Under the pieces are notes generated by a model, which saw only the letters and a program-made list of their open reading frames with translations, was not told the origin of the DNA and searched no databases. Shown in pieces: positions 1 to 64,000 of a stretch of 64,000 nt of DNA (position 1 is its first letter; each line of letters opens with the position of its first letter). The DNA is from Polyangium jinanense (GTDB lineage: Bacteria; Myxococcota; Polyangia; Polyangiales; Polyangiaceae). The stretch is from positions 124,001 to 188,000 of the forward strand of contig NZ_JAGTJJ010000009.1 of assembly GCF_028435365.1 (NCBI RefSeq). The letters run 5' to 3'. The position numbers and the translations under genes were made by a program.

Positions 1-1
1 A

Positions 2-1177
2 GGCGCGATCACCCCGCTCGGCGATTCCTGGCCCGCGTCGAGGGACGCGCTCGCCGAGGGCCGATCCGCGGTCGGCCCCGTCAAACATTTTGACGTCGAA
101 GGATATCCCTCGCAGGTCGCGGCGGGTGTTTCCTTCCCGCTCGAAGAAGCCGAAGATCGCCGCCTCGCGCTCGCGCGGCGCGCCGCAGACGAGGCGTGGG
201 CCGAGGCAAAGGAGAACGCCGCGCCCTCGCGAATCGGCGTGTTCGTTGGCGCCGAGAGCGGCCGGGCCACGTACGAAACGATCTTCGCGCTCTCCCGCGC
301 GGCGGGCGGCGGCGCGTGCTTCGATCACGCGCGCTTCGGCGAAGATGCGCGGGGCCTCGCGACGTCCGTCCACGCGGCCGCGGTCTCGCCGGCCGCGGTC
401 GCGTCGGCGCTCGCGGCGCGGATCGGCGCTGAGGGGCCCGTGGAAACGATCTCCCTCGCCTGTGCCTCCGGCGCGGCTGCGATCGTCTCGGCCACGCGGG
501 CGATCCGGCTCGGGCTTTGCGACGTCGCGCTCGCGGGCGGCGTGGGCGCGGACGTCGATCCGTTCATGCTCGTAGGATTCGGGTTGCTCGGCGCGCTGAG
601 CGCGCGTGGCGTCTCGTGCCCGTTCGACGTGCGGCGCGACGGTTTCGTCGTGGGCGAAGGCGCGGCGTTCGTGGTGCTCTCGGCGTCTCCTGGCGACGAG
701 CCACGCGCCGAGATCCGAGGGGCGATGCGCACGCTCGACGCGCATCACCTCACGGCGCCCGATCCGACGGGCGATGGGGCCGAGCGGGCCATGCGCGGCG
801 CGATCGAGGACGCGGGCCACGTGAAGATCGGCTACGTGCAGGCGCACGGCACGAGCACGCAGCTCAACGACGCCGTCGAAGCCGCGGCGATCCGGCGGGT
901 CCTCGGCGACGCGCTCCCGGACGTGCACGTCGGCTCGGTCAAAGGCGCGGTCGGGCACTGGATCGCGGGCGCCGGTGCGATCGGTTTTCTGTGCGCGCTC
1001 GAAGCCGTCGAGGAGGGCCTCTGTCTGCCGACAGCGGGCCTCACCGAGCCCGATCCCGCCTGCGTGTTGCCGCACGTCGTTGGCGCGGCTTTGCGAAAAC
1101 CTGTGGAAGCGGCTCTCGTCAACGCCTTCGCGTTCGGCGGCGCGAACGCGAGCCTCGTGGTGAGCCGATGCGCCTAG
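2..1177 (+). CDS. Beta-ketoacyl-ACP synthase (KS), 5' end missing
   Basis: Condensing enzyme of the FabF/type II ketosynthase family, joining an acyl chain to malonyl-ACP. The frame is open from base 2, where GAITPLG matches the usual ketosynthase N-terminus, so only a short N-terminal part lies outside the window. All three catalytic elements are visible: the nucleophile in SLACASGAAA, the first histidine in QAHGTST and the second in GAVGHWIAGAGAIG. The C-terminal NAFAFGGANASLVV is also typical. The stop overlaps the start of the next gene by 10 bp, so translation is probably coupled. It looks like the active half of a KS plus chain-length-factor pair with the gene at 1168. The substrate cannot be read from the sequence. 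Confidence 0.92.
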   Translation, partial: GAITPLGDSWPASRDALAEGRSAVGPVKHFDVEGYPSQVAAGVSFPLEEAEDRRLALARRAADEAWAEAKENAAPSRIGVFVGAESGRATYETIFALSRAAGGGACFDHARFGEDARGLATSVHAAAVSPAAVASALAARIGAEGPVETISLACASGAAAIVSATRAIRLGLCDVALAGGVGADVDPFMLVGFGLLGALSARGVSCPFDVRRDGFVVGEGAAFVVLSASPGDEPRAEIRGAMRTLDAHHLTAPDPTGDGAERAMRGAIEDAGHVKIGYVQAHGTSTQLNDAVEAAAIRRVLGDALPDVHVGSVKGAVGHWIAGAGAIGFLCALEAVEEGLCLPTAGLTEPDPACVLPHVVGAALRKPVEAALVNAFAFGGANASLVVSRCA

Positions 1178-2232
1178 ACGGAAAAGGCCTTCCCATCGTC
1201 GCCCTTTCGACCCTGACGACGGCGGGCCTCGCGGGCCGCGGCCTCGGCCGTCGCGTGCTCGAGAAGAACCTCCCTCTGCCGTGCGAGATCGCCACGCCCG
1301 TGCCGTCGCGGCCCGAGGACGTCCGGCAAAAAAAGCTCATGTCGCGCGCCGCGTGGTTCTCCGCGCTCGTCATGCGCGACGCGCTCGCCGAGGCGCGGTG
1401 GGACGAAGGGCGCGCCGAGATCGGCGCGTTCTTCGGCGTCGGCGCCTCGGGCGCGGAGATGGACGAGGTCGCCCGGCTCGTCGCGGCGAGCATGGAGGAC
1501 GGGCGGTTCTCGCTCGCGCGCTGCGGCCGCGAAGGCCTCGAGGTGTGCAATCCCCTGTTCGCGTTCCAGATCATGAACAACTTCACGCTCTGCCACGGGG
1601 CGATCCTCGAGGGCCTCGCCGGCCCGAACGCCGCGTTTTTCTCGCGCGGCACGGGCACGGTGACGGCGCTCGAAGAGGCGTGCGCCGCGATCGCGTCGGG
1701 TGCGTGTGAGCGCGCGCTCGTCGGCGGCGCGGACACGGCCCTGCACCCGGTCACGACGGCCGAGCTCGAACGCGAAGGCTTCTTGCGGCAAGGGCTCACA
1801 CCGGCCGAAGGCGCGGCCGCGCTCGCGCTCGCAGCCACGGCCGAGGCGCCGCTCGGCTACGTGGAGGCCGTGCGGGTGTTCACGGTCGATCGCCCCCGCG
1901 GCGCGCTCGTACCCCGCACGGGCGTGTTGCGCGACGCGGCCGTGCCTGCCGCGTTCGACGCGCTCGAGGATCAGCCTTGCGACGTCGTCGTGCTCGCGCC
2001 CTGGGGCGCGCCCGCGCGCGAGGCGCTCATGGATCTGCCGGAGGTGCTCGAAACGGAGGTCTCGGTCGACACCTCGCTCTCCCTCGGCGAATCCCTGGCC
2101 GCGACGCCGGCGCTCGCCTGGGCGCTCGCGCTCGATCTGCTCGTGCACTTCGACAAACCTCGTGCGCTCGTCCTCTCGGCGGGCCCGGACGGGGATCTCG
2201 GGGCGGTCGTGCTCGCGAAAGGGGGCGCGTGA
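1168..2232 (+). CDS. Ketosynthase-like protein without catalytic residues (chain-length-factor type)
   Basis: 354-residue protein with the thiolase/ketosynthase fold but no active site. The region where a KS carries its cysteine reads FFSRGTGTVTALEEAC, with glycine at the aligned nucleophile position. Neither the HGTxT motif nor the GHxxGAxG motif is present. Residual family features are GGADTALHPVTTAELEREG and the C-terminal LVLSAGPDGDLGAVVLA. Such degenerate partners act as chain length factors or structural partners of an active KS in type II polyketide, aryl-polyene and similar systems; that role is inferred here. The ATG overlaps the end of the preceding KS gene, and the stop shares one base with the next start. 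Confidence 0.8.
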   Translation: MRLDGKGLPIVALSTLTTAGLAGRGLGRRVLEKNLPLPCEIATPVPSRPEDVRQKKLMSRAAWFSALVMRDALAEARWDEGRAEIGAFFGVGASGAEMDEVARLVAASMEDGRFSLARCGREGLEVCNPLFAFQIMNNFTLCHGAILEGLAGPNAAFFSRGTGTVTALEEACAAIASGACERALVGGADTALHPVTTAELEREGFLRQGLTPAEGAAALALAATAEAPLGYVEAVRVFTVDRPRGALVPRTGVLRDAAVPAAFDALEDQPCDVVVLAPWGAPAREALMDLPEVLETEVSVDTSLSLGESLAATPALAWALALDLLVHFDKPRALVLSAGPDGDLGAVVLAKGGA

Positions 2233-3509
2233 TGGGCGCGCGTCGCGCGGTGATCACGGGCGTCGGCGCGGTCAGCGCGTTCGGCGTCGGGTACGAGGCG
2301 CTCGCGAACGGCCTCGCCGCGGGCCGCAGCGCGGTTGGTCCGATTCGCAGCTTCGACGCGCGCACGTTCCCCACGCGCGTGGCGGGCGAGGTGCCGATCG
2401 AGAAGACGGACGCGGTCTTCCTGGAAAAACACCGCGGCGTCCTGCTGCACGTCGGCGAGGCCGGGACGTGGGAAGACGCGGGCCTCCTCCGCGACCGCAA
2501 GGTATGCTTCGGCGTCGTCGCGGCGGCCGAGGCGTGGCGCCATGCGCGATGCGGGACGGCCGAGCGCAAGGGCACGCTCTCCATCGGCCTCGGGCTCGAA
2601 CAGGCGTTCCTGGAGGACCTCGCGGAGCAGCTCCACGAGGGCGAGCTCCGCGTCGGCGCTGGTGATCTCGCGGGCGGCGAGGGCGTTCGGTTCCGCTCGC
2701 GTGTCGACCTCACGGCCGAGAAGATCCGCGCTGTCGTGGGCCTCTCGGGCCGCGTCGCCGTGCACGCCTCGGCTTGCGCGGCGGGCGGCATGGCCGTCGC
2801 GCACGCGGCCTCGCTCATCGAGCGGGGCGCGGTCGACGTCGTCCTCTGCGGCGCGGCGGACTCGATGGTCAACCCGCTCGGCATCGGCGGCATGTCGCGT
2901 CTCGGCGCCCCCTCGCCGCGCGCCGAGGCCTCGGCGTGCAGGCCGTTCGATCGCCGGCGCGACGGGCTCGTCGTCGGCGAAGGCGCGGCGATGTTCGTCG
3001 TCGAGGAGGAATCCCGAGCGCGCGCGCGCGGCGCGGAGCCGCTCGCGGCCATTGCCGGCTACGCGACCACGCAGGACGCCTACCGCGCGACGGCGCCCCG
3101 CCCCGACGGATCCCGCGCGCTCGCGACCATGGAGCGCGCCGTTCGTCATGCCAACCTCACTGCTGCGGACATCGGGTACGTCAATGCCCACGGCACCGGG
3201 ACGCCGCTCAACGATGCGGCCGAGGCCAAGGCGATCCGCGCGCTTTTCGGCGACGTGCCCACGTCGAGCATCAAGGGCGCCGTCGGCCACCTGATGGCCG
3301 CCGCGGGCGCGATCGAGCTCGCCGCGTGCCTGCTCGCGTTCACGCGGGATCTGCTCCCCGGGACGGCGCATTTCGAGGAGCCGGATCCGGAGTGCCCGAT
3401 CAACGTGATCGGCCCGAGGCCCCTCGGCAAACGTGTCGACTACGTGCTCTCGAACTCGTTCGGGTTTGGCGGGCAAAACGTGAGCGTGGTCCTCGGGAGA
3501 CCCCGGTGA
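2232..3509 (+). CDS. Beta-ketoacyl-ACP synthase (second active KS)
   Basis: 425-residue condensing enzyme of the FabF type. Catalytic residues are visible: Cys182 in VHASACAAGG, His320 in NAHGTGTPLND and His353 in GAVGHLMAAAGAIE. It starts with AVITGVGAVSAFG and ends with NSFGFGGQNVSVVLG, both diagnostic. The ATG shares one base with the upstream stop (TGATG), and the downstream gene overlaps by 4 bp, so the KS genes form one translationally coupled operon. Together with the inactive KS-like gene at 3506 it repeats the active-plus-inactive arrangement of the first pair. Substrate and chain length cannot be read from the sequence. Confidence 0.94.
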   Translation: MGARRAVITGVGAVSAFGVGYEALANGLAAGRSAVGPIRSFDARTFPTRVAGEVPIEKTDAVFLEKHRGVLLHVGEAGTWEDAGLLRDRKVCFGVVAAAEAWRHARCGTAERKGTLSIGLGLEQAFLEDLAEQLHEGELRVGAGDLAGGEGVRFRSRVDLTAEKIRAVVGLSGRVAVHASACAAGGMAVAHAASLIERGAVDVVLCGAADSMVNPLGIGGMSRLGAPSPRAEASACRPFDRRRDGLVVGEGAAMFVVEEESRARARGAEPLAAIAGYATTQDAYRATAPRPDGSRALATMERAVRHANLTAADIGYVNAHGTGTPLNDAAEAKAIRALFGDVPTSSIKGAVGHLMAAAGAIELAACLLAFTRDLLPGTAHFEEPDPECPINVIGPRPLGKRVDYVLSNSFGFGGQNVSVVLGRPR

Positions 3510-4696
3510 ACCACGCGGGCCGCATGGCCGTCACGGGGTTTGCCCTGCGCACCCCACTCGGTGACGACGCCGCGGCCGTGCTCCGGAGGCTCCTCGCCGG
3601 CGAGCGCGCGGCGGCCCCGAACGCCCATTTCGACGCGAGCACCTACGCCTGCCGCCTCGCCGCCACGATCCCCGGGGCTCCCCGGCCGACGAAGCACCGC
3701 AAATTCGTCAAACGGATGGGGCTCTTCGGCATGGAGGTCGGGGCCGAGGCCCTCGCCCGCTCGGGCGCACCCGCGAAAGGCGCGCGGCTCGGGCTTTTTT
3801 GCGGTTATGGAGGCCTGCGCGCGCACTGGGACGATCTGATGCCCGTGCTCGAACGGCAGGCGGGCGACGCGCGTGCGACGGGCGCATGGGCGCAGGGTTT
3901 TTCCTTGTTGCACCCGTTCTGGATGTTGTTTCACCTGTCGAACAACGCGCACGCGCTCCTGTCGATCGACGTCGACAGCAAGGGCGACGGCACGACCACA
4001 GCGGGCTCGAATGCGGGGGCGCAGGCGCTCCGCTCGGCCATCGTCGCCCTCGCCATGGGGAGCGTCGATGCGGCGCTCGTCTTCGCGTACGACTCGCTCG
4101 TCGAGCCAGAGACGATTCTGTCGCTCGGCGTGTCGGGCGCCGCGACGAAGGCGGCCACGCCCGCGGCGGTCGTGGCCCCGTACGACGAGCGCGCGGCGGG
4201 GATCGTGCCGGGCGAGGCGGCCGCGGCCGTCGTGCTGGAGCGGCCCGAGGATGCAGGAGAGCGAGCGATTTCGTTCGTCTCGGCCGCGGCAACGGCCGAT
4301 GGCGCCGTGGACTTTCCCACCCCGCGCGCGATCGCCTCCCTCGCGGCCGCTCTCTCCGCGGGTGACACGATCGTCGACGGCGCCGCGCTCGCCTCGCCCG
4401 TGCGCGACGCGGCTGAACGCGCGGCCCTCGCCGACGTGCTCGGCCCCTCGGCCACGCTCCTCGCGTTGACCGCTTCCACGGGCCAGCTCGGCGGCGCGAC
4501 GGCGGTCGTGCAGGCGATCCTGCTCGCCGAGGCGCTCCGCGCGGGCACGCTGCCGCCCATCGCGGGCCTCGATCGTCCCGCCGAAGGCCCACTCCGCCCG
4601 CTCGTGCGCGCCGAGGAGACACGCTCTCGCTCGGCATTGGCCCTCTCGGCGGGCATGCCGGGGCTCGCGGGCGCCCTGCGCGTGGAGGTTCCATGA
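3506..4696 (+). CDS. Ketosynthase-like protein without catalytic residues (second pair)
   Basis: 396 residues if it starts at the GTG that overlaps the previous stop (GTGA); an ATG 18 bases downstream is the alternative. The N-terminus [13 protein letters not shown] is a clear ketosynthase start. The nucleophile region reads [17 protein letters not shown] with no cysteine. HGTGT is absent, and the second histidine motif is altered to [12 protein letters not shown]. It is therefore probably a chain-length-factor or scaffold partner for the KS at 2232. It overlaps the fabG-like gene by 4 bp (ATGA). Confidence 0.78.
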
Positions 4697-5448
4697 GCGA
4701 CACCAAGGAGCGATCCCGCGTCGCGCTCGTCACGGGCGCCTCGCGCGGCATCGGACGCGCCATTGCGGAGGCGCTCGGTCGGCGCGGATATGCCGTCGCC
4801 GTCGATTATCGAAACGACGAGGACGCGGCGCAAAAGACCGTGGCCGCCGTGGAGGCGCTCGGCGCGCGGGCCGTCGCTCTCCGCGCCGACGTCTCGCGCC
4901 CCGCGGAGGTCGCCTCCCTCTTCGAGCAGGCCGAAAACACGCTCGGGCCGCTCGACGCGCTCGTCTGCAATGCCGGCGTCACGCGCGACGGCCTCCTCGG
5001 GGCGAGCACCGACGACGATTATAATCACGTCTTCGAGACGAACGCCGCGGGCGTGGTGCATTGCTGCCGCGAGGCCGCGCGGCGCTTCATTTCGCGGCGG
5101 CGCGGCGCGATCGTCAACGTCTCCAGCGTGGCCGCGCAGCGCCCGGGCCGCGGGCAATCGCTTTATGCCGCCTCGAAGGGCGCCGTCGAGTCGTTCACCC
5201 GCGCGCTCGCGGTCGAGCTTGCGCCGCGCGGCGTGCGTGTGAACGCCGTCGCGCCGGGCCTCGTCGAGACCGACATGACGGCCGAGCTCCGGGCCATCGC
5301 GCCGGAGGAACTCGCGAAACGCATCCTGCTCAAGCGCGTCGGCCGCCCCGAGGAAATCGCGGCGGTCGTCGCTTTCCTCGTCTCGGACGAGGCGAGCTAC
5401 GTGACAGGACAGATATGGAACGTGGACGGCGGATTCAAGCTGGAATGA
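4693..5448 (+). CDS. fabG: 3-oxoacyl-ACP reductase (SDR family)
   Basis: 251-residue classical short-chain dehydrogenase. The NADPH-binding motif [13 protein letters not shown] lies at residues 14-26 and CNAG at 92-95. The catalytic residues are Ser145, Tyr158 and Lys162 ([12 protein letters not shown]), and the end motif is [13 protein letters not shown]. In this operon it would reduce the 3-keto group made by the upstream ketosynthases. The symbol denotes the family; this is a pathway-specific copy and not necessarily the housekeeping fabG. It overlaps both neighbours by 4 bp (ATGA), so it belongs to the KS operon. Confidence 0.92.
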
Positions 5449-6110
5449 GCGGCCCGGGCGGGATCGGGGGCCCGGGAATGCTGGCGTGGCTCGAAACGCG
5501 GCGATCGCGCCGAGAATTCGAGGACACGCCCGTGCCGAAGGAGGTACTCGCCCGGCTCGTGCAAGCCGCGATCACCGCGCCCTCCAACACGAACCGGCAG
5601 CCGTGGCGGTTCACGGTCGTCACGGCCCCGGACAAACGCAAGCAAATCGCCGCCGCCGTGCGGGCACGGGCCGAGGAGATCAAGGCGATCATCCACCGTG
5701 GCCACCATGCCGAGGATTTTGCCAACTACGGCGATTTTTTCCACGAGCCGCTGGAGAGCGCCGCGGCCATCGTGGTGCCACAATGGCGCGATTACCCCGA
5801 CCTCATCGCCGACCTCATCACCTCGGGCGGCGGGGATCCTTCGCAGTACCATACGGCTCGCAGCATGCAGGCCGAGCTCTGCTCGACGAGCGCGGCCGTG
5901 ATGGCGATGCTCCTCCAGGCGCACGCCGAGGGCCTCGGCGCCTGCTGGATGGCGGGCCCGATGATCGCGAAGCCCGAAATCGAGGGGCTGCTCGGCATCC
6001 GGGAGCCGTTCCGGATGGTCGGCGCCGTGGCGCTCGGATACCCCGTGGGCGACGCGCCGCCGCCCGGGCGAAAGCCGATCGATCGCGTCGTGCAATGGGT
6101 GGAGGACTGA
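5445..6110 (+). CDS. Nitroreductase-family FMN oxidoreductase
   Basis: 221-residue protein of the nitroreductase fold. The flavin-binding [13 protein letters not shown] lies near the N-terminus and [12 protein letters not shown] follows; [11 protein letters not shown] near residues 165-175 and [11 protein letters not shown] near the end are also typical. Family members reduce nitro groups, enones or flavins with NAD(P)H, and some act in natural product pathways. The ATG overlaps the fabG stop by 4 bp, so it is the last gene of the KS operon and may act on the assembled chain (inference). A convergent gene begins 6 bp beyond its end. Confidence 0.87.
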
Positions 6111-6116
6111 CGAGCC

Positions 6117-6965
6117 CTATCCCTCGACGCGGCGGCTTTTCGCGTCGACGACCGTCAATGCGACCCGCTCGACGCGGCCCTCCACGCACACCGGATGGAA
6201 GCTCGCGAGCGCGCGGCGGTGCGCTTGCCAGGCCACTTCCACGTCGAAAAGCGGCTCGCCCGTAGCGAAGACCTTCCGAACGTGCTCGGCGAGGGCCATC
6301 GTGTCCGGTCCCTCGGGGAGAATCTCGGCCAGCGGGAGGCCGAGGTGGGCCTCGGCGGGCGCGCAGTTCATCGCCCGGGCGAGCGCGGCATTGATGCGCT
6401 CGCAGCGCAGGTCCGCATCCACGATGGCGAGCCCGATCGGCGACCGCCCGACCACCGCTTCGAGCACCGCGGCCGTCCTCGCGGCCTCGGCCAGGGCGCG
6501 CTTTTCGCGGGCGACGAGCTCGGCCCGCTCCCGCTCGAATTGCATGGCCTCGCGCAGGCGCGTGACCTCGCCGCGGCGCCAGAGGTCGGCCAGCGTCGAC
6601 ACTTTTGCCCGCAGGATGTCGGGGCTGAACGGCTTGGGGATGTAATCGACCGCGCCGTGCGCATACCCTTTGGCGTGATAGGTGTCGTCGCGATGGATCG
6701 CCGAGATGAAGATGATCGGCACTTCCTTCGTGCGCTCGCGCCTTCGGATCAGCCCTGCGACCTCGAACCCGTCCATGTCCGGCATCTGCACGTCGAGCAC
6801 GATGGCCGCGAACTCCTCGCGCAAGAGATGCGTCAGCGCCTCTTTGCCCGAGCTCGCCCGCACGAGGTGCATCCCGAGGGGCTCCAGCACGGCCTCCAGA
6901 GCGAGCAGGTTCGAGGGATGGTCATCGACGAGCAGGATGCTGGGGACGAGGGAGTGCGGTGTCAT
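6117..6965 (-). CDS. Response regulator with receiver and PAS domains, no output kinase
   Basis: 282-residue protein. The receiver domain (about residues 8-125) has the acidic pair in LLVDDHPSN, phospho-acceptor Asp58 (VLDVQMPDMDG) and the conserved Lys111 (DYIPKPF). A short coiled linker rich in Glu/Arg/Ala follows, then a PAS domain (about 165-275). There is no kinase, HD or DNA-binding output. It closely matches the first ~285 residues of the hybrid kinase encoded head-to-head at 7694, so one is probably a duplication of the other. It may act as a phosphate sink or partner of that kinase (inference). Confidence 0.85.
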   Translation of the reverse strand: MTPHSLVPSILLVDDHPSNLLALEAVLEPLGMHLVRASSGKEALTHLLREEFAAIVLDVQMPDMDGFEVAGLIRRRERTKEVPIIFISAIHRDDTYHAKGYAHGAVDYIPKPFSPDILRAKVSTLADLWRRGEVTRLREAMQFERERAELVAREKRALAEAARTAAVLEAVVGRSPIGLAIVDADLRCERINAALARAMNCAPAEAHLGLPLAEILPEGPDTMALAEHVRKVFATGEPLFDVEVAWQAHRRALASFHPVCVEGRVERVALTVVDAKSRRVEG

Positions 6966-7023
6966 GGGGGCTAGGTTCCTTGCTCATGAACAACCCTTCG
7001 GCGCATGCGTTCGAGGCGGCTCA

Positions 7024-7410
7024 TTACAAAGCATTGTTGTTCGCCCCCCTGTTTTCGAGGGCGGCCAGCTCGAGGAGCACGAGCACAATCTTGTCGTCGG
7101 CGCCCGCGACGCACGGAACGAACCCGAGGGGCCTGTCCAGGGTACGGAGCACCCGCGCGACCCGGGCAGGCAGGTCGTCCCCACGCGCGGCGGCCATATC
7201 GACGAGCACCTGGGTGGCGCGCTCCGTCGACTCGACGGCGCATTCGATGCTCTCCGCGTCCGGTCCGCCGTCTTTGCACAAGACCAGCACCACGGGATCG
7301 GGGACACGCGTATTGCGAAAGGCATGCGCGAGCGGACCCGTGAGCGACGCCTCGAGGACGCGCATGAGCCCGCTCGTGAGAGACCCGTCGCCCACGGGAA
7401 GCACCTTCAT
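7024..7410 (-). CDS. Hypothetical protein, probably co-transcribed with the REC-PAS gene
   Basis: 128-residue protein starting MKVLPVGDGSLTSGLM. I do not recognise the family. It is soluble and fairly acidic, with alternating hydrophobic strands (PVVLVLCKDGG, DKIVLVLLELAAL) and a helical middle (ATQVLVDMAAARG). Codon use is like that of the neighbours, with strongly GC-rich third positions, which supports a real gene. It ends 58 bp before the REC-PAS gene on the same strand. An upstream in-frame ATG would add 10 residues, but 7410 gives the more natural N-terminus. A function in signalling is only suggested by position. Confidence 0.6.
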   Translation of the reverse strand: MKVLPVGDGSLTSGLMRVLEASLTGPLAHAFRNTRVPDPVVLVLCKDGGPDAESIECAVESTERATQVLVDMAAARGDDLPARVARVLRTLDRPLGFVPCVAGADDKIVLVLLELAALENRGANNNAL

Positions 7411-7608
7411 TCCGAGTCCGACGATAAACCACGGACACACGCCTGATCCATGCGGACCATGCCCCAGTCACGTGTCGGGATCTTCCCGCCGTCATTCAGA
7501 CATTGGAGGATCCACGTCGCATAGCCACCCTTTGTCACGGACGAAACCTCCAGAACACTAGATTGGCATACTAGTCCTCGCGACATTCGAGCCATCATCC
7601 AACATTTT

Positions 7609-7630
7609 TTCGAATCGGTTACCATTCGAA
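7609..7630. promoter_or_regulatory. Inverted repeat, candidate operator upstream of the hybrid kinase
   Basis: Perfect 7-bp inverted repeat TTCGAAT/ATTCGAA separated by 8 bp, in the AT-richer space between the divergent genes at 7410 and 7694. It lies about 65 bp before the kinase start codon. Its symmetry fits a dimeric DNA-binding protein, but no regulator is encoded next to it. The whole 7411-7693 stretch has no other recognisable element. Confidence 0.35.
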
Positions 7631-7693
7631 TTCCCAAACGTTTTACACTCTGCGCCGCGACGACGTACCACCCCGTGTGCCGACCCTGACCTC

Positions 7694-9841
7694 ATGAGCC
7701 AGGAAATCTGCCCGCCGTCCTCCCCATCCGCTGTCCCCTGCGTGCTCCTGGTCGATGACCACCCCGCGAACCTGCTCGCCCTGGAGGTGGTGCTCGAGCC
7801 CCTCGGCCTGCATTTGATGCGCGCAAGCTCGGGCAGAGACGCGCTCCGGCAACTGCTCAGCAACGAGTTCGCGGTCATCGTGCTCGACGTGAACATGCCG
7901 GACATGGACGGGTTCGAGACGGCCGCTCTCGTGCGGAGGCTCGAGCGCACGCGGGAGATCCCGATCATTTTCATCTCCGCGTTTCACCGCGACGACACCT
8001 ACCAAGCCAAGGGGTATGCCCACGGCGCCGTGGACTACCTGCCCAAACCCTTCAATCCCGACATCCTGCGCGCGAAGGTCGCCGCGTTCGCGGAGCTCTG
8101 GCGCCGCGCCGAGAACCTCCGCGTCCGCGAAGCCATGCTCTTCGAACGGGAGCGGGCCGAGCTCGTCGCCCGCGAAAAACGCGCCCAGGCCGAGGCAGCG
8201 AACAGCGCCGCGGTCCTCGACGCCGTCATCGCGGGCGCGCCCATCGGGATCGCCATCTTCGACGTGCACCTCCGCTGCGAGCGCATCAACGCCGCGCTCG
8301 CCGAGATGCACGGCGTGCCCGCCGATGCCCAGGTCGGACGCACGCTGGCCGAGACGCTGCCCGAGGGGCCCGAGACCGCCACCACGATCGAGCGCCTCGA
8401 GCGGGTCTTCGACACGGGCGAGCCGCTGCTCAACCTGGAGGTCGCCCGGCCCGTCCCCGGGGGATCGAGGCATCGGTACTCGCTCACGAGCTACTTTCCC
8501 GTGCGCGTGGAGGGCCGCGTCGCGCGCGTGGCCATGACCGTCGTCGACGTGACGGCCCTGCGCGCGGCCGAGGCGCGCGCCGCCACGAAGCGCCAGAACC
8601 TGCACCGGCTCATGAGCGTGGCCGCGGCCCTGTCGGAGGCGCACACGAGCCAGCAGGTCGCGGAAATCGCGGTCGCCCAGGGTCGCGCGAGCCTCGGCGC
8701 GAAGCGCGCGGTCCTCGGCGTGTTGACGGAGGACGGGGCGGAGCTCGCGATCTTGCAATCGGTCGGGTTCGAGGAGACGGAGCTCTCGCCGTGGCCCTAC
8801 GTGCCGCTCACGCACCCGCTCCCCATGACGGACGCGGTCCGGGAGCAGCGCCCGCTCTTCTTCGAGTCGGCGGCCGCGGCGGCCGACCGATATCCCCAAA
8901 TCTCGTCGTTGCGGTCACTCGGCCACGAGGCTCTGGCGGCCGTGCCCCTCCTCTTCGAAGAACGCGGGCTCGGGGTCCTGGTTCTCTCCTTCGACGAGCG
9001 CCGGGCCTTCAGCGAGGCGGACCGGGCGCAGCTCACGACGCTCGCGCGCCTCTGCGCGCAAGCCATGGAACGCGCGCGCCTCTATGACGCCGAGGCCCGG
9101 GCCCGCGCCGAGGCGGAGACCGCCAATCGCGCGAAAGACGAGTTTCTCGCCCTCCTCAGCCACGAGCTGCGCAGCCCCCTCAATGCCTCGCTCGGCTGGA
9201 CGACGATGCTCCGCGACAACATCCTCCCCGCCGAGAAACGCGAGCGCGCGCTCGTCACGGTGGAGCGAAACATCCGCGCGCAGGTCGCGCTCATCGAGGA
9301 CCTGCTCGACGTCTCGCGTATCGTCGCGGGCAAACTGCAGCTCAACAGCATCCAGTCGCTCGAGCTCGCGGGCATCGTCGAATCGGCGATCGACGCCGTC
9401 CGCCCGGCGGCGGAGGCGAAATCGATCAGCGTCGAGGGCCTCGTCGAAACGCAGGACCGCGTCCACGGCGACCCGGGCCGGCTGCTCCAGATCGTGACGA
9501 ACCTGCTCGGCAACGCGATCAAGTTCACGCCGAAAGGAGGCTTCGTGCGCGTGCACCTCCGCCGCGTGGATGGGTCGCTCGAGCTCTCGGTCACCGACAA
9601 CGGGCAAGGCATCTCGCCGGCCTTCCTGCCGCATGTCTTCGACAAATTCCGGCAGGCCGACAGCGGAATGACCCGCACGCACGGCGGGCTCGGCCTGGGC
9701 CTCGCGATCGTCAAGCACCTGGTCGAGCTGCACGGCGGCACGATCACGGCGCACAGCGAGGGGAACGGCAAGGGAGCCGTCTTCGTCATGCGCGTGCCGA
9801 TCGCGGACGTGACGGCGCGACCGACGACACGGCCCCGCTGA
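7694..9841 (+). CDS. Hybrid sensor histidine kinase, REC-PAS-GAF-HisKA-HATPase
   Basis: 715 residues, no membrane segment, so a cytoplasmic kinase. The order is: receiver (about 15-130, phospho-acceptor Asp65), PAS (about 170-290), GAF (about 305-460), HisKA with His490 in LLSHELRSPLN, then an HATPase domain with N box NLLGNAIKFTPKGG, DNGQGIS and GGLGLGLAIVKHL. The receiver at the N-terminus means that its kinase activity may be tuned by phosphate from another kinase or from its own histidine. The N-terminal ~285 residues are paralogous to the divergent gene at 6117. No dedicated DNA-binding response regulator lies nearby. Confidence 0.92.
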   Translation: MSQEICPPSSPSAVPCVLLVDDHPANLLALEVVLEPLGLHLMRASSGRDALRQLLSNEFAVIVLDVNMPDMDGFETAALVRRLERTREIPIIFISAFHRDDTYQAKGYAHGAVDYLPKPFNPDILRAKVAAFAELWRRAENLRVREAMLFERERAELVAREKRAQAEAANSAAVLDAVIAGAPIGIAIFDVHLRCERINAALAEMHGVPADAQVGRTLAETLPEGPETATTIERLERVFDTGEPLLNLEVARPVPGGSRHRYSLTSYFPVRVEGRVARVAMTVVDVTALRAAEARAATKRQNLHRLMSVAAALSEAHTSQQVAEIAVAQGRASLGAKRAVLGVLTEDGAELAILQSVGFEETELSPWPYVPLTHPLPMTDAVREQRPLFFESAAAAADRYPQISSLRSLGHEALAAVPLLFEERGLGVLVLSFDERRAFSEADRAQLTTLARLCAQAMERARLYDAEARARAEAETANRAKDEFLALLSHELRSPLNASLGWTTMLRDNILPAEKRERALVTVERNIRAQVALIEDLLDVSRIVAGKLQLNSIQSLELAGIVESAIDAVRPAAEAKSISVEGLVETQDRVHGDPGRLLQIVTNLLGNAIKFTPKGGFVRVHLRRVDGSLELSVTDNGQGISPAFLPHVFDKFRQADSGMTRTHGGLGLGLAIVKHLVELHGGTITAHSEGNGKGAVFVMRVPIADVTARPTTRPR

Positions 9842-9858
9842 TCTCCGCCGCGATCGTT

Positions 9859-10773
9859 TTACCCCGCGCCGCGCCCCGGCATTGCCGCGCGCCGACCGAG
9901 ACGGGCGAAACAATGCCGCAGGCCGTATCTCACGTTCCGCAGGAGACGGAGGTGTTCGAACCGCACGTCGAGGTGAAGCAAAGAAACGGCGACGGCCGGG
10001 CGAATGCCCGTGAGGATGCACTCGGCGCCCACGAGCTCCACGGCGCGGACGAGATCCAGCAAATGGCGCGCGCTGTTCGTGTCCATCGTATCGACGCCGG
10101 TCCAGTCGATGATCACGAAGCGTGATCCCCTCGATACGACCGCGTCGAGCAGCCGCGACGTGATCTCCGCGCCGCGCCGATCGTCCACCGCGCCGATGAC
10201 GGGGAGCGCGAGCACGTCGTCCCATACCTCGATGATGGGCGTCGAGAGCGCGTCGATCCCCTCCTCCAGCCGATCGATGAGCGCGCGTTTCTCGTCGTCG
10301 CTCGCCACGATGGCCTCGTCGAGCTCGCGCAGGATGTCCTTGTGCTCGGTCACGTCGCGCGTCACGGTCACCGCGGCGCGCACAACGCCGTTTGCGTCGA
10401 GGAGCGGGCGCGAGGACTGCGAGATCCACGTGCAGCGGCCCTCTTCATCCGTCGGGGCGAGCAGGCTCTCGAGGTTGTCGACCCCCTCGCCGCCGAGCGC
10501 CCGCCGCGTCGGATCACGCTCCGGGGGCGCCGGCGAAACGCCATCCGAAACGAATACACCCCGCGACCCGGGCTCGCCCGCGATGGCCCGCATGTGGGCG
10601 TTGTACATTCGATGCCGGCCCGACGTGTCCTCGACGATCACCCCGACGGGCATCTCGTCGATCACGGCCCGTAGCAGGTCGACCTCCTCGGCGAGCGCTT
10701 GCCGGGCCCGCATCTCCTCGGCGAGCCGCGCCTCGAGCGCCGCGATCCGCGCCTGCATTTCCACGACGTCCAC
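9859..10773 (-). CDS. RsbR-like PAS-STAS regulatory protein
   Basis: 304 residues from a GTG start; an internal ATG at residue 6 is possible. There is an N-terminal coiled coil (ARIAALEARLAEEMRARQ), a PAS domain (about residues 30-150), a linker helix and a C-terminal STAS domain. The STAS domain opens with LSTPIIEVWDDVLALPVIG, a signature of RsbR/stressosome-type STAS proteins. In those systems the STAS domain is phosphorylated by an RsbT-like kinase; no such kinase is encoded nearby. It lies 9 bp after a six-gene minus-strand run and is probably the last gene of that transcript, which suggests that it reads or relays a signal sensed by the V4R-like proteins (inference). Confidence 0.85.
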   Translation of the reverse strand: MDVVEMQARIAALEARLAEEMRARQALAEEVDLLRAVIDEMPVGVIVEDTSGRHRMYNAHMRAIAGEPGSRGVFVSDGVSPAPPERDPTRRALGGEGVDNLESLLAPTDEEGRCTWISQSSRPLLDANGVVRAAVTVTRDVTEHKDILRELDEAIVASDDEKRALIDRLEEGIDALSTPIIEVWDDVLALPVIGAVDDRRGAEITSRLLDAVVSRGSRFVIIDWTGVDTMDTNSARHLLDLVRAVELVGAECILTGIRPAVAVSLLHLDVRFEHLRLLRNVRYGLRHCFARLGRRAAMPGRGAG

Positions 10774-10782
10774 ATCGGACTT

Positions 10783-11175
10783 CTACCCCGCTTGTGGCGG
10801 GATGGCCAGGCAGGAGCCCTGGTTCAACATACGGTCGAGGGTCTCGGCGATCTCGCGCGCGGCCCGCGCTTGCCACGTGAGGTCCGTTGCAAGGCGAGGC
10901 ATCAAAATGGCGCGACCCGCGCGCGGCGCGACTGTGAGCTGATAAGCCCCCGGGACCTCGATCACGTAGAGCGCGGGCCGCTCGCGGAGCTCCCCGCGAG
11001 ACGCGAGCCAATCACGAAAAGCCGAAGGAAATGGCTCTTTCGTCACGAGCTCGAACTGATCACGCCGGATGCAGCCGTAGCGCCGCGTGATCCGCACGCG
11101 GCCGACATCGATGACGTCAAGGATCTCCCCGTACGAAGCAAAGCTCCGCCGGTCCTCTGCGACCTCCACGTTCAT
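10783..11175 (-). CDS. Hypothetical protein in V4R/RsbR-like operon
   Basis: 130-residue protein, start ATG overlapping the previous stop by 4 bp (ATGA). I do not recognise a family. It is mixed alpha/beta with several basic stretches (RVRITRRYGCIRRDQ) and a C-terminal helix (ATDLTWQARAAREIAETLDR). No signal peptide or membrane segment. Tight coupling to the V4R-like gene upstream and the RsbR-like gene downstream implies a shared role. Confidence 0.72.
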   Translation of the reverse strand: MNVEVAEDRRSFASYGEILDVIDVGRVRITRRYGCIRRDQFELVTKEPFPSAFRDWLASRGELRERPALYVIEVPGAYQLTVAPRAGRAILMPRLATDLTWQARAAREIAETLDRMLNQGSCLAIPPQAG

Positions 11176-11825
11176 CCCTGCATTCGCTCCACGACGAACT
11201 CGCAGTGCGAATCGCCCTTCGCGGCGCAAAGATGCTCGCGGGAGCGGAAGGATCGCGGATGGCTGAACACCTCGCGATAAAGCTCCTCGGTGAGCGAGGG
11301 CCTGCGTGTGATGTCGCCCTGGTAGAGGAGGTTCATGAGCCCGGCCAGCCCGCCGTTCGCGAGGTAGCAACGTGGCCCGTCGGCCCGCGGATACGATTCG
11401 AGGTACCCGCGCGACTCGTAGCTATCCCGCACCTCGACGACGAGCCGCTCGCCGGGCAGGAGCTCGGCGACCCGGAAACGGCCCCAGCCGAGGGCGTTCA
11501 CCACCGCGATCATGCCGTGCACCCAGTCCTCGCGGCTCTCGATCATGGGCTGCACGAGCGCGTCCCACTCGACGGACACCATGATGCCGCCGAACGTGTG
11601 GAACGCGCAAACGTGCGCGGCTTCCGTGAGGAGCGCGATCGCGTCCTCCGTGAGCTCGGGGTTTTCCCGGACGAGCGCGCCGAGGACGCCGAACGAGATG
11701 CGGTTGTAAAAATCCGCGTAATGGTTCGTCAGGTACAGACCAAAAGCCGGAATGAGGCCCTCCTCGTTGCCGGCGAGGCCCATGCCGGTGACGGTTTCGA
11801 CGATGACGCGTTCGTCGATGGCCAT
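11172..11825 (-). CDS. V4R-like sensor-domain protein (217 aa)
   Basis: 217 residues. The first half is helical (NHYADFYNRISFGVLGALV) and the second half matches the 4-vinyl-reductase (V4R) ligand-binding type: ALGWGRFRVAELLPGERL, VEVRDSYESRGY, then the C-terminal cysteine pattern LCAAKGDSHCEFVVE. V4R domains bind small hydrophobic ligands or metals and often sense them. The start ATG shares one base with the upstream stop (TGATG). The neighbouring gene at 11825 encodes a related C-terminus, so the pair could form a heteromer (inference). The family call rests on motif resemblance only. Confidence 0.65.
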   Translation of the reverse strand: MAIDERVIVETVTGMGLAGNEEGLIPAFGLYLTNHYADFYNRISFGVLGALVRENPELTEDAIALLTEAAHVCAFHTFGGIMVSVEWDALVQPMIESREDWVHGMIAVVNALGWGRFRVAELLPGERLVVEVRDSYESRGYLESYPRADGPRCYLANGGLAGLMNLLYQGDITRRPSLTEELYREVFSHPRSFRSREHLCAAKGDSHCEFVVERMQG

Positions 11826-12343
11826 CACCACACCTCCACGCGGAAGGAGCACCGCTCGCCCCCGGCGGCGACGCATTCGGTCTCGCGGCTCGTGACGCGC
11901 TCGGGCGCGAGCCGGCACGCGACCGCGACCGCGCCGGCGAGGAAACCCGCGACGAAGAAGCACCCCGGCGTGGGCCGTTTGCCCCAGCGCGAGACCCAGC
12001 CGACCGCATAATGCGAATGCTCGAGCGTCGCAAGGCCGCCGCCCACGCCGAGGTCGCTCACGTCCATCCGGCCAAACCCCTGCGCCGCGAAAATGTCCGC
12101 CGCGCGCCTGAGCGCGTCCGCGGCCGAGCCGCTGTTCGCGTCGTTTTCGAGCCCTTGCAGCATCGATCGCGACGCCTCCATCCCCGCGGCCACGAGCAGC
12201 GCCGGGGCCCGCTCCTGCAGGGCGTCCTCGATCGTGCGCTGGAGGAAGACGTTGTAATGGTGGCAGTGGAACACGAGCCGGCGCCCGCCGAGCGTGGTGA
12301 TGCCGCGCTCGAGGTCCGCCTTCGGAGCGAGGTGAAAGCTCAT
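11825..12343 (-). CDS. V4R-like protein with HCHHYN motif (172 aa)
   Basis: 172 residues. The N-terminal part contains VFHCHHYNVFLQRTIED, a Cys/His-rich helix that could hold a metal or haem. It continues with a helical region and ends with ECVAAGGERCSFRVE, the same C-terminal cysteine arrangement as the next gene. The family is best described as V4R/4-vinyl-reductase-like. The ATG overlaps the preceding stop by 4 bp. No signal peptide. A sensor role is inferred from the family and the RsbR-like gene in the same transcript. Confidence 0.65.
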   Translation of the reverse strand: MSFHLAPKADLERGITTLGGRRLVFHCHHYNVFLQRTIEDALQERAPALLVAAGMEASRSMLQGLENDANSGSAADALRRAADIFAAQGFGRMDVSDLGVGGGLATLEHSHYAVGWVSRWGKRPTPGCFFVAGFLAGAVAVACRLAPERVTSRETECVAAGGERCSFRVEVW

Positions 12344-12546
12344 CGTTTTGCCTTCCTTTCGTGTTCCAGGATCTCGCGCGCGCAAACCCATGCCCGCGCC
12401 ACGAGCTCCGGGTCGTCCGGGATCGACTCTGCGTTGCGTGACAAGGCCCGCCCGACCAGCAAATTCAAGCGCGCCAGCTCCACCACGGCGTTGCCGCGGG
12501 CGCGCCCTCGGACGAACTCCACGACCTGCACGAGCTCCTTGCCCAC
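12340..12546 (-). CDS. Small hypothetical protein (68 aa)
   Basis: GTG start preceded by GGAG at a spacing of 7, 20 bp after the upstream stop. It ends in a 4-bp ATGA overlap with the V4R-like gene. The protein is a single helical unit (VVELARLNLLVGRALS, ELVARAWVCAREILEHE) rich in Glu/Arg. No family recognised. An ATG two codons earlier in another frame gives no useful reading. Placement between two coupled genes is the main support. Confidence 0.6.
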   Translation of the reverse strand: MGKELVQVVEFVRGRARGNAVVELARLNLLVGRALSRNAESIPDDPELVARAWVCAREILEHERKAKR

Positions 12547-12566
12547 GCCATGTCTCCGTCTGCCGG

Positions 12567-13136
12567 CTAGAGCCGGCGCCAATCCTCGCCGTGGAAATCG
12601 GGGAACGAGACCTTGCACGTGCCCGGATCGATCCCCGTGATCCGCGCCCTTCCATTCGCGTCGAGCATGCCCTCGCGCGTCGCCCCATCCGAAAGCTCGA
12701 TACGGTAGCGCTTGAACGGCACGGGCTTCGGCGGATCGTCGTCGTCCACGAGCTCGATGCCGAACCAGGTTTTTTCCTCCCGTGCTAGGACCTTCTCGCC
12801 CGTGGGCTCCTCCTTGCGGCCCCCCGCCGCGAGGACGAACTGCATCTCCATCTTGAACGCGCGAAGCTCGCCGCTCTCGAGCGCCCGCCGAATCTGCGCC
12901 CGCTGCCCGACGAACGACGCGCCCTCCCGCATGCCGAGCGGGCCCGCGAGGAAGGCCGCGATGTCGGCGACGAGGGGGCGCATGCGGGGTTCGTCCGGGA
13001 ACCATCCCTCGACGAGCCACGCCGCGAGGCTCCGGGCGACGGGCGACGCGTCCTCGGGCACCACGCCGGCGCCGAGGCGCGGCACGATCCATACGACGTC
13101 CGAGAGCGTGCTGATGCGCCATTTCTTGCCGTGCAT
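12567..13136 (-). CDS. Hypothetical protein with carboxypeptidase-regulatory-like C-terminal domain
   Basis: 189 residues, likely first gene of a six-gene minus-strand operon. The N-terminal ~110 residues are unrecognised (SDVVWIVPRLGAGVVPEDAS, then a helical middle). The C-terminal ~70 residues form a beta-sandwich-like unit, WFGIELVDDDD ... YRIELSDGATREGMLDANGR ... GIDPGTCKVSFPDF, of a type I associate with secretion-system or surface-associated proteins. No signal peptide is visible. It is divergent from the M20 peptidase gene, with 107 bp between the starts. Confidence 0.65.
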   Translation of the reverse strand: MHGKKWRISTLSDVVWIVPRLGAGVVPEDASPVARSLAAWLVEGWFPDEPRMRPLVADIAAFLAGPLGMREGASFVGQRAQIRRALESGELRAFKMEMQFVLAAGGRKEEPTGEKVLAREEKTWFGIELVDDDDPPKPVPFKRYRIELSDGATREGMLDANGRARITGIDPGTCKVSFPDFHGEDWRRL

Positions 13137-13243
13137 GATCTCGCGCCTCTGCACCACGAGAATACGCGCTCGGGCAGGCCCTCGGCAAGACGTCCGAAAA
13201 GCCCTACCCTCGCGCGCTGCGTGGTTGCTAAGATGTCGCCGCC

Positions 13244-14608
13244 ATGACGTCCGTCTCCACGCAGGATCCCTCCCCGCACATGCCAGATCGTGAGATCGGC
13301 GAGCACGCATTCCGACTCTGCCAGACGCTCCTCCGCATCGACACCACGAACCCGCCGGGCCGCGAGCGCGCCGCCGCGGAGGTCGTCGCCGGCGAGCTCG
13401 CGGCCGCGGGGCTCGATCCGATCACGCTCGAGAGCGCGCCCGAGCGCACGAACGTGGTCGCGCGCCTGCGCGGCACGGGCGAGCTGCCGCCGATCCTGCT
13501 CACGGCGCACCTCGACGTCGTCGAGGCCGAGGCCTCGGCGTGGAAACATCCGCCGTTCTCGGGCGTCGTCGCGGACGGCTGCCTCTGGGGGCGCGGCGCG
13601 ATCGACATGAAGAACATGGCCGCGATGTCGGTCGCGATCCTCGCGCGCCTCGCCCGGGAAAAACCGCGCCTGCGCCGCGACGTGATCTTCGCCGCCGTCG
13701 CGGACGAGGAGGCGGGCTGCGACCACGGCTCGCGTTTTCTCGTGGAGAACCATGCCGATCTCGTGCGCGCCGAGTACGCGATCGGCGAGAGCGGCGGCTA
13801 CACGCTCCACCTCGGCAAGGCCACGTTTTACCCGATCCAGGTCGCGGAGAAGGGCATCTGCTGGGTGCGCGCGCGCGTCCGCGGCGAGCCCGGGCACGGC
13901 TCGATGCCCCGCGAGGATTCGGCTGTCGTCAAGCTCGCGAACGCCATTGCGCGGCTCGGCGAAAAACCGCTGCCCGTGCACGTGACGCCCTACATCCGCG
14001 ATTTCGTGGACGGCCTCGCCTCGAAGCAACCCGCGCCGCTCCGCTCCCTCCTGCGCCGGCTCCTCCACCCCGCGATCGCGCCGCACGTCCTGCGCGCCCT
14101 GCCCGATCGCTCGATGGCGCGGAGCTTCGGCGCGATGCTCTCGAACACGGCCTCGCCGACGATCCTGCGTGCGGGCGCGAAGGTGAACGTGATCCCCGGC
14201 TTCGCGGAGGCCGAGATCGACGGGCGCACGCTGCCCGGACAAACCGAGGCCGATTTCCTGCGCGAGCTCGGCGCGGTGCTCGGGCCCGAGGTCTCGCTGG
14301 AGGTCATCCGGAGCGCGCCGGCCACCGCGATCGACTCCGTCGATTCTCCGCTCTTCGACGCGATGCGCGCGGCGATCCTCGACCGCGAGCCCGGGGCCAC
14401 GGTCGTGCCTTACATGATCCCGGGTTTCACGGACGCGCAGTACTTCACGAGGCTCGGCGCGAAATGGTACGGGTTTTCCCCCGTCAAGATGCCGAAGGGC
14501 CTGCGCTTCGCCGAGCTCTTCCACGGCCACGACGAGCGCATCCCGGTCGATGGGTTGAAATGGGGGACCGAGGTCCTTTTCGACGTCGTGCGCAGGTTTT
14601 GCCAGTAA
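13244..14608 (+). CDS. M20-family metallopeptidase
   Basis: 454 residues. Zinc-ligand motifs of the M20 family are seen in order: TAHLDVVEAE, GRGAIDMKN (bridging Asp), VADEEAGCDHG (catalytic Glu) and FHGHDERIPVDGL (last His). A dimerisation-type domain sits between (GEPGHGSMPREDSAVVKLA). Members hydrolyse peptides, acylated amino acids or related amides in the cytoplasm. The start ATG could instead be a later one at MPDREIG, 12 codons in. It stands alone, and the following gene converges with a 3-bp gap. Confidence 0.9.
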   Translation: MTSVSTQDPSPHMPDREIGEHAFRLCQTLLRIDTTNPPGRERAAAEVVAGELAAAGLDPITLESAPERTNVVARLRGTGELPPILLTAHLDVVEAEASAWKHPPFSGVVADGCLWGRGAIDMKNMAAMSVAILARLAREKPRLRRDVIFAAVADEEAGCDHGSRFLVENHADLVRAEYAIGESGGYTLHLGKATFYPIQVAEKGICWVRARVRGEPGHGSMPREDSAVVKLANAIARLGEKPLPVHVTPYIRDFVDGLASKQPAPLRSLLRRLLHPAIAPHVLRALPDRSMARSFGAMLSNTASPTILRAGAKVNVIPGFAEAEIDGRTLPGQTEADFLRELGAVLGPEVSLEVIRSAPATAIDSVDSPLFDAMRAAILDREPGATVVPYMIPGFTDAQYFTRLGAKWYGFSPVKMPKGLRFAELFHGHDERIPVDGLKWGTEVLFDVVRRFCQ

Positions 14609-14611
14609 AAC

Positions 14612-15154
14612 TCAAGGCGAGACGAGCGCGTCCGGCCACCACGGCGCGGCCTCGGCCTCGCCGCGGTCGAGCGCGAGCACCACGTGCGGCAAGGTGGCGC
14701 GGACGCGGTCGCCGATCCGGTGCATGCCGAGCCGCGCCGCGAGGCGCATCGAGAGCAGGTTGCCCGGGACGATGTCGGCCACGAGGCGATGCGCATTCAC
14801 GCGCTCGAAGGCGTACCGCACGAGGCCACGCGAGGCTTCCGTCGCATACCCCTGGCCCCAGGAATCGAAGGCGAAATGCCAGCCGAGCTCGAGGTCGGAC
14901 GCTGTGATGTACGGGGCCAGGACCACGTCGCCGATGATGACCCCGGAGGCCTTCTCGACGACGGCAAACCACCCCTGCCCCGCGGGCATGTTCCGGACGC
15001 GCTCGAGGATCTCGTCGAGCTTGCGCGCGCTCGCGGCGGCATCCGGCATGGCGCCCCACCAGATGACGCGGGGGTCGCCCCAGATACGGTGGAATGCTCC
15101 TTGATCGCTCACCTCGAGCGGCCGTGCGAGGAGCCTCGACGTCTCGAACGTCAT
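14612..15154 (-). CDS. GNAT-family N-acetyltransferase (RimJ/RimL type)
   Basis: 180 residues. It starts MTFETSRLLARPLEVSD, typical of the RimJ/RimL branch that acetylates protein N-termini or small amines. The acetyl-CoA binding region is FDSWGQGYATEASRGLVRYA, and the end GNLLSMRLAARLGMHRIG is the conserved 'N..S..l.eklGf' segment. The substrate is unknown. Divergent from the oxidoreductase at 15249, with about 95 bp between starts. Confidence 0.9.
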   Translation of the reverse strand: MTFETSRLLARPLEVSDQGAFHRIWGDPRVIWWGAMPDAAASARKLDEILERVRNMPAGQGWFAVVEKASGVIIGDVVLAPYITASDLELGWHFAFDSWGQGYATEASRGLVRYAFERVNAHRLVADIVPGNLLSMRLAARLGMHRIGDRVRATLPHVVLALDRGEAEAAPWWPDALVSP

Positions 15155-15248
15155 GAAAAGTATTGTGCCTCGCGCGAGATCGACCGTCGAGAAGGTCTTC
15201 CCGCGGCGGTCGTTCCGGTCCATCCTTTTTCGGGGAGCGAGACACACG

Positions 15249-16247
15249 ATGGCGGACGAGCTTTCGAGGCGGGGCGTGCTCAAGGTCGTGGCCGCTGCGG
15301 CAGCGGTCGCGAGTTGCAAAACCACGAGCAGCGGGACCACGGCAGGCGCAGGCGAGACGAGCGCGGCGCCGCCGGCCCCTGCATCACCGTCCATCGCTGC
15401 GACGCCGGTTTCCGCGGGCACGCGGACGCTCGGACGCACGGGCGCGCCCGTCGAGCCGGTGTCGCTCGGCGGCGAGGGGATCTTGCGGACGTGGAACCGC
15501 GAGCGCGAGGCCGTACCGATGATCCTCGAAGCCCTGCGACTCGGCGTGCGGTATTGCGACACGGCGCCGGCCTACGCGGGCTCGCTCGATTATTACGGCG
15601 AGGCGTTCCGGCAAGCGCCTCCGGGGGCGCGCGATCAGGTCTTTCTCGCTTCGAAAACCCACGAGCGGAGCCGCGACGGGAGCCTGCGCCTGCTCGACGA
15701 GAGCCTGAAGCGGCTCGGGACGAACCGCCTCGACCTCTGGCAGCTCCACGATCTGCGCACCCGCGAGGATCTCGACGAGATCTTCGGCAAGGGCGGCGCG
15801 ATCCAGGCCGTCGAGGCGGCGCGGAAGGACGGCCGGATCCGTTTCGTGGGGATCACCGGGCATCACGATCCGGCCATCCTGGTCGAAGCAATGCAGCGGT
15901 ACGATTTCGACACGGTGCTTTGCGCGGTGAATCCTGCCGATCCGGCGCGGCTCCCGTTTTTGACGACGGTGGTGCCCGAGGCGCGGAAGCGCGGAATGGG
16001 CGTGATTGGCATGAAGGTGATGGCCGCGGGGCGGATCCTCGCGGACGGCGCCGCCACGCCCGAGGAGCTCATCGGGTATGGTGCCCATTTTGCGGATACG
16101 GTGATCGTGGGCATGCGGAGCCCGGCCGAGGTGCGGCAGAATCTCGCCATTGGGCGGGCGCTCGCGCCGCCAACGAAAGAATCGCTCGCGGCGCTGGAGC
16201 GGAGGCTCGCGCCGCGGGCCGACGAATATTCGTATTTCAAGGCATGA
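15249..16247 (+). CDS. Secreted or lipid-anchored aldo/keto reductase
   Basis: 332 residues. The N-terminus SRRGVLKVVAAAAAVASC has a twin-arginine pattern and a lipobox ending in Cys23, so export by Tat and lipid anchoring are likely. The catalytic core resembles AKR enzymes: TLGRTGAPVEPVSLGGEG, CDTAPAYAG, ASKTHERS, WQLHDLRT, FVGITGHHD and VIVGMRSPAEVRQNLAIG. A Shine-Dalgarno GGAGCGA precedes the chosen ATG; an upstream ATG would add 32 unlikely residues. It overlaps the next lipoprotein gene by 4 bp. Confidence 0.85.
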   Translation: MADELSRRGVLKVVAAAAAVASCKTTSSGTTAGAGETSAAPPAPASPSIAATPVSAGTRTLGRTGAPVEPVSLGGEGILRTWNREREAVPMILEALRLGVRYCDTAPAYAGSLDYYGEAFRQAPPGARDQVFLASKTHERSRDGSLRLLDESLKRLGTNRLDLWQLHDLRTREDLDEIFGKGGAIQAVEAARKDGRIRFVGITGHHDPAILVEAMQRYDFDTVLCAVNPADPARLPFLTTVVPEARKRGMGVIGMKVMAAGRILADGAATPEELIGYGAHFADTVIVGMRSPAEVRQNLAIGRALAPPTKESLAALERRLAPRADEYSYFKA

Positions 16248-16453
16248 GCATGAGGCCCAGCTTCTTCCGCACCGCGCCCCTCATTGCCTTCGGCTTGCTC
16301 GGCGGATGTCAGGTCGTGCTCGGAATCGAGCCGGATTTGCGCCTCGCAACGTGCGAGGAGGGCGAGGTGTACAACGCGACGCCGGCCGATTGCAATTGCG
16401 CCACGAACTTTTGCGTCGAGGGGATCTGCTGGGATCCTGGCTTCGGGGGCTGA
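16244..16453 (+). CDS. Small cysteine-rich lipoprotein
   Basis: 69 residues. The signal peptide MSMRPSFFRTAPLIAFGLL ends at the lipobox GGC, followed by QVVLGIEPDL, a sequence I associate with small myxobacterial lipoproteins. The mature part carries six further cysteines (TCEEGE, DCNCATNFC, ICW), probably disulfide-bonded. Start and stop overlap or abut both neighbours (ATGA with the upstream stop; 3 bp before cutA), so it is co-transcribed with them. Confidence 0.8.
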   Translation: MSMRPSFFRTAPLIAFGLLGGCQVVLGIEPDLRLATCEEGEVYNATPADCNCATNFCVEGICWDPGFGG

Positions 16454-16456
16454 ACC

Positions 16457-16828
16457 ATGCAATCCGAGCACATCCTCGTCCACGTCACGACAGGTTCAGC
16501 CGAGGAGGCCGAGGCGCTCGGCGCCGCCATGGTCGCGCAGAGGCTCGCCGCTTCGGCCCAGGTCGAGCCGATCACGACCAGCCATTACCGGTGGAAAGGC
16601 GCGATCCACGCCCCTCCCGAGCACCGCGTGACGTTCTTCTCGCGCGCGGCGCTCTGGGACGCGATCGTCGCCTTCGTCCGGGCGAACCATTCCTACGAGC
16701 TGCCGCAGATCGTCGCGACGCCCATCGCCCTGGGCCTGCCGGAGTTCCTCTCCTGGATCGACGAGAACACGCGCGCGCTGGAGCAAGAGAGCGATGAGGT
16801 ACAAGAAGCTCGGGACGACATCGATTGA
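16457..16828 (+). CDS. cutA: CutA1-like divalent cation tolerance protein
   Basis: 123 residues, a usual length for CutA1 plus a short tail. The family pattern is clear: ILVHVTTGSAEEAEALGAAM, ITTSHYRWKGAIHAPPEHRV, FVRANHSYELPQIVATPIA and EFLSWIDENT. CutA1 proteins form stable trimers that bind copper and other divalent metals; their precise role is unsettled. The 3' end overlaps the next gene's start by 35 bp in a different frame. Confidence 0.93.
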   Translation: MQSEHILVHVTTGSAEEAEALGAAMVAQRLAASAQVEPITTSHYRWKGAIHAPPEHRVTFFSRAALWDAIVAFVRANHSYELPQIVATPIALGLPEFLSWIDENTRALEQESDEVQEARDDID

Positions 16829-17750
16829 GGTGAGCGCCGTCATTTTCGGCGGCTGGCAGGCGGGCAAGGAGTCGTGGGTCGGCATCGACGACGACGCGCA
16901 GATCGCCGCGCACCGCGTGGCCCTCGACGCGGGCGTGACGACGTTCGACACGGCCGAGGAATACGGAGCCGGGCACAGCGAGCGGATCCTTGCGAAGGCG
17001 CTTGCCGGCGAGCGCGAGCGAATCGTGATCTTGACGAAGGTGTCCTGGAACAACCTGCGTCGGGAGAAGGTGATCGAGGCGTGCGAGCGCTCGCTGAAAA
17101 ACCTCGGGACGGACCGGATCGATCTTTACCAGATTCACTGGCCCGCCGGGAGCTTCGGCAGCGAGGTCGTGCCGATCGAGGAGACGATGGGCGCGCTCGT
17201 GGATCTGAAGGCGCAGGGGAAGATCCGGGCGATTGGCGTTTCGAACTTCGATCGAGCGCAGATCGAGGCCGCGAGCCGCGTGGGTCGGGTGGACAGCCTG
17301 CAGCCCTGTCATTCGCTGTTTTTCCGGAAGGCGGTGGAGGACACGTTCTCGTATTGCCAGGAGAACGGGATCTCGGTGCTCGCGTATTCGCCGCTCGCCC
17401 AGGGCCTGCTCACGGGCAAGTTCGGGCGCGGGCACGTGTTCGCCGAGGGCGACAACCGCGTGGACAATCGGCTCTTCAGGGGCGAGACGTTCGAGAAGGC
17501 GCTCGCGGCACTCGAGGAGCTCCGGCCGATCGCCGCGAGGAACGGCGTGACCCTGGCGAACCTCGCGCTCGCGTGGCTCGTCGCGCAGAAAGGCGTGTGC
17601 GCGATCGTGGGCGCCCGGAACGAGGCGCAGGCGAGGGAGAATGCACGCGCGGGTGATGTTACGCTCGGCGCGGCGGATCTCGCGGAAATCGATCGGATCG
17701 GGCGGGTGGTCTCGGATTCGCTGCCACCCGGATTGATGTGGGACTGGTGA
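16794..17750 (+). CDS. Aldo/keto reductase
   Basis: 318 residues, cytoplasmic. AKR motifs: RYKKLGTTSIEVSAVIFGGW at the start, TFDTAEEYGAGHSERI (catalytic Asp and Tyr), ILTKVSWNN (catalytic Lys), YQIHWPAG (catalytic His) and AIVGARNEAQARENARAGD (NADPH site). The substrate is unknown. Its ATG lies inside the end of cutA, so the two are translated from overlapping sequence. A start further downstream is not favoured, because the N-terminal RYKKLG is conserved in the family. Confidence 0.93.
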   Translation: MRYKKLGTTSIEVSAVIFGGWQAGKESWVGIDDDAQIAAHRVALDAGVTTFDTAEEYGAGHSERILAKALAGERERIVILTKVSWNNLRREKVIEACERSLKNLGTDRIDLYQIHWPAGSFGSEVVPIEETMGALVDLKAQGKIRAIGVSNFDRAQIEAASRVGRVDSLQPCHSLFFRKAVEDTFSYCQENGISVLAYSPLAQGLLTGKFGRGHVFAEGDNRVDNRLFRGETFEKALAALEELRPIAARNGVTLANLALAWLVAQKGVCAIVGARNEAQARENARAGDVTLGAADLAEIDRIGRVVSDSLPPGLMWDW

Positions 17751-17769
17751 TCGCGTAGGATCGCGCTCG

Positions 17770-18174
17770 ATGTCCGCAGCCAACGACCCCGAGATCGCCG
17801 CGCAAGTCCGCCAGATCGTCGCCGAGGCCCTTGCCCTCGATCCGGCCACGGTGAAGAACGAATCCTTGCTCATGGCCGATCTCGGCGCCGAGTCGCTCGA
17901 TTATCTCGATATCGTGTTCAAGATCGAGCGGACGTTCGGCATCCAGATCACGCGGGGCGAGATGCAAAAGGCCGCGCGTGGCGACATGAGCGAGGAGGAG
18001 TTCGCGCCGGGCGGCGTCGTCAGCGAGAAGGGCCTCGAACGGCTGCGCGAGCTGATGCCGGAGGCGAAGGACCGCATCGTTCCGGGGCTCAGGCCCGTGC
18101 AGATCCTGGGGCTCTTCTCGGTGCAGACGTTCGTGAACATGGTGGAAGCGAAGAAGCGGGGCGTGGTGGTCTGA
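17770..18174 (+). CDS. Elongated acyl carrier protein
   Basis: 134 residues, longer than the usual ~80. The phosphopantetheine site is Ser42 in LGAESLDYLD, followed by VFKIERTFGIQI, as in ACPs that feed specialised lipid pathways. After the ACP core there is a ~60-residue C-terminal extension with a helical part (GLERLRELMPEAKDR) and a final hydrophobic stretch (LRPVQILGLFSVQTFVNMVE). It ends 13 bp before the convergent five-gene operon that begins with the radical SAM region. It could serve that operon or the ketosynthase block at 1-5448 (inference). Confidence 0.85.
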   Translation: MSAANDPEIAAQVRQIVAEALALDPATVKNESLLMADLGAESLDYLDIVFKIERTFGIQITRGEMQKAARGDMSEEEFAPGGVVSEKGLERLRELMPEAKDRIVPGLRPVQILGLFSVQTFVNMVEAKKRGVVV

Positions 18175-18187
18175 CAAACGGAGCGGG

Positions 18188-18931
18188 TCAAAGCCCCCCG
18201 TCGATCACCACCTGCCCGCCCGTCATGAACGAGTTTTCGTCCGAGACGAGCCACGCCGCGAGATCCGCGACCTCCTCCACCGTGCCGAGCCTGCCGAGCG
18301 CCGCCTGCGCCACGTAACTCTCGACGCGGTGCTTGGGCAATCGCGCGGACAAACCCGTTTCGAGCAGGCCTGGGACCAGGCAATTCACCGCGATTCCATA
18401 TCGGCCGACCTCCTTCGCGAGCGCCAGGGAAAACCCGACGAGCGCCGCCTTCGAGGCCGCGTAGTGGACAGGCGCGTCGAGGACGCGGTCCGCGCCGAAC
18501 GAGCCAACGTTCAGGATGTGGCCTTTTTTGGACCGGATCATCGATTTCAACGCCGCGCGCGAGAACAGATACGGGCCCTTCACGTTCGTATCCATCGCCG
18601 CGTCCCACTCCGCCTCCTCCAGGAGCGCGATCGGGAGGACCTGCGTGAGCGCCGCGTTGTTCACGAGCACGTCGATGCCGCCGTACGCCGTCTCGACCGC
18701 CTTCACCGCGGCCGTCACGTGCGCGGCGTCCGAGACCGAGCCCTTGAGCACGAGCGGCGCCGCGCCCGCAGCTTCGAGCAGCGCGCGCGTTTCCTCGGCC
18801 GCGTCGTCGCGCTCGCGGTACGTGAACGCCACGCGCGCCCCTTCCCGCGCGAAGGCCAATGCAATCGCGCGGCCGAGGTTTCTCGAACCGCCCGTCACGA
18901 GGCAACGTTTTCCCGAAAGACGCGCGCTCAT
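18188..18931 (-). CDS. 3-oxoacyl-ACP reductase-like SDR
   Basis: 247 residues. Rossmann motif VTGGSRNLGRAIALAF, NNAALTQ, catalytic Ser in NVGSFGADR and catalytic HYAASKAALVG with Tyr-x-x-x-Lys, and the end FMTGGQVVIDGGL. Likely a FabG-type ketoreductase or related NAD(P) enzyme acting in the cytoplasm. It is the last gene of a five-gene minus-strand operon; its ATG overlaps the radical SAM gene stop by 4 bp. Unlike the SDR at 20969, its catalytic triad is intact. Confidence 0.9.
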   Translation of the reverse strand: MSARLSGKRCLVTGGSRNLGRAIALAFAREGARVAFTYRERDDAAEETRALLEAAGAAPLVLKGSVSDAAHVTAAVKAVETAYGGIDVLVNNAALTQVLPIALLEEAEWDAAMDTNVKGPYLFSRAALKSMIRSKKGHILNVGSFGADRVLDAPVHYAASKAALVGFSLALAKEVGRYGIAVNCLVPGLLETGLSARLPKHRVESYVAQAALGRLGTVEEVADLAAWLVSDENSFMTGGQVVIDGGL

Positions 18932-20415
18932 CGGGTCCTCCCGCGGCCGAGCTGCACGAGCGGCGTTGCGGGACGCGGGGAAAAACGCGCGTCGCGCTCG
19001 CGGTAGAGGACGTTGTAGGCGCAGGAGGGGACGTTCGAGCCGTCGGGGCCGGGCATGCCGACGCAGCAGCGGCGAATGCGATCCGTGTCGAACGTCTCCT
19101 CGTCCATGTGGGTGTGTACGTAAATGGCCTTCGTGTGCATCTCGGCGATCCGCATGCGAATGGCCTCGTCCGTGCCCGGCGCGAACATGCGCTCGACGAG
19201 GTCCTTCAGGGCGGCGAGCACCGCGTCGGTCTCCTCGCATTCGATGTCGCCCGCCCAGAGGCGATTCAAGACGTCCACGAGGATCTGCTCCATCTCGGGG
19301 CCGGGCACGATGTAGAGCTCCTGCGAGAGGAGGCTGCGCAGGTCGTCGCGGCTCATGAAGCGGGTGAACGGGAGCCAGTGGCCGTCCTTCAAGCGAAGCA
19401 GATAGGCAATCTGGTAACAGAGCGGATGCGCGAGCGGGGACGGGACGAAATCGCGGACCGCGATCCGGCCGCCCGATTGGCGCTCGATGTCGGAGAGCGC
19501 GTCAAACGCGGTGTAGCGCGCGCTGCGCTCGAAGCTCGCGCCGCTCTGGCCCGTGAACGTCATGGGGTGGAATTCGACGGAGCGGATGAAATCCTTCGAG
19601 AGCGCGAGGTCGATGAAGGCCGCGACCTCGTGGTCGTTCACGCCACGCGCGAGCACGGGCAGGAGCGTCGTGGCCACGGCGTGTTTTTCCAGGAGATCGA
19701 GGATCTTGAGCTTGGCATTCAGGTGGTGGCCGCCGAGCATCTTTTTGTTTGCCTCGGGCTCGAAGGAGTCGAACGAGAGAATGACGCGGGCGTCGATACG
19801 GGCGAGGCGTTCGAGCAGCGCTTCATCGCGGAGGAAACGCAGGCCGTGCGTGGAGATGGTGACACGCCGGACGCCGGCCGAAACGCACATCTCGACGAGG
19901 CGCTCGAATTCGGGGTGTTGCGTGGGCTCGCCGCCCGTGATGTTGATGATGCGGCGGTTGACGCTCGGGGGCTTCGCTCCGACAAGCGGAGCTGCGCCCC
20001 CGACCCCCCCGGGCGCGACGTGGTCGAGGTGCCGCAGGATCGCCGCGAGCTCCCCCTCGGACATGTGGTAGGCGCCCTCGTTTTTGTTATGCGTGTAGCA
20101 AATGGGGCAATCGAGGTCGCATTTCGAGGTGATCGGGACGACCGGGAGGTGATTGCGTTGCTCGTGCTGCTCGCAGGGGCCGCAATCGTAGGGGCAGCCG
20201 GCGGAGATGGGGCGCGGCGAGGCGGGGCGTTCGAGGACGGAGGCGTGCCGGACGGTGTCCTCGTACCAGTCGGCGGAGTTCGATACGAGTACCTCTTCGG
20301 GTCCGTGCAGCTCGCAGCGCTTGCGCAGGACGATCTTGCCAGAGGCGCGCACGGTCTCGGCCGGAACCGTGCGCTTGCACGTCCCGCAGAGGCCCATCGT
20401 GGCGCCGAGGATCAC
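18928..20415 (-). CDS. Radical SAM protein with N-terminal zinc-ribbon-like region
   Basis: 495 residues from the GTG at 20415, which gives a 4-bp overlap (GTGA) with the preceding stop, as for the other genes of this operon; ATGs at 20439 and 20454 would add 8 or 13 residues. An N-terminal cysteine pair (CGTCKRT) and a second group (GCPYDCGPCEQH) precede the radical SAM motif CDLDCPICY (Cx3Cx2C, [4Fe-4S] site). A SAM-binding region follows (ITGGEPTQHPEF). A C-terminal cysteine pair (RRCCVGM) may bind another cluster. The layout resembles the branch containing archaeal tetraether synthase/MJ0619-type enzymes by my recollection. The substrate is unknown. Confidence 0.85.
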   Translation of the reverse strand: MILGATMGLCGTCKRTVPAETVRASGKIVLRKRCELHGPEEVLVSNSADWYEDTVRHASVLERPASPRPISAGCPYDCGPCEQHEQRNHLPVVPITSKCDLDCPICYTHNKNEGAYHMSEGELAAILRHLDHVAPGGVGGAAPLVGAKPPSVNRRIINITGGEPTQHPEFERLVEMCVSAGVRRVTISTHGLRFLRDEALLERLARIDARVILSFDSFEPEANKKMLGGHHLNAKLKILDLLEKHAVATTLLPVLARGVNDHEVAAFIDLALSKDFIRSVEFHPMTFTGQSGASFERSARYTAFDALSDIERQSGGRIAVRDFVPSPLAHPLCYQIAYLLRLKDGHWLPFTRFMSRDDLRSLLSQELYIVPGPEMEQILVDVLNRLWAGDIECEETDAVLAALKDLVERMFAPGTDEAIRMRIAEMHTKAIYVHTHMDEETFDTDRIRRCCVGMPGPDGSNVPSCAYNVLYRERDARFSPRPATPLVQLGRGRTR

Positions 20416-20972
20416 GCCTTCGTCTGTTCCGTCCGCCATTGCCGCTTCAGCCATTTCCGGACCGCGAAATCGGTCGTGTGGATGAGGAAAAACCCGAAGA
20501 CGAGGTTCGTCACCCACGTGGCCCAGAGGGCCGGGGTGTATCGCGCGACGGGCGGAAACGGCCGGTGCGCGAGGTTCACGTTGAGCGTGGGCGGCGTCGC
20601 GTAATAAGCGAGCACGACCATCGCGGCGAGGAAGGCGAACGAGGCCCACGGCGCCCAGCGCGGCAGGCCCGAGCGGCGGACCTCGAGCGCACCGACGACG
20701 AGCGGCGTGACGTGCACGAGGACCGAGGTCCAGGAAGTCGTGCGGGTCTCGCAGAGGTCGAAGAGGTAACCCCAGAGGCCGGCGCCGATATGGAAGGAAA
20801 AACCAAAGTGGATGAGCGCGGGTTTGCGGAGGAGCACGCCGACGGCGAGGACGGCCGTGGCCACGTGGCAGGCGTAGAGCATCTCGGGCAGGAGCCCGTT
20901 CGGCATTTTCTCGATGACCGCGTGGAGCACGAGGACGACGAAGAGCAGGAGCCCGACCCAGCGCGGCGTCAC
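20412..20972 (-). CDS. Polytopic membrane protein in radical SAM operon
   Basis: 186 residues from a GTG that overlaps the previous stop (GTGA). At least five hydrophobic helices: VGLLLFVVLVLHAV, MLYACHVATAVLAVGVLL, ALIHFGFSFHIGAGLWGYLF, VLVHVTPLVVGALEV, WASFAFLAAMVVLAYYA and WATWVTNLVFGFFLI. Histidines lie in or near several helices (CHVAT, HFGFSFH), which may bind metal or haem. No recognised family. The position between the SDR and the radical SAM gene argues for a membrane-linked step in the same pathway. Confidence 0.78.
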   Translation of the reverse strand: MTPRWVGLLLFVVLVLHAVIEKMPNGLLPEMLYACHVATAVLAVGVLLRKPALIHFGFSFHIGAGLWGYLFDLCETRTTSWTSVLVHVTPLVVGALEVRRSGLPRWAPWASFAFLAAMVVLAYYATPPTLNVNLAHRPFPPVARYTPALWATWVTNLVFGFFLIHTTDFAVRKWLKRQWRTEQTKA

Positions 20973-21682
20973 AGGCCCCCCGTGATGGGCAAGACGGAGC
21001 CGGTCATCCAGCGATTGTGGAGCGCGAGGCGGGTGATCGCGCGGGCCGCCTCGACGGGCGTGCCGACGCGCTGGAGCGCGCTGTACCGCTTGTAATCGGC
21101 GAGGCGGGCCGGATCGAGGCTTTCCGAGATGCCGCCGCCGAGCGCGCCGAGGAGGACGAGGTTCACCCGGACATTCTTCGGGCCGAGCTCCTTGGCGAGG
21201 GCCTGCGTCATACCGAGCCGCGCGGACTGGGTCGCGGCGAAATGCACGCCAGAGGGGATCTTCGCGATGCCGTCGAGCGCCGCCGTGAGGACGACGTCGC
21301 CGGGCCGACCTGCGAGCCGCGCCGCGAACGATTGCATCGCGACGTACACGGAGCGGACGTTGACCGCGTGCATCTCGTCCCAGAGCGCGTCGGTGACATC
21401 CGCGAGCGCGCCCGCGTCGGAGACGACGGCGGAATGCACGAGCAGGTCGGGCGCGGCGTCCTCGGCGTCGAGCGTGTCGAAGAGGGCGCGGATCGCCGCG
21501 GGTTCGGCGAGGTTCGTCCGGAAAGACCGCGCGCCCGTCTCGGCGGCGAGGGATTCTGCGATGGCGGCGCCGCGCTGGTACGTGAACGCGACGCGGGCCC
21601 CCGCGGCCGCGAGCGCGCGCACGACCTCGCGGCCCACGTATCCGCTGCCCCCGAGCACGAGCGCGCGCCGGACGTCGGTCAC
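20969..21682 (-). CDS. SDR-fold protein with altered catalytic residues
   Basis: 237 residues from a GTG in a GTGA overlap. The Rossmann part is intact (LVLGGSGYVGREVVRALAAA). However, the catalytic segment reads VHFAATQSARLG, with Phe in place of Tyr and Gln in place of Lys in the usual YxxxK. The end motif WMTGSVLPITGGL is normal. It may therefore be a non-catalytic NAD(P)-binding partner, or catalyse a different reaction. It sits in a five-gene operon beside an intact SDR. Confidence 0.82.
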   Translation of the reverse strand: MTDVRRALVLGGSGYVGREVVRALAAAGARVAFTYQRGAAIAESLAAETGARSFRTNLAEPAAIRALFDTLDAEDAAPDLLVHSAVVSDAGALADVTDALWDEMHAVNVRSVYVAMQSFAARLAGRPGDVVLTAALDGIAKIPSGVHFAATQSARLGMTQALAKELGPKNVRVNLVLLGALGGGISESLDPARLADYKRYSALQRVGTPVEAARAITRLALHNRWMTGSVLPITGGL

Positions 21683-22776
21683 GACGCTGCCTCCAGGCCG
21701 AGCTCGAACCTGAGCGTTTGATCCTCGCGCACGTGCCAGATCTTTTGATCGATGTAGTAATGGTGGAAGAAAATGCCCCAGTACATCACGAGGAAAAGAT
21801 CGGGGAGCGCGGCGCCGCGCGAGACGGGCGCGAGGCTCGGGAGGACGCCACGGCCCGCGTTGAGCGCGAGGTATCCGAGCGAGACGAGGACGAACGCGGC
21901 ATACGCCACGAGCGGGCGGCGGCCGAATCGGGCCGCGAGCGAGCGCGCGTCAGAGCCCTCGAAACGGCGCCGGGAGACCGCCGCGATGATGCCGAGGTAA
22001 TTCACGCCGTGCACGATTCCCCCGACGACCGTGGACGCCATGAACGCCTGCTCGGGGTCCTCGGGGCGCGGGACAAGAGGCTCGAAGGAGCCGACGACGA
22101 ACAGCGCAAAGAGCTGGAGGCCGAGTGCTGGGCCGAGCAAATACAGGAGCGGACGTTCGTCCTCGTCGCGGAAGCGGGTTCGTCGGTAAATGCCATACAC
22201 GATCGTCGCGACGAGGAGCAGGCCGAGGAGAGCGAGCCCGAGGAGGGCGAGAAAGCGCGGCGGTTCCGCGGGCAAACCGAGGAAGATACGATTTTGCGGG
22301 TGGCCGAACGAGAAGAGGCCAAACGCGAGCCAGAGGGCGCCGTGCAAGAAGAGGCGATCGGTCTTGCGTGCCGGGAGCGCGGTGCGCGCGTGGTGCTGGT
22401 AGATGGCGAGGACGCCGTACGATTGCCGGACGGCATGGTGAAAACTCCAGAGCGCCGCGACGAGAAGGAAAAGATCCATCGGCGCGCGCAGGCCCGTGAC
22501 GCGCGTGAGAGACCACGCGGCGAGGCCCGGCAGGAGAAAGGCGAGGCTCAGGACGAGCAGGCGGCCGCGGCGCGCGCGGAAGCCCGGGTCGAGGTAGGTG
22601 CGGGCCCAGGTGGCCGCGAGGTGCGGGCCGTCGACGAGGACGAGGAAGGCCACGAAGAGGGGTACGATCGCCCGCGGGACGGCGAGCGCGAAGGCCCCGA
22701 CGAGCGCGGCGAGGAGCGCGCTGCCGAAGAAAAACGCGAGGTCGAAGCGGCGACCCCCGATCCATCCGGCCTTCAC
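21679..22776 (-). CDS. Histidine-rich polytopic membrane protein, first gene of operon
   Basis: 365 residues from a GTG start. Around eight or nine membrane helices are visible. Conserved-looking histidine motifs lie at helix edges: DGPHLAATWARTY, FHHAVRQSYGVLAIYQHH, VHGVNYLG and FFHHYYIDQKIWHVRED. Such clusters often hold a metal centre in membrane oxidases, desaturases or dioxygenases, but I do not recognise the family. It is the first of five genes joined by 4-bp overlaps. The preceding 390 bp hold a tandem repeat array. Confidence 0.8.
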   Translation of the reverse strand: MKAGWIGGRRFDLAFFFGSALLAALVGAFALAVPRAIVPLFVAFLVLVDGPHLAATWARTYLDPGFRARRGRLLVLSLAFLLPGLAAWSLTRVTGLRAPMDLFLLVAALWSFHHAVRQSYGVLAIYQHHARTALPARKTDRLFLHGALWLAFGLFSFGHPQNRIFLGLPAEPPRFLALLGLALLGLLLVATIVYGIYRRTRFRDEDERPLLYLLGPALGLQLFALFVVGSFEPLVPRPEDPEQAFMASTVVGGIVHGVNYLGIIAAVSRRRFEGSDARSLAARFGRRPLVAYAAFVLVSLGYLALNAGRGVLPSLAPVSRGAALPDLFLVMYWGIFFHHYYIDQKIWHVREDQTLRFELGLEAAS

Positions 22777-23167
22777 GGGACCAGCCTACCACGGCGAAGG
22801 TGAGCCCCATTCGAGCTTTCGCGCGTCCCAGCGACGCGGTCGCCGAGGGCGACGACGCGACCGGAAGGGCGCGTCCACGCGACCGGAAGGTGCGTCCACG
22901 CGACTCGAAGGCGCGTCCACGTGAGGGGAGGAACACGTCCACGCGACTCGAAGGCGCGTCCACGCGACTCGAAGGCGCGTCCACGCGACTCGAAGGCGCG
23001 TCCACGCGGCTCGAAGGCGCGTCCACGCGACCCGAAGGCGCGTCTACGTGAGGGGAAGAACACGTCCACGCGACTCGAAGGCGCGTCCACGCGACTCGAA
23101 GGCGCGTCCACGCGACTCGAAGGCGCGTCCACGCGGTATGCCACGCTCGAACGGCGTGGCGAGGCCT
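22777..23167. other. Intergenic region, mostly filled by the tandem repeat array
   Basis: 391 bp between two minus-strand genes: the operon starting at 22776 and the ABC ATPase ending at 23168. Nearly all is tandem repeat (22849-23136). The 72 bp next to the operon start (22777-22848) is unique and must hold any promoter; no clear -35/-10 is visible. Both strands are open in frame because the 21-bp unit is a multiple of 3. The encoded repeats (STRLEGA; DAPSSRV) have no start or context supporting a gene. Confidence 0.7.
22849..23136. repeat. 21-bp tandem repeat array with two 43-bp variant units
   Basis: Unit consensus CGCGTCCACGCGACTCGAAG followed by G (21 bp). Clear full copies start at 22870, 22891, 22955, 22976, 22997, 23018, 23082 and 23103. 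A 43-bp variant replaces the unit twice, starting at 22912 and 23039, with the shared sequence GTGAGGGGA followed by AACAC. The two variants are 127 bp apart, which is one 43-bp unit plus four 21-bp units, so there is a higher-order pattern. There are no unique spacers, so it is not a CRISPR array. It lies in an intergenic gap. Confidence 0.9.
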
Positions 23168-23848
23168 TCACAGGACCATTCTACCATGCCGCAGGCGGAG
23201 GACGCGCGGGAACGAGGCGAGCAGGTCCGTGTCGTGCGTGCAGACGACGACGGCTGCGCCTCGGGCGTTCGCGCGGCCGAGGAGCGAGACGACGGACGCG
23301 GCGCTGGCCTCGTCGAGGTTCGCCGTGGGCTCGTCGGCGAGCACGACGGCCGGGTCGTTGACGAGCGCGCGGGCGATGGCGACGCGCTGCATTTCACCGC
23401 CCGAGAGGCGCGTGACGTCGTGCCGCATGCGCGCTTCGAGGCCAAGCTCGGCGAGGAGGGCCTCGGCCCGCGCGAGGGCCCGGCCGTGATGGCCGTGGAG
23501 CTTCCAGTGCGGGAGCGCGACGTTGTGGCGCACGTCGAGCGCCGGCAGGAGGTGAAAGGTCTGAAAGACGAGGCCAATGCCTTCGAGGCGCGCGCGGGCG
23601 CGCTCGCGACGGCTCATGCGCCGGACGCTCTTGCCGCGCATCCTGACCTCGCCCGAAACATCCGCGTCGAGCAGGCCGAGGACGGCGAGCAGGGTGCTCT
23701 TACCCGAGCCGCTCGGGCCGGCAATGGCGGCGAGCTCGCCCTCGGCGAGCGTGAACGAGACGTCGTCGAGGGCGCGGACGTCGAGGGCCGGCGTGCGAAA
23801 GGTCCGCGTGACCGAGGCGAGCTCGTAAAGCACGGGCGCATTCGCCAT
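23168..23848 (-). CDS. ABC transporter ATP-binding protein (LolD/MacB type)
   Basis: 226 residues. Walker A GPSGSGKST at about 44-52, Q-loop FQTFHLLP, signature LSGGEMQRVAIARAL, Walker B AVVLADEPTANLD and switch His in VVCTHDTDLL. This is the MacB/LolD class, which pairs with FtsX-like permeases to move lipoproteins, peptides or other substrates out of the inner membrane. GGAGG is 8 nt before this ATG; an upstream in-frame ATG overlaps the permease stop but sits too close to the ribosome binding site. It follows the permease gene directly. Confidence 0.93.
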   Translation of the reverse strand: MANAPVLYELASVTRTFRTPALDVRALDDVSFTLAEGELAAIAGPSGSGKSTLLAVLGLLDADVSGEVRMRGKSVRRMSRRERARARLEGIGLVFQTFHLLPALDVRHNVALPHWKLHGHHGRALARAEALLAELGLEARMRHDVTRLSGGEMQRVAIARALVNDPAVVLADEPTANLDEASAASVVSLLGRANARGAAVVVCTHDTDLLASFPRVLRLRHGRMVL

Positions 23849-23850
23849 GG

Positions 23851-25029
23851 TCATTCCCTCCGGAGCTCGACGGCCGGCTCGGCGCGCGAGGCGAGAATGG
23901 CCGGGACGATGCCCGCGAGGAGCGTGGTGGCGAAGAGGACGAGGGCCGGGATCAAAAACGAGCGGAGCGTGATGCTCGGGAGGACGACGAACCCCTGGTG
24001 GGAGAAAATGGGGTTGTCCTGGAAATACCTGCAGAGGGCATACCCGAGGCCGCTGCCGAGGACGGTGCCGATCCCGCCGACAAGCAGGGCCTCGAAGAGG
24101 TGGATGAGAAAAATTTCGCGCCGGCTGAAGCCGAGCGCGGCGATGGTGGCGATGCGGCGGCGCTCGTGGAGGACGTGGATGTAGAGCAGCGCGAGGACGG
24201 GGATCATGACCGCGACGACGACCATCGTGGTCGAAATGGCGGAGAGGGCGCGGTTGCCGTCGATGGCGTTCTTGACGAACGTCTGGGCCTCCCACCAGGT
24301 TTCGACCTTCTGATCGGGCGCGAGCTCGGCGATGCGCTTCGCCCATTCGCCGGCGCGGGCGTCGTCCGTCGAGAAGACGCGGATCTCGCTGGAGACGCGG
24401 TGTTTGCCGAAGAGGTCGCGCAGGGCGTCGAGGGGGACGAAGAGCTCGTAATCGGCGCGGAAGCCGCCCGAGCCGCGGAGTACGCCGACGACGCGGAAGA
24501 CGGCGGAGACCATTCGAACGTCGTCGCCGGCCGAAAAAGGCAAGGCGACCTTGATCGAGGAGCCGACGTGCGCGTCGAGCTGCTCGGCGAGCTTGGCACC
24601 GAGGACCGCGGGCCGCTCGTCGCCCGCGGCCATGCAACGGCCCTCCGCGAGCTCCTGGCAAAATCCGGCGGCGCGGTCTTCCGCGACGGGATCGATGCCC
24701 GCGATGCTCGCGGAGGTCGTGCGTTCGCCGTGGAAAAAAGAGCCCACGTGGACGAGCCGGATCGTGGCGGCGCGGACGAAGGGTTCTTGGGTGATCCGCG
24801 CGGCAAGGGCCTCGGCGCCTTCGAACGTGCCGCCGGACTTCGCCGTGACGCGGACGTGGCCCGTGTCGCGCGAGAGGCCCTTTTCGCGGAGCTCCGCGGT
24901 GTATCCTTCGATGTTGGCGGTGTTCGGGATCTGAAAGCCGAGCCCCGCCGTCACCGCAGCGAGCAGGAGGACGAACGAGACCCGGCTGCGGACGAGCGTG
25001 CGATACGCGAGGTAAAAGAGGACCCTCAC
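23851..25029 (-). CDS. FtsX/MacB-type ABC transporter permease
   Basis: 392 residues, starting at a GTG that overlaps the previous stop (GTGA). There is an N-terminal transmembrane helix (FVLLLAAVTAGLGFQI), a large extracytoplasmic MacB-like domain (about 40-260) and three C-terminal helices (MVVVAVMIPVLALLYIHVL, ALLVGGIGTVLGSGLGYAL and LIPALVLFATTLLAGIVPAI). It pairs with the ATPase at 23168 to form a mechanotransmission-type exporter with four helices per subunit. The substrate is unknown. It is preceded by a gene for a small MYXO-CTERM protein that may be a substrate or partner (inference). Confidence 0.9.
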   Translation of the reverse strand: MRVLFYLAYRTLVRSRVSFVLLLAAVTAGLGFQIPNTANIEGYTAELREKGLSRDTGHVRVTAKSGGTFEGAEALAARITQEPFVRAATIRLVHVGSFFHGERTTSASIAGIDPVAEDRAAGFCQELAEGRCMAAGDERPAVLGAKLAEQLDAHVGSSIKVALPFSAGDDVRMVSAVFRVVGVLRGSGGFRADYELFVPLDALRDLFGKHRVSSEIRVFSTDDARAGEWAKRIAELAPDQKVETWWEAQTFVKNAIDGNRALSAISTTMVVVAVMIPVLALLYIHVLHERRRIATIAALGFSRREIFLIHLFEALLVGGIGTVLGSGLGYALCRYFQDNPIFSHQGFVVLPSITLRSFLIPALVLFATTLLAGIVPAILASRAEPAVELRRE

Positions 25030-25385
25030 GCGCGACGACGAGGCGCGCCGCGGCGGGCCCTGCGGCTGTAGAGCAGCGCGCCGAGGCCGAGGATCCAGGC
25101 GCCCGTGGCACCGTACGTCATGGCGCCGGGGGCTGCGACCGCGCAGCCGCTCTCGTCGTCTTTCGGCTGCTCGGTGGAGCCGCCCGTCGAGCTCGTGGCG
25201 CCGGCGCTTCCGCCGTTGCCGCCGTTGCCGTTGCCGTTGCCACCGTTGCCGCCGTTGCCGCCGTTGCCGCCGGTGCCGCCTGCGCCGCCGCTCCCGGACG
25301 AGGTCGCGGGGGGAAGGTCGGCGCTGGCGGGCAGGGAGAGAGCAAGCGGCGCGAGGATACCCAGGACAAACAAGAATTTACGCAT
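25026..25385 (-). CDS. Small MYXO-CTERM protein with Gly/Asn repeats
   Basis: 119 residues. The signal peptide is MRKFLFVLGILAPLALSLP and the central low-complexity part runs GSGGAGGTGGNGGNGGNGGN. The C-terminal MYXO-CTERM tail has a conserved Gly-Cys (ESGCAVAAPG), a hydrophobic helix (GAWILGLGALLY) and arginines (SRRARRGAPRRR). Such tails are cut and anchored at the cell surface by a rhombosortase-like system in myxobacteria. The stop overlaps the permease start. An upstream in-frame ATG adds 14 residues and lacks a signal-like beginning. Confidence 0.82.
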   Translation of the reverse strand: MRKFLFVLGILAPLALSLPASADLPPATSSGSGGAGGTGGNGGNGGNGGNGNGNGGNGGSAGATSSTGGSTEQPKDDESGCAVAAPGAMTYGATGAWILGLGALLYSRRARRGAPRRRA

Positions 25386-25460
25386 GTCGCGAGGAAAGCA
25401 GAAACCGCCCCGGACGACAAGAGCCATGCGCGATTCCGGCTCGCGAGGCGCGGCGTCGGG

Positions 25461-26393
25461 TCAACGAGACGCGGCGCGGCCGAAGCGATAGCCGCCCCAG
25501 AATCCGCGGGACGGGGACGTCTTCGGCATCGGGTCCGGGGCCATGTCCCACCCGTACTTGGTCACGGCTTGCTGGAAGAGCGAACGATACTCATCCTGGA
25601 GCGCGGCGAGCTCGGCCTTGCCGGCTTCGTCGATGCCGAGCGCCTCCCAGTACGAATCCCCCTCGGGCAACGCGTTCCAGTCGTTGTCCACGAAGCGCGC
25701 GTCGCACTGGCCCGATTGCGTGAGCTCGGCCGGAACGGCGGCGAAGCTCCCGGCCGCTTCGCCGAGCTTCGCGACGAACGCGTCGTCGTCGAGGCCCGAG
25801 AAAGGGGCGCCCTGCGAGTCGCCGATGTTCAGGAAGTACATCGCGTCGCCGAAGGCGAAGAAGCCGCCGCCGAGGCCCGCGTCGACGTTCGCGGCGTGCG
25901 TGAAGAAATCGGCGGCGAGCGCCTCGTCGAGCCTCCCGTCGGGGAAGGTGACGACGCCGAACCTCGTCGCGCCGCCCTCCTTGGGCGTGAAATCGGCGAG
26001 CAGCACGCTCCATTGCAGCATGACCACGCCGATGGCCGCCGCGGCGCGTGTCGCGTCCGGCCACGCCTCGGGGAGGCGGGTCTGGATCGAGGGATTCGTG
26101 TCGTTCTGGTAGCCGCCCGGCGCGTCCTCGGTGGCCACGTCGTCGACGTTCACGGCCGCGAGGACATCCTTCACGAAATCGGCCCGGAGCTCTGCCGTGA
26201 AGGCGGCGCGCTCAGCGTAGGGATCATCGGTGTAATCGACCATGAAGCCCACACCGGGCATGGCCTCGTACGACATCTGGATGAAATCGGGCGCGTACGT
26301 CGGAGGCGAGAGGGACGCCCGTTCGTCGTCGGAGCACGCGATCAAAGCGAGGGAGAGGAGGACCCACGCGAACGTGCGGGATAGGCGAGGCAT
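25461..26393 (-). CDS. Predicted lipoprotein of unknown function
   Basis: 310 residues. The signal peptide MPRLSRTFAWVLLSLALIAC ends in a lipobox (LIAC), giving a lipid-anchored protein. The mature part is soluble, rich in aromatic and acidic residues (YAPDFIQMSYEAMPGVGFM, FTHAANVDAGLGGGFFAFG), with two cysteines late (SGQCDARF). No family recognised. The start was set at the Met with the signal sequence; an upstream extension is cysteine-rich and has no signal. Divergent from the glycosyltransferase at 26623. Confidence 0.82.
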   Translation of the reverse strand: MPRLSRTFAWVLLSLALIACSDDERASLSPPTYAPDFIQMSYEAMPGVGFMVDYTDDPYAERAAFTAELRADFVKDVLAAVNVDDVATEDAPGGYQNDTNPSIQTRLPEAWPDATRAAAAIGVVMLQWSVLLADFTPKEGGATRFGVVTFPDGRLDEALAADFFTHAANVDAGLGGGFFAFGDAMYFLNIGDSQGAPFSGLDDDAFVAKLGEAAGSFAAVPAELTQSGQCDARFVDNDWNALPEGDSYWEALGIDEAGKAELAALQDEYRSLFQQAVTKYGWDMAPDPMPKTSPSRGFWGGYRFGRAASR

Positions 26394-26582
26394 GAAGGAC
26401 TCCTGTGGGGCCAAGTCGGCGACTCTGCGCGGGCAGCAACTTGCGCGCCAGGAGTTGTGAAGGACATACGGCTGATTTTCGGCGGGAAAACGTGATGGGT
26501 GAGGCGTCGTTCCCTCATTTTCCACCCGGATTCCGAGGGCTCCCGTCCTCACGTTTGGAGGCGCACAGTTCCCCCTCCCCGC

Positions 26583-26622
26583 TTGACAATCCCCCCGCTT
26601 CCAGGCGTTTCATGGGTCGGCC
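26583..26622 (+). promoter_or_regulatory. Candidate promoter of the glycosyltransferase gene
   Basis: A consensus -35 box TTGACA (26583-26588) lies 34 bp before the ATG at 26623. A -10 at usual spacing would be near CGTTTC/GTTTCA, a poor match, and the start site would lie only a few bases before the ATG, so the message would have a very short leader. No other element is seen in 26394-26582. Confidence 0.35.
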
Positions 26623-27747
26623 ATGCCGAACAAGCCCGGGAGCCTGCTCACGCTGTCGATGATCGTGAAGGACGAGGCGGCGACGATCACGCGCACGCTG
26701 AAGAGCGCCAAACCCTTCGTCGATCGGTGGGTGATCCTCGACACGGGCTCGACCGACGGCACGCAGGAGGTGGTTCGTCGCGAAATGGAAGGGGTCCCCG
26801 GCGAGCTCTTCGAGGAGCCGTTCGTCGATTTCGCGACGACACGAAATCGTGCACTCGATCTCGCGGGCGAGGCGACGGAGTTCGTCCTCTGGCTCGACGC
26901 GGACGACGAGCTCGAAAATGGCAAGGCGCTGCGCGCGTTCCTCGAACGGGAGCGGGCGGCAGAGGGGCCCGAGCACGAGGCGTATTACGTGCGGGTCGCG
27001 CTCGGGATTCAGTTCGATTCGCCGCGGATCGTGCGGCGCCGGGCGGGCTGGCGGTTCCGCGGCGTGGTGCACGAGGTGCTCACGCACGACGATCGTCCGC
27101 CGCCGAGCATCCGCGTGCCCGACGTTTTGATCCAGCACCACCGCGGCGAGGTGTCGGCCGAGCGGAGCCGGAAGCGCTGGGAGCGCGACGTGGGGCTGCT
27201 CGAACGAGCGCTCGCCGAGGACAAGACGAACGCGCGCGCGGCGTTTTACCTCGCCCAGACGCTGCTCTGGCTCGGCCGATTCCAGGAGGCCGAGGCCGCA
27301 TTCGCGCGGCGAATCGCCATGGGGGGATGGGCCGAGGAGGTGTACGAGTCGAAAATCGGGATCGCGCGGTGCGGGGTGGGGCTGAATCTGCCCTGGCCGC
27401 GGGTGCTCTCGCGCTGGCTCGATGCGCACCTCGCGGCGCCGCACCGGGCCGAGCCGCTGTATGCGATCGCGCTGCACCACAATACCCGCAAGGAACACGC
27501 GCTCACGTACCTCTACGCGCGCCGCGGCTACGAGCTGCCGCTGCCCGTGCAGGATCGGCTGTTCGTGGACGAGGAGGTGTACACGTGGAAGATGGCCGAT
27601 CTCGTGGCCTCGTCCGCATACTTCCTCGGCGAGTTCGCCGTGGGCGAGGCGGCCGCGCAGAAGGCCGTGAAGGCGCGGCCGAACGACGCGCGGCTCGAGC
27701 AGAACCTCGCGTTCTACGTGGATCGGCGGCGCAAGCCTTCACGGTAG
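26623..27747 (+). CDS. Family 2 glycosyltransferase with TPR-like C-terminal part
   Basis: 374 residues. The GT2 core: LSMIVKDEAATITRTL at the start, DTGSTDGTQEVV (nucleotide binding) and LWLDADDELENG (DxD metal site). Then FRGVVHEVL and a helical repeat tail (ARAAFYLAQTLLWLGRFQEA, VGEAAAQKAVKARPND) that looks TPR-like. No membrane segments, so a cytoplasmic or peripheral enzyme transferring a sugar, perhaps to surface glycans. The acceptor is unknown. Confidence 0.88.
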   Translation: MPNKPGSLLTLSMIVKDEAATITRTLKSAKPFVDRWVILDTGSTDGTQEVVRREMEGVPGELFEEPFVDFATTRNRALDLAGEATEFVLWLDADDELENGKALRAFLERERAAEGPEHEAYYVRVALGIQFDSPRIVRRRAGWRFRGVVHEVLTHDDRPPPSIRVPDVLIQHHRGEVSAERSRKRWERDVGLLERALAEDKTNARAAFYLAQTLLWLGRFQEAEAAFARRIAMGGWAEEVYESKIGIARCGVGLNLPWPRVLSRWLDAHLAAPHRAEPLYAIALHHNTRKEHALTYLYARRGYELPLPVQDRLFVDEEVYTWKMADLVASSAYFLGEFAVGEAAAQKAVKARPNDARLEQNLAFYVDRRRKPSR

Positions 27748-27795
27748 CGGAAAGGGGCGGCGTCGTGCGAGCATGGCCGGCATCGGAGCTTGGCC

Positions 27796-30510
27796 ATGAC
27801 GAAACGTGCTCGCCCCCGGATCAAGACCCCTGCCCTCCTCGCCTTCGCGCTCGCCGCCGCGCCCGCCCTCGCGTGGGCCTGGGAGCCCATGATCGTACAA
27901 TACGATCCGCTGATCCGCATGCCGGGGACGCAGCCGCGGGCGGAGAATGCAATCGAGCCGCCCTCGCAGTGCCTCGGCTGTCACGCAGGGTATGCGCCGG
28001 CGATCGAGCCGGGGTTCGGCTGGAAAGGGTCGATGATGGGGCAGGCGGCGCGCGATCCGTTCTTCTGGGCCGCGTTGACGGTGGCCGCGCAGGACTCGAT
28101 CTGGGCGCTCGGCAACCCGAACGGGTCGGACATCTGCCTGCGTTGCCACATGCCAAAGGGGTGGCTCGAGCTCCGGAGTGATCCGACGAACGGCCAGGCG
28201 ATGGGCGACGCCGATTTCGACGGCGTGCAATGCGATTTTTGCCACCGCATGGTGGATCCGTTCTTCGAGGACACGTTCCAGGGGACGCGCGAGGGGAGCG
28301 ACTGGGCGGGATACTGGGACGAGACGAACATGAGCGGGATGATGTCGTCGGTCGCGGCGGAGAAGACGCGCGAGGCGGACATCCTGCAATCGCAGTCGCA
28401 CACGCTCTTCAACGGCAGCCCGATGTACGGCGCGGATCACAGGCCCGTGAGCCCGACCTACCATGAGAACGGGGCGGGTCAGTATTACGTGAGCGACAAG
28501 GCGGAGCGGCGCGGTTCGTTCGCGGACGCGCAGGCGTTCCACCCGATGCAGTACAGCCGCTACCACAAGAGCAAGTATTACTGCGGGACGTGCCACGACG
28601 TGTCGAACCCGGTCATGGCGAACATGTCGGCGAAGGGCACGATGCCGAACGACGGGACGACGGTGCTGCCCACGGAGACGCAATCGCCGTCCGAGTATTT
28701 TCACGTCGAGCGCACGTGGTCGGAGTTCATGCTGAGCGATTACGGGCTGCCCGGCGGCACGCCGGGGGTGGGGCCGTACGCGCCGGGCGAATTCGAGACG
28801 GGGCAGCCGGGGGATGCGATCGCGTCGTGCCAGGATTGCCACATGCCGGACGTCGTGGGCGCGGGCGCGTCGATCGTCGGGTCCGTCATCCGGCCGACGG
28901 GGAGTACGGAGCACCCTTCGAGCGGGCAACCCTTGCACGATCTCACGGGCGGCAATGCATTCGTGCCGTGGCTGCTCGCAAGCACGGTGCCGTCGTCGCC
29001 GAATTACGACGCGACGAACGCGGCGCTGCTCGGGCAAGGCGCGGCGGCGCTGACGCTGTCGCTCGACGAGGGGACGAAGCTCGACGCGGCGGCGCTGCTC
29101 GCGGGGTCGAACCGCGCGAAATGGACGCTCGGCCGCGCGGCGACGATTCTTTCGCTGTCGTACGATCCGCTGAGCGGCGCGACGTCGTTCCGGGTGCGGA
29201 ACAACACGGGGCACAAGCTCATCACGGGGTATCCCGAGGGACGGCGCATGTTCCTCAACGTGCGGGTGTTCGACGGCAACAAACTGCTCCACGAGGTGAA
29301 CCCGTACGACGACGCCGTGGGCACGCTGCGCGGGCTCGATCCCGCGCACGCGCCGTCGAGCCCGCCGCTCGGGGCGAACGAGACGCACGACGACGCGCTC
29401 GTCTACGAGGCGAAGATGGCGAGCTCGTTCACGGGGCAAACGAAATCGTTCCACTTCATCCTCGGGACGGAGCGCTCGAAGGACAACCGCATCCCGCCGA
29501 AGGGATTCCGGATCGCCGAGGCGGGAAAACGCATGGCTGAGCCGGTCTGGGACGGGTCGGTCTCGCCAAACCTGTTCTCGACGGAGGAGTACACGGGCGG
29601 CTACGACGACGTGAGCTTGACGTTGCCGGCCGGCGGGAGTCGCGTGGAGGTGCGGCTCTATTACCAGACGACGAGCCGCGAATACGTGGAGTTCTTGCGG
29701 GACGAGATCCTCGGGACCGGGGCGACGACGCTCACGAGCCCCACGCCCTCGGGCGAGGAGAAGGCGTACATCGTGCAGACGGATCCGTTCTTCGGGCAGC
29801 TCCGGGCCTGGGGCGATACGATCTGGCAGCTCTGGGACCACAACAAGGACGTGCCGGGCGCCGCGCCGATCGAGATGACGCGGGCCGAGGTGCTGGTGAA
29901 GGACGTCTGTCAGGACGCCGGCGCGAGCGACGGAATGCCCTGCGCCGACGGCGACGTGTGCACGACGGGCGAGACCTGCGCAGGCGGCGCATGCGCGGGC
30001 GGAATGGCCACGAGTTGCGACGATGGGAACCTTTGCACGGACGACGCCTGTGATCCGCAGCTCGGATGCAGGCACACGGCGAACGCGGACGCATGCGAGG
30101 ACGGGAATGCGTGCACGCTCGACGATGCCTGCGCCTTCGGGGTTTGCGCGGGCAGAGTGAAGGTCTGCGTGGACGGCGATCCGTGCACCGTGGATTCGTG
30201 TGATCCGCAGGCGGGCTGCCAGTACGTGCCGATTCCCGATTGCGGGAGCGGAGGCGCAGGCGGCAGCGGCGGCGCAGGCGGCAGCGGCGGCAGCGGCGGC
30301 GCAGGCGGAAGCGGCGGCGCAGGCGGAAGCGGCGGCGCGGGCGGTAGCGGCGGCGAAGGCGGCAGCGGCGGCGCTGTTCCGACGAATCCGCCGGATGAGG
30401 ACGGCTGCGGATGCAGGGCCGCTGGGCGCGAGGCGGGCACGGCGGGCGGACTCGGCATGCTCGGCGCAATGGCGATGATGGCACTCCGGCGGCGCAGGCG
30501 GAGGGGCTGA
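27796..30510 (+). CDS. Surface-anchored pentahaem cytochrome c with MYXO-CTERM tail
   Basis: 904 residues. Signal peptide (1-28), then five CxxCH haem sites at about residues 59, 114, 146, 263 and 345 (CLGCH, CLRCH, CDFCH, CGTCH, CQDCH). A long beta-rich part (about 400-690) follows, then Cys-rich repeats of the CxDGxxCTxDxC kind (CADGDVCTTGETC, CDDGNLCTDDACD), a Gly-Ser-rich linker and a MYXO-CTERM end (GCGCRAAG, hydrophobic GLGMLGAMAMMAL, RRRRRR). Haem is attached outside the inner membrane, so an electron-transfer or redox enzyme role at the surface is likely. GGAG lies 7 nt before this ATG. Confidence 0.9.
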   Translation: MTKRARPRIKTPALLAFALAAAPALAWAWEPMIVQYDPLIRMPGTQPRAENAIEPPSQCLGCHAGYAPAIEPGFGWKGSMMGQAARDPFFWAALTVAAQDSIWALGNPNGSDICLRCHMPKGWLELRSDPTNGQAMGDADFDGVQCDFCHRMVDPFFEDTFQGTREGSDWAGYWDETNMSGMMSSVAAEKTREADILQSQSHTLFNGSPMYGADHRPVSPTYHENGAGQYYVSDKAERRGSFADAQAFHPMQYSRYHKSKYYCGTCHDVSNPVMANMSAKGTMPNDGTTVLPTETQSPSEYFHVERTWSEFMLSDYGLPGGTPGVGPYAPGEFETGQPGDAIASCQDCHMPDVVGAGASIVGSVIRPTGSTEHPSSGQPLHDLTGGNAFVPWLLASTVPSSPNYDATNAALLGQGAAALTLSLDEGTKLDAAALLAGSNRAKWTLGRAATILSLSYDPLSGATSFRVRNNTGHKLITGYPEGRRMFLNVRVFDGNKLLHEVNPYDDAVGTLRGLDPAHAPSSPPLGANETHDDALVYEAKMASSFTGQTKSFHFILGTERSKDNRIPPKGFRIAEAGKRMAEPVWDGSVSPNLFSTEEYTGGYDDVSLTLPAGGSRVEVRLYYQTTSREYVEFLRDEILGTGATTLTSPTPSGEEKAYIVQTDPFFGQLRAWGDTIWQLWDHNKDVPGAAPIEMTRAEVLVKDVCQDAGASDGMPCADGDVCTTGETCAGGACAGGMATSCDDGNLCTDDACDPQLGCRHTANADACEDGNACTLDDACAFGVCAGRVKVCVDGDPCTVDSCDPQAGCQYVPIPDCGSGGAGGSGGAGGSGGSGGAGGSGGAGGSGGAGGSGGEGGSGGAVPTNPPDEDGCGCRAAGREAGTAGGLGMLGAMAMMALRRRRRRG

Positions 30511-30593
30511 CCGGTCTTTTCGAGAAGGGCGCCCAGCACGATCCGTGCATCCCCCCGTGCGGCGCGGCATGGGCCGTGTGCACGGGGGTCTCG

Positions 30594-31217
30594 ATGAAGC
30601 AGGCGCTTTTCGTCCTCGCAGGCGTCCTCATCCTGGTGGTCGTCGTCGCGGCCGCAGGGATCAGCACGTACAATCGGCTCGTCACGCTCGATCAATCCGT
30701 CGATCAGCAATGGGCGCAGGTCGAGAACGTCTACCAGCGGCGCCTCGATCTGGTGCCGAACCTCGTCGAGACCGTCCGCGGCGCGGCGAATTTCGAGCGG
30801 GATACGTTCATCCAGGTGGCCGAGGCGAGGAGCCGCGCCCAGGCCGTGACGGGCGGCGGCGCGCAGGCGGCGGCCGGGGACGAACATGCGACGGAGGATC
30901 CCGCCGCGATGGCGCAATTCCAGGCCGCGCAGGATCAACTCTCGTCGGCGCTCGGTCGCCTGTTCGTGGTCGTCGAGCGATATCCAGAGCTCTCGGCGAC
31001 GCAGAACTTCCGTGATCTCCAGGCGCAGCTCGAGGGGACGGAGAACCGGATCGCCGTCGAGCGCATGCGTTACAACGAGGCGGCGCGGGAGTTCAACACC
31101 ACGCGCAATCGCTTCCCGACGACCCTCATCGCCGACATGTTCGGCGATCGCTTCGACGAGAAGATGTATTTCCGGGCCACGGTCGGCGCCGACAGGCCGC
31201 CCGCCGTGCAGTTCTGA
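30594..31217 (+). CDS. LemA family protein
   Basis: 207 residues. An N-terminal membrane helix (FVLAGVLILVVVVAAAG) and then a long helical LemA domain starting YNRLVTLDQSVDQQWAQVEN with VYQRRLDLVPNLVETV. The C-terminus has YNEAAREFNTTRNRFPTTLI, a family signature. LemA proteins are membrane-anchored coiled-coil proteins whose function is unsettled, often next to TPM-domain proteins as here (next gene, 9 bp away). Confidence 0.93.
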   Translation: MKQALFVLAGVLILVVVVAAAGISTYNRLVTLDQSVDQQWAQVENVYQRRLDLVPNLVETVRGAANFERDTFIQVAEARSRAQAVTGGGAQAAAGDEHATEDPAAMAQFQAAQDQLSSALGRLFVVVERYPELSATQNFRDLQAQLEGTENRIAVERMRYNEAAREFNTTRNRFPTTLIADMFGDRFDEKMYFRATVGADRPPAVQF

Positions 31218-31226
31218 TCGGCGAAC

Positions 31227-31958
31227 ATGATTCGCGCCGTCACGTTCCTCGTCCTCGCCGCGTGGCTGACGTTCGTCGGACTCGCGCGGGGGCAGGCCGC
31301 GCCCATTCCCCCGGCGCCCACCCGCCACGTCACGGATACCGTCGGGTTCCTGTCGCCCGAGACGCGGAATCGGCTCGACGAACGCCTGGAACAATACGAG
31401 CGGCAGACGGGCCACCAGGTCGTGGTGTGGATCGGGGATACAATCGGGGACGCGGCGCTCGAGGATTGGGCGGTGCGGACGTTCGAGGCGTGGGGGGTCG
31501 GGCGGAAGGGGCTCGACGACGGGCTCGTGATGTTCGTCCTGGCCAAGGATCGGAAGATCGACATCGAAGTGGGATATGGCCTGGAAGATCGCGTGCCGGA
31601 CGCGATCGCCTCGCGGGTCATCCGGGAGGTGATGGCCCCGCGGCTCCAGGCCGGCGATCCGAACGGAGCCGTCGACGCGGGCGTGTCCGCATTGCTCGAG
31701 GCCATCGAGGGGCACGCCTTCGTGCCCGCGCCCGGGCCCACGACGCAGCCGGAGGCGCGGCGGGGGCATGAGCTCATCTGGCTCGGCATCGTGGCCGCGG
31801 TTTTTTTGGTATTGTTCGCGGTGAATCCGTCGCTCGCGCTCACCATTTTGTGGTTCATCATGCGCGGAGGTCGCGGTGGTGGCGGCGGAGGCGACGGAGG
31901 CGGATTCTCCGGCGGCGGAGGTCGCTCGGGAGGCGGCGGGGCGCGGGGCGGCTGGTGA
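31227..31958 (+). CDS. TPM-domain membrane protein with Gly-rich tail
   Basis: 243 residues. Signal peptide (to about AARGQ), a TPM/Psb32 domain (HVTDTVGFLSPETRNRL, VVVWIGDTIGDAALEDWAV, KGLDDGLVMFVLAKDRKIDI), a membrane helix (IWLGIVAAVFLVLFAV) and a glycine-rich end (GGGGRSGGGGARGGW). Typical partner of LemA proteins in the envelope. Function unknown. It ends 12 bp before a convergent phosphoesterase gene. Confidence 0.9.
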   Translation: MIRAVTFLVLAAWLTFVGLARGQAAPIPPAPTRHVTDTVGFLSPETRNRLDERLEQYERQTGHQVVVWIGDTIGDAALEDWAVRTFEAWGVGRKGLDDGLVMFVLAKDRKIDIEVGYGLEDRVPDAIASRVIREVMAPRLQAGDPNGAVDAGVSALLEAIEGHAFVPAPGPTTQPEARRGHELIWLGIVAAVFLVLFAVNPSLALTILWFIMRGGRGGGGGGDGGGFSGGGGRSGGGGARGGW

Positions 31959-31970
31959 ATTCGTGGAGAA

Positions 31971-32819
31971 TCAGCCGATGTCGAAGATGCCGATATCGGG
32001 AGGCGCGAAGGCGCGGAACGGGATCTCGACGCCGCCGACGCCGCGGGAGACGAAGAGGGTGGTGCCTTCGACTTCATGCACGCCGTGCGGGAATCGGCGC
32101 GCGAGGCGGCCGCCCGGGACGACGACGGGAATGCCGCCGGGGAGTGCGACCTGGCCGCCGTGGGTATGGCCGCAGAGGTAAAGCAAAGCTCCGCGGCCGC
32201 GGACATGACGGAAGCCGCCGGGCGCGTGGCAAACGGCAATGACGAGCGCGGCGCCCTCGGTCGCGGCAAAGGCGCGGTCGCCGTCGGGAATGCCGGTCCA
32301 GGGGTCGTCGAGGCCAACGACGGCGAGGTCGCCCATGCGGGCTGCGGCATTGACGAGGACGGTGGCGCCGGCGCGGGCGAGGGCGTCTTCGAGGAGGGAA
32401 TGGTTCGTCCAGAGGTCGTGATTGCCGAGGACGGCGACCTTGAGGCGCGCAGGGACGTCGCGGACGCGGGCTTCGAGCTCACGGGCGCGGGCGGGCGTGG
32501 CGTCGAGAAAGACGTAATCGCCGCCGAGGAGGAGGACGTCGGGCCGAGCGGCGCAAAGGAGGCGAAAGGCCTCGTCGAGGGTACGCGGCGAGGTGGTGGG
32601 CCCGAGGTGGAGGTCGGAGGCGAATGCGATGCGCAAGGGAGAAGGGCGCGGCGCGGGGAGCGGGATGCGGCGGTGGACGACACGCACGGAGGAGGCGATG
32701 GGCAAGCGGCCCCAGGCGCGCGCAGGCCAATCGCCGCGGAAGAGGACGCGGAGCGCCGATTCCACGGCCCCACGCGCAGCAGAGTAATGGAGGCCGCGGC
32801 CGGCGGGGGCTGTGTGCAT
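31971..32819 (-). CDS. Metallophosphoesterase (YaeI-like)
   Basis: 282 residues. Dimetal phosphoesterase motifs in order: IAFASDLHLG, LLLGGDYVFLD, LGNHDLWTNH, AVCHAPGG and LCGHTHGGQV. The enzyme likely hydrolyses phosphoesters, nucleotides or lipid pyrophosphate near the membrane; YaeI-type members act on UDP-2,3-diacylglucosamine or similar. The N-terminus is long and basic but has no clear signal. Divergent from the lipoprotein gene at 33017, with a large palindrome between. Confidence 0.9.
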   Translation of the reverse strand: MHTAPAGRGLHYSAARGAVESALRVLFRGDWPARAWGRLPIASSVRVVHRRIPLPAPRPSPLRIAFASDLHLGPTTSPRTLDEAFRLLCAARPDVLLLGGDYVFLDATPARARELEARVRDVPARLKVAVLGNHDLWTNHSLLEDALARAGATVLVNAAARMGDLAVVGLDDPWTGIPDGDRAFAATEGAALVIAVCHAPGGFRHVRGRGALLYLCGHTHGGQVALPGGIPVVVPGGRLARRFPHGVHEVEGTTLFVSRGVGGVEIPFRAFAPPDIGIFDIG

Positions 32820-32885
32820 GCGCCGAGGAGACCACGCGTCCCGGGAGGTCGGGGGCAGGGACGGTGGCGCTTCGGTGGAGTTTTG

Positions 32886-32975
32886 AGAGGGTGTTCCACA
32901 GGCGTCGCGAGCGGCTCGAGGCTAGGGAGGCCGACCGACGCATCGAGCCGCGCAGCAGCCTGTGGAACACCCTCT
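32886..32975. repeat. Nested inverted repeat (90 bp)
   Basis: Perfect 18-bp outer arms: AGAGGGTGTTCCACAGGC at 32886-32903 and its reverse complement at 32958-32975. Inside them there is a second perfect 9-bp pair, GCGGCTCGA at 32911-32919 and TCGAGCCGC at 32943-32951. As RNA or single-stranded DNA this forms one long hairpin with an internal loop. It sits between divergent genes, so it is not a simple terminator. The form is that of a REP/MITE-like element or a structured binding site; copies elsewhere could not be checked. Confidence 0.85.
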
Positions 32976-33016
32976 GAGGGATTGACGCCGCTTGTATTGC
33001 ATGCCCCTCATGGGTC

Positions 33017-33805
33017 ATGGAACGACGATTTTCTTGGGCAGCAGGGCTCGTGGTTGCGGCGGCGACGTGCCTCGCGGCCTGCGGAGGCGGCGGCGGGAGC
33101 GGCAGCGGCGGCGCAGGCGGCAGCGGCGGCGCGGGCGGAGACGGAAACGGCGGCGCGGGCGGCAGCGGCGGCGCGGGCGGCAGCGGCGGCGCGGGCGGCG
33201 GGATGATGGGGCCGGCGTGCACGATGGAGCAGGACGAGCTCGTGCTCGGATCGTGGCCGTGGCTCGGGTTCGAGGATCCGACGCCGGATCTGACGAGCGG
33301 CGCGCAGGCGACGGTGGCGGCGGTGGATGCGCTCGGAATGGAGCTCGCATTCGATGCGGGAGGGATGCCCGCGCGGTTCGCCTGGGAAGGCGCGAATCTC
33401 GGGGAGGTGTTCGCCGTGGGGGATGTGGTGACGGCCAAACAGGAGAATCAATCGTACCTCGTGAGCGGCGCGAAAGGGCAGGCCGTGGCGATGCGGTACG
33501 CGAATGCAGAGGTCCCGGCGACGTTGCCGCCGATCCCGGGCGGCGGGCCGGAGCTATCGATCCTGGTCGAATGTGTGAATCAGCAGAAGAAAGATTGTCC
33601 GGAGACGGAGTACCGGACGCTGTATTCGGTGAGCGCCGTCTCCGGCAATCAAGAGGAGCAAATCCCGAGCGGCGGGACGATGCAGGTGGGGGACTGGAAG
33701 ATCCACCACGTGAAAACGACGTTCGTCGAGTTCTACACGGGGATGGAATGTACGCCCGAGCGGTTCTTCGACGGGATGGTGCAGGCGCTCGAAGTGAAGC
33801 CCTGA
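33017..33805 (+). CDS. Predicted lipoprotein with Gly/Ser linker
   Basis: 262 residues. The signal peptide ends in CLAAC, giving a lipidated Cys, then a low-complexity linker (GSGGAGGSGGAGG type, about 30 residues) and a globular part of unknown family (DELVLGSWPWLGFED, YLVSGAKGQAVAM, ILVECVNQQKKDCPETEY). Its linker matches those in the cytochrome and MYXO-CTERM proteins in this window. Outer-membrane or surface location is likely. Confidence 0.82.
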   Translation: MERRFSWAAGLVVAAATCLAACGGGGGSGSGGAGGSGGAGGDGNGGAGGSGGAGGSGGAGGGMMGPACTMEQDELVLGSWPWLGFEDPTPDLTSGAQATVAAVDALGMELAFDAGGMPARFAWEGANLGEVFAVGDVVTAKQENQSYLVSGAKGQAVAMRYANAEVPATLPPIPGGGPELSILVECVNQQKKDCPETEYRTLYSVSAVSGNQEEQIPSGGTMQVGDWKIHHVKTTFVEFYTGMECTPERFFDGMVQALEVKP

Positions 33806-33808
33806 GCC

Positions 33809-34702
33809 TCAGGGAAGGTCGATCGCGAATCGCACGGCGGCCGGGTCGTCGCCGTGCCGGCCCTCGCGGACGCCGGCGTGGAGGCGGACGGCCTCGATTT
33901 CGTCCTGAAAACCACCATGGCAGCCGCGCGTGTTGTCGGGAATGGCGCGCGGTTGCCAGGCGATCGCGTCCGCGGGCGCGCCGGCGTACCCCTCGTGCCA
34001 GGCGTCGGCGACGAATTCGAGGCCGGCCTGGAGCAGGTCGACGCCGAAAGCATTGGGGTGCGGCGAGGGATCACGGGCGGGATCGAGCGCGAGCGAGATG
34101 GATGTCGGTGGCTCGCGGAGCCAGGATCGGGCGCCTCCCTCGCGGGCAATCCACTCCCATTCGGCCTCGGAGAGCAGCCGGAAGCCGAGGACGCCGCGGA
34201 GCTCGGCGGCGAGGCGCGGGGCGAACGGGACGGGCGCATCCGAGGGGACGTATCCCTCGTCCTCGTCGGGATACATATCCGCGAGCCGCGCGTGGGCGAG
34301 GCGATCCGTGACGGGCTCGAGCGCGCAAAGGAAGGGCTGGACGCGGACGCGGCGCGGGGGCTGGGTCGACCAGCGCACGAGCGCGCGCGCCTCGTCGGCG
34401 CGGCCGAGGGGGGCATACAGGGCGGCGATCTCGTCAATCTCGGCCTCGGACAAACCCATCACGAACGTGCCGCCGGGGACGGCCACGAATTGCATCTTCG
34501 TGGGGCCGTGGAGCAAGGAGGGCAGGCCCGCGGCGCCGATGAGCTGCGAGACCGGCGCGAAGGTAGGTCCGAGGGCCCGCGCAATCTCGGATGCGAGGGC
34601 GAGCCGGGCGTCGGGCTGGAGCGCATCGAGGCCCTCGCGCGAGGCGAGCGGCGCAAAGCGGGGATGGAGCCTTCGGCTGTACGCGGACGAGAGGAGGGGC
34701 AT
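33809..34702 (-). CDS. Formylglycine-generating enzyme (SUMF1)-like protein
   Basis: 297 residues. Matches to the FGE-sulfatase domain: MQFVAVPGGTFVMGLSEAEI, VQPFLCALEPVTDRLAH and GFRLLSEAEWEWIAREGG. Many bacterial family members are not true sulfatase-activating enzymes; some bind C-type-lectin-like partners or modify natural products. Active-site cysteines of real FGEs are not evident. No signal peptide with this start. It ends 3 bp from the preceding lipoprotein gene (convergent). Confidence 0.75.
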   Translation of the reverse strand: MPLLSSAYSRRLHPRFAPLASREGLDALQPDARLALASEIARALGPTFAPVSQLIGAAGLPSLLHGPTKMQFVAVPGGTFVMGLSEAEIDEIAALYAPLGRADEARALVRWSTQPPRRVRVQPFLCALEPVTDRLAHARLADMYPDEDEGYVPSDAPVPFAPRLAAELRGVLGFRLLSEAEWEWIAREGGARSWLREPPTSISLALDPARDPSPHPNAFGVDLLQAGLEFVADAWHEGYAGAPADAIAWQPRAIPDNTRGCHGGFQDEIEAVRLHAGVREGRHGDDPAAVRFAIDLP

Positions 34703-34752
34703 CGGGGCGCGGGTGGTGTAACACACCCCGGGTGCGAAGGAAACGACGCGGT

Positions 34753-36297
34753 TCAGGCGCGACGGAGCTTGCCGCGATCAATCTTGCCGAGGTGGGTGCG
34801 GGGCAAAGCGTCGACGAGGAAGACCTCGCGCGGGGCCTTGTACGGTTCGAGTTTTTCCCTCACGAACGTTTTGAGCTCCTCCTCGAGCCCCGGCCTTTTG
34901 TCCCGCGGGAGGACGTACGCGTGCGGCTTCGTCAGCCCATTCTCGTCGGCGACGCCGACGACGGCGCACTCCGCGACGGCCGGGTGGCGGAGCAGGCAAT
35001 TCTCCACCTCGGCGGGCGCGAGCCATTTGCCGCCGACCTTGAGCATGTCGTCGCCGCGGCCGCAGTAGGTGAAATATCCGTCCGCGTCCCGGCGGAGCAT
35101 GTCGCCGGAGACGTACCACTCGCCGCGGAAGGCGCGTTTGGTCTTTTCCATCTCGTGCCAGTAGCCGATCGCGCGGGAATTTCCGCGCACCCAGAGCCAG
35201 CCGACCTCGCCGTCGGGCAATGCGCGGCCGTCGTCGTCCGCGACCTTGACCTCGAAGCCGGGGACGACCTTGCCGAGTGTGCCCGGACGAACCTCGCCGG
35301 GGCGGTTCGTCATGAAAATATGCCACATCTCGGCGGTGCCGAGGCCATCGCAAAGCTCGACGCCAAAGGCCTTTTTCCAGCGATCGTAGAGCTCGACCGG
35401 CAGAGCCTCGCCCGCGGAGGTGGCGACGCGCAGGCAGGAGAGGTCCTGCGCGGCCGCGTCGGGGTGCGAGACCATGTGGTTCACCATGGTGGGGACGTTG
35501 ATCAGAATGGTCGGGCGGTGCTTCTGGATCTGCTGGAAGAGGGCCTCGGCGGTACAGCGCTCGGGGAAGAGAATCGAGCTCCCGCCGACGGAGAACGGGA
35601 AGAGGAGGTTACAGCCGGTGGCATACCCGAAATAAAGCTTCGGGACGGAGAGGGTGCGATCGTCGGGACCATATCCGAGGACACGCTTGGCGAAGAGCTC
35701 GGTCGTGTTGACGAACGAGGCGTGCGTCTGGACGGCAGCCTTGGGCCGGCCGGTGGTGCCGCCGGAGAAGATCCATATCGCGGCGTCGTCGCGGTGGCTC
35801 GGGAAGAGGTCGATCGTGTCCGGTACGCCCGCGGCGAGGGCCTCGAACGAGGCATGCGGGGCCGGGTTTTCAGCGCCGACGACGAGGATGTGGCGGAGAT
35901 GCCGCGCGCCCTTCGAGGCCTCGACGAACGCATCGAGGTGCTCGGCGTGGACGACCGCGACGGGAGCGCGGGAGTATTCGTAGAAATAGGCAATTTCGTC
36001 GGTCTTGAGGTGGCAATTCACCATGACGACGACGCTGCCGATGGCGAGCGTGCCGAAGAAGGCGCCGGCGAACTCGGGGATGTCGGGGAGGGCGACGATG
36101 ACGCGCTCTTCGGGATGAACGCCGAGCCTCCGGAGAACATGGCCAAAACGAGCCGCGAGGCGATCGACGTCGGCGTACGTGAGGCGCCGATCGCCCGCGA
36201 GGATGGCGACACGATCGCCGTGGCCCTCGCGCAGGCGCGCGCGGAGGAACCAGTCGGCCATGTTGAGGTCTTCGGGGATCTCGAAGGGTCGCTCCAT
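34753..36297 (-). CDS. Benzoate-CoA ligase-like acyl-CoA synthetase
   Basis: 514 residues of the ANL adenylating family. The phosphate-binding loop is WIFSGGTTGRPKAAVQTH. Further motifs: LCDGLGTAEMWHIF, VRGNSRAIGYWHE, VSGDMLRRDADGYFTYCGR and MLKVGGKWLAPAEVE, with LPRTHLGKIDRGKLR (catalytic lysine) at the end. The class activates aromatic or short acids as AMP then CoA esters. Which substrate it uses is not known. It is preceded by the MBL hydrolase on the same strand with a 52-bp gap. Confidence 0.9.
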   Translation of the reverse strand: MERPFEIPEDLNMADWFLRARLREGHGDRVAILAGDRRLTYADVDRLAARFGHVLRRLGVHPEERVIVALPDIPEFAGAFFGTLAIGSVVVMVNCHLKTDEIAYFYEYSRAPVAVVHAEHLDAFVEASKGARHLRHILVVGAENPAPHASFEALAAGVPDTIDLFPSHRDDAAIWIFSGGTTGRPKAAVQTHASFVNTTELFAKRVLGYGPDDRTLSVPKLYFGYATGCNLLFPFSVGGSSILFPERCTAEALFQQIQKHRPTILINVPTMVNHMVSHPDAAAQDLSCLRVATSAGEALPVELYDRWKKAFGVELCDGLGTAEMWHIFMTNRPGEVRPGTLGKVVPGFEVKVADDDGRALPDGEVGWLWVRGNSRAIGYWHEMEKTKRAFRGEWYVSGDMLRRDADGYFTYCGRGDDMLKVGGKWLAPAEVENCLLRHPAVAECAVVGVADENGLTKPHAYVLPRDKRPGLEEELKTFVREKLEPYKAPREVFLVDALPRTHLGKIDRGKLRRA

Positions 36298-36349
36298 GCG
36301 CGGGATGGTGCGACGAGGAGGCGCGGGCAAGCAAGCGCTTTCGCAGGTT

Positions 36350-37369
36350 CTACCGCACCTCGCGCCACCACGCGTCGAGGCGCGCGAGCGAGCGGCGGAT
36401 TTCGTCCGGGTCGAGGACGTCGCGGACCTCGCCGATTCGCGGGGCGACGAGCGGAAGGTCGAAGCCGCCGTCACGCGCGCCTTCTTCGAGGACGACAATG
36501 GGTTCGTCCCACGTATGCAGCGCGAGATCGAACGTGCTCCAGTGGACGGGCAAGAAGGGGCCGCCGCCGAGCGCGCGGTGCGCCTCCATGGCTTGCTGGG
36601 GCCCGAGGTGGATGTCGCCCCAGGCAGGATGGAAAGCGCCGACTTCGAGGAGGATCAGGTCGAACGGGCCAAACTTCTTGCGAATGAGCGGGAGCGTGGG
36701 CTCGGGGCCGGTGTCGCCGGAGAAAAAGACGCGGTGGCGAGGGCCGCGGAAGACGTAGCTCGCCCAGAGGGTCGTATTGCGATCGAAGGGGCCGCGGCCG
36801 GAGAAGTGTTGCGCGGGGGTGGCGGCGATGGCGACGTCGGTGCCGGGAATCAGGGTCTCTTCCCACCAGTCGAGCTCGGTGATGCGCTCGTGTGGCACGC
36901 CAAACCCTTCGAGGCGCGCGCCGACACCGAGCGCGGTGACGAAATGCGCCTGGGTGGTGCTCGCGAGGAGGCGGACGGCAGCGGCGTCGAGGTGATCGTA
37001 ATGGTCGTGGCTGACGAGGACGGCGTCGAGCGGCGGGAGCGCAGCAATGGCGACGGGGGGCTCATGGAAGCGCTTGGGGCCGGCGAGGCGCGTGGGGGAG
37101 GCGCGATCGGCCCAGACGGGATCGGTGAGAATCCGCGCGCCGTCGATTTCAAGCAGGACGGTGGAATGGCCGAGCCAAGCGGTGCGGAGGCCGGTCCGCG
37201 GAGGGTCGCGCCAGCCGTCGAGCGGCGAGACCATGGGCAAAGGCGCGGGCGGCCTGCGGGAGACGCGGGGGGCGAGGAATTCGCGCAGGACGCCAAACTC
37301 GACGCGCGGCGAGCGCAGGACGGCCGGGTTCACGAAGCGGCCGTCGATGAAGTGGGGAGCTCTCTCCAT
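36350..37369 (-). CDS. MBL-fold hydrolase (NAPE-PLD/UlaG-like)
   Basis: 339 residues. Start chosen at MERAPHFIDGRFVNP. Metal-binding motifs: TAWLGHSTVLLEIDGARILTD, VLVSHDHYDHLDAAAV (HxHxDH), FFSGDTGPEPTL and LPVHWSTFDL. This branch hydrolyses N-acyl-phosphatidylethanolamine or related esters and lactones. Cytoplasmic, no signal. It heads toward the acyl-CoA ligase gene and may be co-transcribed. Confidence 0.88.
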   Translation of the reverse strand: MERAPHFIDGRFVNPAVLRSPRVEFGVLREFLAPRVSRRPPAPLPMVSPLDGWRDPPRTGLRTAWLGHSTVLLEIDGARILTDPVWADRASPTRLAGPKRFHEPPVAIAALPPLDAVLVSHDHYDHLDAAAVRLLASTTQAHFVTALGVGARLEGFGVPHERITELDWWEETLIPGTDVAIAATPAQHFSGRGPFDRNTTLWASYVFRGPRHRVFFSGDTGPEPTLPLIRKKFGPFDLILLEVGAFHPAWGDIHLGPQQAMEAHRALGGGPFLPVHWSTFDLALHTWDEPIVVLEEGARDGGFDLPLVAPRIGEVRDVLDPDEIRRSLARLDAWWREVR

Positions 37370-37609
37370 GCGCGCCCGGCGCGTATAGGCGCGCTCGTGG
37401 GCGAGGTCGGAGGTCGCGGTCGTTTCGCACGGAAGGGAAGCTCGGGGCATAGGATGCCCGGATCTTGCGCGAAGGTGGGGGAAAACGCCAGCAGGCGAGG
37501 CCCTGGTACCGAGAGTTGCCACGGTCGAAATCGTGCCTGGTACGTGCTCTGCGCACGGTGAATCGACCTCGGGGTTGCGGCGCGCAGGCGATACCCTTAG
37601 ACAAACCTG

Positions 37610-38095
37610 ATGCGGGACGGGCTGTCGATCATCACCGTCGAGGCAACGAAGGATCACGTCGTCGCCGTCTTCAACCGGATCCTGATCCTCGTGTTCGAGC
37701 GCGAGACGACCCTCTCGGCCGTGGCGGCCTGTCGGCGGGCGCTCGATTTGCTGGAGCGGAAATACCCGGACGGGATCACGTGCCTGACGATCGTGGCGGA
37801 GAACGCGCCCTTGCCCTCGCAGGAGGCGCGGGACGCGCTGGCCTCGCTGGCCGTGGGCGCCGCGGGCAAACGGCTGCGGCGGTCGGCGGTGTGTTTCGAG
37901 GGCGGGGGATTCCGCGGCTCGCTCGTGCGGGGCGTGGCGACGGGGTTGCAAACGATGGCGAAGCTGCCGTTCCCCCACCGGGTGTTCCATTCCCTCGACG
38001 CGGCCGGCGCATGGCTCGCGCCGGAGATCGGCGCCCATCAGCTCCGGAACGCCGTAGACACCGCGCGCCTAAAAGTCCAGGCGCACGCGTCGTGA
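37610..38095 (+). CDS. Hypothetical protein, possible STAS/SpoIIAA-like fold
   Basis: 161 residues, soluble. The pattern is alternating strands and helices (VVAVFNRILILVFERETTLS, GITCLTIVAENAPLP, RRSAVCFEGGGFRGSLVRG), then FPHRVFHSLDAAGAWLA, which resembles the end of SpoIIAA-like domains. I cannot assign a family with confidence. It stands between divergent and downstream genes, with 240 bp of upstream sequence that shows no clear promoter. Confidence 0.65.
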   Translation: MRDGLSIITVEATKDHVVAVFNRILILVFERETTLSAVAACRRALDLLERKYPDGITCLTIVAENAPLPSQEARDALASLAVGAAGKRLRRSAVCFEGGGFRGSLVRGVATGLQTMAKLPFPHRVFHSLDAAGAWLAPEIGAHQLRNAVDTARLKVQAHAS

Positions 38096-38160
38096 CGAGG
38101 CGCGGGGCGCACGATCCTCACCCACCCTCGTCACGAAAGCGCGCTAGAGTGCGCGCCGCC

Positions 38161-39335
<1,175 letters not shown>

Positions 39336-39339
<4 letters not shown>

Positions 39340-42300
39340 CCGTCCGCTCGCGCGCCTTCACGTTCCTCGGCGGAAGCCTCCTCGCCGCGGGATGCGGAGC
39401 CGGCGAGCCGCCGCACGCCGCACGCCCCAAGCCCCCACCGCCCGCCGCCGAAGCGCCGCCGCAGGTCGCCTCTCCCGCGCACTGGTCGTTTCACCCGCCG
39501 ATGCCCGCGTCGGCCACGGCGACGCTCGCGCTCGAGGACGGCGGCTGCTTGATCACCACCGCGGAAGGACATCGCTTCCGCGCGGCGCGGGCCACGAAAG
39601 ACGGCGCCGTGACGACGTGCCGCGGGCGCGCCGAAGCCGCGCCGGACGTGGCCCCGGAGGCGATCGTGGGGATCACGCCGCAAGGAAAGGCGTCGTGGCT
39701 CTTCGTGGGGCAGAGCGGGCGCATCTATGAGGCCGAAGGTCCGCTCGCGCCGATCAAGCGAACGATCGCCGCGCCCGCGCGGTTCGTGCAGGTCGCGAGC
39801 GGAGGCCGCACGGTGCTCGGCGCGACGGCGAGCGGAGAGCTGTTCCATCTGGATGAGGGGCCGACGTGGAAGCGCGTGGCGATCGTGGAGCGCGTGTTCG
39901 ACGTCGCCGTGTCGGACGACGGGCAGGCGCTCGCGCTCGCGCTGCCCGAGGCGCTGCTCACGAGCGATGATGGGAAGACGTTTCAACGGGCGAGCAGTGC
40001 TGCGCCCATCGGCGCGCGTCGCGTCGGCCGCACCGCGGAAGGACATCTCGCCGCGCAAGGAATGACGGGCACGCTCGTGTGGGATCCACGAACGAGCGCG
40101 ACGTTCACGCGGCGGGACGCGGTCGTCGAGACGGGGCCGGGTTCGATCGCGCTCGAGATTTCGTACGCGCCGTCCGCGAGCTCGGTGCTCGAAGGTCGCG
40201 CGGTGCTCGACGGCGATCGTTACCTCGAGGTGGTGCTCCCCGAAGACGGCGAGGACTACACCTTGCTGACGGGTCCGCTCGAGGGTCCGCTCGCGCAGAA
40301 GCGCCTGCCCGGTACGAGCGGATGCACGAGCTTGAAGCTCGGCGCGCGCGAGAAACACGTCGCGCTCGGTTGCATGAAGCGAAGCGACGACGACAGCGGC
40401 ATCGTCGAGGTGCGGACGAGCCACGACGACGGCGCGCACTTCAGCGATCCGCTCGTGCTCTCGACGGGCGAGGCGTCTACCTCGCTCGTGGTGTCGAGCG
40501 ACGGAAGCACACTCGTCGCGGGCGCCTGCAAGGCCCACGGGGCCGCGGCGACATCGAACGGATGCACGGGTTCTTCTCCGCTGCTCGTGCGCCGCGAGGG
40601 CGCAAAGCTCGTGGCCACGGTCGCCGAGACGCCTTCGCTCTCGGGCGCGCCGGTCTCGCCGGCGTTCTCCGTCGACGGCCGCTCGGCATATTTTCTCGCG
40701 CGGCGCGGCAAGGACGAGAGGCTCGCGCTCTACGTGTCGCACGATGGCGGCGAGACGTTCAGCGAGCGCACGCTCGACGTGTCGCGCGCGCGTCGCGATG
40801 ACGGACCTTCGTTCGAGGAGGGCGACGAGGTGCCCGCGGAGGAGGCCGATGCGGACCTCGATCCGCGTGATCAAGCCGCGCTCAGGCCGGGCGACGATGG
40901 CACTGTGGGGCTCACGCTGCTCACGCCGCGCGGGCTCGCGTATGTCACGACGGACGACGACGGTCGTTTGCTCGGCGTGGCGCGACCGCCCTCGGATCCG
41001 GGGCTCGTCGGCGGCGCGGGCCGGCATGCGGTCGCGTTCTCGGTCATCTCCGACAGGCCGCACGGCGAGCAGACGATGGGCGCGTGGGAGTCGCTCGACG
41101 GCGGCACGACGTGGACCGAGATCCCCGCGACGCAAAGCCTCACGCGCGAGATCGCAGCGGGCCCGCTGACGCTCGTGTGCAGCGGCGCCGGTTGCCTCGT
41201 CGGCGACACGATGAGCCGCGTCGGCTGGAACGGGCAGGCCGAGCCCTTCACCACGCCGCCCGCGGGCCCGCCCGAGCCGCATCGCGTGCCATCGCCGCGC
41301 ACGCCGATCGTCTGCGAGCTCGATCCACGCGTGAACTGGACCCGCATCGAGGACGTCGATCCGATCCACGCGCTCGGGCTCCCCGGCGTGGATCAGCTCG
41401 CGCGGGGACGCTCGCTCTGGTCCGTGCTCTCGTTCGATCCACGCACGAACGCCGTGACTGTGACGACCGCGCTCGGCCCCGAGCGCGGCGAAGGCGAGGC
41501 GCGCGTGATCACGCGTCCGCTCCTCGGACCTGCGCCTCAAGGCGCCGAGGTCGCGATGGAGGTCTCGCACCAGACGGAAGGATACGCCGTCGCCCGCGTG
41601 CGCTTGCCGCCGCCGAAATCGCCGGAAGGTCCACGCGCCACGGGCCCCATGCGCGATGTCGAGCTCGCGTGGGAGAACTTCATGGAGGGCACGACCGCCA
41701 AGGTTCGCCTCCCCGACGCGGGCGCGTTCACGAGCGGCGACGTCAAGGCCGACGGCGCGCGGTGGCAGCTCGACACGGCGCTCATCTCCGTCACGCCGGG
41801 CGCGCTGTTCCTCCGGCCGCACGCGCCCGAGTCGCGCCAGGACCTCACGTTCCTGCTCGATCCGAAGGGCAAACAGAAGACGTTTCCCTATCCCACCTGG
41901 TCCACGTTTCTGCCGAAGGGCGTCACCGACTTCCGCATGGATGCCGTGCTCGCCGATGGCAAGCCCCTCGCCGTCGCCACGCTCTCCGATGACGACGCGG
42001 GTCCCCTCACCTTCCTCCTCGCGCGCCAGGGAGAAGGCGGCACCTGGTCCGCGAACGGGATGTCCCTCGCGCCGGGCACGTCGCCCGACGGCGAGCGCCT
42101 CGCGCGGAGCGACTGGAGCTACATCGGCAGCACGACGCTCGGCGACCTCGTCGTGTACAGCGAGCCGCGCGCGGGCTTCGCCGCGGCCTCGTTCCACGCA
42201 TTCCGCAACGACGGCACGTTCGGCCCGGCCATCGCCATCCCCACGCCGTTCGACCTCCCCGACTTGCCGCGCGCCTGCAAACCCGACGAGCGCCGCACCA

Positions 42301-42716
42301 CGCCCCGCTTCGCCGCGCACGCCTTCCTCGGCCGCGAGCCCATGTACCCCGGTCGGCGCCACGCCGTCCTCGTAAGCGAATCCTCCGAACGAAAACCCCC
42401 GCTCACCGAGCCCATGACCTTGCTCACGGCGGGCGTCGTCCTCCACGGCACCAAAGAATCGCCGTGTGTCGCGGCGTGGGAGGCGATCGGCCTCGGTCGC
42501 ATCCCGACCATCGCCGTCCTCGGGGGCAACCTCGCGCAGAGCTGGGTCTTCCGCCCCGCGACGCCGAAGCCTCCGCCGAGCCCGACCGCTGGCAAGCCCG
42601 CGCCGCCGCAGACCCTCGCGATCGAGTACCGCCCGATGACCTGCCGATTCGATCCAGCCGCCAAGGTGCCCGAAGGCATCGACAGCCAGCCCGGCACCTA
42701 CGTCTGGGCCCCCTGA
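39336..42716 (+). CDS. Large lipoprotein with BNR/Asp-box-like repeats
   Basis: 1126 residues. Signal peptide MTVRSRAFTFLGGSLLAAGC with a lipobox, then a Pro/Ala-rich linker and a long beta-propeller-like region. BNR-type repeats are visible: SHDDGAHFSDPLVLS, VSHDGGETFSERTL and SLDGGTTWTEIPA. Such proteins bind or hydrolyse surface glycans, or form scaffolds. No sialidase catalytic residues could be assigned. It is translationally coupled to the propeller lipoprotein upstream. Confidence 0.85.
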
Positions 42717-42923
42717 TTCGGTGCACTGGCATACGCGAACAGATTTTCTCTGACGCATCGCACCTGTCGAAAATCCGACACACCCACCCCGAACGAGCAC
42801 TGGATTTCCTTTCGATTTCCAGCATTTATCGTTTCTGGTTGATTTGGTCCGGGATTCGCTTATGCCTGCGTCTCGGCTTTCCGGCGATTCATGACCGGGT
42901 AGCCAGGACGTACCTCCTGGGCC
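42717..42923 (+). promoter_or_regulatory. Upstream region of FAAL operon with candidate promoter
   Basis: 207 bp, noticeably AT-richer than the surroundings. A possible sigma-70-like promoter: TTGATT (42839-42844), 16-bp spacer, TATGCC (42861-42866), about 58 bp before the ATG at 42924. The fit is only fair. No riboswitch or terminator seen. Confidence 0.4.
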
Positions 42924-44690
42924 ATGCGCACGTTCATCGATGTTCTCCGCGAAAACACGGTCCATGCTGACCGGGCGGTCACTTTCGTGCGCACGAACGG
43001 CCAGGAGCGCCGCGTCGTGTATCCGGAGCTCTGGGCCGAGGCGAGCCGCCGCGCCCGCGCGCTCCAGGCGCTCGGCCTGTCGAAGGGGGATCGCGTCGCG
43101 CTGATCCTCCCGGAGCCCGACGAGTTCGTCCTTTCCTTCATCGGTGCCCTCACGGCAGGCCTCGTCGCCGTGCCGATGTACCCGCCCGCGACCCTCGCCA
43201 AGCTCGAAGCCTACGGCGACACCGTGCGTCACGTGCTCGCGGCGTCCGGCGCGCGTGTGGTCGTCACGAACGACGCGCTGCGCCCGCTCATCCAGGAGCA
43301 CCTGCTCGGCACGCAGAGCGCGGACACGCGGCTCGTGCTGGAGCGCGAGCTCGGCGCGATCGATCCGGGCTCGGCGCACGCCACGTTGCCCGACGTTCGC
43401 GGCGAGGATCTCGCGTTCCTCCAGTTCACCTCGGGTTCGACCTCGCGCCCCAAGGGCGTGATGGTCACGCACGAGAACCTGAGCGTGAACAGCCACGCGA
43501 TCATGTTCGACGGGCTGCGCTCGACGCCCGAGGATCGCGGCGTCTCGTGGCTGCCGCTCTACCACGACATGGGCCTCATCGGCTTCGTGATCGCGCCGGT
43601 CTACGCGCTCGTGCAGGTGATGTTCCTGCCGACGATGTCCTTCATCCGCAGGCCCTCGCTCTGGCTCGACGCGATTCACCGCTTCCGCGGCACCATCACG
43701 TTCGCGCCGAACTTCGCCTTCGCGCTGGCGACACGCGCCGTGACCGACAGCCAGGCTGGTAACTGGGATCTCTCGTGTATGCGCGCGCTCGGCTGCGGTG
43801 CCGAGCCGATCCAGGCCGACGTGCTGCGCGCCTTCCTCGCGCGGTTCGCGAAAAACGGCCTCTCGCCCGAGAGCATCCTGCCCTGCTACGGCATGGCCGA
43901 GGCGACGCTCGCCGTGACGTTCCACGATCTCGGCAAGCCGCTCGCAACCGACCGGATCGACCTCGCCACCATGAAAAACGGCAAGGCCGAGCCCGTGAAA
44001 GACGAGACGCCTGCGCTCGAGCTCGTCTCGTGCGGGCGCCCCTTCCCCGGGCACGAGCTTTTGATCGCGGGCCCCGACGGCGCGCCGCTCGGCGAACGAA
44101 AGGTCGGCGAGATCTGGCTGCGCGGGCCGAGCGTGACCGCGGGGTATTTCGGCGATCCCGAGGCGACGAGCGAGACGTTCGGCGGGGGCTACCTGCGCAC
44201 GGGCGACCTCGGATACCGTGCCGACGGCAATGTCTACATCTGCGGCCGTTCGAAGGACCTCATCATCCTGAACGGGAAAAACCATTACCCGCAGGACATC
44301 GAGCGCGTGGCCTCCACGGTCGACGGCATCCGCGACGGGCAATGCGTGGCCTTCGCGCGGCGCGGCGCGAGCGGCGCCGAGGAAGCCGTGCTCGTGGCGG
44401 AGTCGCGGCGCCTCGGCGAGGCGAAACGCGCGCTCATCGAGGCGGTCACGCACGCGGTGCGGGCCGAGCTCGGCGTGCAGCTCGCCGAGGTCGTGCTGAT
44501 CAAGCGCGGCACGCTACCGAAGACGTCGAGCGGCAAGGTGCGCCGCCGCGAGACGAAGATGCGTCTCGAAAACGGGCAGCTCGAGCTCGTGGGGGAGCAG
44601 GGCGAGGACCCGAGCGCGTCGTTCGATTCCCCCGCCGTCCCTTCTCCCCGCGCGCCCGCCCGGGAGACCGAAACCCGAGGAGCTCTCTGA
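42924..44690 (+). CDS. Fatty acyl-AMP ligase (FAAL)
   Basis: 588 residues of the FAAL class, which activates a fatty acid as acyl-AMP and loads it onto an ACP rather than CoA. Motifs: LAFLQFTSGSTSRPKGVMVTH (P-loop), LPLYHDMGLIG, CYGMAEATLAVTF, YLRTGDLGYRADGNVYI and GRSKDLIILNGKNHYPQDIE. The TSGSTSRPKG loop and the 'D..I..GKNHYPQDIE' end are typical of FAALs. It is the first gene of a four-gene operon with an ACP two genes downstream; the FAAL stop shares one base with the next start. Confidence 0.92.
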   Translation: MRTFIDVLRENTVHADRAVTFVRTNGQERRVVYPELWAEASRRARALQALGLSKGDRVALILPEPDEFVLSFIGALTAGLVAVPMYPPATLAKLEAYGDTVRHVLAASGARVVVTNDALRPLIQEHLLGTQSADTRLVLERELGAIDPGSAHATLPDVRGEDLAFLQFTSGSTSRPKGVMVTHENLSVNSHAIMFDGLRSTPEDRGVSWLPLYHDMGLIGFVIAPVYALVQVMFLPTMSFIRRPSLWLDAIHRFRGTITFAPNFAFALATRAVTDSQAGNWDLSCMRALGCGAEPIQADVLRAFLARFAKNGLSPESILPCYGMAEATLAVTFHDLGKPLATDRIDLATMKNGKAEPVKDETPALELVSCGRPFPGHELLIAGPDGAPLGERKVGEIWLRGPSVTAGYFGDPEATSETFGGGYLRTGDLGYRADGNVYICGRSKDLIILNGKNHYPQDIERVASTVDGIRDGQCVAFARRGASGAEEAVLVAESRRLGEAKRALIEAVTHAVRAELGVQLAEVVLIKRGTLPKTSSGKVRRRETKMRLENGQLELVGEQGEDPSASFDSPAVPSPRAPARETETRGAL

Positions 44691-45574
44691 TGGGATCCAG
44701 CCAAGCGGACGTCGAGGTCAGCTACGACGTCTCCAACGAGTTTTTCCGCCTCTGGCTCGACGAGCGCATGAACTACACGTGCGCCGTCTTCGAGTCGCCC
44801 GATCAATCACTCGAAGCCGCGCAGCTCAACAAGCTGCACATCCTCAGCGATTTCGCGAAAGCCGGCCCGGGCAAGACCGTGCTCGACATCGGCTGCGGCT
44901 GGGGCGCGTGTGTCGAGTACCTCGCGACGACGCGCAAGGTCGACCGTGCCGTGGGGATCACGCTCTCGCGCGCGATGGCCGCGGAGGTCAATCAACGGAA
45001 CATCCCGGGCGTCGAGTGTGTCGCGGCCGATTTCATGCAATGGGATACGCCGGAGACATTCGACGGCCTCATCTCGATCTGCATGATCGACCATCTCTGC
45101 TCGCTCGAGGAGGCGCGGCAGGGCAAGGCCGTCGACATCTACCGGCGTTATTTCGAGAAGTGCTGGAAGCTCACGAAGCCGGGCTCCTCGTTCGGCTTCC
45201 AGGCGATCCTGCGCAATCGCACGCCGAAGATGCGGCCCTGGGGCGCGCTCGCCGCCGATACGCGGAAGGACCTCGAAGATTTCTCGTTCTCGTCGAAGGA
45301 GATCTTCCCGAACGGCCTGAATCCGCGGCTGGAGGAGCTCATCCAGGCCATCAATCCCTGGTGGGAGGTCAAGACGCTCCACACGCGGCGCGAGCATTAC
45401 CAGCGCACGACGGCGGAGTGGCTCCGGCGCCTCCGCCTGAACGAGACCACGATCCGGGCGAAGTGGGGCGACAAGGTCTTCGAGGATTACGACCGGTACC
45501 TCTCCACCTGCGTCCGCGCATTCGACATCCACTACAGCTCCCTCGTCCAGATGGAGCTCGAGAGGATTGGCTGA
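44690..45574 (+). CDS. Cyclopropane-fatty-acid-synthase-like SAM methyltransferase
   Basis: 294 residues. CFA-synthase-type motifs: VEVSYDVSNEFFRLWLDE, MNYTCAVFESPDQSLEAAQ, VLDIGCGWGACVEYLA (SAM binding) and QWDTPETFDGLISICMID. The family methylates or cyclopropanates double bonds of lipid chains; mycobacterial relatives act on ACP-linked chains. A Shine-Dalgarno GAGGAG precedes the ATG, which shares one base with the FAAL stop. Here it probably modifies the chain loaded by the FAAL (inference). Confidence 0.9.
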   Translation: MGSSQADVEVSYDVSNEFFRLWLDERMNYTCAVFESPDQSLEAAQLNKLHILSDFAKAGPGKTVLDIGCGWGACVEYLATTRKVDRAVGITLSRAMAAEVNQRNIPGVECVAADFMQWDTPETFDGLISICMIDHLCSLEEARQGKAVDIYRRYFEKCWKLTKPGSSFGFQAILRNRTPKMRPWGALAADTRKDLEDFSFSSKEIFPNGLNPRLEELIQAINPWWEVKTLHTRREHYQRTTAEWLRRLRLNETTIRAKWGDKVFEDYDRYLSTCVRAFDIHYSSLVQMELERIG

Positions 45575-45577
45575 GAC

Positions 45578-45829
45578 ATGAGTGAGAAGCGCGATCTGCT
45601 CGAGATGTTCAAGACCGTGGCCGCGCGCGTCGACAAGCGCCCCTTCCCGAACGTGACGCCTGCGTCCAAGATCAGCGAGCTCGGCATCGACTCGCTCTCC
45701 GTGATGCAGATCGTCGGGGAGCTCGAGACCGAGCTCGGGATCGTGATCCCGGACGAGGACCTCGTCGAGCTCGTCACGGTCGGCGATCTCTGCAAGAAGG
45801 TGGAGGCCCGGCTCGCCGCCGGCGGCTGA
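45578..45829 (+). CDS. Acyl carrier protein
   Basis: 83 residues. Phosphopantetheine-binding Ser39 in ELGIDSLSVMQIVGELE. Helical ACP fold, short acidic end. It lies 3 bp after the methyltransferase gene and 10 bp before the ketosynthase gene, so it is the dedicated carrier of this operon. Likely loaded by the FAAL. Confidence 0.94.
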   Translation: MSEKRDLLEMFKTVAARVDKRPFPNVTPASKISELGIDSLSVMQIVGELETELGIVIPDEDLVELVTVGDLCKKVEARLAAGG

Positions 45830-45839
45830 TCCCACCCCC

Positions 45840-47081
45840 ATGCCCCGCCGCGTCGTCGTGACCGGAATGGGCGTCGTGAGCCCCGTCGGGGTCGACGTCT
45901 CAACCTTCTGGGAGAGCCTGCTCGCCGGGCGCTCGGGCGTCTCGTACATCCGCGAGTTCCCGACCGACAAACTCCGCAGCGACATCGCCGCGAGCGTGAG
46001 CGATTTCGACGTTTCGCGGTACATGTCCCCCAAAGAGGCCGAGGTCTACGGCCGCGTGACGCATTTCAGCCTCGGCGCGGCCGTCGAGGCCGTGACCATG
46101 GCCGGGCTCGACAAGGAGTCCGCCGCGGCACGGTCGCGCGTCGGCTGCTTGATGTCGACCGGCATGGGCTCGGTCGACATCTTCGAAGAGCAGATCGCGC
46201 GAAGCAACGAGCGCGGCCCGCGCGCGGTGTCGCCGTATTTCGTACCGGGCGTCATGCCAAACGGCGCGGCCGCGCTCATTTCGATGCGTTATGGCTTCAT
46301 GGGCCCGTCCTACAGCCTGGCGAGCGCCTGCGCGACAGGCACGCATTCGATCGCGACGAGCGCGCTCCTCATCGAGGCGGGCGAAGCCGACGTGATGATC
46401 GCCGGCGGCGCGGAGGCGGCGACGCGGATGAACACCGTCGCGGGCTTCGGCAATGCGCGCGCGCTCTCGAAGGCATTCGAGGGTGATCCGACCCGTGCGA
46501 GCCGCCCGTTCGACAAGCGGCGCCAGGGGTTCGTCATGGGCGAAGGCGCGGGCGTGCTCGTGCTCGAAGAGGAAGAGCATGCAAAGCGGCGCGGGGCGAA
46601 GCCGCTCGCGGTCGTCGGCGGCTTCGGCATGACGACGGACGCCGAGCACCTCACGCGCCCGCACCCCGAGGGCCTCGGCCTCGCGCTCGCCCTCGAACGC
46701 GCGCTCCAGCGAGCCGGCATCGGCCCCGAGGCGATCGATTACATCAACCCGCACGCGACCTCGACGCCGCAGGGCGACATGGCCGAGATCCTGGCCTTCC
46801 GTCGCGTCTTCGGCGAGCGGCTCGCGCAGATCCCGATCTCGGCGACGAAATCGATGATCGGGCACTTGCTCGGCGGCGCGGGCGCGGCCGAGACGATCGC
46901 GGTCGTGTGTTCGCTGCGTGATCAGGTGCTGCATCCGTCGATCAATGTCGACGAGCTCGATCCGGAGCTCGGCCCGCTCGATGTCGTGCGAGATCGAAGG
47001 CCCGCGCCCGTCGGCTGGGCGGCGAAATGCTCGGCGGGCTTCGGCGGGCACAACTGCGCGCTCGTGCTCGGCAAGGCCTGA
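45840..47081 (+). CDS. Beta-ketoacyl-ACP synthase (FabF-type)
   Basis: 413 residues. Catalytic residues: Cys164 in [14 protein letters not shown], His305 in [11 protein letters not shown] and His342 in [15 protein letters not shown]-terminal [13 protein letters not shown] and a C-terminal [15 protein letters not shown] are diagnostic. It would extend the chain carried by the ACP just upstream. The last gene of the FAAL operon; the next gene starts 53 bp on. Confidence 0.95.
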
Positions 47082-47134
47082 AAGCAGGGAAATCCGCCTT
47101 CCCGCCGGGTGCGCGATGCCCTAGGTGCTCTCCC

Positions 47135-49219
<2,085 letters not shown>

Positions 49220-49222
49220 AGA

Positions 49223-49885
49223 TCAGCGCTTCGGCCGCGGCTCGACGGGCGCCTTCGCGGGGATGACGGTGCGCTCGGCCTCGGTCTGCATCGCGACCTT
49301 GAACGCCGTGGTTTGTCCGGGGATCAGGTTCACGGTGATCACCTTGTCGGGCGCGCCCTTGCGCTGGATCGTGATGTCGTGTTTGCCCGGGGGAAGCGAC
49401 ACGTTCGTGTGCGGCGCGGGGCCGAGCTTGCGCTTGCCGTCGACGATCACTTGATCACAGGCCGGATCGCAGACGACCGAGAGAAACCCGTCGGCCTTGA
49501 TCATCTTCGCCGCGACGCGCGCCGCGATGTCCGGCGGAGGCTCGGCCGGAGGCGCCGCTTGTTGCGAGAGCTGTACGTTCAAGAGCGCCGTCTCGCCCGG
49601 CTTCACCACGACCTCGAGCTTCTTCTCCTCGTAACCCTTGCGGCGCAGCGTGAGCTTGTGCGTCCCCGCAGGGAGTTCTGCGCGCACGATCGGAGAAGGG
49701 CCGATCGATTTGCCGTCGACGAGGACGCCCTCGCAGCCCGGGTTGCAAGCGACGGTGACGAAGCCACTCGATCGCGCAGCGTCAGGCTGCGGGGCCTTCT
49801 CGGGGCGGGTCGCCTCGGCGGCGAGCGCGACGCCGGGGACGACGAGGGCGAGCACCAGAGCGAAGGCGTGCTTCATCATGACCAT
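49223..49885 (-). CDS. PEGA-domain protein
   Basis: 220 residues with a signal peptide (MKHAFALVLALVVPGVALA). Two PEGA domains: GVLVDGKSIGPSPIVRAELP with AGTHKLTLRRKGYEEKK, and QVIVDGKRKLGPAPHTNVSLP with PGKHDITIQRKGAPDK. PEGA domains are surface-layer-type beta units that bind cell-wall or other proteins. Three close start codons are possible; 49885 is the first. Together with the lipoprotein and OmpA genes upstream it forms an envelope cluster. Confidence 0.85.
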   Translation of the reverse strand: MVMMKHAFALVLALVVPGVALAAEATRPEKAPQPDAARSSGFVTVACNPGCEGVLVDGKSIGPSPIVRAELPAGTHKLTLRRKGYEEKKLEVVVKPGETALLNVQLSQQAAPPAEPPPDIAARVAAKMIKADGFLSVVCDPACDQVIVDGKRKLGPAPHTNVSLPPGKHDITIQRKGAPDKVITVNLIPGQTTAFKVAMQTEAERTVIPAKAPVEPRPKR

Positions 49886-49931
49886 TGTGCCTTGTTCGAC
49901 GGCCCGCGTGGAGCCGTGATGCATGCGGATT

Positions 49932-50243
49932 TCACTCGCCGCGAGGCCGATTCCGACAGAGCCCGACTTCACACGTCCCGGACCCTTTTTCAGGCGTGCA
50001 GACACACTTTTCCACGGGCGCCGGCGCCCCGGACTGCGCGCAGCCCCGGGCGAAATCGGGGGCGCGCTCGGCGGACGGAGAGCACACGGTCACCTCGCTC
50101 CCGGAGTTGTCGTCGAAGTCCGTGAGGAACGTACAGGTGCACGCGTACGGCGAGCCGCGCTCCTTCTCGCACCCTGCGCCGAGGACGGCAGCGAGCGCGA
50201 GGAGGAGCGCGGCGAGACCGCTACTGACTGGGGGGCGTGGCAT
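49932..50243 (-). CDS. Small cysteine-rich lipoprotein
   Basis: 103 residues. Signal peptide (GLAALLLALAAVLGAGC) with a lipobox; the mature part has about nine cysteines (YACTCTF, GCAQSG, KCVCTPEKGSGTCEVGLC), likely disulfide-bonded. The start overlaps the OmpA-type gene by 23 bp, so co-translation is likely. No family known. Confidence 0.78.
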   Translation of the reverse strand: MPRPPVSSGLAALLLALAAVLGAGCEKERGSPYACTCTFLTDFDDNSGSEVTVCSPSAERAPDFARGCAQSGAPAPVEKCVCTPEKGSGTCEVGLCRNRPRGE

Positions 50244-52041
50244 CCGCCGCCTTGTCGCGGATGTGGAACTCGACGCGCCGGTTGGTCTGTCGTCCGGCCG
50301 CCGTGTTGTTGTCGGCGATGGGCCTGCGCGGGCCGAAGCCGGCGGCGCTCAGGCGATCCGCGGCGATGCCACCCTTCTTGATGAGGTACTCCATCACGGC
50401 GTTCGCGCGATCGGACGAGAGCTTCTCGTTGAGATCATCCGAGCCGCGGTTGTCCGTGTGGCCCTCGATCGCGAGGTGCTGGATCTCGGGGTTCACTTTG
50501 AGGAGGCGCACGACCTCGTCGAGGATCGGGTAGCTCTGCTGCAAGATGGTCGACTTGCCCGTCAAGAACTCGACCTTCTTCAGGATCTGGATCTCGTTCG
50601 AGCCGGTGACCCTGCGGATGAAGGTCGGGCAGCCGTTCTTCTCCGCGTCGGGGTTCGCGTCGCCGGGCTCCTTCGGGCAAGCGTCCTTCGCGTCGCCGAT
50701 GCCGTCCTTGTCGGGATCGTCCTCGGGGCAGCCGTCCTGATCGTCGACCTTGTCGAAATCCTCGGGCGTGTCGGGGCACTTGTCGACGTTGTCCGGGATG
50801 CCGTCGCCGTCACGATCGGGCGGCTGCGGGCAACCGTCGTCCGTGTTCGGCGGCTTGTGATCCTCGGGATCCGTCGGGCAAAGATCGACGTCGTCCGGCA
50901 ACCCGTCCTTGTCGGTGTCCGCGCCGTGCTCGGCCCAGCGGCCCGTCTTGAAGCGCTTTCCAGGCGACGGCGGGTTCGTGTCCTTGATCGGGAACGCGTA
51001 CCCGACGGTCGCGACGAGGCGGAAATCCGGGGCGTATCCAGGCGTGATGCGCGTGCCGCCGCCCACGCCGACCCACGCGCGCTTCTTCTGATCGAAGGCG
51101 TAACGTCCCTCGAGCATCCACTCGATCGGCGTGTTGTCGACGTCGAAGAAGGTCTCGTCGGTGATGCCCGTCGAGCCGAAGATCTGCGCGCCGAGACGAA
51201 GCGCGCCGCCACGCAGCGGCAAGAAGCCGCCGATGCCCCAGCGCCATTCGGAGCCTGATTTGAAGTCGTTCACGCCGCCTGCGGGCCGGAACTGGAGGCC
51301 CGTGTTGGCCACGAGAAAGAAGCTCTTGAGGTCGTACTCGACGGCGACCTGGAAGCCGCCGCTCGCGCTCTGATCACCGCCGAACGAGTCGTTGTCACCC
51401 GTCGGCACCCAGACCGCGCCTTCGAGGCCGAGCTTGAAGGTGCGCGCGGTGTTGCGCCAGAGGAGCACGCGCGCGTCGAGACGCAGATCCATCGGCGCGA
51501 CCGTCCGCATGCTGACCGGCTGCGATCCCGAGACCTGCGCGAGGTATGTCGTGCCGCCGTCCTGGAAGAGGATGACCGGGAGGTTTGCCTGGAACGAGAA
51601 ACGCTCAAGGGCCTCGATGCCGACATCGAGATAGCTGATGAGCTGCGGTCCGACGGGCGCGCTGCTGCGCTGGCTGAAGATGCCGGCGTTCCGCGGATCA
51701 TCCTGATGGTTCTCGATGCGGAACGGGTTCAGCGCGAAGCCCATGCCGAGCTGGCCGAAGAACCGCGTCTGCGGGTTGAACTGCGGGCGCCAGAGCCCGA
51801 TCGCGTCTTCGGGCGCTCCGCCCATGAAGAGGCGATCGAGATACATCGTCGACTGCTGCGCCTCGGCCTCGGCGGGCGCGAGGAGGCACGCCGCGGCTGC
51901 GATGGCGGCCGAGCAAGCCGAGGCAAGGCGGCGCAGAAGGGACGGGCGACGGGGCGTGGCCGCGCGCTCGTCGGAGGAGGTGCCTCCCGCCGCGGTGTCA
52001 CCGACGGGCGGGCGGGCTCGGGGATGGTCGACTTGGGCCAT
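50221..52041 (-). CDS. OmpA-family outer membrane protein with thrombospondin type 3 repeats
   Basis: 606 residues. Signal (AIAAAACLLAPAEAEA), a long beta-barrel-like part (about 60-370), then calcium-binding type-3 repeats (DTDKDGLPDDVDLCP, DRDGDGIPDNVDKCP, DPDKDGIGDAKDACP) and a C-terminal OmpA peptidoglycan-binding domain (IEGHTDNRGSDDLNEKLSSD, RQTNRRVEFHI). It likely ties the outer membrane to peptidoglycan. It is divergent from rpmH, with 305 bp between. Confidence 0.92.
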   Translation of the reverse strand: MAQVDHPRARPPVGDTAAGGTSSDERAATPRRPSLLRRLASACSAAIAAAACLLAPAEAEAQQSTMYLDRLFMGGAPEDAIGLWRPQFNPQTRFFGQLGMGFALNPFRIENHQDDPRNAGIFSQRSSAPVGPQLISYLDVGIEALERFSFQANLPVILFQDGGTTYLAQVSGSQPVSMRTVAPMDLRLDARVLLWRNTARTFKLGLEGAVWVPTGDNDSFGGDQSASGGFQVAVEYDLKSFFLVANTGLQFRPAGGVNDFKSGSEWRWGIGGFLPLRGGALRLGAQIFGSTGITDETFFDVDNTPIEWMLEGRYAFDQKKRAWVGVGGGTRITPGYAPDFRLVATVGYAFPIKDTNPPSPGKRFKTGRWAEHGADTDKDGLPDDVDLCPTDPEDHKPPNTDDGCPQPPDRDGDGIPDNVDKCPDTPEDFDKVDDQDGCPEDDPDKDGIGDAKDACPKEPGDANPDAEKNGCPTFIRRVTGSNEIQILKKVEFLTGKSTILQQSYPILDEVVRLLKVNPEIQHLAIEGHTDNRGSDDLNEKLSSDRANAVMEYLIKKGGIAADRLSAAGFGPRRPIADNNTAAGRQTNRRVEFHIRDKAADATPPSQ

Positions 52042-52346
52042 GTCTTCGGCGTCTCCTCGGCGCGCGCACTGCGCGCGGAAGCGAGAGGCCCGGGTGCGCT
52101 TGCCGCGCGGTGGATCACCGGGCCCCCCCGTGCAAGCGGAGGCTACACCAGGCGTGCGGGCGCATGGAATGTCTTGCGATGTAGGGAGGAGCCTTGAGCA
52201 CGAGCCCGTCTCCTCCCTTGCCGGACGGGTGAGATCAGGTCAGACAGACGACGCGCGATCCAGGCCGTTTCGCGGTCTTGACCAGCAGGCGGACCTGTGC
52301 TTTCTTTGCGCGCCCCGAAAAACGAAGGGTTCCGAAGGGTCCTACG
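52042..52346. other. Intergenic region between OmpA-like gene and rpmH
   Basis: 305 bp. A possible rpmH promoter, TTGACC (52278-52283), spacer 17, TTTCTT (52301-52306), is weak in the -10. No DnaA-box-like TTATCCACA and no dnaA gene are seen, so this is not clearly an origin. The rest has no recognisable element. Confidence 0.6.
52278..52306 (+). promoter_or_regulatory. Candidate rpmH promoter
   Basis: TTGACC, 17 bp, TTTCTT, ending 40 bp before the ATG of rpmH. The -35 is a good match and the -10 is poor. Confidence 0.35.
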
Positions 52347-52496
52347 ATGAAGCGCACGTTCCAGCCCCACAACACCCGCCGCGTCCGTACCCACGGCTTC
52401 CGGGCGCGCATGGCCACGAGCGGCGGCCGCAAGGTGATCAACAACCGCCGGCGTAAGGGCCGCGCGCGCCTCGCCCCGACGATTTACAAGAAGTAG
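52347..52496 (+). CDS. rpmH: 50S ribosomal protein L34
   Basis: 49 residues, the usual size for L34. It begins [18 protein letters not shown] and continues [21 protein letters not shown], the conserved core. Very basic, structural part of the large subunit. It is the first gene of a block that continues into rnpA with no gap (stop TAG immediately followed by the TTG start). Confidence 0.98.
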
Positions 52497-52922
52497 TTGC
52501 CTCGCCAAACATTCACGCGAGCGCAGCGCTTACGGCGTCGCCCTGACTTCCTGCGCGTTCAGGAGGGCGGCGCCCGGGTCACGACGCGCCACCTCCTGAT
52601 CCTGATCGCACCCCGTCCCGACGATACGACCACACGCCTCGGCGTGGTGGCGTCGCGGAAGGTGGGGTGCGCCGTGCAGCGCAACCGGGCCAAGCGCCTG
52701 CTCCGTGAAGTCTTTCGCCGGAACGTGGCGTCGTTTCCGCGGGGCGTGGACGTCGTGGTGATCGTGCGTCCGGGCGTGGACGAGCTCGCTTGTGCGGAGC
52801 TCGAAGCGGAGGTTCAGGCGGTGCTGCCACTCGTGCGCAAGCGAGCGAGCGGCAAGCCGAACTCGAGCACGCAGGCGGACCCGAGAAACCGCTCCGGCGA
52901 CGGGCGCAAAGGCGGCCCTTGA
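52497..52922 (+). CDS. rnpA: Ribonuclease P protein component
   Basis: 141 residues from a TTG start directly after the rpmH stop. Family pattern: TFTRAQRLRRRPDFLRVQ, RLGVVASRKVGCAVQRNRAKR (RNA-binding helix) and LLREVFRR. It works with the RNase P RNA to mature tRNA 5' ends. The C-terminal tail is longer than usual and disordered-looking (KPNSSTQADPRNRSGDGRKGG). Confidence 0.93.
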   Translation: MPRQTFTRAQRLRRRPDFLRVQEGGARVTTRHLLILIAPRPDDTTTRLGVVASRKVGCAVQRNRAKRLLREVFRRNVASFPRGVDVVVIVRPGVDELACAELEAEVQAVLPLVRKRASGKPNSSTQADPRNRSGDGRKGGP

Positions 52923-53043
52923 CCTTGCAAGCGGGGACGCGGGCCCCCAAGCTTCGTCGCGATCTCGCGATGGGAGCCGCGGCCGACGCGCGCTGTCTCG
53001 CCACACCTCGCGCCCTCCGGCGTCGCCCGCCGCGCCCTGCATC

Positions 53044-53403
53044 ATGCTGGCCAAGCTCCTCCTCCTCTTGATCCGCGTCTACCAGCTGACGCTCTCGAAA
53101 GTGCTGCTCGCGCTCTTCGGACCTGTCTGTCGGTTCGAACCGTCGTGCTCGCGGTATGCCGCCGCGTGTATCGCGGGTCATGGCGCGCTGCGCGGGAGCT
53201 TGCTTTCAGTGAAGCGCCTGTGTAAGTGCCACCCGTTCCATCCCGGCGGCTACGATCCTCCGCCGCCTCCACGGATCGGCCGCTCGCGTACGGAAGAGCC
53301 CGCGCGGCACGGCCCGGATCAGAGGGTGGAAGGTACGAACCTTTCTTCCCACGACGCTCGACTTTCGCCGTGGAGCAGTGGCGCGGTCCATGAGGCTGGC
53401 TAG
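53044..53403 (+). CDS. yidD: Membrane protein insertion efficiency factor YidD
   Basis: 119 residues. YidD core: MLAKLLLLLIRVYQLTLS then CRFEPSCSRYAAACIAGHGA and CHPFHPGGYDP. The usual length is ~70-90; the C-terminal ~40 residues are an extra tail. It helps YidC insertion at the inner membrane. It lies 121 bp after rnpA and before yidC, as is usual. Confidence 0.93.
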   Translation: MLAKLLLLLIRVYQLTLSKVLLALFGPVCRFEPSCSRYAAACIAGHGALRGSLLSVKRLCKCHPFHPGGYDPPPPPRIGRSRTEEPARHGPDQRVEGTNLSSHDARLSPWSSGAVHEAG

Positions 53404-53515
53404 TTTCCTCTCGCATGCTCGCCAAGCGAGCGAGCCCGTCCGGGGGGATCACGCGAGCACGGGGCGGGGCAAGGACCAGTAGGGTTTCACGGCAAGGAGA
53501 TTGCCGAAGGATTTC

Positions 53516-55279
53516 ATGGAACGCGGCAAAATCGCTCAGTGGGTGCTCATCGGCATCGCTGCCATCCTGTTCTGGCAGTTCGGCGGCAACCTGTTCGGCA
53601 AAGGAAACGAAGAGGTCCAGCCGAACACGTTCTACGACGCCAACCGGCTGCCGGACGCCCAGAGGCAGCCCGAGCAGATTTGCACGATCAACGGCGCCCG
53701 CTTCGAGGCCGAGCTGTCTTCGCGTGGCGGATCGCTGCGCCACCTTCGGCTCACCGATCAAGGCAAGTACTCGAAGAACGGCAAGCCGATCGATCTCGTG
53801 ACGACCTCGCAGGAGTGGCGTCAGCCTCTGCGAACGGACCTGCGTTTGCCTGGGGTCGAGAAGCAACAGACGCCGTTCGACAACCTCGACTGGAAGCTCG
53901 CGGCGCAGGACGGCAAGTCGTGCACGTTCGTCTACGAAGACGCGACCTCGAAGCTCACGAAGGTCGTGCGCGAGACGGGCAAACCCTTCGAGCTCGAAAT
54001 GACGCTCGAGGTGAAGAACCTCTCCGCCGAGCCGCTCAAGCACAGGCTCACGGTGGAGCAGACCTCGTGGCGCACGACCGAGGAGACGAAGGGCAGCCTC
54101 GGCCGCATCTCGGAGCACATGACGGACGTCGTCGCGGCGACGCCGGAGAAGGTCGATCGCCTGCACGCCGACGCGTTCGAGCCGAAGGACTTCAAGGACG
54201 CGGAGTTCACGAACGAGTACTGGCGCCGTAGCCCCGGCGCCGCGAAGTGGGTCGCCGTGAGCAGCGTCTACTTCACGAAGGCCGCGATCCCGCTCGAAGG
54301 CCCCGCGCCGCTCGCCGAGACGCAGATCGAAGAGGACTGGAACCGCGAGAAGTTCGACGCGGCGAGCCGCGAGAAGGACAAGGACACGCACGGGCACGTC
54401 TACCGCGCGCGCCTCGCGTATCCCGACGTCGAGCTCGCGCCGCAGGCGACGCAGACGTACAAGGTCCTGAGCTTCACGGGCCCGAAGGAGCGCGAGGTGC
54501 TCGCCGCGGTCGGTCCCGGCATCACCGAGGTGATCGATCTCGGCACGTTCTCGCCGATCGCGAAGGTCCTCGTCGGCTACCTGAAGATCCTCCACAAGGC
54601 CGTGGGGAGCTGGGGCTTCGCGATCGCGCTGCTCACGATCACCGTGCGCATGCTGCTCTTCCCGCTCAGCATCTCGCAGATCAAGAGCAGCGCGGCCATG
54701 CGCCGGCTCAAGCCGGAGATGGACGACATCAACGCGCGCTACAAGGAAGATCCGGCACAGCGTGGCCTCGCGCTCCAGGAGCTCTGGCGCAAGCACGGCG
54801 TGACGAACCCGGTGCTCGGCTGCATCCCGGTGCTCTTGCAGATGCCCGTGTGGTTCGCGCTCTACCAGGCCCTGCAGACGGCGGTCGAGCTCTACCACGT
54901 GCCCTTCCTGTCGGCCCGGATCATCCCGGATCTCTCGGACAAGGGCGAATACTTCGTCATCCCCGCGATCCTCGGCGCGTCGAGCTTCTTCCAGCAGAAG
55001 CTCATGCCGCCGCAGGGCGACCCGATGCAGCAGAAGATGATGCAGTACATGCTGCCGGGCATCTTCGTGGTGATGATGCTCTACCTGCCCGCAGGCCTCG
55101 GCGTGTACATGCTGACCAACACGTGGCTCGGCATCGCCCAGCAGGTCGCGGTCGAGCGCTACCTGAGCCGCAAGACGCAGGGTTCCGCCGGCATCGAGGT
55201 GCGCGAGAAGAAATCTTCGGGCGACGAAACCAAGTCGGCGCCTGCTCTTGGAAAGGGAAAGGCACGTGTCCGTGGATAA
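53516..55279 (+). CDS. yidC: Membrane protein insertase YidC
   Basis: 587 residues. N-terminal helix (QWVLIGIAAILFWQF), a large periplasmic beta domain (about 40-350) and the conserved C-terminal helices (LGCIPVLLQMPVWFALYQAL, with MQYMLPGIFVVMMLYLPAGL). It inserts membrane proteins with or without Sec. The ATG has a GAAGGA box about 5 nt upstream; a TTG 15 bases earlier is too close to its own box. The end overlaps the khpB start by 14 bp. Confidence 0.95.
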   Translation: MERGKIAQWVLIGIAAILFWQFGGNLFGKGNEEVQPNTFYDANRLPDAQRQPEQICTINGARFEAELSSRGGSLRHLRLTDQGKYSKNGKPIDLVTTSQEWRQPLRTDLRLPGVEKQQTPFDNLDWKLAAQDGKSCTFVYEDATSKLTKVVRETGKPFELEMTLEVKNLSAEPLKHRLTVEQTSWRTTEETKGSLGRISEHMTDVVAATPEKVDRLHADAFEPKDFKDAEFTNEYWRRSPGAAKWVAVSSVYFTKAAIPLEGPAPLAETQIEEDWNREKFDAASREKDKDTHGHVYRARLAYPDVELAPQATQTYKVLSFTGPKEREVLAAVGPGITEVIDLGTFSPIAKVLVGYLKILHKAVGSWGFAIALLTITVRMLLFPLSISQIKSSAAMRRLKPEMDDINARYKEDPAQRGLALQELWRKHGVTNPVLGCIPVLLQMPVWFALYQALQTAVELYHVPFLSARIIPDLSDKGEYFVIPAILGASSFFQQKLMPPQGDPMQQKMMQYMLPGIFVVMMLYLPAGLGVYMLTNTWLGIAQQVAVERYLSRKTQGSAGIEVREKKSSGDETKSAPALGKGKARVRG

Positions 55280-55844
55280 TGGAGCTCCCGGGAAGACCAG
55301 CGTGAACGCCGAAGGCACCCGGCACGACGACGAGCGCGACGAGCGCGCCGCCGAGGCAGCAGTCCCGTTCGAGGAGGATGGTCGCGCCGATCAAGCGCTC
55401 GACTTCGTCATCGATACGCTCGCCGCGATGGGCATGGACTGCACCGTGGACCTGCTCGAGAACGAGCCGGAAGATCCGCCCGAGGAGATCCGGCTGGAGA
55501 TCGAGGGCAGGGACGCCGGCCGCATCATCGGCAAGAAGGGCCAGACGCTCGCCGCGCTGCAGTTCCTCGCCAACCGCGTGATCAACCGGCCCGGCAAGCA
55601 GCGCCGCCACGTGATCATCGACGCCGAGGGCTACCGCGCGCGTCGCGAGGAGACGCTCACCTCGATGGCCCGACGCCTCGGCAAGCAGGCCGTCGAGGAG
55701 GGAAAGATCATCACGTTCGAACCGATGAACCCGCAGGATCGCCGCGTCGTGCACCTCGCGCTCGCGAAGTTCCCCGGTGTCGTCACGAAGAGCGACGGCG
55801 AAGGCGACGCGCGTCGCGTGCAGATCATCCCCGTTCGTCGCTAG
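55266..55844 (+). CDS. khpB: KH/R3H RNA-binding protein (Jag/KhpB)
   Basis: 192 residues from the GTG at 55266; a TTG at 55248 is possible. A KH domain (GRDAGRIIGKKGQTLAALQF) followed by an R3H domain (RRVVHLALAKFPGVVTK). The N-terminal Jag-N part is replaced by an acidic region (RHDDERDERAAEAAVPFEED). It binds RNA and is usually next to yidC. No mnmE gene follows, although that is the common order. Confidence 0.9.
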   Translation: MSVDNGAPGKTSVNAEGTRHDDERDERAAEAAVPFEEDGRADQALDFVIDTLAAMGMDCTVDLLENEPEDPPEEIRLEIEGRDAGRIIGKKGQTLAALQFLANRVINRPGKQRRHVIIDAEGYRARREETLTSMARRLGKQAVEEGKIITFEPMNPQDRRVVHLALAKFPGVVTKSDGEGDARRVQIIPVRR

Positions 55845-55855
55845 GTGCCACGAAC

Positions 55856-55893
55856 GGATCGCGCGGGGTGGTGAGTTCGTCGCCCCGCGATCC
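55856..55893 (+). terminator. Hairpin after khpB, possible terminator
   Basis: GGATCGCGCGGGG (55856-55868) pairs with CCCCGCGATCC (55883-55893), with a 2-nt bulge and a 14-nt loop. No U-run follows, so it is not a classical intrinsic terminator. It follows the khpB stop by 11 bp. Confidence 0.4.
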
Positions 55894-55919
55894 ACCGCAT
55901 CCACACGCTCCATGATCGG

Positions 55920-55947
55920 TTGACAGCGTGGGGACGGTATGCATAAT
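55920..55947 (+). promoter_or_regulatory. Promoter of rplS
   Basis: TTGACA (55920-55925), 16-bp spacer, CATAAT (55942-55947), a near-consensus sigma-70 type. An expected start near 55954 gives a leader of about 74 nt before the rplS ATG at 56028. It means rplS has its own promoter, separate from the rpmH block. Confidence 0.7.
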
Positions 55948-56027
55948 GCCGCTCCCTCGTCGTCTCCGGCAGGCGTGGAGCCGTTTGCCCCAACAGCCGG
56001 GACCATCCCCAGTCGAAGGACCGCGAC

Positions 56028-56384
56028 ATGCTCACCTCGAACGTACTTGCGAAGATCGAAACCCCGCAGCTCCGCGAGGGGCTCCCGGAGTTCCGGGTCG
56101 GCGACACCGTCCGGGTCCACTACCGCATCGTCGAGGGCGAGAAGGAGCGTATCCAGGTCTTCCAGGGCGTCGTTCTGAAGCAGCGTCGGGCCGGTGCGCG
56201 CAGCACCTTCACGGTCCGCAAGGTGAGCTTCAACGTGGGCGTGGAGCGTATTTTCCCGACGCACAGCCCCCGCATCGACAAGATCGAGGTGGTCTCGCGC
56301 GGCGTCGTTCGTCGCTCGCGCCTGTTCTACCTCCGCTCGCTGGCCGGCAAGGCCGCCCGCGTGCGCGACGCCAAGGACGGCTGA
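56028..56384 (+). CDS. rplS: 50S ribosomal protein L19
   Basis: 118 residues with the conserved L19 pattern: [60 protein letters not shown] and [19 protein letters not shown] structural protein of the large subunit. In many bacteria it lies in rpsP-rimM-trmD-rplS; here none of these is next to it. It has its own promoter, and hairpins follow. Confidence 0.98.
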
Positions 56385-56390
56385 GCCGGA

Positions 56391-56409
56391 AGGCCCCACC
56401 TCGGGGCCT
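56391..56409 (+). terminator. Hairpin directly after rplS
   Basis: AGGCCCC (56391-56397), loop ACCTC, GGGGCCT (56403-56409), a perfect 7-bp GC-rich stem 6 bp after the rplS stop. No T-run follows; the stronger structure at 56443 is probably the main terminator. Confidence 0.45.
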
Positions 56410-56442
56410 CCCGTCTCCGCTCTCTCCCGCTCTCTCATCACG

Positions 56443-56482
56443 AAGGGTGTCCCAGGGCCAATCCGGCCCAGGACACCCTTTC
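56443..56482 (+). terminator. Likely rplS intrinsic terminator
   Basis: Perfect 10-bp stem AAGGGTGTCC (56443-56452) with GGACACCCTT (56471-56480), plus an inner GGGCC/GGCCC pair, followed by a short T-containing tail (TCGTATTT). Located 59 bp after the rplS stop. Confidence 0.65.
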
Positions 56483-56744
56483 GTATTTCAACCGCTCACA
56501 GCCCCGGCTGCGCGTCTCGCCGCGCCGGGCGCCGCTTCCTTTTGCGCATCGACGGCGGCCTTCGTCGCGCCGGGGATCCTTCACGCGGCCCCTGGGATGT
56601 GCTGCGCTGCGTCGTGCTTCGACGTGCCTCGTCCACCCCCCGCCGAGGGAAAGAGTACTTCTTCTTGATCCTCGGTCCGGCCCCCACGGTATGCTGCCGC
56701 CGAGGCGGACGAGGTCTTTGGTCCGTCAACACGAGAAGGACACT

Positions 56745-58025
56745 ATGAACTGCCCGCGTTGCGGCGCGTCTGCCACACCCGCCGACAAGTTCTGCGCGAT
56801 CTGTGCCTCTCCGCTCGGGCCCTCGGCGCCCGGCGCCTTTGGTCCTCCTCCGCCCCCTCCTGCATTCGGGCAAGCGCCGGGCTTCGGGCCTCCGCCGGCC
56901 CCGCCGCCGGGCTTCGGGCCGCCTCCCGAGCAGCCGGGCTTCGGACCGCCCCCGCCGGCTCCCCCCGGCTTCGGCGGCTTCGGCCCGCCCCCCGCGCCCA
57001 CGGCGAGCCCTAGCGCGTTCGGGCCTCCGCCGCCCCCCGCGTTCGGCGCGCCGCCTGCTGCGCCCGGTGGCTTCGGTCCGCCTCCGCCGCCCCCCGCGTT
57101 CGGGCCTCCGCCGGCGGGTCCTTCCGGCTTTGGTCCGCCGCCCGCGCCGCCTGGATTCGGACCGCCGCCTGAGTCGCCGGCCGGGTTTGGCCCGCCGCCC
57201 GCGCCGCCTGGATTCGGCCCGCCGCCCGAGTCGCCGGCCGGGTTTGGCCCGCCGCCCGCGCCGCCTGGATTCGGCCCGCTGCCCGAGTCGCCGGCCGGGT
57301 TTGGCCCGCCGCCCGCGCCGCCTGGATTCGGTCCCCCGCCGGCGCCCCCGGGCTTTGGTCCGCCTCCCGAGCCGCCGCCGGCGCTCCCGGGTTTTGGCCC
57401 GCCCCCGGCCCCGGTCGGCTTCGGTCCGCCGCCCGCGCCGCCTGGATATGGGCCGCCGCCTGCACCGGCCAGCTTTGGTCCGCCGCCCGCGCCGCCCGGC
57501 TACGGGCCGCCGCCGGACCCCGCGCCCGGTGGTTATCCGCCGCCTCCGGGACCTCGGGCGTTCGCCCCGCCGCCGATGGCGGACAAACCCGAGGAGCTTC
57601 CCCGACCGCCGGGGCGCGGGAACTCCGCGACGGGGGTCCCGCAAAATCCTCCGCCGATGCCCGGTCGGCAAGTAAGCGCGCCGAGCCTGGAGGTGCGCCG
57701 CGCGCTCGCAGGCTTCCTGGTGAGCTACCAGGAGGATCCGCTCGGCAAGTTCTGGCCGCTCTGGCAAGGCAAGAACTCGGTCGGCCGCGCGGACACGGGT
57801 CAGAAGGTTGACGTGGAGATCGCGCACGGCACGACGTCCACGCATCACGCGACGATCGACTGCGAAGGTGGGAGGTTCATCCTGAGTGATCTCGGCTCGA
57901 CGAACGGCACCTTCCACAACGAGGAAGCCATCGGCTTCAAGGGCAGGCGCGAACTGCGTGACGGCGACAAGATCCGCTTCGGCGGCTTCAGCGTCATCAC
58001 CATCATCGTGACCGCTCGGACCTAG
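56745..58025 (+). CDS. Zinc-ribbon and FHA-domain protein with proline-rich repeats
   Basis: 426 residues. An N-terminal zinc ribbon (CPRC ... CAIC, Cys3, Cys6, Cys17, Cys20), then about 270 residues of Gly-Phe-Gly-Pro-Pro-Pro repeats with three tandem 57-bp copies (57153-57323), and a C-terminal FHA domain (from ~residue 340: SVGRADTGQKVDVEI, HHATIDCEGGRF, LGSTNGTFHNEEA). FHA domains bind phosphothreonine. The proline-rich arm probably spaces the FHA from the ribbon. It starts the FHA/PP2C cluster. Confidence 0.9.
   Translation: MNCPRCGASATPADKFCAICASPLGPSAPGAFGPPPPPPAFGQAPGFGPPPAPPPGFGPPPEQPGFGPPPPAPPGFGGFGPPPAPTASPSAFGPPPPPAFGAPPAAPGGFGPPPPPPAFGPPPAGPSGFGPPPAPPGFGPPPESPAGFGPPPAPPGFGPPPESPAGFGPPPAPPGFGPLPESPAGFGPPPAPPGFGPPPAPPGFGPPPEPPPALPGFGPPPAPVGFGPPPAPPGYGPPPAPASFGPPPAPPGYGPPPDPAPGGYPPPPGPRAFAPPPMADKPEELPRPPGRGNSATGVPQNPPPMPGRQVSAPSLEVRRALAGFLVSYQEDPLGKFWPLWQGKNSVGRADTGQKVDVEIAHGTTSTHHATIDCEGGRFILSDLGSTNGTFHNEEAIGFKGRRELRDGDKIRFGGFSVITIIVTART
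57153..57323 (+). repeat. Three tandem 57-bp coding repeats
   Basis: Copies at 57153-57209, 57210-57266 and 57267-57323, each encoding GFGPPPESPAGFGPPPAPP with small changes (for example Pro to Leu in the third). They lie inside the FHA gene at 56745. Number of copies may vary between strains. Confidence 0.85.
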
Positions 58026-58281
58026 GGGTCGCGCGGAGAAGCCCCGTGCGGAACGCCCTTTTCACCCTACCCAGCTCCTCGACGAGATGACGCCCCCGCG
58101 TGCTCGCGTCGCCCGAGGCAGCCGTCCCCCGCGCTCTCCGCGCAGGGTGGACGCGCTTCGCTGCCTCGACGCACGAGAGTACGCGGCGGCCACGCTCGCG
58201 GACCGTACGCGTGCGCGGAGGTGTCTGTCACCCCGCGCCTGCGCCGGCTCGCCGAGGACCCCCAATGTTGGAGGCTCAAGC

Positions 58282-60474
58282 ATGAACCCGTTGCCCCACG
58301 GAGCCGCCCGCGCAGTCGCTCGATCTGCGCGAAACAAGGCTCCCCTGTTCGCGCTCCCCGCGCTCGCGGCGCTCGCAGCGATCCTCTTCGCCGCCGCGCC
58401 CTCCTACGCCGCTCCGGAGGCGAGGATCCTCCGCATCGATCCGCGCACGAGCACGGTCGACGGCTCGCCCGTGCTCACGACCGTGATCGACCTCGTCCAG
58501 AACAAGCGTTTGTCGGACGCGACGCGGCCCTGCGCGGCGCTGAACGGCGACGCGTTCAACGACTGCGTGTCGAACGCGATCGAGCAGCCGAACGCGCTCT
58601 ACTCGTCGTTCGACTTCCCCGAGAAGAACGCAGTGCTCAGCGTCGTCGTCGACGGCTCCGACACCGCGGCGCGGTTCGAGTCGAAGGCGCGCTGGGGCGA
58701 GAGCACGAGCCAGCCCGGCGTGGGCACCGCGTGGCTCATCCTCATCGACGCCGCGTCCTCGATGGGCACGCGCTTCGACGAGGCGAAGTCCGTCGCGACC
58801 GCGTTCGTCAACGCGATGGGCCCGAACGACATCGTCGACGTGATGTTCTTCAACGACAAGAGCGTCGTCGAAGACTCGAAGTGGGTGAACAACAAGCAGA
58901 CGGCGCTCCAGACGATCGCGAGCGTCAAGAACACGTTCCCCACGCAGGGCCGCACGCGCCCGCTCTTCAACATCATCAAGACCGCGGCCACCGACGGCTT
59001 CCGGGAGCTCGGCAACGTCGGCACGAACGTCGTCGTGCCCATGCACCAGGCGATGGTGGTGCTCTCGAACGGCGCGGCCGGCGCCGATCCGAGCTCGACG
59101 GCGGCGGCCTCGAACCTGCTCAAGGACTACCTCACGAAGGGCCGCTTCCCGGAGAACAACGAGGTCCTCCCGAAGACGCCCGTGCCGGTCATCTCGATCT
59201 GGTTCCCGAGCAAGCTCGTCGAGGAGTTCACCGCGAACTCGCGCGAGTTCATGGAAGGTCTCGCGAACACCGAGATCGGCGGCTTCTACAGCATCGTGCG
59301 CGACAAGCAGGAAGCGCGCGCGGTGAACATCGTCAACGCCGTCCGCTCGCGCTTCAACAAGATGCACATCGTCAAGTGGCGCGTCTCGTGTGTCGCGCTG
59401 AGCTTGACGCAGACCATCCGCCTCGCGTTCCTCAACACCGATCCGCTGATCGCCGGCGACGCGACGTTCCAGAACGTGCCCGTCGGCATCGATCCCTCGC
59501 AGTGGCCGCTCGACATCGATCGTGAGGCCACCGAGCGCGCCGCGGCGAAGGATCCCGTGTATCCGGGCGGGACCGTGAAGGTCTTCGGCAACTTCTGCTG
59601 GGGCGGCAACACGCAGCGGGCCGAGCTCTACATGGTTCCCAAGAACCAGCCCGCGCCCGCCTCGCTCCAGGGCGGCAGCATCGAGGACGCGAAGAAGGCT
59701 CAGCGCACGCTCATCGAGCAAGGCATGCGCGGCAAGGCCACGACGGCCGGCGAGAGCATGGTCGAGTTCGAACTGCCGAACACCGACAAGTTCCTCGCGG
59801 GCAAGGGCGAGCAGATGACCGCGCGCCTCATCGTCTACGACAACCAGGCCAAGCGCACGAGCGCCATCACCGCCGACAAGATCATCACGGTGAAGGCGAA
59901 AGAAGCGCCGCTGCCCTACCTGCTCATCGGCGGCATCACCTTCGGCGGCGTGGTCCTCGTCCTGCTCGTCGTCTCGATCTTCCGCAGCGGCGGCAACAAG
60001 CGACGCACCGGCGCCGCGCCCGCGACGGCCCCGCGCCCCGCGGGTGGCCCGCCCGGCCCGATGGGCGGCGGTTACGCGCCCGCTGTGCCCATGGGCGGCG
60101 GCGTGCCCGGCATGGGCGGCCCCGACTTCGGCGGCGGTTACGGTCCTCCTCCGATGGGCGGCAGCCCCGTCGGTGGATCCGCGAACCGCGCGGTGCTCTC
60201 CGGCTCGCTCGGCATCTTCACGTTCAACCAGGGCACGGAGATGCGCGTCGGCCGCGACGCCGCGACGTGTCAGATCGTGGTGAACGAGCCGCGCGTCTCC
60301 GGCAGCCACGCCGTCATCAAGTTCGAGAACGGCCAGCTCTTCGTGCGTGACGAGAACTCGAACAACGGCACGAGCATCAACGGCAACCGCATCCCGCCGC
60401 TCGTGTGGACGCCTGTCCCGCCCGGCTCGATGCTTCGCTTCGGCCCCATCGAGTTCAACGTCCGTTTCGAGTAG
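58282..60474 (+). CDS. Von Willebrand A domain protein with transmembrane helix and FHA domain
   Basis: 730 residues. Signal-like N-terminus (ALPALAALAAILFAAAPSYA), then a vWA domain from about residue 150; its MIDAS-like start reads DAASSM, with Ala in place of the first Ser of DxSxS. Then a helix at about 540 (YLLIGGITFGGVVLVLLVV), a Gly/Pro-rich linker and an FHA domain (from ~655: RVGRDAATCQIVVNEPRVSG, NSNNGTSINGNRIPP). The FHA part is thus cytoplasmic and the vWA part outside. GGAGG precedes the ATG. It likely links outside state to phospho-signalling (inference). Confidence 0.9.
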   Translation: MNPLPHGAARAVARSARNKAPLFALPALAALAAILFAAAPSYAAPEARILRIDPRTSTVDGSPVLTTVIDLVQNKRLSDATRPCAALNGDAFNDCVSNAIEQPNALYSSFDFPEKNAVLSVVVDGSDTAARFESKARWGESTSQPGVGTAWLILIDAASSMGTRFDEAKSVATAFVNAMGPNDIVDVMFFNDKSVVEDSKWVNNKQTALQTIASVKNTFPTQGRTRPLFNIIKTAATDGFRELGNVGTNVVVPMHQAMVVLSNGAAGADPSSTAAASNLLKDYLTKGRFPENNEVLPKTPVPVISIWFPSKLVEEFTANSREFMEGLANTEIGGFYSIVRDKQEARAVNIVNAVRSRFNKMHIVKWRVSCVALSLTQTIRLAFLNTDPLIAGDATFQNVPVGIDPSQWPLDIDREATERAAAKDPVYPGGTVKVFGNFCWGGNTQRAELYMVPKNQPAPASLQGGSIEDAKKAQRTLIEQGMRGKATTAGESMVEFELPNTDKFLAGKGEQMTARLIVYDNQAKRTSAITADKIITVKAKEAPLPYLLIGGITFGGVVLVLLVVSIFRSGGNKRRTGAAPATAPRPAGGPPGPMGGGYAPAVPMGGGVPGMGGPDFGGGYGPPPMGGSPVGGSANRAVLSGSLGIFTFNQGTEMRVGRDAATCQIVVNEPRVSGSHAVIKFENGQLFVRDENSNNGTSINGNRIPPLVWTPVPPGSMLRFGPIEFNVRFE

Positions 60475-60525
60475 TCTACGCTCGAACGATCGTCATCCCG
60501 GCCCTCACCCCCCGGCCCTTCCGCG

Positions 60526-61899
60526 ATGAGCCAACCTCAGGCCCTCGGCACCCGCGTCCGGATCGAGTTCGCCCAGGCCAGCGATCCTGGCCGCGATCCG
60601 AACAAGCAGGTCAACGAGGACTCGTGCGGATACGCCGAGACGCGCTTCGGCCATCTCGTCGTCCTCTGCGACGGCATGGGCGGGCACTACGGGGGCCGGG
60701 AGGCGAGCCGCACCGCGATCGCCACGATCTTCGAGGTCATCGACCAGGCCCCGGCCGGCGCAACCGCCGCGACGGCGCTCAAGGCCGCGATCGAGGAGGC
60801 CGGGCGTCGCGTCTACCAGCTCGGCGGGCCGCCCGAAAACCGCGGGCGGCCCGGCTCGACGGTCGTGGCCATGCTGATCGGTGATCGCGGGCTCGACGTC
60901 GCGCACGTCGGCGACAGCCGCGCCTACTGCATCCGCGCGGGCCAGATCTACCCGCTCACGCGCGACCACTCGATGGTGCAGGGCATGATCGACGCCGGCA
61001 TGCTCACCGAGGCCGAGGCCATCGGGCATCCCGACGCGAACAAGATCACGCGCGCGCTCGGCATGCGCCCCGAGGTCGAGGTCGAGGTTCGGCCCGAGCC
61101 GATGGAGATGTTCCCGGGCGACATCTTCCTCCAGTCGAGTGATGGCCTCACCGACCTCGTGCTCGGCGTCGACATCCTCGGCTCCGTGCGCCAGGCCCTC
61201 GCATCGGGCGCGCTCCCGCACGCTTGCAACCAGCTCGTCAACCTCGCGAACGATCGCGGCGGCCACGACAACATCACCGTGCAGATGGTGCGCATCGTGG
61301 AGCTCGCGCCGCGCGCGTCGCACACGATCCCGCAAGCGCCCGCGCCCGCGATCGCGTCGGATCCCGCGGGCCCGCGGCCTGCGCCTCCACAGGAGACGCG
61401 ACCGATGACGGCGGTCGACACGGCGGCCGCCGCCGCGGGGACGAAGCTCGCCCTGCCCCCGCCCGTGCCGGTCCCCACGTTGCTCTCGCCGAACACGTCC
61501 TCCGCGGCCCCGACGGCGCCCGAGCAGGGCGGCTTGCCCTTGCCGCCGCCTTCGCCTTCGTCGCCGGGCTTCGCGCCGGTGCAGCCGACGGCCATCGATC
61601 GCCCCGTTGCGCCCTCGCCCACGATGCCCGAGCAGCCGCGCCTCGCGCCGTATGCGGCCCAGCTCCCCTTGCCGCCGCCCTCGGCGCGTTATGCGCCTGC
61701 GCAGGCCACCCAGGTCACGGGCCAGGGTCCTTCTCCCACGCATCCTCCGGACGTCCCGAAAGCCGTCCCCTCCGCGCCCTTGTCCGCGCCGGCTGGGGCG
61801 CGTCCTTCCCAGGCGGGCATCGTGTACGTGATCATCGGCATGTCGGCCGTGATCGCCGTGCTCTTGCTCCTGCTCATCTGGGCTCTTTTCCTGCGCTAG
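60526..61899 (+). CDS. PP2C-type Ser/Thr protein phosphatase with C-terminal membrane helix
   Basis: 457 residues. PP2C metal-binding motifs: VVLCDGMGGHYGGREAS (Asp about 47), DVAHVGDSRAYCIRAG, FLQSSDGLTDLVLG and NDRGGHDNITVQMV. Then a ~150-residue proline-rich region and a final helix (VYVIIGMSAVIAVLLLLLIW), which anchors it to the inner membrane. It would remove phosphates read by the FHA domains encoded around it. Its stop codon lies in the first of five hairpins. Confidence 0.94.
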   Translation: MSQPQALGTRVRIEFAQASDPGRDPNKQVNEDSCGYAETRFGHLVVLCDGMGGHYGGREASRTAIATIFEVIDQAPAGATAATALKAAIEEAGRRVYQLGGPPENRGRPGSTVVAMLIGDRGLDVAHVGDSRAYCIRAGQIYPLTRDHSMVQGMIDAGMLTEAEAIGHPDANKITRALGMRPEVEVEVRPEPMEMFPGDIFLQSSDGLTDLVLGVDILGSVRQALASGALPHACNQLVNLANDRGGHDNITVQMVRIVELAPRASHTIPQAPAPAIASDPAGPRPAPPQETRPMTAVDTAAAAAGTKLALPPPVPVPTLLSPNTSSAAPTAPEQGGLPLPPPSPSSPGFAPVQPTAIDRPVAPSPTMPEQPRLAPYAAQLPLPPPSARYAPAQATQVTGQGPSPTHPPDVPKAVPSAPLSAPAGARPSQAGIVYVIIGMSAVIAVLLLLLIWALFLR

Positions 61900-62032
61900 A
61901 GCACCGACCTGTTCGGTGCTCTGGAGAGATCGCTTTGCGATCTCTCTCGGGGGGTGAATTGGCCGGGCTCTGCCTGGCCAAGAGGGGGACGCGAGGCGTC
62001 CCCCTCGGGACCAACTCCGCTGGCGAACGCCA
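61898..62032 (+). repeat. Five consecutive hairpins in the PP2C/FHA-ABC gap
   Basis: Stems: (1) AGAGCACCGA/TCGGTGCTCT, 61898-61922; (2) GAGAGATCGC/GCGATCTCTC, 61924-61946; (3) GGCCGGG/CCTGGCC with one G-U pair, 61961-61979; (4) GAGGGGGACGC/GCGTCCCCCTC, 61982-62006; (5) TGGCG/CGCCA, 62021-62032. Stems 1, 2 and 4 are perfect 10- to 11-bp pairs. Together they cover nearly the whole 220-bp gap. Function may be transcription termination, mRNA processing or a mobile repeat family; copies elsewhere could not be checked. Confidence 0.85.
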
Positions 62033-62119
62033 CCCCGGCGCGCCTATCCTGCTCGCGTCACGCGAGGCGCGGCCGTCCCCGTTGCTCTCCGCGGACGTTC
62101 GTGGTGAAAGGTAGCCCGC

Positions 62120-64000
62120 ATGGTCCCCGGCTTCGGCAAGCAGACCCTCACGATCGGCAGCGCTCCCACGTGCGACGTCGTCATCGCGGATCCCAGCGTC
62201 GCGCCCGAACACGCGCGCCTCGTCCATCAGGGCGGCGGCAGGCTCGTGTTCATCGGCGGCGGCGCGGCGCCCTCGTTCGCGAACAACCGTCAGCTCGCCC
62301 CGGGTGAAGAAGTCCCCTTCGACTTCCGCACCCAGTTCGTCGTGGGCCGCGCGCCCGTCCCGCTCAGCCACCCCGCCATCATCCTCTCGATCATGGCCAC
62401 GGGCAGCGCACCTGCGCCTGCGGGGCAGCTCGTGATCGGCCGCGATCCGGCGCGCGCATCGCTCGTCATTCAACACCCGAGCGTCTCGAGCCAGCACGCC
62501 ACCGTGATGCTCGATCGCATGCTCGTCGTCGACAACGGCTCGACGAGCGGCACGTACGTCGGCACCACGAAGATCCAGGCTTCACAGCCCGCGCCGATCG
62601 ATCCGAACGGCGTCGTCGCGTTTGGCCCTGTGCCCGTCCCGATCGAGCTCCTCGCGCGCCTCGCGCAAGCCGCGCGTGGCGGCGCGCCCGTCGTGAGCGG
62701 CGCGTATGCGCAGCAGCCCGCGGCGCCCATGCCGCAGACGAATGTCTCGATGCCGCAGCAGGGCTACCCGCCCGCGCAGCAGCAGGGGTATCCCTCCATG
62801 CAGCAGCAGCCGCAGGGGTATCCGCCCGTCTCGGGCGCGGCGCCGGCGGCGGGTGCGCCGGGCAAGAAGAACAAGACCGTCCTCGGCCAGCTCGACTTCG
62901 CGGGCCCGAGTGGCGGCGGACAGAAGAGCATCGGCCGCACGCCCGACAACGACATCGTCATTCAGCACCCGCAGGTCTCGAGCCGCCATGCGCTCGTGCA
63001 CCAGATGAACGGGCAGCTCTTCGTCGAGGATCGCGGCAGCGCGAACGGCACCTACGTCCGCGGCCAGCGCATCCCGCCGGGCCAGAAGATCGGCATCCAG
63101 AGCGGCGAGAAGTTCTTCATCGGCCCGATGCCGCTCCAAATCGAGCTCGGCTCCTCGGGCGCGGTCCAGGTCGTCCAGGAGGAGTACTCGGCCGATCGCT
63201 GGGCGGGCAAACCGCTCTACGAGATCGAAGCGTGGAGCCTCGTCCTCGAGGTCCCCGATCGTGACAACCCGAGTGAGATGAAGCGCCTGCTCGACGACGT
63301 CTCGTTCAAGGCGCTGCCGGGCGACATGATCGCGCTCATGGGCCCTTCGGGCGCGGGCAAGACGACGCTCTTGCTCACGTTGAACGGCTACCTCCCGCCC
63401 ACGAGCGGCGTCGTCCGCATCAACGGCGAGGACCTCTACAACATCTACGACAACCTTCGCGGCTCGATCGGCTACGTCCCGCAGGACGACCTCGTGCATC
63501 CCGAGCTCACGGTCTTCGAGGCCGTGAAGTACAGCGCGAAGTTCCGCCTCCCGCCCGACTACTCCGAGGAGGAGATCGACGCGCGTGTCGAGCAGACGAT
63601 CAAGGACCTCGGCCTCGAGGGCGTGAAGAACCTCCAGATCGGCAAGCCCGAGAAGAAGATCCTCTCGGGTGGTCAGCGGAAGCGCGTCAACATCGCGCTC
63701 GAGCTCGTCACCGACCCCGTCATCCTCTTCCTCGACGAGCCCACCTCCGGCCTCGCCGCCGACGACACGACCGCGCTGATCACGCTCTTGCACGACCTCA
63801 CGAAGGCCACGGGCAAGACGATCATCATGACGATCCATCAGCCGGCGAAGGACGAGTACGAGAAGTTCTCGCACGCGCTGATCATGGGCTACGGCGGCGT
63901 GCCGATGTTCTTCGGCTCGACGCAGGGCGAGTCGTACCGGTTCTTCGGCTCGTGGAAGGAGCGGCAGGGCCAGCGCAACGACATCGACAACCCCCGCGAC
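62120..64000 (+). CDS. ABC transporter ATP-binding protein with three FHA domains (3' end missing)
   Basis: 627 residues shown, open at the window edge. Three FHA domains: about residues 1-75 (GSAPTCDVVIADPS), 100-165 (VIGRDPARASLVIQHPSVSS, NGSTSGTYVG) and 265-330 (SIGRTPDNDIVIQHPQVSS, SANGTYVRG), with a Gln/Pro-rich linker between the second and third. The ABC domain follows: Walker A GPSGAGKTT (about 410), signature LSGGQRKRVNIALEL (about 514), Walker B VILFLDEPTSGLA and MTIHQPAKDEYEKF. It is of the ABCG/FHA-ABC half-transporter kind, so the permease part should follow past 64000. Phosphothreonine binding may control transport (inference). Confidence 0.95.
   Translation, partial: MVPGFGKQTLTIGSAPTCDVVIADPSVAPEHARLVHQGGGRLVFIGGGAAPSFANNRQLAPGEEVPFDFRTQFVVGRAPVPLSHPAIILSIMATGSAPAPAGQLVIGRDPARASLVIQHPSVSSQHATVMLDRMLVVDNGSTSGTYVGTTKIQASQPAPIDPNGVVAFGPVPVPIELLARLAQAARGGAPVVSGAYAQQPAAPMPQTNVSMPQQGYPPAQQQGYPSMQQQPQGYPPVSGAAPAAGAPGKKNKTVLGQLDFAGPSGGGQKSIGRTPDNDIVIQHPQVSSRHALVHQMNGQLFVEDRGSANGTYVRGQRIPPGQKIGIQSGEKFFIGPMPLQIELGSSGAVQVVQEEYSADRWAGKPLYEIEAWSLVLEVPDRDNPSEMKRLLDDVSFKALPGDMIALMGPSGAGKTTLLLTLNGYLPPTSGVVRINGEDLYNIYDNLRGSIGYVPQDDLVHPELTVFEAVKYSAKFRLPPDYSEEEIDARVEQTIKDLGLEGVKNLQIGKPEKKILSGGQRKRVNIALELVTDPVILFLDEPTSGLAADDTTALITLLHDLTKATGKTIIMTIHQPAKDEYEKFSHALIMGYGGVPMFFGSTQGESYRFFGSWKERQGQRNDIDNPRD

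Follow-up and report, generated by a model that had tools for sequence, protein, structure and literature searches.

A five-gene operon of Polyangium jinanense, apparently one arm of an undescribed, widespread bacterial pathway with tetraether synthase relatives

Results and Discussion

A five-gene operon within the 64,000-nucleotide stretch of DNA analysed here (the window), from the soil myxobacterium Polyangium jinanense, appears to be an arm of an undescribed, widespread bacterial pathway that combines relatives of tetraether synthase (Tes), the archaeal enzyme that joins the tails of membrane lipids, with a dedicated fatty-acid assembly line. Read from 22776 to 18188 on the minus strand, the genes are MEM1, SDR2, mem2, a radical SAM gene and SDR1 (Table 1). 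The earlier note on this DNA had suggested looking for the operon in other genomes and had named lack of conservation as a refutation; the gene order was the same in 7/7 Polyangium genomes compared. No published description of this gene set was found in open-licence PMC papers; its members may stand in supplementary lists as Tes homologues.

Table 1. Features of the operon, the linked fatty-acid genes and the neighbouring exporter (window positions).
Feature	Position	Strand	Evidence or remark
Ketosynthase (KS), Cys-His-His motifs	2..1177	+	5' end cut by window edge; motifs read by eye; KS cluster
Shortened KS-like protein without active-site Cys (CLF-like)	1168..2232	+	PF00109; sequence read by eye
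Ketosynthase, Cys-His-His motifs	2232..3509	+	PF00109, PF02801; TIGR03150 316 bits (below cut-off); read by eye
KS-like protein without active-site Cys	3506..4696	+	PF00109; sequence read by eye
FabG-type SDR of FAS-II set	4693..5448	+	Tetrad C-S-Y-K
Nitroreductase-family flavoprotein of FAS-II set	5478..6110	+	PF00881 E 1.8e-34
Acyl carrier protein (ACP) with C-terminal extension, convergent to operon	17770..18174	+	PF00550
SDR1, classical 3-oxoacyl-ACP-reductase-like SDR	18188..18931	-	PF13561 E 6.9e-59; NSYK
Tes-like radical SAM enzyme, A type	18928..20439	-	PF04055, PF23545; 7TOL E 1.6e-50; ligands; tree; start GTG 20415 or ATG 20439
mem2, TMEM164-fold membrane protein, candidate cysteine-dependent acyltransferase	20412..20972	-	Fold match; C35, S83, H87, N133 invariant
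SDR2, SDR fold with altered tetrad	20969..21682	-	PF13561 E 2.9e-35; tetrad H-A-F-Q
MEM1, membrane protein	21679..22776	-	56-row alignment; model pLDDT 94.6
21-bp tandem repeat array, 13.2 copies	22855..23136	.	Between ATPase gene and MEM1
ABC transporter ATPase	23168..23854	-	PF00005; 4-bp overlap with MEM1 in L042, L043, G6
ABC permease of MacB/FtsX type; may have been the first gene of the ancestral unit	23851..25029	-	PF02687, PF12704; precedes ATPase gene also in L041, L042, L043, G6

Operon structure

All five genes had been described as overlapping by 4 bp, four of them with GTG starts. Three junctions overlap unambiguously by 4 bp (21679-21682, 20969-20972 and 18928-18931), but the fourth (20412-20415) hinges on the start codon of the radical SAM gene. 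A start at GTG 20415 gives a further 4-bp overlap and an operon with four GTG starts and one ATG; a start at ATG 20439 (MADG...), for which counterparts are present in relatives, gives a 28-bp overlap with mem2 instead.

While the five genes are confirmed, the unit may be larger and include the ABC exporter genes upstream of MEM1, judging from gene arrangement in relatives. Three other Polyangium genomes show a 4-bp overlap between the ATPase gene and MEM1; in strain 15x6 (L041), as in the window, the two genes are separated by a gap of about 390 bp that holds 21-bp repeats. The repeat stretch was absent from L042, L043 and L036, and no ABC genes were found at that place next to MEM1 in two Polyangium genomes (L044 and G2).

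The radical SAM enzyme

The cysteine-rich N-terminus (CxxC...CxxH and CPYDCGPCEQH) and the CDLDCPICY motif reported for the radical SAM enzyme were all found, and its assignment to the tetraether synthase/MJ0619 branch held: the enzyme falls in the Tes/GDGT-MAS superfamily, with a match to PDB 7TOL at E 1.6e-50 and with NF045702 and NF045646 as its best NCBIfam matches. The other best-scoring family was TrsS, for which we know of no function, and no characterised enzyme places the protein among known non-lipid enzymes, the grouping that the earlier note had named as a refutation.

Like archaeal Tes/GDGT-MAS (MJ0619, PDB 7TOL/7TOM), the window enzyme has the same domain order, and the aligned Cys and His positions of the metal sites are kept. 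In the alignment, the rubredoxin-type C-x2-C...C-x2-H ligands C9, C12, C33 and H36 of Tes correspond to C10, C13, C34 and H37, and the N-terminal cluster ligands C73, C77 and C80, with a conserved His that would be H83 as read off the alignment, correspond to C74, C78, C81 and H84. The radical SAM CX3CX2C is formed by C99, C103 and C106, and the cysteines of the C-terminal domain have aligned counterparts. In contrast, the labile Met439 ligand of Tes is replaced by H434 (His in 86/86 family rows aligned), Tyr459 by M454 (Ile, Val or Met in 17/17 rows of the window clade), and Arg210 and Gln268 are replaced in that clade. The A type has lost Tyr459; the B type retains it (27/27 rows). The profile search proposed earlier confirmed the superfamily but not the family, since the score against NF045702 was 221.5 bits and the curated cut-off for archaeal Tes is 450 bits, a value exceeded in 0/41 genomes of the same bacterial family and in 3/14 controls. 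Identity with an archaeal-type Tes was rejected on this score (221 bits vs 450) and on the replacement of Met439 and Tyr459. Relatives of the window enzyme also differ from archaeal Tes/GDGT-MAS in being often linked to FAS-II genes.

The enzyme might instead be a bacterial tetraether (brGDGT) synthase joining iso-fatty tails, whether those of ordinary phospholipids or those of diethers. It shares a superfamily with Tes, and such a role is put forward for bacterial Tes homologues by Zeng et al. (PMC8941075) and for Solibacter (PMC10087280). We consider a brGDGT role of the operon unlikely: in the window clade other residues take the places of Met439 and Tyr459, the linkage to a FAS-II set points to a chain made for this purpose, no ether-lipid gene is among the operon genes, and a better-scoring Tes homologue exists. 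The nearest genome, G001, encodes this separate homologue elsewhere with 350 bits, compared to 196 bits for its counterpart of the window enzyme (the ortholog), and 21/41 genomes of the family have a homologue scoring at least 322 bits. This other homologue (L116-L125) belongs to the same superfamily and keeps the rubredoxin and radical SAM ligands and Tyr459, but lacks the N-terminal cluster ligands and has Ala for Met439 (10/10 aligned rows). A further comparison is offered by Mss, a bacterial membrane-spanning lipid synthase that is described as keeping the Tes catalytic architecture and coupling lipid tails (PMC13274423).

Linked fatty-acid genes and distribution

Relatives of the radical SAM enzyme span several phyla and often lie beside a FAS-II set of FabZ, KS-like, KS, FabG, nitroreductase and ACP genes. 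Most of this set is located at 1–6.1 kb of the window. The ACP gene, which stops 13 bp from the end of the operon, is part of the same recurring set; its phosphopantetheine domain scored 31.8 bits against a PF00550 cut-off of 20.8, and the ACP cluster was called in 36/75 related loci. Positive genomes usually carry two or three Tes-like copies; Massilia frigida and M. atriviolacea each have an A-like and a B-like match, and in G001 a B-type gene lies about 0.7 to 2.3 kb past the point that matches the window's left edge. Aminotransferases also often adjoin the relatives; PigE-like class-III aminotransferases occur in related loci.

FabZ, KS, non-canonical KS, ACP and radical SAM genes also stand together in the candidate ladderane clusters of anammox bacteria, as given in PMC4790861, which raises a ladderane-like polycyclobutane pathway as an alternative. 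The likeness extends to the published candidate gene list (PMC2649909 and PMC4790861), and 'ladderane' clusters have been called outside the anammox bacteria in several phyla, Myxococcota included (PMC9902471). Nevertheless, we regard this as extremely improbable because a full-length relative was present in 0/17 genomes that we took as anammox on the strength of hydrazine synthase alpha, one of which gave a partial, generic radical SAM match (58 bits). The gene sets differ as well, with a Tes-type radical SAM enzyme, nitroreductase, SDR pair and aminotransferases here, and no phytoene-desaturase-like protein was among those scanned, though locus L063, a cluster of at least 17 genes in the complete genome CP019169, has a pyridine-nucleotide FAD oxidoreductase.

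A more serious alternative, possible though doubtful, is a diffusible natural product, either a FAS-II polyene or an amino-acyl compound, in which the Tes-like enzymes would carry out a different radical reaction (dehydrogenation, methylation or cyclisation) and no membrane lipid would be made. The pairing of KS with Cys-less KS-like proteins would suit such a product, as would the lack of a classical enoyl reductase among the labelled families, the PigE-like enzymes, the nearby ABC exporter and the patchy distribution (12/282 Myxococcota genomes positive). Against it stand the kinship of the radical SAM enzyme with GDGT-MAS, the likeness of mem2 to TMEM164, and the neighbours in L063, where LPG_synthase_TM and a weak, sub-cut-off match to Zn-dependent phospholipase C indicate lipids.

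The membrane proteins and the SDRs

Structure prediction, proposed earlier for both membrane proteins, gave a PDB fold match for mem2 but no clear one for MEM1. The predicted structure of mem2 matched TMEM164 (9lw1), a cysteine-dependent enzyme of the ATGY acyltransferase superfamily, over nearly its whole length. There was no significant sequence match between mem2 and TMEM164, and PF14808, the sole match of the window protein at E <=1, gave 10.8 bits against a cut-off of 25; the same profile appeared at E <=1 in 2/21 mem2 family members. Alignment showed C35, S83, H87 and N133 to be invariant, and Cys35 and His87 were in register with the Cys and His of bacterial TMEM164-family proteins in a low-probability alignment. 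The catalytic positions of TMEM164 we take to be C123/H181. Based on the predicted fold, mem2 is probably an acyltransferase.

The HHxxRQ and HHYYIDQ motifs assigned to the two membrane proteins do exist, but both lie in MEM1 and no HH motif was present in mem2. H52, H114, Q118, H256, H339 and D343 of MEM1 are invariant and sit on four predicted helices, possibly forming an intramembrane metal site. Window MEM1 matched nothing in Pfam above cut-off, and weak PEMT matches were seen in 8/56 relatives. The description of one intact and one altered SDR was borne out: SDR1 has an intact N-S-Y-K tetrad, and the tetrad of SDR2 is altered in 25/25 rows of its clade.

SDRs and radical SAM enzymes are also found in cofactor pathways, and the earlier note had proposed a pathway for a membrane lipid or a quinone-like molecule. 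The first half of that proposal gained ground, because a lipid or acyl role is supported by the likeness of the mem2 fold to TMEM164 and by the linkage to FAS-II genes, but nothing indicates a quinone-like product. A quinone-like or other cofactor pathway is very unlikely: the scanned proteins included no aromatic-ring, prenyl or pterin enzyme, and although GDGT-MAS was first annotated as a pterin methylase, its structure speaks against that role (PMC9433317).

A proposed pathway

We consider it moderately probable that the operon forms one arm, for acyl tailoring and membrane steps, of a dispersed pathway whose product is a lipid or resembles one, and that its radical chemistry takes place at unactivated carbons of a chain. 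Gene order, protein families, residue conservation, predicted folds and co-occurrence were observed, and from these we infer substrate, bond, step order and product. With its own ACP as carrier, the FAS-II set would build a special acyl chain. The A-type enzyme and its B-type partner would abstract hydrogen from this chain at an unactivated carbon and create a new bond there, C-C or C-S, by which chains are coupled or cyclised. SDR1 would reduce a keto group, and SDR2 may bind nucleotide and have altered chemistry or serve as a partner subunit. By way of a cysteine thioester, mem2 would move the chain onto or off a membrane lipid. MEM1 would carry out a further step, perhaps at the possible intramembrane metal site, and the ABC exporter might move the product outward. 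More tentatively, and with rather low confidence, the paired A and B enzymes (His for the labile Met) might cross-couple FAS-II chains to give a new class of aminolipids, either two-headed (bola) or macrocyclic, in bacteria that are ordinary mesophiles and aerobes, with class-III aminotransferases supplying amine heads and the TMEM164-like enzyme placing the chain in the membrane.

The role of bacterial Tes relatives is left open in the available text of the discovery papers (PMC8941075, PMC9433317). The recurring gene set, which combines two different Tes-like enzymes with fatty-acid machinery of its own, an exporter and a probable acyltransferase, makes it concrete. An environmental survey counts 'Tes homologues' to find brGDGT producers, with the caveat that the role is unconfirmed (PMC11868695). 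If bacterial Tes-like enzymes work in this pathway in addition to making brGDGTs, such counts may mislead. Cultured strains of Polyangium, Sorangium and Massilia carry the gene set.

Organization of the operon in Polyangium

Five minus-strand genes encode, in order, MEM1, SDR2, mem2, the radical SAM enzyme and SDR1 (see table). The order was identical in 7/7 Polyangium-group genomes compared, the window counted among them, so the operon is indeed conserved; the nearest records to the window are Polyangium. In P. fumosum (L044) mem2 is present and had been missed by a simple gene caller. Single starts and small genes outside the window are unsure because gene calls there came from our simple in-house caller. 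The earlier note had all genes overlapping by 4 bp, which holds exactly at three junctions; the mem2/radical SAM overlap is 4 bp with the GTG 20415 start and 28 bp with the ATG 20439 start. Its histidine motifs, assigned there to two membrane proteins, both sit in MEM1. One Polyangium-group genome (G006, locus L036) carries an in-frame stop in the radical SAM gene (C1:3244052-3245356), and its SDR1 gene was called short.

In L042, L043 and G6, MEM1 shares a 4-bp overlap with an ABC ATPase gene, which in turn follows a MacB/FtsX permease gene (families assigned by Pfam on the window copies). The ATPase/MEM1 junction in the window and strain 15x6 (L041) is ~390 bp including 21-bp repeats; the window array lies where three other Polyangium genomes have the 4-bp overlap, and on each side of the repeat stretch the junction sequence recurs in an imperfect copy, as read by eye. 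Given the overlap and preceding permease in those three genomes, with these junction copies, the ancestral unit probably comprised seven genes (25029 to 18188), although the absence of ABC genes at that place in L044 and G2 counts against this.

Features of the window discussed in the text
Feature	Position	Remark
Five-gene operon	22776 to 18188	minus strand
MEM1		365 aa
SDR2		237 aa
mem2		186 aa; predicted TMEM164-like fold
Radical SAM enzyme		495 or 503 aa
SDR1		247 aa
ACP gene	17770-18174	converges on operon's end
Repeat array	22855-23136	13.2 copies of 21 bp
KS-to-nitroreductase stretch	1-6110	12 kb from operon's end
Second acyl operon	42924-47081

A recurring gene set with FAS-II

One genome per species was scanned with two peptide patterns, giving 439 relatives, and the best 80 of these yielded 75 loci, many of them short and many MAGs. 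Their sources include Polyangium, Sorangium cellulosum, four Massilia species, Janthinobacterium, a completely sequenced betaproteobacterium (CP019169, L063), Acidobacteria, Rokuibacteriota, Planctomycetota, Verrucomicrobia, Elusimicrobia, Riflebacteria and Firmicutes. Clustering of their genes, with representative proteins checked by Pfam, brought out a recurring set. Among these 75 loci from the best 80 of 439 relatives we found the Tes-like enzyme (TES) in 74, SDR in 66, class-III aminotransferase in 40, ACP in 36, ketosynthase (KS) in 27, nitroreductase (NTR) in 26, FabZ in 23, mem2 in 20, a SPASM-type second radical SAM enzyme in 20 and MEM1 in 15. Outside Polyangium, 28 loci reach 20 kb or more; these contained SDR (28), ACP (20), aminotransferase (18), KS (16), nitroreductase (16), mem2 (13) and MEM1 (9). 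The consecutive genes of one locus, L058 (MEM1-SDR-mem2-TES-FabZ-KS-KS-SDR-NTR-ACP), link the FAS-II set with the families seen in the window operon.

In Polyangium the set is split in three parts, as read from G001, the genome nearest to the window. The first is the window operon. The second holds a B-type enzyme, SDR, FabZ, four KS or KS-like genes, FabG and nitroreductase; its KS-to-nitroreductase stretch is in the window, with the B gene and FabZ just to the left. The third, on another contig, holds an A-type enzyme, SDR, aminotransferase and SDR2.

Gene company, kinship to Tes and the TMEM164-like fold of mem2 all suggest a role that involves acyl chains and membranes. We somewhat favor a reading in which the FAS-II set would make a dedicated acyl chain, radical chemistry would form a C-C (or C-S) bond on it, and the chain would pass to or from a membrane lipid, perhaps with export; we are less confident of the exact bond than of the whole. 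A diffusible natural product is possible but rather unlikely, and a cofactor very improbable. A search of open-licence PMC papers found no description of a MEM1/SDR/mem2/Tes-like/FAS-II gene set.

In L063 the SPASM-type enzyme (2776-3783) adjoins the class-III aminotransferase, as in other loci, and a neighboring protein (3786-4571), whose cluster recurs in 9/75 loci from the best 80 of 439 relatives, has a weak, sub-cut-off match to zinc-dependent phospholipase C. The window's second acyl operon encodes an AMP-dependent ligase, a cyclopropane synthase-like methyltransferase, ACP and a ketosynthase.

The radical SAM enzyme and its relation to Tes

The window enzyme has Pfam hits to Radical_SAM and to the HMPTM zinc ribbon, and it matches the archaeal tetraether synthase GDGT-MAS of M. 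jannaschii (MJ0619, PDB 7TOL) at E 1.6e-50. Its NCBIfam scores were below cut-off for both Tes (221.5 bits, cut-off 450) and TrsS (215.8 bits, cut-off 490), while the B-type enzyme of G001 scored higher for TrsS (250.7) than for Tes (241.8). The Tes score alone says little, since sub-cut-off matches occurred in 14/14 control genomes (over cut-off in 3).

Metal ligands described in passages of PMC9433317 served as reference for an alignment of 100 rows (89 family, 10 other bacterial Tes homologues and MJ0619); three family rows, deep or on long branches, were set aside, which leaves 86 of the 89 for the counts. The window protein keeps the ligand positions of the rubredoxin site, of the N-terminal cluster and of the radical SAM cluster. 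Its C-terminal domain likewise retains C338, C455 and C470, presumably ligands of the C-terminal cluster, although the paper's passages name no such cysteines. The protein also has a 17-residue in-frame insertion (19955-20010, within VAPGGVGGAAPLVGAKPPSVNRR) absent from six other Polyangium genomes. His replaces the labile ligand Met439 in 86/86 family rows, a swap that alone does not decide function because the archaeal M439A variant retains activity (PMC9433317). A quick tree, with a long-branch warning near the outgroup, separated clade A (59 rows, support 97), which includes the window enzyme, from clade B (27 rows, support 87, not starred). Tyr459, conserved across 1000 archaeal homologues, and Arg210 and Gln268, which bind 5'-deoxyadenosine in GDGT-MAS (passages of PMC9433317), are kept in clade B (Tyr459 in 27/27 rows), whereas in the window's clade Tyr459 is lost and the other two are replaced.

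Synthesis of brGDGT-type lipids was suggested for bacterial Tes homologues, 456 in number, by Zeng et al. (PMC8941075, in part), and an environmental survey reports such homologues in bacterial genomes with the role stated as unconfirmed (PMC11868695, in part). A further Tes homologue with a higher score (322.8 to 361.6 bits) occurs in 21/41 genomes of the same bacterial family, including G001. In 10/10 aligned rows this other homologue (L116-L125) has lost the ligands of the N-terminal cluster and carries Ala in place of Met439, which may matter for a proposed brGDGT role. We consider brGDGT-type lipids an improbable product of the gene set.

Pairing and distribution of the Tes-like enzymes

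At least two TES were present in 38/74 loci with trimmed TES (from the best 80 of 439 relatives). With types assigned by nearest BLAST match to tree rows, A and B occurred together in 34 of these 38, the remaining four having two A sub-types, and A was upstream of B in 23/24 adjacent same-strand pairs.

PMC9902471 describes 'ladderane' clusters of unknown function in Myxococcota and further phyla, some of which may be the gene set described here. Ladderanes themselves are an extremely improbable product: full-length Tes-like relatives were not found in 17 presumed anammox genomes, selected from 50 with a match to hydrazine synthase alpha (in one or two copies and a frame of 809-844 aa).

Genome-wide, at E up to 1e-70, the family was present in 12/282 Myxococcota genomes. 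At least two copies were found in 11 of these 12, and in 10/10 further genomes picked for already-positive loci. The system is thus accessory and patchy, usually with at least two Tes-like enzymes.
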